Assembly: GCA_029548805.1 (NCBI GenBank)
Contig: JAKPMS010000119.1
Location: 1-38,779 of the forward strand
Reading direction: 5' to 3'
Length of the DNA: 38,779 nt
Origin: Spirochaetota bacterium
Lineage (GTDB): Bacteria > Spirochaetota > Spirochaetia > Treponematales > UBA12059
The stretch's first letter is position 1; each line of letters opens with the position of its first letter. The notes under the pieces are model-generated. The model searched no databases, was not told the origin of the DNA, and worked only from the letters and a program-made list of their open reading frames with translations. The position numbers were made by a program, and so were the translations under genes. Below, piece after piece: positions 1 through 38,779 of the stretch.

Positions 1-1663
1 CAATAGCAGGCATGGAATAAGTAATTAAATAAGCCTTTGAATCAAAAATATAGTTGACAGCAAAAAAGTAAACTACACACAAAACAAGGCTTATAAAAAA
101 ACCAAAAATGGCGGGCAAACGGGAACTGACAAGCACTACCAGCAATATAATGGCAAGCAACAACAATAAATCCAGCCATTCCGGAACCTGATGGATAAAA
201 TTGTCCATTAAAATGGTATTAAGAGCATTGGCATGAATTTCTATGCCATACATAATGCCAAGTGGTGTCGGTTTCTCGTCCTCTGCAACACCTGAGGCAA
301 ATGCTCCAACCATTAGTATCTTGTTTTGTACTGCAAGGCTTGGCCGCCACTTATCCGTATCGGTACCGGGGTCCCGGTTGGCATAGGCAGAAAAGGAACG
401 CACCGGAAAAGTCTGGATGCCTTCTGCAGTGGGGCTTGACCGGTAACCCATAAAGTTTACAAGCATTTGGCCATTCTCGTTTATGGGTATTCTTATTTCC
501 GGCAAGCTGCGATATTTGCCTTCTTTTACAAGATTGCCGTCCTTATCATATTCCGGAGGAACTGTTTCAATGCTGTATGGCAGTAATTCCCCCGTTTCTG
601 TATCCAGCACTTTTGGAGAAGGAATCAAAATATGGGAGCCAACAAGCACTTCTATGTCATCCAAAGTTTTATGAAAATAGTTCAAAGCAAGGGACAGTGT
701 AATGGACGGAACAAAACTGTCAATGTAACGTCTTACAATATGATAACCTGGTTCTGGTATGCCATCTCCATCCAGGTCTTCCACTTTGAGAGGAGCTTCG
801 GAATTCATTTTGTTGGTAAGCTTCTCAATCGAGGCTTCGCTCAAAGGAACTTCAATGTCATGGAAGTCGCCCTTGTCATCCTGCCAAGCCAACCTCTCAA
901 AGTTCAGTTCATCCACGGTATAGCCTGGATAAAGCTCATCCAGTCTTATTGTATCAAGCAGCACGCTTGAGCGCAGAACCAGTGGTTGTCGTCTGTATAC
1001 CATGTCCGCATCAGAAAGAAAATTGGCATGGCCATAACCTTTTACAGTTTTGCCCAAATTCTCTAGAGGGGGTTCGAATCCGTAAAAAGCCGGAATTTTT
1101 TTATAATTCCCTTTTACATTTTTTAGCTTGCCCCACCCTTCATAAAGGATGTCCTGTCTTTTGCTTAAAGGGTCTTCTGTATCAGCTGAGCCATAGGGGC
1201 TTAATACGGTTTCTAGAAATACCCGGCCAGAGTCAGCTACAGACTGAAAAAGGGCTTCATCGTTTTCATGTACAGAATCATCTTCTACAAAAAATATATC
1301 CATAAACAGGGAATTTTCCCTGTTGTCCTGATTTTTGATTCTTGAAAAAGCGTTTATTAGCTGAGCATGCCTTAACCTGGAAAAGGGCCAACGACCGTAC
1401 TCGGCCAGGGTTTTCTGGTCTATGCCGATAATTAAAATATCGTTGGAAATTTTGGAATCACGCTGGGTTAAAACAGCGCCTTCCTGAATGGCTTTATACT
1501 CTTTGCCGGTTTTAAGCCTGAAATGCAGGTCAAGCACCGAACCTTCTATATTTTGAACAATATTTGTAAAAAGATACAATGATGCAAAAATGGCAATTAC
1601 AGCCAGTCCTATAAAAAATGAAAAATTTCTGGTTTCAAACAAGGCCCTTCTTTTTTTTGGCAT
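1..1663 (-). CDS. CHASE2-domain membrane protein, probably adenylate cyclase (partial, runs off the left edge)
   Basis: My reverse-strand translation is open from ATG at 1663 (MPKKRRALFETRNFSFFIGLAVIAIF...) to position 1: N-terminal TM, CHASE2-like 'ILIIGIDQKTLAEYGRWPFSRLRHAQLI', then C-terminal TM helices (LDLLLLLAIILLVVLVSS). The cyclase domain would lie outside the window. ORF absent from the track because it is truncated. Confidence 0.75.
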   Translation of the reverse strand, partial: MPKKRRALFETRNFSFFIGLAVIAIFASLYLFTNIVQNIEGSVLDLHFRLKTGKEYKAIQEGAVLTQRDSKISNDILIIGIDQKTLAEYGRWPFSRLRHAQLINAFSRIKNQDNRENSLFMDIFFVEDDSVHENDEALFQSVADSGRVFLETVLSPYGSADTEDPLSKRQDILYEGWGKLKNVKGNYKKIPAFYGFEPPLENLGKTVKGYGHANFLSDADMVYRRQPLVLRSSVLLDTIRLDELYPGYTVDELNFERLAWQDDKGDFHDIEVPLSEASIEKLTNKMNSEAPLKVEDLDGDGIPEPGYHIVRRYIDSFVPSITLSLALNYFHKTLDDIEVLVGSHILIPSPKVLDTETGELLPYSIETVPPEYDKDGNLVKEGKYRSLPEIRIPINENGQMLVNFMGYRSSPTAEGIQTFPVRSFSAYANRDPGTDTDKWRPSLAVQNKILMVGAFASGVAEDEKPTPLGIMYGIEIHANALNTILMDNFIHQVPEWLDLLLLLAIILLVVLVSSRLPAIFGFFISLVLCVVYFFAVNYIFDSKAYLITYSMPAI

Positions 1664-1731
1664 ATGGAGCCTCCAGCTTTAATAACAGGTTTGCAGGGCT
1701 GACTGATTATATCAAAAAGTCAATCATACTT

Positions 1732-2454
1732 TTATTTATTTAAAAAGCCCTGGGTTTTGATAAAAATTATACGGTCTCTGGCAATTTTTGTCCAATCGCT
1801 TTCTGTTCCGGTAGCAGTCAATCTCAGGTATACTTCCATGGCTTTTTCATAGCTTTTCTGCTTTTCATATATTCTGCCCGTGGCCAGCCTTATTCTGTCA
1901 ATGGCAGCAGAATCAAAATATTTGTTTTCTGCCTTTAACAAATAAGACAGCGCATTTTCCAGCTCGTTTCTTTCTTCTGCCGCAACAGCCGCGTTGAACA
2001 GGGCCACAACTGCCAGATGGGAACGCGGGTAGCTTTCCGCAAGATCAGCAAAGGCTTTTTCTGAACCTTCAATGTCTCCCAAAGCATAAAGTGCTTCTGC
2101 CTTTATAACAATGGCCCTGATAGCCGGATAACGGCCCTTTTGTGCTTTAATCAGCTTGTCGGCTTCTACAATAACCGAAGCCAGCATGGTTTTATTTTCA
2201 AGCTCGCTGTTGTTCTCTATTGCTAAATAGGATGCCTCAAGCTTTTCTAACTGTTCTGCTGCATTGTTTTTGGCTTTATTTTCAAAAACCATGTAGATTC
2301 CCAGGCCAAATATTACAACAAGTATAATTATGGCAAATACCAGAATGGACTTGCGGCGTTTTAGTATCAAAAAACCCAGTTTTTCATTAAACTTTGCCGG
2401 CTTGCTGGCCGGTTCAGCTGTTCCTTTAGCTTGTTTTTTTTCAGTTTTAGCCAT
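1732..2454 (-). CDS. Single-pass membrane protein with TPR-like repeats
   Basis: 240 aa ORF; TM helix 'SILVFAIIILVVIFGLGIYMVF' followed by TPR-like helices (AEALYALGDIEGSEKAFADLAESYP; GRIYEKQKSYEKAMEVYLRL). Confidence 0.7.
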   Translation of the reverse strand: MAKTEKKQAKGTAEPASKPAKFNEKLGFLILKRRKSILVFAIIILVVIFGLGIYMVFENKAKNNAAEQLEKLEASYLAIENNSELENKTMLASVIVEADKLIKAQKGRYPAIRAIVIKAEALYALGDIEGSEKAFADLAESYPRSHLAVVALFNAAVAAEERNELENALSYLLKAENKYFDSAAIDRIRLATGRIYEKQKSYEKAMEVYLRLTATGTESDWTKIARDRIIFIKTQGFLNK

Positions 2455-3970
2455 TGTTGCTACTCCTTGGTGTTACTATGCCTAATTCTCTTATCAATCT
2501 TGAAAGATATGTGCGTTGTATATCGAGAGTACGAGAAGTCTCTGTCTGGTTCCATTCATGCTCATCCAAAGCATTATAAATAAAGTGTTTCTTGAAAATC
2601 TGCAAAGCATCCTTAAGGCTTTTGCCTTTATAGTTGTCTTTTTCGCTAGGGGTGTTTCCAATAAGAAGGTCTTTTGCGCCTATATATTTGTCCCTGGCAA
2701 TAACAACTGCCCGTTCCACGGCATTTTCCAACTCCCTTATATTGCCCGGCCATGAATATGAAAGCATATGTTCCATAGCCTGATCGGTAAATCCGCTAAA
2801 CTGCTTTTTAGTTTCCCTGGAAAACTTTTTAAGAAAAAAATCGGCAAGCACCGGTATATCTTCTTTTCGTTGTCTCAATGGGGGTACATAAATGGGCAGC
2901 ACATTCAGCCTGTAATACAAGTCGCTCCGGAATTCCCCGTTTTTAATTTGGGCTTCTATATCCCTGTTTGTAGCTGCAACAATTCTTACGTCTACAGTAA
3001 TGGTATCGCTGGAGCCAAGCCGTTCAAAAGTTCGTTGTTGCAGAACCCGTAACAGCTTGGATTGCAACTTTAAAGGCAAATCGCCAATTTCGTCCAAAAA
3101 AATTGTTCCGCCATTTGCTAGTTCAAAGCGCCCGCGCCTGTTTTGCACAGCATCTGTAAAAGCTCCTTTTACATGGCCAAAAAGTTCGCTTTCCAGGAGG
3201 CCTTCAGGCAAGGCAGCGCAATTTACCCTTATGAAAGGGCCATTTTTTCTGTTGGACCGCAGGTGAACCTGCTCGGCAAAAAGTTCCTTTCCCACTCCGC
3301 TTTCGCCCAGTATCAGAACTGATGAATCAGTTTTTGCAACCTTGTCAATAAGTTCAAGTTTTTCAGTTATTTCTGGACTGTTGGCTATTAAAACATGGTA
3401 ACCCTTGTCAAGCGATATCTGGTCTCGAAGATAACCTATTTCTTCTTTGGCCCTTTCCAGGTATTTTGCGTTTTCAATGGCTATGGCCGCCTGTACAGCA
3501 AATATCTCAAGCCATTGCAAATCGTCCTGGGTAAAATATTTTTTACCTTTTTTGTTTATTATTTCAAACAAGCCTACACAGCGCTCCCTGACTATCATTG
3601 GTACGGCCAGTATGCTGTAGGTGGGAAAGTCGATGGATTTTGAAATATCTTTGTAAAAACGCGAATCCGTTTCCACATCATTTACAATAAGCGACTGGCC
3701 ATGTTCGGCTACCCAGCCGGCAATGCCTTCTCCGGGATTCAGGCTGAACTTCTGCATTTCCCTGCCCTTTGGGCCAAGGGCTATTTCAAAATACAGTTTT
3801 CCGTCATCTTCATTTTTAAGGATAAGCGAAGCAGCTTCTCCTGCAGTGAGCCGCATCGCTGACTCAAGAATCTGGGTTAACAGGGACGTAGCATCATAGT
3901 AGTTGGAGTTTATCAGCGTATTGATCTCGATGAGTGTTGCAAACTTATCGGGATCTATACGGTCAAACAT
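2447..3970 (-). CDS. GAF domain + AAA+ sigma54-dependent transcriptional activator + Fis-type HTH
   Basis: 507 aa; GAF N-terminus, Walker A 'GESGVGKE', 'GAFTDA' loop, 'GGTIFLDEIGDLP' Walker B, 'WPGNIRELENAVERAVV', C-terminal HTH. Confidence 0.93.
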   Translation of the reverse strand: MFDRIDPDKFATLIEINTLINSNYYDATSLLTQILESAMRLTAGEAASLILKNEDDGKLYFEIALGPKGREMQKFSLNPGEGIAGWVAEHGQSLIVNDVETDSRFYKDISKSIDFPTYSILAVPMIVRERCVGLFEIINKKGKKYFTQDDLQWLEIFAVQAAIAIENAKYLERAKEEIGYLRDQISLDKGYHVLIANSPEITEKLELIDKVAKTDSSVLILGESGVGKELFAEQVHLRSNRKNGPFIRVNCAALPEGLLESELFGHVKGAFTDAVQNRRGRFELANGGTIFLDEIGDLPLKLQSKLLRVLQQRTFERLGSSDTITVDVRIVAATNRDIEAQIKNGEFRSDLYYRLNVLPIYVPPLRQRKEDIPVLADFFLKKFSRETKKQFSGFTDQAMEHMLSYSWPGNIRELENAVERAVVIARDKYIGAKDLLIGNTPSEKDNYKGKSLKDALQIFKKHFIYNALDEHEWNQTETSRTLDIQRTYLSRLIRELGIVTPRSSNNG

Positions 3971-3972
3971 GA

Positions 3973-6339
3973 TTAATTGCTTTTTCTCGAGCTGTCCTTC
4001 TCTTTTATGAGATCGCCGAGGGTGAAGCCTTCTTCTGAGGAGCCTTCATCCATAAAGCGGGACATCTCGGCCTGAAGCTGTTTTCGCTCAAGATCCTTGA
4101 CAGATAAAGACAACTTTTGTTTGCCGGGATTGAGCTCTGTAATTACAACCCTGATTTTGGATCCTGGCTCGTATTTTTTAACAGCGCTTTCGAAATCCTC
4201 GTCTTCATTGGAGCTCAAATTTGCTTTGTTTACCAGCCCTTCAATATTTCCCGGTACTTTTACAAATACTCCAAAATCTGTAATGGAACTGACTGTGCCT
4301 TCCAACACGGAACCGATCTTGTAGTTGGCAGAAAAGGCTTTCCACGGATCTTCCGACAACCTTTTTACAGAAAGCCTGATACTTCTGTCATTGGGTTGAT
4401 TCTCTATAACCATTACTTCCACTTCGGATCCAAGCTGCAGCTCCGATCCCGCATTTCTGACCTTTTTGGTCCAGGAAAGTTCGTCTGCTGGCAAAAAACC
4501 GTCTATACCTTCTTCCAGTTCTAAAAATGCACCGGAGCCGGTAATCTTTACTACCTTTTTGTTAAGCTTCATACCCACAGGGTATCTGGCATCTATGGTG
4601 GTCCAAGGGTTTTCATGTACCTGTCTTAGCCCCAAAGATACTTTTTGCTGATCCAGGTCATAGCCTAGGATCATGCATTCTACAGTGTCTCCAATTTTAA
4701 GCATTTCTTCCGGTTTTTTAACACGTTTTACCCAGGAAAACTCGGAAATATGCGCCAAACCTTCTATGCCAGGCTCCAGTTCTATAAAAGCGCCGTATTC
4801 TGTCAATTTGGTCACAGTGCCATTTACCGAGGCTTCAAGGTGATAGCGCTCCTCAAAAGTTTCCCATGGATCCCTGGTAAAATGTTTTAAAGACAAATTG
4901 ATTCTGCCTTCTTCCGCATCTACCTTGATTACCTTGAGTTCTATTTCCTGGCCTTTTTTAACAAAATCTTTGGGTTTGGCAACATGGCCCCAACTCATGT
5001 CGTTTATATGAAGCAGTCCGTCAAAACCGCCCAGGTCAATAAAGGCTCCAAAGCTTGTAAAGCTTTTTACAACGCCCTTGACTACATCGCCAATCTGAGC
5101 TTCTTTGAAAAAATTTTCCCTTTTGGATTTCATCTCTTCTTCAAGAAAATCCCGCCTGTTGACAACTATATTTACACGTTTATCCGAATATAATCTTTCT
5201 ATATAAAATTTTGCTTTTTGCTTTAAGAGATAATCGCCCTTCTCTACACGTTGAAGGTCAGCTTTGGATATGGGCAAAAAAGCCCTAATGCCATAACCCA
5301 GGTCAACATCAAAACCGCCTTTTATTTCTCTTTCTATAAGGCCTTCTACCGGAGTATGGTTTTTGTGCGCGCTTTGAATATTTCTCCAGTGAACCCTTTC
5401 GTCTGCCTTGCTTTTGGAAACATGGGTTTCCCCGGAACGGGTTTCCTTGCGCAACAATACAACAGTAACTGTATCGCCAATTGCTGGCAGTTCTGCAAAT
5501 TCCGAACATGGTATTTTGCCTTCGCTTTTGGCTCCCACATCTACAAATACGCAATCACTGGATATCTGTACCACCTGACCCTCTACGAGGTCACCCTCTT
5601 CAAGATGGCTTATTGTTTTTAAATATTGCTCCTGTAACTGTGTCTGGATGTTGTCGTCGGAGGGAACAACAGCTTCCATTTCCACTTCCTTGCCCATACG
5701 GCTCCCTTGTTGATGAATTTTCTCAAACACAATGTCATAAACTTGGGCTATGGTCAAGTCCGAACTGTCTATATAGAAGGCTTTGTCAGAAATTTTAAGA
5801 CTTCCTTCTTCCTTATTACTGTCAATTTCGTCACGCATTTCAATGTTGCGCATTATTTCTTCAAAACTAGATCCGGAAAGCTTCTCGTCAAAGCGCCTTT
5901 TTGCCCTTGCTTCTACACTGGCATCCAAATAAATCTGAAGCTCTGCATCAGGGAAAACCACAGTGCTTATATCACGGCCTTCCACTACCGCATCCATGTT
6001 TGCAGCCAGCTTTCTTATATGATCATTTACAATATGCCTTATGCTAACCAGTGCGGACAGCTGCGCGACATGGGCATCGACGTCAGCTGTTCTAAGTTGG
6101 TCCTCTACGAGAAGCTCGTCAAGCATCAGTCTGCCATCCATGTATTTAAGATTGGCTGCTTTTGCATAGCTAATTACAGCGTCTGTATTGTCCGTGTTTA
6201 TTTTGTTTTTAAGTGCTCCAAAAGTTATGGCCCTGTACAGATTGCCGGAATTTATATAAGTAAAGCCCAGTTTTTCGGCAAGCATGCGTGCAATTGTGCT
6301 TTTTCCGGATCCTGCGGGGCCGTCAATGGCAATTATCAT
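3973..6339 (-). CDS. Cytidylate kinase fused to ribosomal protein S1
   Basis: 788 aa; N-terminal CMP kinase 'MIIAIDGPAGSGKSTIARMLAEKLGFTYINSGNLYRA', then repeated S1 RNA-binding domains (e.g. 'GDVVKGVVKSFTSFGAFIDLGGFDGLLHINDMSW'). Confidence 0.95.
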   Translation of the reverse strand: MIIAIDGPAGSGKSTIARMLAEKLGFTYINSGNLYRAITFGALKNKINTDNTDAVISYAKAANLKYMDGRLMLDELLVEDQLRTADVDAHVAQLSALVSIRHIVNDHIRKLAANMDAVVEGRDISTVVFPDAELQIYLDASVEARAKRRFDEKLSGSSFEEIMRNIEMRDEIDSNKEEGSLKISDKAFYIDSSDLTIAQVYDIVFEKIHQQGSRMGKEVEMEAVVPSDDNIQTQLQEQYLKTISHLEEGDLVEGQVVQISSDCVFVDVGAKSEGKIPCSEFAELPAIGDTVTVVLLRKETRSGETHVSKSKADERVHWRNIQSAHKNHTPVEGLIEREIKGGFDVDLGYGIRAFLPISKADLQRVEKGDYLLKQKAKFYIERLYSDKRVNIVVNRRDFLEEEMKSKRENFFKEAQIGDVVKGVVKSFTSFGAFIDLGGFDGLLHINDMSWGHVAKPKDFVKKGQEIELKVIKVDAEEGRINLSLKHFTRDPWETFEERYHLEASVNGTVTKLTEYGAFIELEPGIEGLAHISEFSWVKRVKKPEEMLKIGDTVECMILGYDLDQQKVSLGLRQVHENPWTTIDARYPVGMKLNKKVVKITGSGAFLELEEGIDGFLPADELSWTKKVRNAGSELQLGSEVEVMVIENQPNDRSIRLSVKRLSEDPWKAFSANYKIGSVLEGTVSSITDFGVFVKVPGNIEGLVNKANLSSNEDEDFESAVKKYEPGSKIRVVITELNPGKQKLSLSVKDLERKQLQAEMSRFMDEGSSEEGFTLGDLIKEKDSSRKSN

Positions 6340-7109
6340 ATTTTTTCTCCCAATATTGCTGATTTTTCAAAAAAGCTAAGATCCCTCCATGAGCCTTCTT
6401 CCAATGAACCCAGCTTTACGGGGCCAATGGCAATGCGCCTGAGCAATATGGCCCTTAAGTTAAAAACCCTTAATGCCCTGCGGATTTCCCTGTTTTTGCC
6501 TTCCGTCAGCTTTATTAAACAGCTTTTGTCTCCTGTAATAAGAACCTGTTCAGCTTTAAGCACTTCTCCCTCATCTTTTATTCCATTTACAAAACTATCG
6601 GCAAAGCTGCGTGGAAAGCTTTGGTCGCTTAACACATAGTACTCTTTAAGAATACCGGACGAAGGATGGCCCAAGCGGGCGGCAAAGGCTCCGTCATTGC
6701 TGAAAAGAAGCAGCCCGCATGAGTCTTTGTCCAAACGCCCTATGTTGTACACTCTTTCGTTAATGCCCGGCTTGAGCAGAGATGCAGCAGTTGGCCGCTG
6801 CCATTCGTCTTTCATGGACGAAATATAGCCTGCCGGTTTGTTTAATGCCAAATATCGGTAATTTTGCTCCAGCTTGAGCAGCCTTCCATCCAGTTCTACA
6901 TTGTCTGTCAGCCTGACCCTGGCTCCCAACTCCGCCAGCACCTTGCCATTTACCTTGACCCTGCCTGCTGTTACAAGTTTTTCTGAGGCCCTTCTGGATG
7001 CCACTCCTGCCCTGGCCAAATAAAGCTGCAGCCTTATTTCTTCAGCCTGCCCAAAAACGGCCTGATCAGAATGTCCGGTATTTTTATGACTGGAGTCCGC
7101 TCTGTCCAA
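6336..7109 (-). CDS. Pseudouridine synthase, RsuA/RluB family
   Basis: 257 aa; S4-like 'RLQLYLARAGVASRRASEKLV', catalytic 'NIGRLDKDSCGLLLFSNDG', 'LTEGKNREIRRAL'. Overlaps cmk-rpsA start by 4 nt. Confidence 0.92.
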   Translation of the reverse strand: MDRADSSHKNTGHSDQAVFGQAEEIRLQLYLARAGVASRRASEKLVTAGRVKVNGKVLAELGARVRLTDNVELDGRLLKLEQNYRYLALNKPAGYISSMKDEWQRPTAASLLKPGINERVYNIGRLDKDSCGLLLFSNDGAFAARLGHPSSGILKEYYVLSDQSFPRSFADSFVNGIKDEGEVLKAEQVLITGDKSCLIKLTEGKNREIRRALRVFNLRAILLRRIAIGPVKLGSLEEGSWRDLSFFEKSAILGEKI

Positions 7110-7111
7110 TA

Positions 7112-7657
7112 TTATTCCTCTAATCCGAAACGTTCTTCGTCCAGTTCATTAAGACGAGGAAGGTCCGCTATGCTGCCAAGCTTGAAATACTTTAGGAATT
7201 CCCTGCTTGTTCCGTACTGGATGGGTTTTCCCGGAGCATCTTTTTTGCCCAGCTCCTTGATAAGCTGTTTTTCAAACAAAAGCCGTATCATGTTGTCTGC
7301 AGACACGCCCCTGATAGCCTCTATTTCTGCGCGGGTAATGGGTTGGGAATATGCAATAATGGACAAGGTTTCCATGGCTGCACGGGACAGCTTTTGATCA
7401 TTTTTTTTGCCGTACTTGTCTTTTAGCAAATCCCAATACTCCTGCTTTGGAACAAGCTGCCATCCGCCGCCAATTTCATTCAGCTCTACACCCCTGTTGC
7501 TTGCCATGTAGTATTCCTTTAGCTGAGCCAGGGCCATTTCCACGACTTCTTTGGACAAGCTGCTTATTTTTGCCAAGTCGGCCACAGTTTGAGCTTCTGC
7601 CTCAAGATAAAAAATAGTCTCAAGCAATGCAGCCTCTTTCTCAAGATTCAATTCCAT
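7112..7657 (-). CDS. scpB: Segregation and condensation protein B
   Basis: Track ORF starts at 7744; ATG at 7657 (MELNLEKEAALLETIFYLEAE...) is the more likely start, preceded by 'cacggagcaaag'. ScpB winged-helix motif 'LSRAAMETLSIIAYSQPITRAEIEAIRGV'. Confidence 0.9.
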   Translation of the reverse strand: MELNLEKEAALLETIFYLEAEAQTVADLAKISSLSKEVVEMALAQLKEYYMASNRGVELNEIGGGWQLVPKQEYWDLLKDKYGKKNDQKLSRAAMETLSIIAYSQPITRAEIEAIRGVSADNMIRLLFEKQLIKELGKKDAPGKPIQYGTSREFLKYFKLGSIADLPRLNELDEERFGLEE

Positions 7658-8405
7658 CTTTGCTCCGTGACAAATACCTGCGTATCTGTATGTCTCCAAA
7701 TAATCTGTGTTGATGAATGACAACAAGTCTGAACTTGACTGCATCCAAAACTGCTAGAAAAGCGCAAACTATATCCATGCTGGAACCGGGCCTTGTTATC
7801 AAATCCATGAAGGAAAAACTGGCTTTGTCTTCCAGGTATTCGTGAATCAAGGCTGTCTTCTCGGATATGGATATTTCTTCATACATGTCGATAATATGTT
7901 CGCTGGACATGGATCCAATAAGCCCAGAGAAAGACTTTAAAAGATCCCATACATCAATTTTATCCCATAACTCTTCATCGCTGAACGGCAATGCTCTCTG
8001 CATTTTAATGCGCTCAATTGTCCATTCAGCATCAGCTTCTTTTTTTTCCATTATCTCGGACAAACGTTTGAATTTCTGGTATTCTATCAGCTTGTCCACA
8101 AGGTCTTTTCTGGGGTCTTCAATTTCGTCTGACAAATCCATGTCTACAGGCAGCAGCATTCTGCTTTTTATGTACAAAAGCGTAGCTGCCAGGCTGTAAA
8201 ATTCTGTCATGTCATCCAGGTCTGCCTGTTCGGCTTCATTCAGCCAGTCCAGGAACTGCTCGGTGATGGACGATAGAGGTATGTCATAAATGTTTACTTC
8301 ATTTTTTTTAATAAGAAAAAGCAACAGGTCCAGAGGTCCGTCAAAATCGTTAATTTGAAAATTCCTGCCTGTTTTTTCTGGTTTATAATCGCTTGTTTCT
8401 TCCAT
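7641..8405 (-). CDS. scpA: Segregation and condensation protein A
   Basis: 254 aa; 'INDFDGPLDLLLFLIKKNEVNIYDIPLSSITEQFLDWL' is characteristic of ScpA. Confidence 0.93.
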   Translation of the reverse strand: MEETSDYKPEKTGRNFQINDFDGPLDLLLFLIKKNEVNIYDIPLSSITEQFLDWLNEAEQADLDDMTEFYSLAATLLYIKSRMLLPVDMDLSDEIEDPRKDLVDKLIEYQKFKRLSEIMEKKEADAEWTIERIKMQRALPFSDEELWDKIDVWDLLKSFSGLIGSMSSEHIIDMYEEISISEKTALIHEYLEDKASFSFMDLITRPGSSMDIVCAFLAVLDAVKFRLVVIHQHRLFGDIQIRRYLSRSKDGIES

Positions 8406-8418
8406 AATTTCTTGACCA

Positions 8419-8913
8419 TTATAAATTCGATGAGCTATATAGGTAAATCCCCTGATGGCTTAGCGCTTCTGTAAAATCCGACAGCTTTTTTTGATTGCAC
8501 GGGTGTACCATTTCCGGAGAAATTTCTAGCAGCGGATAAAGTACAAAAGCGCGCTCAAGTATTCCTGGATGGGGAATTTGCAATTCCCTGCTGTTTATCC
8601 GCTCAATGCCATAAAACAAAATATCAATATCAAGGGTTCTTGGGCCTTTGAACACTTCTTTTTTGCGGTTGCGGCCAAAAGCTTTTTCTATGCTCTGGGT
8701 ATAAGCCAGAAGTCCCTGTGGAGAAAGCTCCGTTTCCGCTTTTATTACAAGATTATAGAAATCGGCTTGTTCGGAAAGGTAAAGCGGGCTTGTCTTATAA
8801 ATGGAACTGGCTACAACGGAAGTCAGGGTGGTTTTAATGCTTTTTATGGCATCCCGAAGTATTAACAGGCTGTTGCCGCTGTTGGAGCCCAGTCCCAGAT
8901 ATACAAGGGTCAA
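8419..8913 (-). CDS. folK: 2-amino-4-hydroxy-6-hydroxymethyldihydropteridine pyrophosphokinase
   Basis: 164 aa; '[11 protein letters not shown]', '[13 protein letters not shown]', '[19 protein letters not shown]'. Overlaps recA stop by 4 nt. Confidence 0.93.
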
Positions 8914-10115
8914 AACAGCCCGCTGTCTTCCGTACTGCCAGCTGCCGAAGTTCTGCTTTCTGCCCTGGCTTTAAGCGAAGCTGCCCCCGGGCTGGAAGCT
9001 TTGGTATTTGCATCGGCTGCCTTAACGGGCTCCGCAGCTTTGGGTTGTTTTTCAGCTCTGCTGTCAGTCTTGTTGTCAGCTTTGCTTGAATCGGGGAAAA
9101 AAATGGCCCTGACTTTTTGTTCCAGTTCAGCGGCAAGGTCGGCATTTTGTTCCAGGGTGGTTTTTACATTCTCTCTGCCCTGCCCCAGCTTTTCTTCTCC
9201 ATAAGTATACCAGGCTCCTTTTTTATCTACTATGCCGCACTTGACTGAAGCATCCAGCAGGCTGCCGGATGCCGACAAGCCTTTGCCAAAAATTATTTCC
9301 AGCTCCACCCTTCGGAAAGGTGGCGCAACCTTGTTTTTTACCACTTTAACCCTGACCTTATTGCCTATTGCTTCGTCATCGCCTTTTTCTATTGTTTCGA
9401 TACGCCTTACCTCAAGCCGCATGGATGAATAAAACTTGAGTGCATTACCTCCGGTGGTGGTTTCAGGGTTCCCGAACATTACACCAATTTTCATGCGGAT
9501 CTGGTTTATAAAAACCAGAATTGTTTTGGATTTGGACAGGCTTCCAGTCAGTTTTCTTAAAGCCTGGCTCATAAGTCTGGCTTGAAGGCCTACATGGGCA
9601 TCGCCCATATCACCCTCTATTTCCGCCTGGGGCGTCAGGGCTGCCACTGAATCAATTACAATTATATCAACAGCACCTGAGCGCACCAGCGACTCGGCTA
9701 TCTCCAGAGCTTGTTCTCCGTTATCGGGCTGTGAAACCCATAATTCATCAGTATTTACGCCAAGGTTTTTTGCGTAAACAGGGTCCAGGGCATGTTCGGC
9801 ATCTATAAAGGCCGCTATCCCTCCCTTTTTTTGTGCTTCCGCTATGGCATGCAGGGCAAGGGTTGTTTTGCCGGATGATTCCGGGCCATATATTTCTATG
9901 ATGCGCCCCCTAGGGTAACCCCCAATACCCAATGCTTCATCCAGCAAAATGGAACCGGATGGTATGGAATCTATGGTCAGGGTTCTGCTGCTTTTGCCAA
10001 GCTGCATAAGTGAACCCTGGCCGTACTGTTTTTCTATTTGCAGCCGGGCAGCTTCCAATGCCTTAAGCTTCTCATCTGCGCTTTGTGTACCATAATCGAT
10101 TTCTGTTTTTGCCAT
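8910..10115 (-). CDS. recA: Recombinase RecA with extended C-terminal tail
   Basis: 401 aa; '[19 protein letters not shown]', '[30 protein letters not shown]'; Ala/Lys/Ser-rich low-complexity C-terminus. Confidence 0.97.
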
Positions 10116-10328
10116 AAAGTCCTCCCGTACTATAACGCGCAGAAGCGCATTGCCGCTTTCAATTTGCCTGATGGGAAGCTATAAAAAGCCTATGGTTTTT
10201 AAAAAACCCTGGATTTATTTAAGCTTCCCTGCGTCTTAGGCCGAAAACGCTATGTTTTTGAATGGAGACCTATCAAAACTGGGGTTTTTACAGGTCCCCT
10301 GATATAATAACCCAGAGCATTTAGCTTG

Positions 10329-11630
10329 TCACCTTCTCTTGAAACTTTCTTGAGGTGAAAGGGATCCGGCTTTTTTGGCAGGCCCTAAAGAAGCCAGAAA
10401 TGAAAGCAGAATGGTCAGGCAGGCAATGATTATTATGTTTCCGATGTTAATTTCTACAGGTATGCGGTCCAGGTAATAAGCTGGATCCAGCAGCTTGTGA
10501 TCGGCCATATCCATGGACGGACTAAATCCTTTGAACAGCTGCCTGCCAGCATTTCCGGCTTTTTCTATCAGGCCAAGTAGCCCGTTAATGTTAATGCTTA
10601 CCAGTATGCCCCCAATGCAGCCTATAAAAGCCCCTGCCGCGCCCAAAACAGTGCCACCCATTGCAAAAATCCAATGTATGTCCTTGGGCATAGCACCTAC
10701 GCTTCTTAACAATGCTATTTCCTGTTGACGTTCCTGGACCATTGTAGTAAGCGCACTGGAAATATTAAAGCTGGCTACAGCTACGGTAACTGCCATTATT
10801 ATCAACAGCATGGTTCTGGTGCTGGCCAGGGATTCAAACAGATTGCTGGCGACTTCTCGCCAGGCCAAAATGGAATAACCATTTGGTAAAACATCCATGG
10901 CTGCTTCTTTGGCTGCAAAAGCATTTTTAAACGGGTTCCCGGCTTTAATTCCTACAAAACTTAACACTGTTTCTTCCGGAAGGTTTTTTTCTACATAATC
11001 CTGTTTTAACAATAACCATTGGGCGTCAATTTCCCTGTATCCGGCAGATACTATGCCTTTTACATACAACACAAGAATTTTGGGCAGCATGGAGCCAGAA
11101 GCTGTTCTTTTTACACTGACCAGGCTTATTATGGATCCTGGTTTAACGGCCAGTTTGTCTGCCAATGCCTGCCCTATAAGGGCATCGTTGGGGCGCTCCA
11201 ATGTCAGGGAGCCATCATGAAGCCTAAGGTATTCCCTTGTTGCAGGGTGGTCCAAAAAACCCTGTTCCAAACCTCTTACAGAAACACCTTCGCTTTTACC
11301 GTCAGTAAAAACAATACCCAGGGACTGGGATTCTATCCAGGCTCCGCTTATTTCAGGGCTGGCTTCCAGCAGCGCTTTTGCATCCTTGAGCTTGTGTCCG
11401 GGATGGGCCTTGACCTGGGCATGATAGGTGGCCAGCTCTATGTATCTTGCGCTTATTCCCTGGATCATGCCATCGGCAACCTCCATTACGGTAATGAGGG
11501 GTATCAAGCCAAGGGATATGCTCAGTATTGCGCCAGCAAGGGCTTTCCTGGCCAGGTCTTTGGAGCCGCCGGGGCTTTTTCGGCCGGCAAACAAGATGGC
11601 AGCAACAAAGCCGCGTGACAAAAATGTCAT
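10329..11630 (-). CDS. Lipoprotein-releasing ABC transporter permease (LolC/LolE family)
   Basis: 433 aa; N-terminal TM, periplasmic domain, FtsX-like C-terminus 'NISSALTTMVQERQQEIALLRSVGAMPKDIHWIF'. Confidence 0.87.
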   Translation of the reverse strand: MTFLSRGFVAAILFAGRKSPGGSKDLARKALAGAILSISLGLIPLITVMEVADGMIQGISARYIELATYHAQVKAHPGHKLKDAKALLEASPEISGAWIESQSLGIVFTDGKSEGVSVRGLEQGFLDHPATREYLRLHDGSLTLERPNDALIGQALADKLAVKPGSIISLVSVKRTASGSMLPKILVLYVKGIVSAGYREIDAQWLLLKQDYVEKNLPEETVLSFVGIKAGNPFKNAFAAKEAAMDVLPNGYSILAWREVASNLFESLASTRTMLLIIMAVTVAVASFNISSALTTMVQERQQEIALLRSVGAMPKDIHWIFAMGGTVLGAAGAFIGCIGGILVSININGLLGLIEKAGNAGRQLFKGFSPSMDMADHKLLDPAYYLDRIPVEINIGNIIIIACLTILLSFLASLGPAKKAGSLSPQESFKRR

Positions 11631-12307
11631 TCCGGAACCAGGCTTCCATCTGTCAGTACAAACCGGGTGCCAGCTCTGGCAGCAAGGTTTGTATCATGAG
11701 TTACCAGTATGAGCGTGGTATCCAGGCTGTCTGCCATGTCAAACAACAGCTTTTCCACCATCATGGCGCTTTGCCTGTCAAGGTTTCCTGTTGGCTCGTC
11801 AGCCAGGATTATAGCAGGCCTGTTTATAAGAGCCCGGGCCAATGCCACTCTTTGCCGCTCGCCGCCGGACAGTTTGGCCGGCAGGTGATGCAGGCGATCA
11901 GACAAGCCAACCGCATTCAGCAGCTCTTTTGCTTTGCTTTCTGCATCGGATTTTTTTCCTGACAACATAAAAGCTGGCAACATGGTGTTTTCTAGTGCGC
12001 TGAAATCCTTTAAGAGATAATGAAACTGAAACACAAAACCCACTGTAGCCGCCCGGTATTTGGCAAGCAGCTTTTCATCAGCATGGACAAGGTCCAGTCC
12101 CGCCACTTCCAGCGTTCCGGAACTGGGCCTGTCAAGGCCTCCCAGAATTGACAAAAGGGTGCTCTTGCCGCAGCCGCTTGGGCCGGTAATGGATATCTGC
12201 TCCCTTTTGCGAACGCTTAAATCCAGGTTTTTTATTATTTCCAGGTTTTCTGCTTCACTCTTAAAAGTTTTATTCAGCTGCTTGCAATAAATTAATAAAT
12301 CATTCAT
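11627..12307 (-). CDS. lolD: Lipoprotein-releasing ABC transporter ATPase
   Basis: 226 aa; Walker A '[11 protein letters not shown]', signature '[15 protein letters not shown]', 'ADEPTGNLD'; flanked on both sides by LolC/E-type permeases with ATGA-type overlaps. Confidence 0.9.
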
Positions 12308-13595
12308 TACGTAATACCTCCGAAGGCATTATGCGGCTAAATTTTGAACAGGCTGCCAGGGCAGCCAAAACAGCTGACAAGGCTCCGGACAAGGCTATGA
12401 ACAAAACTTCTTTATAGGCCAGGCTTACAGGCACCCTGGTAATATAAAAATATGACGGTGAAAATATCTCAAAAGCACGGCCCCTGCCGCCCAGTAAATG
12501 ATAAACAAGAGCTGCCACATTTTCTATAGCCCCAAAAACATAGTTTATATTAAAAGAAAACAAAAGCCCCAATATTAGCCCTGCAGAAGCTCCGCCAACA
12601 CCGGCGGTAAGTCCATCCAATATGAATACCTTTTTCAAATCCATGGAATTTGCACCAATAGCTTTAAGTGTTGCTATGTCTTCTGTCCTGTTAAAAACCG
12701 TTTTTCTCATGGAATGAAAAATGTTTACACCAACCACTACAAATATAAGTCCTATCAGCATTATCATTATGGTTTTTTCCATTCTTAAAGCCCCGAAAAA
12801 GGACCTGTTATATACACGCCAGCTGAGCAAATGGTCAAAGCCCTGTTTTTCCAGCCAGCTTTTTGTTGACATGTCAGCATACCTGTCATGCAGCTTTAGC
12901 CCAACGCTCCAGCCTTCTGTCGAACCCAGCCCTTTTGAGGAACTATGGTCTATAAAAGCCAGGCCAGAGTCAAACTCGTAATAGCCGGAATTGTAAATTC
13001 CGCTGACTGCAATATCCAGCATGTCAAAGGCAAAGCCTTCTTCTTCATCACTGCTAAGTTCCAGTACGGACACAGTGTCTCCGACCCTTAAGTTCAATTG
13101 TCTGGCCAATTCCGATCCCAGGCATAAGCCCTTTCCAAAAGAACCGGCCCTGATTTGAAGCAGTTTGGCAAAACCCGGGTCCGCGTCAAAGATATTGTCA
13201 GGCACAACTTTAATTCTTGCAGCTCTTGTTTTGCCTTTGCTGCCAGTTACAAGGGTTCTTATGTCAACAAATGGAGTTGCAGTGATCACAGGCCTTTTTC
13301 TGGTTCCGTACAGGTTTTTGCCATTTTCCAGCTTTAGGATTTTTTGTGCATAATCCATGGCTTCAGAAAATGATGCATTGCCGGACAGTTCGCTTCTTAG
13401 GTGAAAGCTGTCCAGTTCCAAAACCGCATCTATAAAGCCTTTTTGAAAACCGTTCATGACAGCCATAACGGTCAACAGGGCAGCAACCCCTACTGCAATG
13501 CCGGCAGCTGCAGGAACCAAAGAAGGCCCCGAGTTTTTTCCGGGCCTGAACCATCGTAGCGCTATATAAAGCGTCCAGCTTTGTTTTTTCATCAA
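12300..13595 (-). CDS. Lipoprotein-releasing ABC transporter permease (LolC/LolE family)
   Basis: 431 aa; 'IAVGVAALLTVMAVMNGFQKGFIDAVLELDSFHLR' LolE-like N-terminus, FtsX C-terminus 'DIATLKAIGANSMDLKKVFILDG'. Confidence 0.87.
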   Translation of the reverse strand: MMKKQSWTLYIALRWFRPGKNSGPSLVPAAAGIAVGVAALLTVMAVMNGFQKGFIDAVLELDSFHLRSELSGNASFSEAMDYAQKILKLENGKNLYGTRKRPVITATPFVDIRTLVTGSKGKTRAARIKVVPDNIFDADPGFAKLLQIRAGSFGKGLCLGSELARQLNLRVGDTVSVLELSSDEEEGFAFDMLDIAVSGIYNSGYYEFDSGLAFIDHSSSKGLGSTEGWSVGLKLHDRYADMSTKSWLEKQGFDHLLSWRVYNRSFFGALRMEKTIMIMLIGLIFVVVGVNIFHSMRKTVFNRTEDIATLKAIGANSMDLKKVFILDGLTAGVGGASAGLILGLLFSFNINYVFGAIENVAALVYHLLGGRGRAFEIFSPSYFYITRVPVSLAYKEVLFIALSGALSAVLAALAACSKFSRIMPSEVLRNE

Positions 13596-14701
13596 TAATT
13601 TCCGGTTCTTATAATTTTGCCGTCCCTTATTATCTCTTCTTTGGTTTTTTTCCCGTCAGAGTAGTAAAGCCTGGCTGCCAGTTTTTCGCTTTCATAAATT
13701 TCTTCATAAACAACTTCGTTTGATTCATAAAAACTTATTTTTTGAAGCTTGCCATTTACAAATAGCCTTGTCTTTTCCTTTTCATGACTGTCATCCTGCA
13801 AATAGCTATGTTCTGTCCGTAAGGTATTTGCTCCTTTTGTTACAAGCTTGCATACAAGGCGCCTATTACTGTCATATTGGTATTCTGAAGTTTCTTCAAG
13901 TTTGCCATTTACAATTGTTTGCTGCATAGCAGGCAACGCAGCAGAACCCAAATCGCTGGTATATTTTGTAATTATCCGTTTGCCGTTTTCTTCCAATATG
14001 CTTTCTGCAAGCGCTCCGTCCAACCATTCATTTTTTTCCAGGGACAAAAGCCTAGAAGCTTTATAGACGGACTTTTCTGCTAGATGGCCATTTTTATCAT
14101 ATGCATATACCACTACTCCGTCATCCGTCATGTTCCACTGCAGGCTCAAAGCCAAGCTGGCCTTGGATTGGCCGTAGGAAACGGAATTGTTGTCATCTAT
14201 TGATACAAGCTTCCCATCCGCCGAATAGCGGTATTGCGTTATATAAGTCTTGCCGTCCTTTAGCTTTTCTTTTTGCAGCAAGCTGAAGCCTTCATAAATA
14301 TAGCGGATTTCTTCTATGCTGCCGTCATCCAGAAACAGTCTTTCTTTTTTTAGATAACCCTTTTCGTCATATTGTTTTTCTTCGTTAATAATTCCGTTTT
14401 TCTCTTTTGTTTCCTGTTTTAACCTGGCATTGGGTCCGTAAATGCTGATTGTTTTTTCAATTTTAATTCCGTCTTTGTATAGTACCACAACAGTCTCATT
14501 GTCAACTCCGGTTTTGTACTTGCTAACACTGGCTTCGTAACCTAGGCCCGTCATGCTTGCCTGTTTTTCATATAAAAAACCGGCTGCATCGGAACGGTAC
14601 CAGGTATTTGCAGGCTGAGAATACACATTCATTGCGGCAATCAGAAAACAAGCTATAAGGGAAAGTAAAGTTTTTTTAAATTTGAATATGCCTAAAGTCA
14701 T
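13592..14701 (-). CDS. Secreted protein with YD/MORN-variant repeats
   Basis: 369 aa; signal peptide 'LLSLIACFLIAAMNVYSQ', repeated 'YDEKGYLKKERLFLDDGSIEEIRYIYEG' type units. Confidence 0.65.
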   Translation of the reverse strand: MTLGIFKFKKTLLSLIACFLIAAMNVYSQPANTWYRSDAAGFLYEKQASMTGLGYEASVSKYKTGVDNETVVVLYKDGIKIEKTISIYGPNARLKQETKEKNGIINEEKQYDEKGYLKKERLFLDDGSIEEIRYIYEGFSLLQKEKLKDGKTYITQYRYSADGKLVSIDDNNSVSYGQSKASLALSLQWNMTDDGVVVYAYDKNGHLAEKSVYKASRLLSLEKNEWLDGALAESILEENGKRIITKYTSDLGSAALPAMQQTIVNGKLEETSEYQYDSNRRLVCKLVTKGANTLRTEHSYLQDDSHEKEKTRLFVNGKLQKISFYESNEVVYEEIYESEKLAARLYYSDGKKTKEEIIRDGKIIRTGNY

Positions 14702-15570
14702 CGTGTAAAACCAAGAAAATCATCAAGGTATTTATCTGGATCAAAAGCTTTTATGTTTTCATAGCCTTCGCCATCGCAAATAAAAGCAGTGGGCAGGCCC
14801 AAGCGCCTGGCTATGGCCAAAGTCATGCCACCTTTGGCGCTGGAATCATATTTGGTAAGTATTATGCCATCCAAAGCTACGGCAGCATTAAAAGATTCAG
14901 CCTGGGCCAACGCGTTTTGGCCTGTGGTCGAATCCAATACCAAAAGGCGTTTGTACAGCTTTGCATCGGCCTTTGCAGCCACTATTTTATCCATTTTGCC
15001 CAGTTCTTTTATAAGATTTTGCCTGTTGTGCATACGCCCTGCCGTATCCGCTATTACCAGATCGCTGCCATCTGCAATGGCCGAATCCATAGCGTCAAAC
15101 AAAACGGCTCCTGCATCAGAACCTCTTTCCTGTGCAACCACCCTTATACCCAGGCTTTGCCCATGAAGTCTTAACTGGTCAATGGCTGCTGCCCTGAATG
15201 TATCTCCGGCTGCCAGCACGGCCTTTTTTATTGCTTCGTTGTCTATCCAGTATTTTGCCAGTTTTGCGGCAGTACTGGTTTTTCCGACACCGTTTACACC
15301 CAAAAGCATGACCACATTGAGTCTGCCCCGTATTGGAGTGATATCCGCCGCCAAGGCATAGGAAGCAAGCAGATTTTTTAATTCTAGTTTTGCTCCCTCT
15401 CCGTTTTTTATGCCTTTTTTGGCGCATTGCTCCCTAAGAATTGAAACCGTTTCATCGGCAAAATGTGCGCCAAAATCGCCTTCTACAAGCAAATCGGCCA
15501 GGTCATCCCAGCTATCATCCGTAATAAAATTTATGCCAAGGAGTTTTTTTATTCTGTCTCCTAACTTCAT
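14698..15570 (-). CDS. ftsY: Signal recognition particle receptor FtsY
   Basis: 290 aa; 'GVNGVGKTSTAAKLAKYW', 'AAGDTFRAAAIDQL', 'DTAGRMHNRQNLIKEL', 'TKYDSSAKGGM'. Confidence 0.95.
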   Translation of the reverse strand: MKLGDRIKKLLGINFITDDSWDDLADLLVEGDFGAHFADETVSILREQCAKKGIKNGEGAKLELKNLLASYALAADITPIRGRLNVVMLLGVNGVGKTSTAAKLAKYWIDNEAIKKAVLAAGDTFRAAAIDQLRLHGQSLGIRVVAQERGSDAGAVLFDAMDSAIADGSDLVIADTAGRMHNRQNLIKELGKMDKIVAAKADAKLYKRLLVLDSTTGQNALAQAESFNAAVALDGIILTKYDSSAKGGMTLAIARRLGLPTAFICDGEGYENIKAFDPDKYLDDFLGFTR

Positions 15571-15598
15571 GTTGCTTCTCCTGTCATAACTTTAATGT

Positions 15599-17050
15599 TC
15601 ATTGCGCAAACGATATGTACTTGGCAAGCTTGATTCCAGCATTTACGGCGCCAGCCAGGGTCAGCGCCGAGGAAACCCAGAAAGCAGCCTGGTAAAAGTA
15701 AAAACTTGTTTCAAGCGAACTGTATGTTGTGTTATGGCTGTAGTCTTGCGCCGCGCCGTAAAGGGTATAATACTGGGTCTGGAAAAGACCGGCAGACAAA
15801 ACCGTAGCCGGAAGTGAAAGGACAAAAAGGCCAAGAGCTTTGTAAAAAGCGCTTTTTTTTACTTCGTAACGCTCGTCAAAACTGGAACTTTCTTTTTTGT
15901 CCAGCCTGATTTTTTTTTGCATAGGGCCCGAGTTACCATTCAGAACCAATTGCATGCTTTCATAATTGTCAAGACTCAGACGCAACAGTCCAGCTTGGGT
16001 AATTCCGGCCAATACAAGCGGAGTTTGCCCCATCAAGAGTCCATCCAGATAAACAGCAGCTCCTTCCGGTTCGCTGTCCAGTTTCAGGTCTACTCCCTTA
16101 AGGGCTTCCAGCTTTACAGTAATGTCTTTTTCATCGCCGGGCAAAACGGCTGTTCTAATTTCCTCTGTTTTGTAACCCCTTGCCTCAAAACGCAGATGCA
16201 GGCTGACAGGTTCAAAAAATATGGCAGATTTTGAGTTATATGGCAGGCCGTTAATCTCAAGCCGGGAGCCGGGGGGATCCGTAAAAAATTTCAGGCGCGA
16301 ATAAGCTTTTCCGCTTACAGCTATAGTAAGAGCTTTGGATATTTCGTCTAGCATTTCCTGAAAACTGTTTTCTGAAGCATAGTTCTCGTATTCCCAAATA
16401 TCCGCATCCATGAATGTGCTATACAAGCTGACGCTCACTACATATATATTTGCAGCCAGCCTTACTTCTCCGTATACAAGAAAGTCAATTTTTTCCTGCC
16501 TGGCTTTGCTTTGCCGCTCGTCCCGGTTCCAGTATGGCAGAAGGCCCTGGGGGCTTTGATACAGCTTCAATTCCCTGATAATCATGTTTTCGTACAAGTC
16601 TTCTGCTGCCATATTGCCCGACAAAAAACTGTCCAGTTTTTTTTTGGCTTCCCCGACTTTTTTTTCTGACTGCTTAAGCTCCAACTGCTGTCTGCCAAAC
16701 ATACGCAAGCTGACGGCTTTTATATCCCTTTCTGTTTTTGCGCTGCTGACAGCCTTGCGCAAGCCTTCTTCTTCTATCAGATTTTGCTTAGACGAATAGG
16801 CAAGGTATTCCTCCGTTCCGGTATGACGAATACTGGAAAGCTCGAAATGCTTAGCAAGTTCGTTTCTTAAATGCCCGGGGATCAGAAACCCCAACGAATC
16901 GCCTGCCCCGTCTCCCCTTTTAAACTCGGAAAAAGCGATAAGCATTGGCTCTGCCATTAATGGCGTTTGCAAAAAGGCAAATATTAGGGTGAACAGCAGC
17001 ATTGCATATTGTTTGCCGCCATAACCCTGTTTATGCTTCGTCATCATCAT
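15599..17050 (-). CDS. PEGA-domain protein with signal peptide and C-terminal TM region
   Basis: Track ORF starts at 17098; the ATGATGATG at 17050-17042 inside the end of prfB is a more plausible start (MMMTKHKQGYGGKQYAMLLFTLIFAFLQTPLMA). PEGA-like 'LDSEPEGAAVYLDGLLMGQTPLVL' and 'FTDPPGSRLEINGLPY'. Confidence 0.7.
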   Translation of the reverse strand: MMMTKHKQGYGGKQYAMLLFTLIFAFLQTPLMAEPMLIAFSEFKRGDGAGDSLGFLIPGHLRNELAKHFELSSIRHTGTEEYLAYSSKQNLIEEEGLRKAVSSAKTERDIKAVSLRMFGRQQLELKQSEKKVGEAKKKLDSFLSGNMAAEDLYENMIIRELKLYQSPQGLLPYWNRDERQSKARQEKIDFLVYGEVRLAANIYVVSVSLYSTFMDADIWEYENYASENSFQEMLDEISKALTIAVSGKAYSRLKFFTDPPGSRLEINGLPYNSKSAIFFEPVSLHLRFEARGYKTEEIRTAVLPGDEKDITVKLEALKGVDLKLDSEPEGAAVYLDGLLMGQTPLVLAGITQAGLLRLSLDNYESMQLVLNGNSGPMQKKIRLDKKESSSFDERYEVKKSAFYKALGLFVLSLPATVLSAGLFQTQYYTLYGAAQDYSHNTTYSSLETSFYFYQAAFWVSSALTLAGAVNAGIKLAKYISFAQ

Positions 17051-18162
17051 CAGCCAAAACTGTACCGCCCTTCCACAGAAAGTGCAGATACGAATCAATA
17101 AACGGATCTATTTCGCCATCCATGACTGCCTGTATGTTTCCTGTGGAATATTTTGTTCTGTGATCCTTGACAAGAGTATAGGGCTGAAAAACATAGGATC
17201 TTATTTGAGAGCCCCAGGCTATCTCTTTTTTGTCTCCCATGAATTTTTCGTTTTCTTTTTCCTGTTCTTTCTGATAAATGTCGTACAAACGGCTTTTTAA
17301 AACTTTCATGGCAACATCTTTGTTCTTGTGCTGGCTTCTTTCGTTTTGGCAGGTTACCACAATACCGGTGGCCAAATGTGTAATGCGTACCGCACTGTCG
17401 GTTTTGTTCACCTTTTGTCCGCCAGCTCCCCCCGCCCTGTATGTATCAATCCTTATATCCTCCGGCTTGATATCCACTTCTATTGTGTCATCCAATACGG
17501 GAAACGCGGATACACTGGCAAAGCTGGTATGCCTTCTGGCATTTGAATCAAACGGGCTTATGCGTACAAGCCTGTGGACACCTGTCTCTCCCCTCAAATG
17601 GCCATAGGCATAAGCGCCGTCAATTTCCAGGGTGACGCTTTTGATGCCGCCTTCAGCTTCTATCAGGTCGATTATTTCGCTTTTATAGCCCTTTAATTCG
17701 CACCACCTGACATACATTCTGTACAACATGCTGGCCCAGTCACAGGCTTCGGTTCCTCCGGATCCGGCGTGAATGGACAAAAAAACGGAAGCCTTATCCG
17801 CTTCTCCAGTCATCAGTTCAAGAGTAAGGGCTGTATCAAAAACTTTTTTTAGTCCTTCCAGATTGTCCCTTAGCTCCTGTTCCATGGACGCTTCGTTTTC
17901 CAGGATTGCCAGATTGTAAACCTCGTCCAGAGCTTCTGCAGAATGCTTCAGGTTTTCCCAGGTTTCCAGCCTTTTTCTGAATATTTTGAGTTCGGCCATA
18001 ACTTTTTCTGAACGCTTTTGGTCAGACCAAAAGCCAGGCTCCGAACTTTTGGCTTCGTTTTCTGCAATGCGTTTTTTTAAGGTATCAGCGTCAAAGACGC
18101 CCCCAAATATCCAGTATTTCTTCTTTTAACCCTTCGATATCCGAACTCAAATCTTCAAGCAT
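17031..18162 (-). CDS. prfB: Peptide chain release factor 2, expressed through a +1 programmed frameshift
   Basis: Track ORF (17031..17999) has GGQ motif 'DTYRAGGAGGQKVNKTDSAVRITH'. Upstream zero frame: ATG at 18162 (SD-like 'aaggag') encodes MLEDLSSDIEGLKEEILDIWGRL then TGA; +1 slip gives LDADTLKKRIAENEAKSSEPGFWSDQKRSEKVMAEL..., the RF2 N-terminus. Confidence 0.95.
18090..18105 (-). promoter_or_regulatory. RF2 programmed +1 frameshift site (TGG GGG CGT CTT TGA C)
   Basis: Near-identical layout to the E. coli prfB site AGG GGG TAT CTT TGA C: SD-like GGGGG, CTT slippery codon, in-frame TGA followed by C. Confidence 0.95.
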
Positions 18163-18178
18163 AATAGCTCCTTGACAA

Positions 18179-18466
18179 TCAAGATAATTCCGTTGCCGAC
18201 CGTATTACGATACGTCTCCAGCGGTTTTCTTTTAAGCTTGTTATTACAAGCTTGCCTTCTACAGGATATTGATACATACGGATTCTGTCATAAAAGTCAG
18301 TTACTTTATCTATATCCCTTTTTAATGCCAGCAGCTGTTTTTCTGTAATGGAAGAGCTTTCAAAACAGGCGCGCTGCAGCTTTTCAAAGCCATATTGAGG
18401 TAAAAGGCTGTAAACAGCTGTCCTGGAATCATCACTACCCAAATCGCACAGCACTGATACAAACAT
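18179..18466 (-). CDS. Cas2-like small protein (orphan)
   Basis: 95 aa; 'MFVSVLCDLGSDDSRTAVYSLLPQYGFEKLQRACFESSSITEKQLLALKRDIDKVTDFYDRIRMYQY' fits the Cas2 beta-alpha-beta-beta-alpha-beta layout (Asp after beta1, 'YG-x4-Q-x2-CFE', 'DRIRMY'). Confidence 0.6.
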   Translation of the reverse strand: MFVSVLCDLGSDDSRTAVYSLLPQYGFEKLQRACFESSSITEKQLLALKRDIDKVTDFYDRIRMYQYPVEGKLVITSLKENRWRRIVIRSATELS

Positions 18467-18617
18467 GCCCCAATGTTATACGAAGCTATATTGTATTGTC
18501 AAACATTCTATTTTTCCATAGCTTTGCTTTCTTTTTTTTGGCATGCACTTGAATATTTTGCTGTCTTTATGCAAAACTCGCATATTAAACATAACAATTC
18601 TTTATAAGGAACATACC

Positions 18618-20252
18618 ATGATAAATATAAGCGACATGAAACTGGGTTTTGGAGAAAGGATATTGTTTAAGGACGTAAACCTAAAATTTGTACCAGGCAA
18701 CTGCTATGGCATTATTGGCGCCAATGGGGCTGGCAAATCCACCTTTCTAAAACTTTTGTCGGGAGAAATGGAAAGCGATTCAGGGCAGATTTCTTATCCT
18801 CCAAACCTAAGAATGGCTGTACTCAGGCAAGATCATTTTGAATTTGACAATGAAAGGCTTGTGGATGTGGTAATACGCGGTTATGACAAGCTGTTCAACA
18901 TAATGAAAGAACGGGAAAGGATATATGCCAAAGAGGATTTTTCCGAGGCTGACGGATTGAAGGCCAGTGAGCTTGAAGGCGAATTTGCGGAACTGGGAGG
19001 CTGGGAAGCGGAAGCGGAGGCTTCACAGCTGCTGTCCGGGCTTGGAGTGCCCGAAGATGAGCATGAAAAGCTTATGGCTATTGTATCGGAAAGCAGCAAA
19101 GTGCGTGCACTTTTGGCCCAGGCTCTTTTTGGCAACCCGGACATACTTTTGCTGGACGAGCCGACCAATGGCCTGGATCTGGAAAGCATAACATGGCTTG
19201 AGGATTTCCTGATAGAATTTCCCAATATAGTCATTGTTGTTTCTCATGACAGGCATTTTTTGAACGCTGTATGCACCCAAATCTGCGACATAGATTTTGG
19301 ACTCATCAGACAGTATCCCGGAAATTATGATTTTTGGTACAAAATTTCAAGAATGCTGCAAACGCAGATGAAGGATGAAAAACGGCGCAGAGAAGACAAG
19401 ATCAGGGACTTGAAAGAATTCATACAGCGCTTTGCGTCCAATGCTGCAAAAAGCCGGCAGGCTACGAGCAGAAGAAAGGTACTGGAAAAGCTAGAGGTTG
19501 AGGAACTCCAGCCTACCAGCAGGCGCTTTCCATGGGTGGCGTTCAAGCCATTGCGGGAACCGGGCAACAATATAATAAGCATAAACGGGCTGGGCAAAAA
19601 CGAAAACGGAAAAAAGCTTTTTGGGGATTTAGACATACTGGTAAACAAGGGCGATAAAATAGCTTTTGTAGGAAAAGACCATCTTGCCAAAACAGCACTT
19701 TTCAGGATACTTGCCGGAGAGGACAAGGACTACGAAGGGGCTTTCAGCTGGGGCCAAACCATAACGGTATCCAGTTTTCCAAAAGACAATGCCCATCTGT
19801 TTGAATCAGACGAAAGCATAGTGGATTGGCTGAAGCGCTATACTAGCAGCGACGATGAAACTTATATAAGGTCCTTTTTGGGCAGAATGCTTTTCTCGGG
19901 AGACGAAGCGCTAAAGCCGGTAAAAGTGTTGTCTGGCGGGGAAAAAGTACGCTGTCTTTTGTCGCGCCTCATGATAGAAGAATCCAACTGCCTCATTCTG
20001 GACGAACCCACCAACCACCTGGATCTGGAAGCCATAACAGCCCTGAACAATGGCCTTATAGAATTTCCAGGCATACTTCTTTTTACCAGCCACGACCATG
20101 AGTTTGTTGAATCTATAGCCAACAGGATTATAGAATTTTGCCCTGGCGGGATAATAGACAGGATGATGAACTTTGATAATTACCTGAAAGACCCCCAGGT
20201 CAGGGAGCTAAGGAACAAGTATTATGGCGGGCAGGAAAAGTTCCAGATATAA
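18618..20252 (+). CDS. ABC-F family ATPase
   Basis: Start at ATG 18618 preceded by AAGGA rather than the track start 18543. Two nucleotide-binding domains (GANGAGKSTF; LLLDEPTNGLDLES; LSGGEKVRCLLSRLM; LILDEPTNHLDLEA), no TM segments. Confidence 0.93.
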   Translation: MINISDMKLGFGERILFKDVNLKFVPGNCYGIIGANGAGKSTFLKLLSGEMESDSGQISYPPNLRMAVLRQDHFEFDNERLVDVVIRGYDKLFNIMKERERIYAKEDFSEADGLKASELEGEFAELGGWEAEAEASQLLSGLGVPEDEHEKLMAIVSESSKVRALLAQALFGNPDILLLDEPTNGLDLESITWLEDFLIEFPNIVIVVSHDRHFLNAVCTQICDIDFGLIRQYPGNYDFWYKISRMLQTQMKDEKRRREDKIRDLKEFIQRFASNAAKSRQATSRRKVLEKLEVEELQPTSRRFPWVAFKPLREPGNNIISINGLGKNENGKKLFGDLDILVNKGDKIAFVGKDHLAKTALFRILAGEDKDYEGAFSWGQTITVSSFPKDNAHLFESDESIVDWLKRYTSSDDETYIRSFLGRMLFSGDEALKPVKVLSGGEKVRCLLSRLMIEESNCLILDEPTNHLDLEAITALNNGLIEFPGILLFTSHDHEFVESIANRIIEFCPGGIIDRMMNFDNYLKDPQVRELRNKYYGGQEKFQI

Positions 20253-20261
20253 AAGCCTTGA

Positions 20262-20289
20262 AAGCCGCTTGTGGCGATAAGCGGCTTTG
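20262..20289 (+). terminator. Possible terminator hairpin after the ABC-F gene
   Basis: Perfect 10-bp stem AAAGCCGCTT-gtggcgat-AAGCGGCTTT; T-tract after the stem is short. Confidence 0.6.
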
Positions 20290-20306
20290 CATGATAATAT
20301 GAAAGT

Positions 20307-21209
20307 ATGCTTGATTATCAGCTGGTAGAAGCATTTGCTGTTGTGCTTGAAGAAGGCGGCTTTGCAAGAGCCGCCGAAAGGCTTTTTGTTACGCAGTCGG
20401 CCGTATCACAAAGGGTCAAGCTGCTTGAAGACAGCCTTGGCAAAACGCTTATATCCCGCGGCAGCCCTCTCAAGGCTACAGCAGCCGGAGAAACCCTTTT
20501 CAGGCATTACAAACAAATAATCTCCATGGAAGAAGAAACCCTTGGCGGGCTTGGAGCAAAATATTCAGACAAGTTTAATGCTGCCCCGCATTTGCAAATA
20601 GCGGTAAATATTGACAGTTTGCATGTGTGGTTTTTGGAAGCTGTGGCCCCGCTAGTATGCAAACAGGGCTTTACCCTGGAAGTATTGACGGCTGGCCATG
20701 CCCAAACCATAGATTTGCTAAAAGCCGGAGCAGTATATGCATGTATAAGTTCCCAAAGGCAGCCCGTAGACGGCTGTACAGTGGACATTTTGGGCCCGTT
20801 AAAATATGCGCTGGTTGCTTCAGAAAATTTTGCCGGCAGATATTTTGCTGATGGTTTTAGCAGGGAAGCTGCCTGCCGGGCTCCCGTGGTGGACCTTGAC
20901 CGTCAGGATTCCATGCAGCGCAATGTTTTGTTCAAGGCTTTTGGAGACCCCCAGCTTTGCCCGCCAATACAGTATTTTCCTACAGCCGATTCCTACGACA
21001 GGGCTATAAGGGCAGGTTTGGGTTACGGGCTCGTTCCTGTTGTAAACATAAGAAAAGAACTGGAAGAAGGCAGCCTGGTAGAACTGGACAAATCCCTGCG
21101 AATAGAACTGAGCCTTTACTGGCATGCATGGAAGCATTCTGCCAGTGCCTTTAAAAAATTTTCCGCTGATTTTGTCGGAATGGCATCCAGACTGCTCAAC
21201 TCATGCTGA
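20307..21209 (+). CDS. LysR-family regulator, ArgP/IciA-like
   Basis: 300 aa; 'VLEEGGFARAAERLFVTQSAVSQRVKLLEDSLGKTLISR' HTH; ArgP-like C-terminus 'GYGLVPVVNIRKELEEGSLVEL'. Confidence 0.85.
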   Translation: MLDYQLVEAFAVVLEEGGFARAAERLFVTQSAVSQRVKLLEDSLGKTLISRGSPLKATAAGETLFRHYKQIISMEEETLGGLGAKYSDKFNAAPHLQIAVNIDSLHVWFLEAVAPLVCKQGFTLEVLTAGHAQTIDLLKAGAVYACISSQRQPVDGCTVDILGPLKYALVASENFAGRYFADGFSREAACRAPVVDLDRQDSMQRNVLFKAFGDPQLCPPIQYFPTADSYDRAIRAGLGYGLVPVVNIRKELEEGSLVELDKSLRIELSLYWHAWKHSASAFKKFSADFVGMASRLLNSC

Positions 21210-21221
21210 TTGCATAGTATT

Positions 21222-21331
21222 GGGGACCTCTAAAAACTCGTTTAATTTTTCTAGGTGCCCTTTGTAAATCCTACTGGATTTACACTTACATAATGGTAGA
21301 CCTCTAAAAACTGAAGTTTTTAGAGGTCCCC
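21222..21331. repeat. 110-bp intergenic element with 17-bp perfect terminal inverted repeats
   Basis: GGGGACCTCTAAAAACT (21222-21238) and AGTTTTTAGAGGTCCCC (21315-21331); an extra copy GACCTCTAAAAACT at 21299-21312 makes a 14-bp hairpin with a 2-nt loop; internal hairpin GTAAATCC-tact-GGATTTAC at 21264-21283. Confidence 0.85.
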
Positions 21332-21336
21332 TAATT

Positions 21337-21996
21337 TCAGTTCGATACAAAAAAGCGCTTTTCTATAAGTGCGCATAATTCGTGGTACACTGGTCTGTGC
21401 AAATCCTGGATTTCTCCGGCGTTTTTACCGGGGCAACAGATGGTCTCTGTACAGTGTTCAGCCAGCAAACTGGGCTCCGGTCCAGTCAGCCCTATAACGC
21501 TCATGCCCATGGCTTTGGCAAGCTTGGCTGCCATAATGACAGAAGCAGATTTTCCTGAGGTGGAAAGACACAAAAGGCAGTCACCTTTTGTGGCCAAAGC
21601 CAAAACTTGCTGCGCAAAAACATAGTCAAAGCCCTGGTCGTTGGCAATGGCAGTAATCAGTGCGGAATTGGAGCACAAGGAGATGGCAGGTAAGCCGCCC
21701 TGAAGATTTTTTAATAGAGGCGCGTCTTCCTTAAAAGTTGCCGCGTATTCTTCCAGCTTTTCCGGGCTCAAAGGCCTTTTTAAAAGGAAGCCCTTGACCA
21801 GCTCGCCGGCTATATGCTCAGCATCGGAAGCCGAACCGCCATTACCGCATATAAAAAGCCTGCCCCCTTTTTTAAAGCTTTCCAGCAACAATTCCGTACT
21901 TTTAACAAACGAACTTTTTACAGACCCAAGTTCCGGGAATTTGGCGGACAAAATGTCAAACCCGTCCTCTGCCAATTTTAATGTATCCTTATTCAT
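21337..21996 (-). CDS. SIS-domain sugar-phosphate isomerase, GmhA/DiaA-like
   Basis: 219 aa; 'GNGGSASDAEHIAGELVKGF', 'LCLSTSGKSASVIMAAKLAKAMGMSVIGLTG'. Confidence 0.85.
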   Translation of the reverse strand: MNKDTLKLAEDGFDILSAKFPELGSVKSSFVKSTELLLESFKKGGRLFICGNGGSASDAEHIAGELVKGFLLKRPLSPEKLEEYAATFKEDAPLLKNLQGGLPAISLCSNSALITAIANDQGFDYVFAQQVLALATKGDCLLCLSTSGKSASVIMAAKLAKAMGMSVIGLTGPEPSLLAEHCTETICCPGKNAGEIQDLHRPVYHELCALIEKRFFVSN

Positions 21997-22014
21997 GGCT
22001 TGGTGGTTCCGGTA

Positions 22015-23109
22015 CTATTCAGACGCCATGGCATGGGCAGCTGTCTTTGGAAAATTTATTGCTACCATGTCTCCCTGATTGAAGAAACCGTTTACCACAG
22101 GGTCATGCGAAACAGCCAAAATGGGGCTGTCAAGGCCAGCATCTATTTCGTATTCAACCACAGATCCCAGGTATACTGCTTTTTCTATTTTGCCACCAAT
22201 AATGCTTTTTGTCTTTTTTTCTGCCGGCTCCAGCACTAGGGATTCCGGCCTGACTGCAAGTATGCATGGGCTCCCGTCAGCCAAGTCTCCTGTATGAGAG
22301 TTTGCGCTAATTTCCACACCCTTAAAGCTAGCAGCAGCCTCTTCTCCCCTTATGGATACAGTTTCACAGGGTATAAAATTGACTCGGCCAATAAAGTCAG
22401 CCACAAAACGTTTGGCAGGCCGGGAGTATATCTCGAAAGGAGTGCCAATCTGAATTACCCTTCCGTTGTTCATGACGACTATACGGTCGGAAACAGTCAT
22501 GGCTTCTATTTGGTCGTGGGTTACATAAATGCTTGTTATTCCAAAGGCTTGTTGAATGCGGCGTATTTCCAGGCGCATCTGGTCGCGCAGCTTTGCATCA
22601 AGATTGGAAAGCGGTTCGTCAAAAAGAAGCACACTGGGTTTGTTTATAATTGCCCTGGCCAACGCCACCCTTTGTTGTTGTCCTCCGGACAACTGGTCCG
22701 GCCTTCTTTTTGCCAGAGGCAAAAGGCCCATGACTTCCATTATTCTGCGGCTTTCTTCCTTGACTTCTTTTTTGGCATGGCCTTTCAATTCAAGGCCAAA
22801 GCCTATATTTTGTTCTACAGACATGTGAGGAAAAATGGCATAGCTCTGAAATACCATTGATGTGTCCCTCTTGTTGGGAGGAATGTCGTTGACAAGTTTT
22901 CCGGATATAAAAACCTTGCCTTCTGTGGGGTTTTCAAAACCTGATACTATTCTAAGTGTAGTGGTTTTTCCGCAGCCTGAAGGGCCCAGGAAAGTGACAA
23001 GTTCTCCCTCTTTTATTTCCAGGCTTACCTGGTCAAGCGCTTTTATATGGCCATCCTTGCGGCTTGGGTCATCAAAAATTTTGCTTACATTTTCCAGTAT
23101 TACGCTCAT
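22015..23109 (-). CDS. ABC transporter ATPase, AfuC/FbpC/PotA-like
   Basis: 364 aa; Walker A 'GPSGCGKTTTLRI', signature '[15 protein letters not shown]', TOBE-like C-terminus. Confidence 0.92.
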   Translation of the reverse strand: MSVILENVSKIFDDPSRKDGHIKALDQVSLEIKEGELVTFLGPSGCGKTTTLRIVSGFENPTEGKVFISGKLVNDIPPNKRDTSMVFQSYAIFPHMSVEQNIGFGLELKGHAKKEVKEESRRIMEVMGLLPLAKRRPDQLSGGQQQRVALARAIINKPSVLLFDEPLSNLDAKLRDQMRLEIRRIQQAFGITSIYVTHDQIEAMTVSDRIVVMNNGRVIQIGTPFEIYSRPAKRFVADFIGRVNFIPCETVSIRGEEAAASFKGVEISANSHTGDLADGSPCILAVRPESLVLEPAEKKTKSIIGGKIEKAVYLGSVVEYEIDAGLDSPILAVSHDPVVNGFFNQGDMVAINFPKTAAHAMASE

Positions 23110-23120
23110 AATGGCCTCCG

Positions 23121-24812
23121 TCAGAAGTTCAGCATTGTTCCGGCATATTTGCCATAGCGCAGCTTCAGTACAGCCCTGATCAATGCTATGGCAGCAAATA
23201 TAATAATAACAAGTATCACGCTAAAAGCTGCAGCCGAACCCAGTCTGCCAGATTCAACCTGCGACATTATTTGTACAGTTACCAGGAACCAGCGCGATGA
23301 AACCAGGAATATGGCTGCGCTTATGGCCGTCATAGCGCGTACAAAGGCAAACACCAGCCCCGAAAAGTAAGCAGGTACAATCATGGGAAGGGTTACCCTG
23401 GAAAAGGTTGTTTTTGCATCTGCTCCCAGATCTATGGCGGCTTCTTCAATTGCCGGATCTATCTGCCTTAAAATGGCTATTCCAGATTCAATACCCACCG
23501 GCACATAACGGAAAATAAAGTTAAGGAGCAGTATGGACAGGGTGCCTGTCAGGATGAAAGGTGCCCTGTTGAATGCAAGAATATACCCTATACCTATTAC
23601 CGTTCCCGGCACGGCAAAACTCAACATGCTGGTAAACTCCATAAACTTGCGCCCTGGAAACGATTTCCGGATAACCAGAAACGCAATTATCATCCCCAGG
23701 GTTCCGGAAACTGGAGTGGATATTCCGGCTATGGTCAAAGTATCCTTGACGGATTTAAAACCAACGCCAAAAGCATACTTGAAATGTTCCAAAGTCAATG
23801 AGTTGTTGCTGCCCCATACTTTGGCTACAGCTCCCCAAAGTACGGTCAGGTATATCATTATTATGAGCAGTGTAAACAGCATGCAAGCCGCAAAAATCAG
23901 TACTCTGGCAAGAGGACTGACTATTTTTATGCTGGAGCTTGCCGGCTTTCCTGTAATTGTTACATAACGTTTTTTGGATACCCAGTATTTCTGTATTATC
24001 CATGCGCTTATGGACGGCACCAGCAAAAGTATGGAAAGGGCTGCTCCGCTGGGCAGGTCGTACATGCCGGTTATCTCAAGATATGCCTGGACTGACAGAA
24101 TAGGAAAGCGGCTGCCGGTAAGAATAAGCGGATTGCCAAAGTCTGCTAGGCTTTCAATAAAAAGTACCAGCATGGCACTTGCCAAACCTGGCAGTGCCAA
24201 GGGCAAAGTAACACGCATAAACACTTTAAACCTGGATCCGCCAAGATCAAGAGCGGCATCTTCCAACGTCGGGCTTATGGATTCCAGAACGCCGCGCAGG
24301 GCAAGATACGCTACAGGAAAAAAGGTTATGGTCTGGGCAAGCATTAAGCCTCTCAAACCATAGATGGGAAAGTTCTGTATTTTTAACAAATTCCAGGTAA
24401 TAAAACCATTGTTTCCAAAAAGCATTATAATGGCCAAAGCCCCTATGAAGGGCGGTGACACAATGGGAATGATGGCTATGGCATGCAAAAGCCGTTTGAA
24501 CGGCACATCGGCCCTGGTCACGGCAAAGGCAAAAAGAAAACCGATTGCAGTGCCCAAAATGGCGGTCAGGCCTCCTACCAGCAGGCTGTTTCTGAAACCC
24601 TGCATAAAATACTTGTTCCGCACAGCATTCATAAAAATGCCAAGCGTCCATTTGTTGCCGTCTTTGAATGCTGTGGTTACAACTCTTGCAATAGGGAAAA
24701 TAATAAAAAATCCGAGAGCCAAAAGGATTGCCAAAACAGCCATAGCCAATATTGGATCTTTCAGAATTTTTTTTGTATCAGACAAAGATTTAGCAAAGCT
24801 GTTTTGTAACAT
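23121..24812 (-). CDS. ABC transporter permease, tandem two-domain AfuB/FbpB type
   Basis: Start at ATG 24812 (MLQNSFAKSLSDTKKIL...) has a GGAG SD-like sequence; track start 24887 is longer. Two permease EAA-like loops: 'EDAALDLGGSRFKVFMRVTLPLALPG' and 'EEAAIDLGADAKTTFSRVTLPMIVPA'. Confidence 0.9.
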   Translation of the reverse strand: MLQNSFAKSLSDTKKILKDPILAMAVLAILLALGFFIIFPIARVVTTAFKDGNKWTLGIFMNAVRNKYFMQGFRNSLLVGGLTAILGTAIGFLFAFAVTRADVPFKRLLHAIAIIPIVSPPFIGALAIIMLFGNNGFITWNLLKIQNFPIYGLRGLMLAQTITFFPVAYLALRGVLESISPTLEDAALDLGGSRFKVFMRVTLPLALPGLASAMLVLFIESLADFGNPLILTGSRFPILSVQAYLEITGMYDLPSGAALSILLLVPSISAWIIQKYWVSKKRYVTITGKPASSSIKIVSPLARVLIFAACMLFTLLIIMIYLTVLWGAVAKVWGSNNSLTLEHFKYAFGVGFKSVKDTLTIAGISTPVSGTLGMIIAFLVIRKSFPGRKFMEFTSMLSFAVPGTVIGIGYILAFNRAPFILTGTLSILLLNFIFRYVPVGIESGIAILRQIDPAIEEAAIDLGADAKTTFSRVTLPMIVPAYFSGLVFAFVRAMTAISAAIFLVSSRWFLVTVQIMSQVESGRLGSAAAFSVILVIIIFAAIALIRAVLKLRYGKYAGTMLNF

Positions 24813-24848
24813 GACCGGCTCTCCGACTAAATATGGTTTTGAATTGAA

Positions 24849-24882
24849 AGCCCCTGCCATTAAATAGCAGCTGGCAGGGGCT
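24849..24882 (-). terminator. Intercistronic hairpin between binding-protein and permease genes (attenuator or mRNA-stability element)
   Basis: Perfect 11-bp stem AGCCCCTGCCA / TGGCAGGGGCT with a 12-nt loop; weak T-tract. Confidence 0.7.
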
Positions 24883-24940
24883 GTCAAAGAATAAGCAAAA
24901 AATCTGAATTGCTAATGTCAAATCATAGGCATTTCAGCTT

Positions 24941-25978
24941 TTATTTGACGGGAAGCACCTCGCTTACCCAGCGGTCAACCAGGCGCTTTTTTTCTGCACT
25001 TGCCCAAGCTGTGTCCATTGTAACAGTTTTAAGGGTTTCAAAGGCTGGCATACCCTTTCCTAGAGGAACCCCAGGGGTCACAGGATAAAAGTATGTACTG
25101 GCTTTGGACAGGATTGCCTGTCCATTTGGACTAGTCAGCCATTCGACCAGAGCCTGGGCAGCTTTAAGATTTTTTGCATCCTTTACAATGGAAACAGCAG
25201 GTGCTTCAAAGCTTACACCTTCCGACGGGAAAACCACTTCCAGAGGGTGTCCCTTGTCTATAAACTCGAAAAATGCCGGTGTAAACTGAATGCCTATCAT
25301 GCTCTGTCCTACTGCAACACCCTGAGAAGGAGCAGTACCAGAAGAGGTATAAGTCTGAACGTTTGGAGCCAGTTTTTTCATATAGTCATAGGCCTTTTCC
25401 TCGCCCATGATAAGAACAAAGGATGCCAACAGATTGTAGCCTGTACCAGCTGTCTGGGGACTTGGCAATTGTATCTGACCCTTGTATTCAGGCTTCAAGA
25501 GATCATTCCAGGATTTTGGCATGGAAGCTCCCTGCCTGGCCAGAATATCCTTGTTTATGGCCAAAGCCATGGGATTCATGTAGAAGCTGCGCCAATAACC
25601 TTCTGCATCCTTGAATTTTTTATCCAGGGAGGCAAAATTTCCTCCGGTGTGGGGAATGGTCAAACCGTCATTTTTGGCTGCAGCATGATTTTCGCTGGGA
25701 GCGCCCATCCATACATCAGCCTGCGGATTGGCAGCCTCCGCCTTGAGCCTGGCCAGGGCCGGTCCGGTGGACAGGTGGACAAACTGGGCAGTAATACCGG
25801 TATCTGCAGTAAAGGCATCCAGGATTTTTTTGGCGTTGCCTTCATCTACACTAGAGTAAACAATAACCAGTTTTGGTGTATCCTCAGCTGCTTTTTCTTT
25901 ATCACCAACAGCAAAAACAGCAGAACCCAGGGTAAGTGCGATAATGGAAAAAGCCAACAACCTTTTGTACTTTTTCAT
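24941..25978 (-). CDS. Periplasmic solute-binding protein, AfuA/FbpA-like
   Basis: 345 aa; signal peptide 'LLAFSIIALTLGSAVFA', 'LVIVYSSVDEGNAKKILDAFTADTGI', 'PQADVWMGAPSENHAAAKNDGL', 'TYTSSGTAPSQGVAVGQS'. Confidence 0.88.
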   Translation of the reverse strand: MKKYKRLLAFSIIALTLGSAVFAVGDKEKAAEDTPKLVIVYSSVDEGNAKKILDAFTADTGITAQFVHLSTGPALARLKAEAANPQADVWMGAPSENHAAAKNDGLTIPHTGGNFASLDKKFKDAEGYWRSFYMNPMALAINKDILARQGASMPKSWNDLLKPEYKGQIQLPSPQTAGTGYNLLASFVLIMGEEKAYDYMKKLAPNVQTYTSSGTAPSQGVAVGQSMIGIQFTPAFFEFIDKGHPLEVVFPSEGVSFEAPAVSIVKDAKNLKAAQALVEWLTSPNGQAILSKASTYFYPVTPGVPLGKGMPAFETLKTVTMDTAWASAEKKRLVDRWVSEVLPVK

Positions 25979-26014
25979 AAAACCTCCGATAAAAATAATA
26001 CTTGCTTATAATAT

Positions 26015-26030
26015 AGCAATTAGCATGCCA
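26015..26030 (-). promoter_or_regulatory. Predicted sigma54 (-24/-12) promoter
   Basis: Minus-strand TGGCATG-CTAA-TTGCT: GG-N10-GC spacing and match to TGGCAYR-N4-TTGCW. About 37 nt upstream of the solute-binding-protein ATG (25978); GGAGG SD at 25983-25987. Confidence 0.85.
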
Positions 26031-26144
26031 TATTATTATTTTGGCAAGCTTTTCTGGTATATGCGACAAACTTCAATATAGCTACGAGATTGCTGCTTAT
26101 TTTGCTTGTTAAAAATACAGAGTTTTAAAATAAATGAAATACCT

Positions 26145-26181
26145 GTGCAATAAGTGTGCATTAATTGCACGTATATTGCAC
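26145..26181. promoter_or_regulatory. Symmetric four-half-site enhancer-like operator
   Basis: GTGCAATAAGTGTGCATTAATTGCACGTATATTGCAC: GTGCA at 26145 and 26156, TGCAC at 26166 and 26177; 11-nt spacing within each pair, overall dyad symmetry. Confidence 0.7.
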
Positions 26182-26206
26182 TATTATTAACAATTTTTTA
26201 TTGGTT

Positions 26207-27541
26207 TCAAGACAGCTTGTACTCTTTCAGTCTATAATAAAGCGTGCGGCGGGAAATGCCCAGAATACGAGCGGCCTCACTTTTAACCCCCATGGCTTTT
26301 TCAAGGGCTTCTAATGTGAGCCGTTTTTCTTCTTCCTTTCTTAAAAGCTTATAATCATTGTACAAGCTTTTGGCAGGCTGGCCGGATTGCCCAAAGCGCT
26401 CCGGCGCTTCATCTTTTAACAACTGTGCATTTAAGGATACAGGCCGATATAAAACGAGCAGTCTTTCTATAAGGTTTTCAAGCTCCCTTATATTACCTGG
26501 CCAATTATACTGCCTAAGGCATTCCAGAAAGGATGCATCAACCAGCGGAAAATCCATAGCTTCTCTTTTGGTAAAAATTGAAACAAAATGCTCCACCAGC
26601 TCCGGTATATCCTCAAGCCGATCCCTTAAAGGCGGTATATGCAATGGCACTACATCCAGCCTGTAGAACAAGTCGCTGCGAAACTGGCCTTCTTTTACCA
26701 TGGTATCAATATCTTTGTTGCTGGCAGCCAAAAGCCTAAAATCAGCGCTTATAAGCTCGGTTCCCCCTACCCTTGAATAAACTCTCTCCTGCAACACTCT
26801 GAGCAATTTAATTTGAATTTCCTGGCTTATCTCGCTTATTTCGTCCAGGAAAAGGGTTCCTCCCCTGGCTGCTTCTAGATAGCCGTCCTTGCGTTTTATG
26901 GCATTGGTAAAAGCTCCGGCTTCGTGCCCAAAAAGTTCGGATTCCAGAAGGTTGATATTTAAAGCTGCACAATGTACAGGAACAAAGGGCCCGTTTCTTC
27001 TTTTGCCGCTTTTATGAATAGCCCTTGCTATAAGTTCCTTTCCTGTGCCGTTTTCTCCGCGCATAAGAACCGTAGCTTCCGAACTTGAAATAGCATCTAC
27101 CCTTGAAAGCAGTTTTTTCATGACTGTTCCGGAGCCTATAATCAGCTTGCCTGCAGAGCTCCCTGCCTTCTGTTCCGTTTTTTTTTGGACCAAAGCCTGC
27201 TTTACAGTTTTAAGCAATTCGGCCGAATTTACTGGCTTTGCCAGATAATGGACAGCCCCCCGCTTTATAGCTTCAACAGCTCCCGGGACATCCGCGTATG
27301 CTGTAATAAAAATGAAAGGTGCATTCATACCGCGGCTGGCTAGCTCCTTAAAAAGGCTTACTCCGTCCATGCCGGGCATGCGTATATCGGAAACAATCAA
27401 ATCCGGCTGCATGTCCATAGCCATGGCCAATGCTTCTTTGCCATTACCCAGTGCTGTTACCTGGTATCCGGCATTTGTAAGCATGGCGGCAATTATTGTC
27501 CTAATGGACTCTTTGTCATCCACCAACAGTATGCGGTTCAT
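26207..27541 (-). CDS. NtrC-family sigma54 response regulator
   Basis: 444 aa; receiver 'LIVSDIRMPGMDG', AAA+ 'GENGTGKE', 'GAFTNA', 'FLDEISEIS', C-terminal Fis HTH 'KSEAARILGISRRTLYYRLKEY'. Confidence 0.95.
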   Translation of the reverse strand: MNRILLVDDKESIRTIIAAMLTNAGYQVTALGNGKEALAMAMDMQPDLIVSDIRMPGMDGVSLFKELASRGMNAPFIFITAYADVPGAVEAIKRGAVHYLAKPVNSAELLKTVKQALVQKKTEQKAGSSAGKLIIGSGTVMKKLLSRVDAISSSEATVLMRGENGTGKELIARAIHKSGKRRNGPFVPVHCAALNINLLESELFGHEAGAFTNAIKRKDGYLEAARGGTLFLDEISEISQEIQIKLLRVLQERVYSRVGGTELISADFRLLAASNKDIDTMVKEGQFRSDLFYRLDVVPLHIPPLRDRLEDIPELVEHFVSIFTKREAMDFPLVDASFLECLRQYNWPGNIRELENLIERLLVLYRPVSLNAQLLKDEAPERFGQSGQPAKSLYNDYKLLRKEEEKRLTLEALEKAMGVKSEAARILGISRRTLYYRLKEYKLS

Positions 27542-28891
27542 TTATATCTCACGGACAGGAATGCACAATTCCGCCACCATGCCTTTATGCTGCCCGTTTT
27601 GCAGGCTCAAGCTGCCTCCATGTTTTTCCGCAGCTTTTCTGGAAAGAGACAAGCCCAAGCCTGTCCCGTCAGGCTTGGTTGTAAAAAACGGTTCAAATAT
27701 CCTGTCAAGCTTGTCTGCGTCAATGCCCGTGCCTTCATCGCTTACCCTGATACAGGCTGTCTCGCTATTTGCAGACAATGACAGTTTTATGGATGCTCCA
27801 TCAGAAGAAGCTTCTATGGCATTTAAAAGCAAGTTCAAAACAACTCTTTGTATATCATTTTTTATGATATATACAAAACAGTTTTGCAGAAAGGTTTCTA
27901 TCCTGATATTGTTTTTTTTTGCTGTTGCAGCTACCAGACTGACTGCGTTTTTGCATATTTGTGCAAGGTTGCTGTATTCGGCAGCAGTATTTCCGTTGCG
28001 TGAAAATTCCAATACCCCCGACAGATATTCATTAAGGTTTTGAACTTCTTCATTCAAAATTTTTAGATATATATTGCTTTTTGGAACAAGGTTTCCAATA
28101 AGCTCTGCGGCTCCAGATATTGCCGTAAGGGGGTTTCTTATCTCATGCGCTATTTCTGCAGCCATTCTGCCTATGGTTGCTAGTTTTTCTTCCTTGAGAA
28201 GTTCATTTCTGTATTCAATAGCCCTTAATTGCAGATCATCTATGGCTTCTGCTATTTTCATGACTTCGGGGGCTGTATATTTTGGCATGACCAGTTTCAG
28301 AGCCGGCCTGTCCGGATGAGCCTGGTACAAATTTTTAACCAAGCTTTTGACAGGAATGAATAACTGCCTGTACATCAGGGCCATAAACACTATGGATAAA
28401 AGCAATTCCAGTGCCAAAAAATGCCCCAAGCTTACCAAGTTGGAATTTATCTTTTGATTAAGCCTTGTTTTTGTCATGGACATTTCTACATAAGCATTGG
28501 ATTTTCCTGGGATGTTTATCGGGAAGCGTACAAGCAGCCTGTTGTCTGCCCATCTTAATACCTCAAAGCCATCTCTTGGGCTGGAAAGGGTCCAGCCGGG
28601 CAAACTGGGATCGGATGCAGCCACAACCATGGAATTGGAGTCGCAAATAAAAATATATTCAACATCCCTTTCTTCCATAAAAGAAGAAAGCTGCTTGTTC
28701 AATTGCCCCAAGCCTCCATATATCAATGGTTCCCTGGCCAACTCTGCCAGAGTTTTTGTCAATACCCCTGCCCTTTCTTCTGCTTCTTCCATCAGGACAT
28801 GCCGTTCTCTGATCATGGAAGCCGTCCACTGGAAAACCAGCAGCAATCCAAGCAGCAAGGCAAAAAGCGCAAATTTATTGTTTAGGCTCAC
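27542..28891 (-). CDS. NtrB-type membrane sensor histidine kinase
   Basis: 449 aa; two TM segments around a sensor region, H-box 'AAEIAHEIRNPLTAISGAAELI', N-box 'LLNAIEAS', 'DEGTGIDADKLDRIFEPFFTTKPDGTGLGL'. Confidence 0.94.
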   Translation of the reverse strand: MSLNNKFALFALLLGLLLVFQWTASMIRERHVLMEEAEERAGVLTKTLAELAREPLIYGGLGQLNKQLSSFMEERDVEYIFICDSNSMVVAASDPSLPGWTLSSPRDGFEVLRWADNRLLVRFPINIPGKSNAYVEMSMTKTRLNQKINSNLVSLGHFLALELLLSIVFMALMYRQLFIPVKSLVKNLYQAHPDRPALKLVMPKYTAPEVMKIAEAIDDLQLRAIEYRNELLKEEKLATIGRMAAEIAHEIRNPLTAISGAAELIGNLVPKSNIYLKILNEEVQNLNEYLSGVLEFSRNGNTAAEYSNLAQICKNAVSLVAATAKKNNIRIETFLQNCFVYIIKNDIQRVVLNLLLNAIEASSDGASIKLSLSANSETACIRVSDEGTGIDADKLDRIFEPFFTTKPDGTGLGLSLSRKAAEKHGGSLSLQNGQHKGMVAELCIPVREI

Positions 28892-29687
28892 CGGTCAAAA
28901 CCTTCAACTGTTCAATTTTTTTCAGCAACATGCTGTTTTCCTTGTAAAATGAAATTCCGGCAGCATTCAATTTGAATAAACCTTCTGCCAAAGACAGCCT
29001 GGCTGTTTCTATTCCTTCCAGTGTTACCAGCAAATATAAAGGATAGCTGTCGGTATAAAGCAGCTCTCTAAGCTTTAACCCAAGAACATTTTGCTCATGC
29101 TTTTTAAGAAAGCCTTCGGGAACAAAGCCGGCGTCAAACTTGTTCATAGCAATATTCAGCAAAACTCCTTCGTAATCATATTCAAGGCTTATGGAATCCG
29201 GGTTTTTTATCAAATCGCCCAAAAAAAAGGCAATGGGATAATCCCAGGACAGGCTGCCTGGCCCGCCACTGGCTACAAATTTTGCCCGCCAAAGGTCTTC
29301 TTTTTTATGTATTATGCTGTTTTTTGCAACAATTAAAACAAATCTTTCATATTGCTGGCCGTAATAGGATAAGGATCCCAAAACTTTTAAAGGGCTTTGG
29401 TTTTGAACATATACTCTTGGGTCTATTATGGCAATTTCTGCCAACTTGTCATAAAGCAAAGAGAGGCAGTCTTTTTGGTTTCTTACCATACGGACGTCCA
29501 AAGCAGCACCGTACAAGCTTTTCATTTCTTCTGATAATTGCTGCCAAACTGATGCGCTATCCAGGCTGCTGTCTCCCGGTGTAAGCGCTATTCGCAACGG
29601 AGGTATGACGGTAATTTCCTGGGCATTAAGGCTGCCGGCATATAAAACAGCCAAAAGAAAAATTTTTACCCTGTTTGACATGGACAA
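28875..29687 (-). CDS. Periplasmic PhnD/SsuA-like binding protein, probable accessory sensor
   Basis: 270 aa; signal peptide 'IFLLAVLYAGSLNAQ', PhnD-like 'LLYDKLAEIAIIDPRVYVQ', 'FVASGGPGSLSWDYPIAFFLGDLI'; stop overlaps the kinase start by 17 nt. Confidence 0.7.
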   Translation of the reverse strand: MSMSNRVKIFLLAVLYAGSLNAQEITVIPPLRIALTPGDSSLDSASVWQQLSEEMKSLYGAALDVRMVRNQKDCLSLLYDKLAEIAIIDPRVYVQNQSPLKVLGSLSYYGQQYERFVLIVAKNSIIHKKEDLWRAKFVASGGPGSLSWDYPIAFFLGDLIKNPDSISLEYDYEGVLLNIAMNKFDAGFVPEGFLKKHEQNVLGLKLRELLYTDSYPLYLLVTLEGIETARLSLAEGLFKLNAAGISFYKENSMLLKKIEQLKVLTGEPKQ

Positions 29688-29773
29688 ATTGTGCAGGCTT
29701 TGTTTTCAATTGTCAATTAAGATAAATCTGAATATAATCACTAGCCATATTGAGACCGGTTTTATTTTTTGTT

Positions 29774-29788
29774 TCAAGCTTAGCTTGA
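29774..29788. promoter_or_regulatory. Operator-like perfect palindrome in divergent intergenic region
   Basis: TCAAGCT-T-AGCTTGA between divergent sensor operon (-) and MFS gene (+). Confidence 0.5.
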
Positions 29789-29832
29789 TATAAAAACCTT
29801 TTATTTTCGCAGAAACATGAAACGGAGCAAGA

Positions 29833-31035
29833 ATGTCAAAACTTTCAGAAAACAAATGGACAAGGGCCGCTATACCTGCCTTGCTAATCCACTGCAGCAT
29901 AGGAACAGTTTATTGCTGGTCGCTTTTAAAAACCGATATAGCTTTATATACAGGCTATTCCAAGGCTTCTGTAGAATGGGCCTTCAGCCTTGCAATTTTT
30001 ATGCTTGGCATGTCAGCTGCTTTTGGCGGCAAAATTATAGAAAAGGATATACACAAATCATCTTTGATCTCTGCCCTGTTTTTTGCAATCGGTTTTATAG
30101 GAACAGGCTTTTTTGTTTATATAAAATCCTTGCCGGGTATTTTTTTGACTTATGGAATTATAATGGGTATCGGGCTCGGGTTTGGTTACCTGGCACCTGT
30201 AAAAACCCTGATGCTGTGGTTCAGCAAACAAAAAGGATTGGCAACAGGCATAGCGGTAGCCGGCTTCGGGCTCGCAAAGGTTATAGCCAGTCCCATAATG
30301 AATTACTTGCTCAAAACACAGGGAATAGTAAGGCTTTTTTATATCCTTGGTGTTGTTTATTTCATTTCCATGTATCTTGGGCATTTGCTTTTAAAAAAAC
30401 CTGAAGGCTGGGTAGAATCAGCGGATCAGCAAAAAGGCAAAATTGTAAAAAAAATATTTAAAAACCCCCTTTTTTGGGGAATATGGACAATATTCTTCAT
30501 AAATATTACATGCGGATTAGCGCTCATTTCCCAGGAAAAGGATATTTTGGCCGTAATGTCCGTTCCGGCTGTGACCATAGCTTTGGTTTCATCTTTAAGC
30601 GCCGCATTTAATGCCTTTGGCCGTTTGGGTTTTGCGTCTCTTGGCGACAAACTTAAGGACCGCAATTCAATTTATAAAATCATATTTTTGCTGTCTGCCC
30701 TTTTTTCAATAGCTGCGTTTGCAAGCAACAGCATCACTGCCAAGCTCGTATTTCTGGTTGTATCACTGTTTTGCGTCATAAATGCGGGATACGGCGGCGG
30801 CTTCAGCAATTTGCCGACCCTGCTTTCCGACCGTTTTGGAATGGAAGCAATCAGCCAAATTCACGGCTTGACCCTTACAGCCTGGGCTATAGCCGGAATA
30901 GCCGGGAACCAGCTGAGTTCATTTATTTTGACAGTTAGCGGCTCTTTTTCTATGGTGCTGCTTGTAATAGCAATTCTTTATATATTAGCCCTTATTATTG
31001 CAATGTTTCTGCCCAAACAGAAAAGTTTAGTTTAG
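29833..31035 (+). CDS. OFA-type MFS transporter (oxalate/formate antiporter-like)
   Basis: 400 aa, about 12 TM helices; 'ALLIHCSIGTVYCWSLL', 'GIIMGIGLGFGYLAPVKTLMLWFSKQKGLATGIAVAGFGLAKVIASP'. Confidence 0.85.
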   Translation: MSKLSENKWTRAAIPALLIHCSIGTVYCWSLLKTDIALYTGYSKASVEWAFSLAIFMLGMSAAFGGKIIEKDIHKSSLISALFFAIGFIGTGFFVYIKSLPGIFLTYGIIMGIGLGFGYLAPVKTLMLWFSKQKGLATGIAVAGFGLAKVIASPIMNYLLKTQGIVRLFYILGVVYFISMYLGHLLLKKPEGWVESADQQKGKIVKKIFKNPLFWGIWTIFFINITCGLALISQEKDILAVMSVPAVTIALVSSLSAAFNAFGRLGFASLGDKLKDRNSIYKIIFLLSALFSIAAFASNSITAKLVFLVVSLFCVINAGYGGGFSNLPTLLSDRFGMEAISQIHGLTLTAWAIAGIAGNQLSSFILTVSGSFSMVLLVIAILYILALIIAMFLPKQKSLV

Positions 31036-31036
31036 C

Positions 31037-31160
31037 TAGTTCCTGGAACCTTTGAGACAGTTGCTTTTTACACTGCATATAGTATAAACAGAATGGCAAT
31101 ATACTCTATATGGTATCGTTTTTGGCAAAACAGGCTTTTTCTCAAAGGTTCCAGGAACTA
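31037..31160. repeat. 124-bp intergenic element with 21-bp perfect terminal inverted repeats
   Basis: TAGTTCCTGGAACCTTTGAGA (31037-31057) and TCTCAAAGGTTCCAGGAACTA (31140-31160); each arm contains palindrome GTTCC-T-GGAAC; interior has imperfect CATATAGTATA/TATACTCTATATG inverted repeat. Confidence 0.9.
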
Positions 31161-31168
31161 AATTCAGT

Positions 31169-31705
31169 TTAAAGTACCGGATAAGAGCTGTCAGCTATTT
31201 TAATACCTGACAGCTTAATGTATTCATCATAGTCATATCGGGAAAAAAACGAGTTGACCAGCCGTAAAATATTATTGAGAACAGGGTTGGTCCTGTATTC
31301 AATAACCTTTGTTTGGTCATTTTCATCCAGTACCTGCTTAGGCAAAGGCAATATGCAACGACCGTCATCCACTGTGACTACCGTCTCCCTGTATACAAGC
31401 GCACCGTTATAAAAAAAATCCAGGAAATACATTCGGGCATTTTTGTCGCTGAAAACCTGTGTCCACGGCTCTTTTAGCTCCTTGTTTTCGGTGCCAAGCC
31501 CCCATGCAAGACTTATGGACAAGTTTTTTGCGTAAGAAGCATAATTTCCATGCTTGTCAACATTTGTTACAATTTGGTCGTCTATGGACTCATTAAAAAA
31601 ATCATCATGGAAACATCCTGAAGAGCCATAGCCCCAGCATACAGTGTACAGCCAGTCAGACTTTATGCTGCTGGCAACAGTGTTCATATAGGTCCAGATA
31701 TCCAT
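31169..31705 (-). CDS. Uncharacterised protein
   Basis: 178 aa ORF; SD-like 'gaggaagg' before ATG; overlaps the DHH-CBS gene stop by 22 nt; no family recognised. Confidence 0.65.
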   Translation of the reverse strand: MDIWTYMNTVASSIKSDWLYTVCWGYGSSGCFHDDFFNESIDDQIVTNVDKHGNYASYAKNLSISLAWGLGTENKELKEPWTQVFSDKNARMYFLDFFYNGALVYRETVVTVDDGRCILPLPKQVLDENDQTKVIEYRTNPVLNNILRLVNSFFSRYDYDEYIKLSGIKIADSSYPVL

Positions 31706-33087
31706 AATCCTTCCTCTCCAGTTAAAACTTTTCTTTTTATTGTTTCTTCTCGCTTATATTTCAGTATACAGTTTCTGTTGATAATACCAAGCAGTTTATC
31801 TTTGTCAATAACCGGAAGATGTCCTATGTTTTTTTCAAAAATAATCGCTTCCACTTCCTTAATTGTAACATTTGGGCCAATAAATACAACAGGCTTTGAC
31901 ATAAAATTTTTTATTGGCGAATTCATCTGATCGGCTTTTCTGCCTTTCATTATATCCCTTAAAGTAAGAAAACCGCTTACTTTATTTGAGGCATCAAGAA
32001 CAGGGACCCCTGTCTGCGAAATATTTTCCAGCAATACGGACGCTTCCAAAAGGCTTTTGTTCTCGTCGATGCAAGCGATATCGGTATCCATCAAATCCAC
32101 AGCTTTGTAGGCAGGCTCCAGCAATATTTCCATATACGCAAAAATGCTGTCTTTTACAGCTTCTGGATTGCCGGTTTTAAGAGTGGTAGAAGCGGCATTT
32201 TTATGCCCTCCTCCGCCAAATGCGGACAAAAGTTCGGACAAATTCAGCTGCGGCAAGGATGACCTGCCTATAACCAGCAGCTTTCCCTTGTCCCTGAAAG
32301 CAAAAAAGCCCAGCAATGCATCATAGCTGTTTATTTTGAAAAGCTGTTCTATTATTGCTCCCAGGCCTTGAGCCTCCAAATCCAGTTCCATATAACAATA
32401 GTGAATATCATTACCATTTATGCTGGCTTGCTTTATATTGTTGAAAGCCTCATGAAACAACAATTGCTGCTTTTTATCCTGCAGGGGGATCAAAAAATCC
32501 TTGACCAGCTTAAGGGATGCGCCGCTGGCCAAAAGAAAGGAAGCTACATCAAAGTCTTCCTGAACAACATTTTCGTGGATAAAATTGCCCGTGTCCGCGT
32601 ATATGCCGGCCAAAGCTATGGTGGCATCTTCCGGCTCCAAAAAGATGCCCCTTTTAATTATTTCCATACCCAATTGGCTGGCGTTTGCCCCATATTTTTT
32701 CTCATGAATCTGTACTGCATCCAGGTCCTTTCCGCAGGATGGATGATGGTCGTATACTATAAACTTGATGGACTCGTAATTTGTAACCCCCCTGAAATAT
32801 TCTTCCACTCTGTCCGAGGAACGGGTATCAACCACTACAGCCTGTTCCACTTGCCTGCCTTTGAGTTCTGCAGCGGATACAAAACCCAGTCTGTCTTCGT
32901 ACAGATTCATGAGCTTCCGGGCTACTGGATGTACAAGATGGCTTTTGATACATATATGGTCAGTATATATATATTTTGCCAGCACCATTGAAGCAATTGA
33001 GTCAAGGTCCATATTGCTGTGGCCTACTATGATTTTAAGCTTTTGGTTTTCCTTGCTATTTGTCTTGTCCATAATGGTTTCTTGCAA
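31684..33087 (-). CDS. DHH-DHHA1 phosphoesterase with C-terminal CBS pair
   Basis: About 467 aa; 'IIVGHSNMDLDSIASMVLA', 'IVYDHHPSC', DHHA1 'SAFGGGGHKNAAS', CBS-like 'GVPVLDASNKVSGFLTLRDIMKG' and 'IGHLPVIDKDKLLGIINRNCIL'. The start is uncertain: the first codon at 33087 is TTG, and an ATG lies at 33072. Confidence 0.85.
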   Translation of the reverse strand: MQETIMDKTNSKENQKLKIIVGHSNMDLDSIASMVLAKYIYTDHICIKSHLVHPVARKLMNLYEDRLGFVSAAELKGRQVEQAVVVDTRSSDRVEEYFRGVTNYESIKFIVYDHHPSCGKDLDAVQIHEKKYGANASQLGMEIIKRGIFLEPEDATIALAGIYADTGNFIHENVVQEDFDVASFLLASGASLKLVKDFLIPLQDKKQQLLFHEAFNNIKQASINGNDIHYCYMELDLEAQGLGAIIEQLFKINSYDALLGFFAFRDKGKLLVIGRSSLPQLNLSELLSAFGGGGHKNAASTTLKTGNPEAVKDSIFAYMEILLEPAYKAVDLMDTDIACIDENKSLLEASVLLENISQTGVPVLDASNKVSGFLTLRDIMKGRKADQMNSPIKNFMSKPVVFIGPNVTIKEVEAIIFEKNIGHLPVIDKDKLLGIINRNCILKYKREETIKRKVLTGEEGLWISGPI

Positions 33088-33718
33088 ACTCCTGCATTGC
33101 CAGCATATCCGCCCGTTTTATCAATTCTGGGTTTCCTATGGATTTTGCCAAAATGTAAATTTGTGCAGTTTTTTCAACTACATAACAAACCTTTTTTGCC
33201 GTTTCCCAGTCGGATCCGCAACATACAGTACCGTGGTTGGGAATAATTACAGCATTTCTGTTGCCCAGCCCCTTGACAACATTTTTAGAAAGCTCTTCTG
33301 TTCCCGGCAGTGCATAGCTGCAATTTATAACTTTGTCTCCCACAATTTGTACAAAGTCTTCGGATATACCGGGAAGGTCTTCTCGGATTACGCCCAGAAC
33401 GGAAGAGTAAACGGGGTGGGTATGTATAACACTGTTAATGTCTGAGCGGGCTTTCATTATTTCTATATGTATTCTGTATTCAATTGTAGGCTTTCTGAAG
33501 CCGTCAACAATATTGTACTCCGTATCAAAAACAACTACATCATCTTTTGTTATGTTTTTATAGTTCATCCCGGAGGGTTTGGTATATATAAGTCCTGTGT
33601 CCGGATCCCTGATGCTCAAATTGCCCCAGGTGCCTACAGTAAGTTTTTCTTCCAGCAATTCTTTGCCACCGGATACTATCATGGTTTTGAAAGCATCCTT
33701 TACCGCATGCTTTTTCAT
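33056..33718 (-). CDS. Class II aldolase/adducin family protein (fuculose-1-phosphate aldolase / Ald2-like)
   Basis: 220 aa; 'TVGTWGNLSIRDPDTGLIYTKPSGMNY', 'SVIHTHPVYSSVL', 'IIPNHGTVCCG'. Confidence 0.88.
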   Translation of the reverse strand: MKKHAVKDAFKTMIVSGGKELLEEKLTVGTWGNLSIRDPDTGLIYTKPSGMNYKNITKDDVVVFDTEYNIVDGFRKPTIEYRIHIEIMKARSDINSVIHTHPVYSSVLGVIREDLPGISEDFVQIVGDKVINCSYALPGTEELSKNVVKGLGNRNAVIIPNHGTVCCGSDWETAKKVCYVVEKTAQIYILAKSIGNPELIKRADMLAMQEFARNHYGQDK

Positions 33719-33763
33719 AAAACTTCCTTTCTAAGCAGCAAGCAAAAAAACAGACCGGCCTGT

Positions 33764-34576
33764 TTATATTAAAGGCAAAAAACCTTTAAGCAGGGCAGAA
33801 AACTTTTCTTTTACCATAAGTCCCGTTTCTAAAACTTCCTGTTCGGTGATGGGCTGGTCCAGAATTCCTGCAGCCATATTGCTTATGCATGAAATGCCGG
33901 CAACTTTCATGCCGGCATGCCCGGCACATACAGCTTCCGGTACAGTTGACATGCCGACAGCGTCTGCCCCAAGAATTTCAAGCATTCTTATTTCTGCGGG
34001 GGTTTCAAACGAAGGCCCGCTCATAAAAGCATAAACTCCAGTTTTTAGGTCCACACTCATATTTTTTGCTGTATTTAAAATAATTTCGTTTAGGTTTTTG
34101 TCATATAATCTGGACATATCAGGAAATCTTGGGCCATAGGCATCATCATTTTTACCTATAAGCAGATTTTGACCCGTCATGTTTATATGGTCATGGATGA
34201 GCATCAAGTCTCCCGGCCGGAAAGTTCGGTTTATTCCGCCGGCAGCATTAGTAAGTACAAGTTTTTCTACACCCAGCCGCTTCATCAGCCTTACTGGAAA
34301 AGCTATGTCGTCCATACTGTAGCCTTCGTAATAATGAAAACGGCCCTCCATGATTACAAGCTCGCAGCCGGCCAGTTTCCCTGACCTTAAACGGCTCTTA
34401 TGCCCGGGTGCAGTGGAAATGGGAAAGTTTGGTATGTCCTTGTAAGGGATAAGTATGGTTTCCAGGGTTTCTTCTGCCAGAGCAGAAAGCCCGGAGCCAA
34501 GGACCAGCAGAATTTTTGGCTGGTTTTTAATATGCTTGCCGATATAGCCAAGCGCTTCTTCAATTCTGGTTTTCAT
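33764..34576 (-). CDS. Purine-nucleoside/methylthio-nucleoside phosphorylase (PNP/MTAP family)
   Basis: 270 aa; 'LVLGSGLSALAEE', 'STAPGHKSRLRSGKLAG', 'EGRFHYYEGYSM', 'LTNAAGGINRTFRPGDLMLIHDHIN', 'GPSFETPAEIRMLEILGADAVGMSTVPE'. Confidence 0.92.
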   Translation of the reverse strand: MKTRIEEALGYIGKHIKNQPKILLVLGSGLSALAEETLETILIPYKDIPNFPISTAPGHKSRLRSGKLAGCELVIMEGRFHYYEGYSMDDIAFPVRLMKRLGVEKLVLTNAAGGINRTFRPGDLMLIHDHINMTGQNLLIGKNDDAYGPRFPDMSRLYDKNLNEIILNTAKNMSVDLKTGVYAFMSGPSFETPAEIRMLEILGADAVGMSTVPEAVCAGHAGMKVAGISCISNMAAGILDQPITEQEVLETGLMVKEKFSALLKGFLPLI

Positions 34577-34610
34577 GTTTTAACCTGCCCTAAAAGATGT
34601 TTGTAAAACT

Positions 34611-35915
34611 TCACGGCCCAAAGCCAGAACTGCCAACAAGCTTCATGCAGCTTTCCTGGGCTTTGGCATAAATTTCACTTTCGTCAAGCAAAAGAAGCTG
34701 CCTGTTTTCCATAAGGAGCTGTCCGTTGCATACAAGTGTTTTTACATCTGTGCCGCCGGCACCGTATACTAATGAAGCTGAAGCACTGTTGCGCGGATAA
34801 AAGTGCGGCGCTGTGGTATCAATAATTATCAGGTCGGCCCTTTTCCCCGGCTCAAGGCTGCCCGTTATGTTATCAATGCCCAGGGCTTTTGCTCCTTTTA
34901 TTGTGGCCATTTGCAGAGCCTGGTAAGCGGACAAGGTTTTGGGCTCCTTGCTTTTGCCCTTGGCCAGCAAGGCTGCAAGGTTTATTTCTTCAAACATATC
35001 CAGATTGTTGTTTGAAGCTGCCCCGTCTGTTCCTAAAGCCAGGTTGATACCAGCATCCAGCAGCTCTTTTACAGGGGCTATGCCGTTAGCCAGTTTCAAA
35101 TTGCTGGCCGGGTTATGAACAACTGATACAGAATGATCTTTTAGTATCTCAATGTCATCGTTGCTCAAATGGACACAATGTGCTGCATAACAGGAAGCTT
35201 CAAACAAGCCCAAATCCCTGGCATGTGCTACTGGGCTTTTTCCGTAAAGCTTGTAACAGTCTTCCAGCTCTTTGATGCTTTCTGACAGATGCATGTGTAT
35301 TCTTGTATTGAGGCTTTTGGCCAGGTCTGCAGTTTTTTTGAGATATTCCGGCCCGCATGTATAAATGGCATGAGGAGCAACATCGACCAGTATCCTGCCG
35401 GAAGCCTGGCCATTCCATTTATCATAAAAGGCCCTTGTTTCTTCCAGCTTGTACAAGTCTTTGTCATCAGAAAAAGACAAGCCTCTTGAAAGATTAGCCC
35501 TAAGGCCGCTTTTTTCCAGCGCCATGGCAACTGCATCCATATAGAAATACATGTCGGAAAGGCAAGTGGTTCCGCTTTTGATCATTTCTACCAGGCTGAG
35601 CATGGTACCGTTGTAAACATGCGTGGCATTAAGTTTTTCTTCTGCCGGAACTATTCTGCCAAAAAGCCAGTCCCAAAAGGACAGGTCATCAGCATAATGC
35701 CTAAAAAGGCTCATGGCCAGATGTGTATGGGCATTGACCAGACCCGGAAGGACAATGCCGTCATCTGCGTCAATTATCCTGTCCGGCGTAAAAAAATCCG
35801 GACAAGAACCAATAAAGGAAATTTTGTCGTTTTCTATGCCAATACAACCATACAGCAATTCCGGGACATCATTTTGGACAGGAAGGATATTTGCGTTTTT
35901 TATAAGTATTTTCAT
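34611..35915 (-). CDS. mtaD: 5'-methylthioadenosine/S-adenosylhomocysteine deaminase-like amidohydrolase
   Basis: 434 aa; 'GLVNAHTHLAMSLFRHYADDLSFWDWL', 'HMHLSESIKELEDC', 'LGTDGAASNNNLDMFEEINLAALL'. Confidence 0.9.
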   Translation of the reverse strand: MKILIKNANILPVQNDVPELLYGCIGIENDKISFIGSCPDFFTPDRIIDADDGIVLPGLVNAHTHLAMSLFRHYADDLSFWDWLFGRIVPAEEKLNATHVYNGTMLSLVEMIKSGTTCLSDMYFYMDAVAMALEKSGLRANLSRGLSFSDDKDLYKLEETRAFYDKWNGQASGRILVDVAPHAIYTCGPEYLKKTADLAKSLNTRIHMHLSESIKELEDCYKLYGKSPVAHARDLGLFEASCYAAHCVHLSNDDIEILKDHSVSVVHNPASNLKLANGIAPVKELLDAGINLALGTDGAASNNNLDMFEEINLAALLAKGKSKEPKTLSAYQALQMATIKGAKALGIDNITGSLEPGKRADLIIIDTTAPHFYPRNSASASLVYGAGGTDVKTLVCNGQLLMENRQLLLLDESEIYAKAQESCMKLVGSSGFGP

Positions 35916-37093
35916 CCAAGCATCCCTTCCAGCTCTGCCAAAATGTCGTTTTTGTTTTCCAGCCCCACAGACAATCTTATCATGCTTTCTGAAAGGCCAA
36001 AAGCTTTAAGGCTTTCCCTGTCATACGCCCTGTGGGTCATTGCGGCAGGCAGCTGTATGAGGCTTTCGCAATCGCCTAGGGATACCGCCAGCTTAAAAAG
36101 TCTGCATTTGTTCAACAGCTTTTTAGCATCATGCAGGGATCCTTTTAGCTCAAAGCTTATAATGGCTCCGTAACCGCTCATTTGCTTACGGGCAACTTCA
36201 TGTCCCTTAAAGTTTTCAAGTCCTGGGTACATTACCCTAGCTATGTTTTTATGCTTGTCCAGAAAGTTTGCAACAGCCATGGCATTTTCTTCATGCTGTT
36301 TCATTCTTAATGGCAGAGTTTTCATGCCGCGCAACACAAGCCAGGCATTAAATGGGCTAAGAACTCCGCCAAATTCGCACATATATCCAAATTTCAGCTT
36401 ATTAAGGTAGTCTTCGTCCCTGGCTACAGCCACCCCTGCCAACACATCGCCATGGCCGCAAAGATATTTGGTTGCGCTATGAACCACTATATCTGTTCCA
36501 AAATCCAATGGCCTTTGAAAAAAAGGGCTTGCAAAAGTATTGTCTGCCACGGTTTTTACATTGCGGGCTTTGGCAAGCTCCGTCAGTTTTTTTATATCTA
36601 TAATATCCATATTGGGATTGCTTGGGGTTTCAAAAAACATGGCTTTTGTATTAGGGCCAAAATATTTTTCCAGTTCTTTTAAGTTTGTAAAGTCTGCTAG
36701 TCGCAGCGAAATTCCGTAGTTTTTTAACAGGCTGGATATAAAACTGTAACTGGAGCCGTACAAGGTCCTGTGAAGCAGAAGTTCGTCACCTGGTTTTAAA
36801 AGCGAAAAAAGGACATTGCTTATGGCTGCCATTCCCGATGCAAAAGCCACGGCTCCTGTTCCGTTTTCCAGTGAAGCAATCCGGTTTTCAAACAGTCTTA
36901 AAGTGGGATTGTTGCCTCTGGTATACACATAATCATTGCTCTTGAAACTCATTACTGCTTCTGCAGCTTCTATATTGTCAAATGTAAAGCTGGATGTCAT
37001 GAAAATGGGTGGATTCAGAGCATGTTCCGCATTGGAGCTATCCGCGCCGGCATGAATGGCCCTGGTCTCAAAAGCATAGTTTTTATCCGCCAT
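35912..37093 (-). CDS. Cys/Met-metabolism PLP enzyme (methionine gamma-lyase / cystathionine gamma-lyase-synthase family)
   Basis: 393 aa; 'YTRGNNPTLRLFENRIASLE', PLP-lysine 'DIVVHSATKYLCGHGDVLAG', 'MIRLSVGLENKNDILAEL'. Confidence 0.92.
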   Translation of the reverse strand: MADKNYAFETRAIHAGADSSNAEHALNPPIFMTSSFTFDNIEAAEAVMSFKSNDYVYTRGNNPTLRLFENRIASLENGTGAVAFASGMAAISNVLFSLLKPGDELLLHRTLYGSSYSFISSLLKNYGISLRLADFTNLKELEKYFGPNTKAMFFETPSNPNMDIIDIKKLTELAKARNVKTVADNTFASPFFQRPLDFGTDIVVHSATKYLCGHGDVLAGVAVARDEDYLNKLKFGYMCEFGGVLSPFNAWLVLRGMKTLPLRMKQHEENAMAVANFLDKHKNIARVMYPGLENFKGHEVARKQMSGYGAIISFELKGSLHDAKKLLNKCRLFKLAVSLGDCESLIQLPAAMTHRAYDRESLKAFGLSESMIRLSVGLENKNDILAELEGMLG

Positions 37094-37122
37094 GAATTAC
37101 CTCTCGGCTTATTCTGCTGCCG

Positions 37123-38172
37123 CTATTTGTTTTTGCCAAGTGCATTTGCAATAGATTCGGAAAAAGGGGGCCGTAATACGCCTTTTTCTGTAATAATGGC
37201 GCTAATGTTTTCTGCGGGGCTTACATCAAATGCCGGATTGTATACATTTATGCCATCCGGAGCCAGTTTTATGCCATCCAACATTGTTACTTCTGTGGCT
37301 GGGCGCTCTTCAATCTTTATTTGATTTCCTGTAGCGCAGCTTGGGTCAATTGTGGACAATGGAGCTGCCACATAAAAGGGAATGCGGAAATGAGCCGCTG
37401 CAAGGGAAAGAGCAAAAGTGCCAATCTTATTGGCTGTATCTCCGTTTGCGGCTATTCTGTCCGCTCCAACAACTACCAAATCCACTTTTCCGTCACGCAT
37501 CAGGCAGGCTGCAACGCTATCCGCAATGAGGGTACAAGGAATGCCCTCAGTTAGCAGTTCCCAGGCAGTAAGCCTTGCGCCCTGCAGTCTGGGCCTGGTT
37601 TCATCCGCAAATACAGAAAGCTTTTTGCCGCTGCCATAGGCAGCCTTGATCATGCCAAGCGCTGTTCCAGGGCCGGGAACAGCCAGAAAGCCGGTATTGC
37701 AATGGGTGAGTATCCTGGCCCCATCAGCTATCAAATCAGCGCCAAAAAGCGACAATTTTTTGCTTTTTTCAATGTCCTCGTTATGCAAGCAGTCTGCTTC
37801 CTGTTTTAATATATTGCCGGCTTCTTCCGGCTTGGTCCAATCCAGCGAATCAAAAACATTCAGCATTCTGTTTATGGCCCAGTTCAAGTTGACTGCGGTT
37901 GGCCTGGCTTTTGATAAACTGGCCATTGCATTATGCATCAAATTGACAAAATCGGCGCCAGAATGGTTTTTGTACTGCATTGCGGCCAGAACTGCTCCAT
38001 AAGCAGCGGCAGCCCCAATGGCAGGCGCTCCCCTTACTACCATATCCTTTATGGCATAATCGCAATCCTGCCAGGTTTTGCATACAAAAAAGGAAAATTT
38101 ATTAGGCAGCTGCCTTTGATCAATCAGTTTTAATGTATTGTCTACAAACTCCATTGCTGAAAGCGAACCCAT
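37123..38172 (-). CDS. mtnA: S-methyl-5-thioribose-1-phosphate isomerase
   Basis: 349 aa; 'DMVVRGAPAIGAAAAYG', 'ILTHCNTGFLAVPGPGTALGMI', 'ETRPRLQGARLTAWEL', 'VVVGADRIAANGDTANKIGTF'. Confidence 0.94.
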   Translation of the reverse strand: MGSLSAMEFVDNTLKLIDQRQLPNKFSFFVCKTWQDCDYAIKDMVVRGAPAIGAAAAYGAVLAAMQYKNHSGADFVNLMHNAMASLSKARPTAVNLNWAINRMLNVFDSLDWTKPEEAGNILKQEADCLHNEDIEKSKKLSLFGADLIADGARILTHCNTGFLAVPGPGTALGMIKAAYGSGKKLSVFADETRPRLQGARLTAWELLTEGIPCTLIADSVAACLMRDGKVDLVVVGADRIAANGDTANKIGTFALSLAAAHFRIPFYVAAPLSTIDPSCATGNQIKIEERPATEVTMLDGIKLAPDGINVYNPAFDVSPAENISAIITEKGVLRPPFSESIANALGKNK

Positions 38173-38225
38173 TTTTGCCTCCCTTGCCGTTTTTTAAGGG
38201 CATAACAATATTTGCCAAATAAAAA

Positions 38226-38257
38226 ACCCGCCATTAAAATAAGTTTTAACAGCGGGT
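38226..38257 (-). terminator. Rho-independent terminator for the glycyl-tRNA synthetase gene
   Basis: Minus strand ACCCGC-tg-TTAAAA-ctta-TTTTAA-tg-GCGGGT followed by TTTTTATTT. Confidence 0.85.
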
Positions 38258-38288
38258 AAGGTTTATGCAATTACAGCAGCAGCTTTCA

Positions 38289-38779
38289 TTATTGCTTTCT
38301 GGAATAGTTTTTCATCCTGTTTTTTATATACAAGGCCAATTCGTCTTTGTGGACACGCTCCTGCTCCATGCTGTCCCTGTCACGGACTGTAACTGTATTG
38401 TTATCTTTGGTCTCGTAATCTATGGTAACACAATATGGCGTACCGGCCTCGTCCTGCCTTCTGTAACGGCGGCCAATGGCGCCAGACTGGTCATAATCGG
38501 TGCTGAAATCCTCTTTCAGTCTGCTGCGTATTTCCTGGGCTAATTCGGCCAGGCCGTCCTTTTTCATCAGCGGCAATACGGCAACACTGACAGGTGCCAA
38601 TTCCGGATGGAAGCGCATGACAGTCCGCCAGTCGTCATCGTTGCCTTTGTCTGCAACCTTTTCTTCTTCGTATGCATCACAAAGTACCATAAGCAACTGC
38701 CTGGTGAGTCCGGCTGAGGTTTCAATAATGTATGGTATATAGCGCTCATTATTGTTGTCCTGGTCAATATATTGCAGGT
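38289..38779 (-). CDS. Glycyl-tRNA synthetase, alpha2 type (3' part; 5' end beyond right edge)
   Basis: Open minus frame to the window edge (LQYIDQDNNNERYIPYIIETSAGLTRQLLMVLCDAYEEEK...); 'FHPELAPVSVAVLPLMKK' and 'YDQSGAIGRRYRRQDEAGTPYCVTID' are typical of GlyRS anticodon-binding domain. Confidence 0.92.
   Translation of the reverse strand, partial: LQYIDQDNNNERYIPYIIETSAGLTRQLLMVLCDAYEEEKVADKGNDDDWRTVMRFHPELAPVSVAVLPLMKKDGLAELAQEIRSRLKEDFSTDYDQSGAIGRRYRRQDEAGTPYCVTIDYETKDNNTVTVRDRDSMEQERVHKDELALYIKNRMKNYSRKQ

Follow-up and report, generated by a model that had tools for sequence, protein, structure and literature searches.

The window analyzed here, a stretch of 38,779 nucleotides from a Spirochaetota genome, carries a 95-aa open reading frame that we call cas2L (positions 18179 to 18466; ATG at 18466, TGA at 18181 to 18179). 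It lies on the minus strand, which the first-pass annotation had not specified, and is followed on that strand by prfB, the gene for release factor 2 (RF2). The distance from the cas2L stop to the zero-frame ATG of prfB (18162 to 18160) had been given as 16 nt, and the coordinates bear this out; within the gap is the prfB Shine-Dalgarno sequence, AAGGAG (18168 to 18173, minus strand). prfB, on the same strand, comprises a zero-frame 5′ segment of 23 codons (18094 to 18162), a programmed +1 frameshift site, CTT TGA C (18090 to 18096), and the +1-frame remainder encoding RF2 (17031 to 18092). The predicted cas2L-prfB promoter, also on the minus strand, consists of a −35 element, TTGACA (18497 to 18502), and a −10 region, TATAACAT (18473 to 18480), which can be read as TATAAC (18475 to 18480) or TAACAT (18473 to 18478), 6 to 8 nt before the ATG. 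Between prfB and ftsY, positions 15599 to 17098 encode a protein of ∼500 aa that shows little conservation and has PEGA-like motifs recognized by eye, and this gene order is the same in most relatives (many of loci L001 to L018). Rfam gave no match in the window.

The 95-aa product had been described as Cas2-like from its sequence pattern, and profile searches agree. The protein scores above the curated cutoff of PF09827 (E = 4e-8; 33.8 bits against a cutoff of 23.8), and all 12 listed PADLOC profiles that match it are Cas2 profiles (best E, 5.6e-9). The NCBI equivalog TIGR01573 gives 21 bits, under its cutoff of 24.5. The resemblance is thus real and well above chance, and the window protein is, as judged from these scores, an outlier of the Cas2 family. 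Among 58 members of the cas2L family, 39 match PF09827 at an E value of ≤0.01. A PF09827 search over the whole genome of the window missed cas2L itself, although the protein passes the cutoff; negative results of this whole-genome family search therefore need caution, and we did not argue from it that Cas2 is absent but used cas1 and the profile of the family itself instead.

The phylum-wide alignment of cas2L has 58 rows and is 95 columns wide, exactly as long as the window protein, and the AlphaFold2 model built from it (monomer; pLDDT, 96; pTM, 0.85) shows a predicted β1-α1-β2-β3-α2-β4 fold followed by a hairpin (residues 72 to 79 and 82 to 88). The top PDB matches of the model are Cas2 proteins or Cas2 domains (probability, 1.0), with a root mean square deviation of 0.9 to 1.0 Å over ∼64 residues to chains of 6k2e. 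The first-pass annotation had named both Cas2 and VapD as candidates for structural comparison: the Cas2 match is clear, and VapD structures also match, more weakly (probability, 0.99 to 1.0; TM score, ∼0.55). Foldseek E values are modest (best, 1.1e-3), as would be anticipated for a common fold of 95 residues, so the case for a Cas2 fold rests on sequence and structure together. Two uncharacterized phage proteins in BFVD, A0A7L8ZP09 (Erwinia phage pEa_SNUABM_47) and A0A7M1RY04 (uncultured phage cr111_1), also match the predicted fold (TM score, 0.66; probability, 1.0) at 7 to 12% identity.

Among 99 distinct cas2L sequences, E36, K49, D60, Q66, P68, and W83 are invariant. The acidic residue that ends β1, already pointed out as Asp8, is acidic in all 99 (Asp in 86, Glu in 13); the glutamates occur in 13 of 92 class members. 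The preceding tyrosine of ordinary Cas2 is kept in only 3 of the 99 sequences and replaced in 96, mostly by Cys, Leu, or Ile, and position 15 is variable. In nearly all members, residue 1 corresponds to a start codon, in support of the start assigned to cas2L.

A scan of GTDB that reaches close relatives only returned 21 records with a cas2L relative; 20 are titled spirochaetes, including Treponema vincentii OMZ 806, and the remaining one is titled only "bacterium." By the cas2L profile, 91 of 393 phylum genomes carry the gene, as do 145 of 391 genomes (62 of 128 genera) of the class. Since many genomes of the class lack it, cas2L is not essential everywhere. Each genome has one copy, apart from a single weak second match (E = 1.4e-4) adjoining a cas1 gene; all family members score at ≤4e-29, and the wide empty gap between them and ordinary Cas2, represented by that single match, shows that the family is sharply bounded. 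On a phylogenetic tree with 29 spirochaete Cas2 proteins encoded next to cas1, cas2L forms a separate clade on a long branch with 100/100 support, the few alignment columns leaving the branching inside each group poorly resolved. The dN/dS ratio is ∼0.05 in close pairs, indicating strong purifying selection, and cas2L protein identities track those of prfB (Mantel r = 0.76, a value that 2,000 permutations never reached). Selection of this kind marks core genes rather than genes for defense or addiction. No relative was found by sequence in plasmid, phage, or IMG/VR collections, and a viral or plasmid origin was rejected on that ground.

Synteny with prfB across spirochaetes, proposed as a check, proved extensive: among distinct class members with enough flanking DNA, cas2L is the gene immediately before prfB, and on its strand, in 90 of 92. 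Adjacency also held in 20 of 20 genomes of a further sample, most of them from families outside the set used to build the profile, and a Shine-Dalgarno sequence is present at 100 of 107 prfB starts in carrier loci. The two class members in which cas2L does not adjoin prfB are L117 and L120; L079 is grouped with L120, and its cas2L faces a gene that reads like that of an NYN-domain protein and has a Shine-Dalgarno sequence in place of the promoter described below. In a second class of the phylum (L094 to L100), cas2L stands alone, with no prfB within ∼3 kb and varied surroundings in which neighbors read by eye included no obvious cas gene. Thus, the link to RF2 is not obligatory. No decayed remnant of cas2L was seen upstream of prfB in 27 noncarrier loci. 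We rejected two candidate ties to RF2: one to its frameshift, because prfB has the CTTTGA site whether or not cas2L precedes it (among the listed prfB genes, that of L081 is without it), and one through reading of a UGA stop of cas2L by RF2, because cas2L stops are a mixture of TGA, TAG, and TAA.

Upstream of cas2L, the layout is a TTGACA box, a spacer of ∼17 nt, and a TAnnnT box; across the class, the −10 region keeps its position although the spacer varies in sequence. In 69 of 76 distinct class-level loci, the end of a consensus sigma-70 promoter lies 5 to 9 nt (mostly 6) ahead of the cas2L ATG, and only 2 of the 76 have a Shine-Dalgarno-like sequence there. By the same leaderless criterion, 3 of 218 other genes qualified, with up to six start codons tried for each; the resulting Fisher P value (6e-55) is too small, since the loci are related. 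The further sample has the leaderless layout in 15 of 20 cases, and homologues in the other class have a Shine-Dalgarno sequence and no such promoter. Because the promoter ends so close to the ATG, the cas2L mRNA should be leaderless, and transcription is predicted to begin at the ATG or right beside it. In Leptospira, many mRNAs lack a leader (PMC5243855), and a leaderless cas2L would fit the phylum; by the same token, leaderlessness may carry no special meaning, such genes being common in spirochaetes of this kind. Of 27 relatives without cas2L, 12 have a prfB that itself begins 6 to 7 nt behind a −10-like box and lacks a Shine-Dalgarno sequence, and 6 of these 12 reach a full promoter score of at least 8.5. 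These apparently leaderless prfB genes are at L160 to L165, L169, L170, and L172 to L175; that of L169 has a full TTGACA-N17-TATTCT promoter. A 10- to 12-nt palindrome (ATCGTATACGAT or TCGTATACGA) occupies the cas2L −10 region in the close relatives L002, L005, L007, L008, L011, and L014 and could be an operator.

Cas2 is one of the two hallmark proteins of CRISPR. The first-pass annotation had seen no Cas1 or array in the window; no CRISPR-like repeat array is present there, and extending the cas1 search to the whole genome (2.39 Mb, 94.6% complete) likewise found none. cas1 was not found in 31 of 80 cas2L carriers, this genome included, some of which are single-contig genomes. It occurs in 49 of 80 carriers versus 14 of 29 noncarriers (Fisher P = 0.27), and the presence of cas1 is independent of cas2L. 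A CRISPR-Cas locus elsewhere that depends on cas2L for its Cas2, raised as a possible objection, did not turn up: those cas1 loci that were read have their own, different cas2 beside cas1. cas2L is not a stray CRISPR remnant. The view that it is a Cas2-family gene outside an adaptation module is upheld by the lack of a detected cas1 in its genome, its own clade, and its linkage to prfB; with the acidic residue kept, this position argues that cas2L has been repurposed, the part of the earlier proposal of a repurposed or toxin-like role that stands.

We propose, with moderate confidence, that cas2L encodes a Cas2-fold protein that has been domesticated, probably acts on RNA, and is expressed from one leaderless transcript with RF2. 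Established or strongly supported for cas2L are its place in the superfamily and in a separate clade, its independence of cas1, its genomic link to prfB, the purifying selection on it, and the distance from promoter to ATG; its biochemical activity is inferred. The gene would have left CRISPR adaptation, or never have taken part in it, and would now be inherited vertically among spirochaetes as a housekeeping gene, heading a predicted operon with the gene for RF2 as its leaderless first cistron. Its product would form a Cas2-type homodimer, joined through swapped β strands, and could use its Asp8/Glu8 pair, together with basic residues at the surface (K/R29, R/K32, and the W83-[RK]-[RK] hairpin), to bind RNA and probably to cut it; the task may be tied to translation or mRNA turnover. 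Through the leaderless transcript, the output of both cas2L and RF2 might be set by the status of 70S ribosomes and initiation factors, not by a Shine-Dalgarno sequence. In vitro, nuclease activity toward RNA, DNA, or both is reported for relatives among Cas2 and VapD proteins (PMC9510766, PMC10491678, PMC11980593). In LinCas2C, the Y7A substitution alone left RNase activity about unchanged and reduced DNase activity (PMC9510766); with the tyrosine lost in 96 of 99 sequences and the acid kept, cas2L by analogy leans, weakly, toward RNA over DNA.

The strongest rival, which we regard as possible though doubtful, is that cas2L is a noncatalytic nucleic acid-binding regulator with a Cas2 fold, for instance, of its own cas2L-prfB promoter or mRNA. 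The glutamate that 13 of 92 class members have at position 8, like the replaced tyrosine, would allow for catalysis having been lost and binding alone kept; the variable position 15, the six invariant residues, and the palindrome around TCGTATACGA in the −10 region are compatible with such a role. However, the palindrome is confined to close relatives, and an acid at position 8 in all 99 sequences is what metal binding or catalysis would lead one to expect. An improbable alternative is that cas2L serves mainly as a leader whose translation adjusts prfB expression and that the protein is incidental. Its location between the promoter and prfB, and the start of prfB itself just behind a −10-like box in 12 of 27 relatives without cas2L, could be read in this way, but protein-level constraint is strong (dN/dS, ∼0.05), and in the other class the protein is retained away from prfB.

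That cas2L is a toxin of the VapD type, the other half of the role first suggested, or a mobile addiction gene that happened to insert beside prfB is very unlikely and largely refuted. VapD antitoxins are VapX, VapW, and VapY, and stand-alone VapD exists. cas2L shares the superfamily fold and matches VapD structures with a probability of 0.99 to 1.0; against a toxin-like role, it is a vertically inherited single-copy gene (r = 0.76 with prfB) under strong purifying selection, keeps the same place in 90 of 92 class members with only 16 nt separating it from prfB in the window, is absent from the plasmid, phage, and IMG/VR collections, and brings up no VapD profile in its Pfam, NCBIfam, or PADLOC match lists. 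That cas2L serves CRISPR in trans as the Cas2 of a distant cas1, as its PF09827 membership and the 49 of 80 carriers with cas1 might suggest, is scarcely credible and is refuted for cas1-lacking genomes, since cas1 was not found in the window's genome or 30 other carriers, cas1 loci have their own cas2, the clades are separate, and cas1 and cas2L occur independently.

Tentatively, the domesticated protein could be pictured as a translation factor partner, a Cas2-family protein that would act on ribosome-bound or structured RNA and be dosed with RF2 by one leaderless transcript. If so, a CRISPR adaptation protein would have been put to nondefense use and been conserved as a core gene across a class of bacteria that includes Treponema. 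A single-copy, slowly evolving, cas1-independent clade beside RF2 offers a clean test case for the Cas2 fold outside CRISPR, and automatic annotation may name some genes of this type CRISPR Cas2 though no CRISPR is there. In the open-access literature that we searched, we found no description of cas2L and no report joining Cas2 with Treponema and prfB or with release factor 2 and an operon. The predicted leaderless promoter architecture is new here.

Compared with known systems, cas2L resembles CRISPR Cas2 (PF09827/TIGR01573; PDB 6k2e, 1zpw, and 3exc) in its fold, with 6k2e within 0.9 to 1.0 Å. It differs in having no cas1 found in its genome and no array in the window, a window protein below the TIGR01573 cutoff, the tyrosine before the aspartate replaced, a clade of its own, the invariant Q66/P68 and W83 hairpin, and a predicted operon with prfB with a predicted leaderless start. 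Another spirochaete Cas2, LinCas2C of Leptospira, keeps DNase and RNase activity without a CRISPR array (PMC9510766); it sits in a subtype I-C cas locus, whereas cas2L does not. VapD toxins (Helicobacter pylori HP0315 and Haemophilus influenzae VapXD; PMC11980593) share the superfamily, the short length, and the aspartate in β1. Unlike them, cas2L is not mobile, matches at a TM score of only ∼0.55, and has a C-terminal β-hairpin in place of helix α3; its neighbor on the same predicted transcript is prfB, and no antitoxin is seen beside it in the neighborhoods as read. BPSL1038, a Cas2/VapD-like nuclease of Burkholderia (PMC10491678), is also conserved, CRISPR independent, and ∼90 aa long and keeps the aspartate. 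It comes from a different phylum, with no prfB link reported, and its D(X20)SST motif (PMC10491678) is missing in cas2L, which has KLQ at positions 29 to 31. BPSL1038 is the nearest precedent for an orphan Cas2-fold protein like cas2L.

Follow-up and report, generated by a model that had tools for sequence, protein, structure and literature searches.

A predicted sigma54-dependent control region between an NtrC-type two-component system and an AfuABC-like transporter operon in Spirochaetota

Positions 26015-26181 of the window, the 38,779-nucleotide stretch of spirochaete DNA analysed here, very probably serve as the control region for a transporter operon that depends on sigma54 and is run by the adjacent two-component system. 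The DNA elements, the domains of the encoded proteins, the presence of rpoN and the conservation of sites and promoter with the regulator clade were all computed, and together they form the basis of the circuit that we propose below.

Genes and DNA elements of the module

The module consists of seven genes, all of which lie on the minus strand, pointing leftward, with open frames. Three of these encode the predicted sensing and control proteins: a PhnD-like periplasmic binding protein of 270 amino acids (28875-29687; PF12974; same gene order in orthologous loci), a sensor histidine kinase of 449 amino acids (27542-28891; HisKA and HATPase_c) and an NtrC-type response regulator of 444 amino acids (26207-27541). 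The kinase gene overlaps the PhnD-like gene on one side and abuts the regulator gene on the other; in those orthologous loci whose upstream sequence reaches far enough, the PhnD-like gene stands directly before that of the kinase, and its product is probably the kinase's sensory partner. The target operon opens with an AfuA-like solute-binding protein (345 amino acids, 24941-25978, assigned by similarity to AfuA) and continues with an AfuB-like fused double permease (563 amino acids, 23121-24812, two BPD_transp_1 stretches) and an AfuC-like ATPase (364 amino acids, 22015-23109, ABC_tran and TOBE_2). After an 18-bp gap comes what is probably its last gene, encoding a GmhA-like SIS isomerase (219 amino acids, 21337-21996, SIS_2) that scores 143 bits against TIGR00441, under the cut-off of 209. 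An SIS isomerase also follows AfuC in loci L049, L052, L053 and L066; in L054 (9330-10418) and L055 (11908-13080) a guanylate/adenylate cyclase-domain protein replaces it after the ATPase gene.

The earlier note had taken the gene beside the half-site array for an NtrC-family activator, and domain searches bear this out: receiver (PF00072), AAA+ sigma54 activator (PF00158) and Fis-type HTH (PF02954) domains all match far above cut-off. The Walker A motif is present (GENGTGKE); the sigma54-contact loop reads GAFTNA, where nearly all orthologues have GAFTGA. Assignment as NtrC proper (NR(I)) was rejected, with a score of 419 bits against the TIGR01818 equivalog cut-off of 558.6. Absence of rpoN from the genome had been named as a finding that would speak against the circuit; the gene is present in the source genome (PF00309 match, E = 2e-13).

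Everything that had been described as directly visible in the DNA proved correct. The predicted enhancer, identified by pattern search and by hexamer enrichment in orthologous regions, is a symmetric array of four TGCA-core half-sites at exactly 26145-26181 (no strand assigned), with GTGCA at 26145-26149 and 26156-26160 and TGCAC at 26166-26170 and 26177-26181. The window has a single copy of the full pattern, GTGCA-N6-GTGCA-N5-TGCAC-N6-TGCAC, where dinucleotide shuffles predict 0.00, and a pattern search of the whole assembly (2,385,672 bp in 215 contigs, 94.6% complete) returned it as the sole match at up to 3 mismatches among its 20 fixed bases; the pairs TGCAC-N6-TGCAC and GTGCA-N5-TGCAC each have one further occurrence elsewhere in the genome. 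The array stands 25 bp from the end of the regulator gene (26207), inside a 228-bp control region between regulator and afuA; the -24 GG follows 115-152 bp downstream of it. Its distance and order relative to the promoter agree with known NtrC-family promoters. Autoregulation was considered and rejected, as only one TGCACA, without an array, lies upstream of the PhnD-like gene.

The sigma54 promoter, TGGCATGCTAATTGCT (GG-N10-GC; 26030-26015, minus strand), lies just upstream of the binding-protein gene. It combines GG-N10-GC with the TGGCAY...TTGCW context, scores 19.5 of 20.5 points in our in-house scheme, a value that none of 200 shuffled versions of the upstream 320 bp reached, and is conserved at the same position in orthologues. 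The pattern by itself is only moderately specific and would prove little, since TGGCAY-N5-TTGCW has a second exact match in the window, at 28401-28416, within the kinase gene. Transcription is predicted to start at ~26004, giving a leader of ~26 nt, and a GGAGG ribosome-binding site precedes the afuA ATG at 25978.

From these elements we infer regulator binding, phosphorylation, DNA looping and a ligand as further parts of the circuit. The periplasmic PhnD-like protein and the membrane kinase would sense the solute, whereupon the kinase would phosphorylate the NtrC-type regulator. At 141-177 bp before the start, the regulator would then oligomerise on the TTGCACA half-sites and reach sigma54-RNA polymerase at TGGCATGCTAATTGCT by looping of the DNA, and its use of ATP would open the promoter of afuA-afuB-afuC-(SIS isomerase).

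Elsewhere in the window, leftward genes at 33056-38172 resemble in sequence a methylthioadenosine/5'-deoxyadenosine salvage set, with a putative class II aldolase, purine nucleoside phosphorylase, amidohydrolase/deaminase, PLP enzyme of Cys/Met metabolism and MtnA-like isomerase. A single 788-aa frame at 3973-6339 is an apparent fusion of cytidylate kinase to ribosomal-protein-S1 repeats; it adjoins a GAF-type sigma54 activator (2447-3970) with a GAFTDA loop.

Promoter and half-sites across orthologous loci

We drew AfuA relatives from 23 family genomes, 395 phylum genomes and GTDB species genomes, and mapped their flanking genes by tblastn. The genomes bearing the nearest orthologues belong to Spirochaetota. 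A regulator orthologue lies directly upstream in 15 loci and is missing there in 19; L059 and L060 were kept as special cases, and L071 is decayed. A sigma54 promoter 44-100 bp before afuA is found in 14 of the 15 regulator-adjacent loci, as are at least two TTGCAC/TGCACA hexamers farther upstream (again 14 of 15), while the AfuA relatives without the regulator have neither promoter (0/19) nor half-sites (0/19). The nominal Fisher p for this association is ~1e-8, uncorrected for kinship among loci some of which are close relatives. With the window excluded, the hexamers that ranked first in enrichment were TTGCAC, present in 12 of 13 regions, and TGCACA, present in 11, against ~0.7 expected. 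The stretches between regulator and promoter are ~80-260 bp long and, outside the motifs, dissimilar by eye. These data support the earlier proposal that the array is the activator's predicted enhancer and the transporter operon its target: sites and promoter track the regulator clade across loci.

Individual loci depart from this pattern in small ways. In L054 the promoter score is weak: GG-N10-GC is present, and the -24 box is poor. L064 (upstream of position 4523) lacks an exact hexamer, carries repeated TRGCACA sites and keeps its sigma54 promoter; this apparent operator drift from TTGCACA to TRGCACA is a possible natural co-change of regulator and site. AfuA paralogues of ~38-40% identity in the same family (L024-L034) are preceded by neither a sigma54 promoter nor a half-site array, and were set aside as different transporters.

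Conservation of the array had been suggested as a check, and here the outcome was divided. The sigma54 promoter and TTGCACA half-sites do accompany the regulator, adjacent or in trans, but the exact quadruple pattern is not conserved: among 99 loci it was found in the source genome only, so four-fold symmetry is not required. Half-site number, spacing and orientation differ among species, with TGCA cores mostly 9-13 bp apart, and we thus regard the symmetry as a local embellishment. What is conserved, judged by sequence comparison, is the TTGCACA half-site together with the promoter, not the four-fold array.

L059 and L060 have promoter and half-sites without an adjacent regulator. Both genomes encode one elsewhere, at 47-50% identity to that of the window (next best ~42%) and with a matching kinase directly upstream. 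A maximum-likelihood tree groups these two trans regulators with 14 adjacent ones in a single clade (support 100/100) and leaves 21 other sigma54 activators outside it. The genomes of the site-less loci L039, L053, L057 and L058 yielded only regulators of at most ~42% identity. At the expected position of the regulator gene, L059 has a long inverted repeat (1-330) and L060 (~2240-2400) a stretch similar to the end of a tyrosine recombinase, which suggests that a rearrangement separated the regulator from its target. L071 (~830-1663) keeps fragments of afuA and afuB and an identifiable relic of the sigma54 promoter, and its genome yielded no close orthologue of the regulator.

The limits of INDEPENDENCE are apparent on the AfuA tree, where the regulator label changes ~5 times and the site label ~4. 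The tree yields 2-5 independent pairs, in none of which the site contradicts the regulator, and a sign test, underpowered at 2-5 pairs, gave no significance after kinship correction. The association of regulator and site is clean in pattern while resting on a handful of independent evolutionary events.

Competing explanations

On one rival reading, the palindrome works in RNA, as a hairpin by which the regulator transcript is terminated or stabilised, instead of serving as a DNA operator. Its place 25 bp past the regulator stop codon would suit such a role, as would the long hairpin that the transcribed strand forms (-18.4 kcal/mol, z = -3.0), but no T run follows directly, the direct repeats of orthologues, such as TGCACACATCTTGCACAC, are unable to form this hairpin, and L059 and L060 keep the sites with no regulator gene in front. 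We consider this explanation extremely improbable, though as a minor extra role the hairpin could add a terminator-like effect on the regulator transcript. It is also very improbable that the half-sites bind a different regulator, such as a general nitrogen regulator or another of the genome's sigma54 activators, with the adjacent two-component system controlling something else. The source genome does encode several further sigma54 activators, and TGCA-core sites resemble NtrC sites generally; yet the sites follow this regulator clade, trans positions included, they are missing where only other activators occur, and the array is found at no second place in the genome.

A different concern is that the circuit is decaying in the source genome, with regulator and promoter persisting as relics or only weakly active. 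The window's regulator reads GAFTNA where nearly all orthologues of its clade read GAFTGA, it sits on a long branch within its subclade, and L071, with its broken afuA and leftover promoter, is a decayed relative. Against this, other activators examined likewise differ at the fifth position of GAFTGA (D, S), none of the seven genes is interrupted, the promoter is near-perfect and no other locus examined has so regular an array. Decay is on these grounds unlikely in the extreme sense of a relic or a barely active circuit, and we hold it highly doubtful; weak or altered activation by the regulator in the source strain is possible.

Solute, novelty and relation to known systems

The earlier label of the transporter as AfuABC-like holds for its architecture of AfuA-class protein, fused permease and ATPase, but should not be taken to imply a hexose-phosphate specificity. 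The AfuA-like protein matches solved AfuA at E = 1.1e-49, and alignment to Actinobacillus AfuA reveals that it keeps most residues around the phosphate (G38, G149, T150 and G185, with S37 replaced by T) and E229, with T60 and S148 changed. The window protein has P and A in place of H205 and D206, both of them individually required for AfuA to bind glucose-6-phosphate (PMC4546632). With two of the three essential sugar-coordinating residues missing, 'AfuABC-like' does not equate to a hexose-phosphate transporter. The solute is likely phosphorylated or otherwise anionic, and the presence of an SIS isomerase is a hint of a sugar phosphate.

The open-access literature searched, whose coverage is incomplete, contained no account of this circuit. 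It is apparently undescribed, new as a member of a class whose general principle is textbook; the earlier view that a self-contained local circuit is unusual was overstated, since local sigma54 circuits of this sort are a common arrangement. Taken more broadly, it is reasonably likely that these loci represent a so far undescribed module for sensing a phospho-solute, widespread in Spirochaetota: through a kinase and an NtrC-type regulator, a dedicated PhnD-like periplasmic protein would switch on an AfuABC-like importer of a phosphorylated solute, by way of TTGCACA enhancers and sigma54. Most documented sigma54 circuits of spirochaetes come from pathogens (Borrelia Rrp2, Leptospira), and the module would be a compact conserved circuit in environmental spirochaetes. 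Because it pairs a predicted operator, TTGCACA, with an orphan transporter, both operator and solute are directly testable. The cases with trans regulators, together with those lacking regulator and sites alike, would make it a clean example of regulator-site co-evolution.

Among known transporters, the best NCBIfam models for all three transporter proteins are those of PhnS2-PhnT2-PhnU2, a putative 2-aminoethylphosphonate importer; identity with this system was rejected, as TIGR03261, TIGR03262 and TIGR03265 all fall below their curated cut-offs (214/393, 366/458 and 313/593 bits). The AfuABC hexose/heptose-phosphate importer (PMC4546632) shares the AfuA-class binding protein, fused permease and ATPase, and control of AfuABC by a sigma54 circuit was not described in the literature searched.

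Among known control systems, PgtC-PgtB-PgtA likewise places a periplasmic protein, a kinase and an NtrC-like regulator by a transporter of phosphorylated compounds; its target is the PgtP permease, whereas here it is an ABC importer. Assignment to the PgtABC phosphoglycerate sensing system itself was rejected, with scores far below the equivalog cut-offs (212 against 650 bits for PgtA, 84 against 1000 for PgtB). The DctB/DctD-dctA type has in common with the present circuit a kinase, a response-regulator activator, an upstream enhancer, a sigma54 promoter and a transporter as target. The circuit proposed here differs from that type in its AfuABC/PhnSTU-class ABC importer, its PhnD-like periplasmic sensor partner, its TTGCACA half-sites and its occurrence in Spirochaetota.
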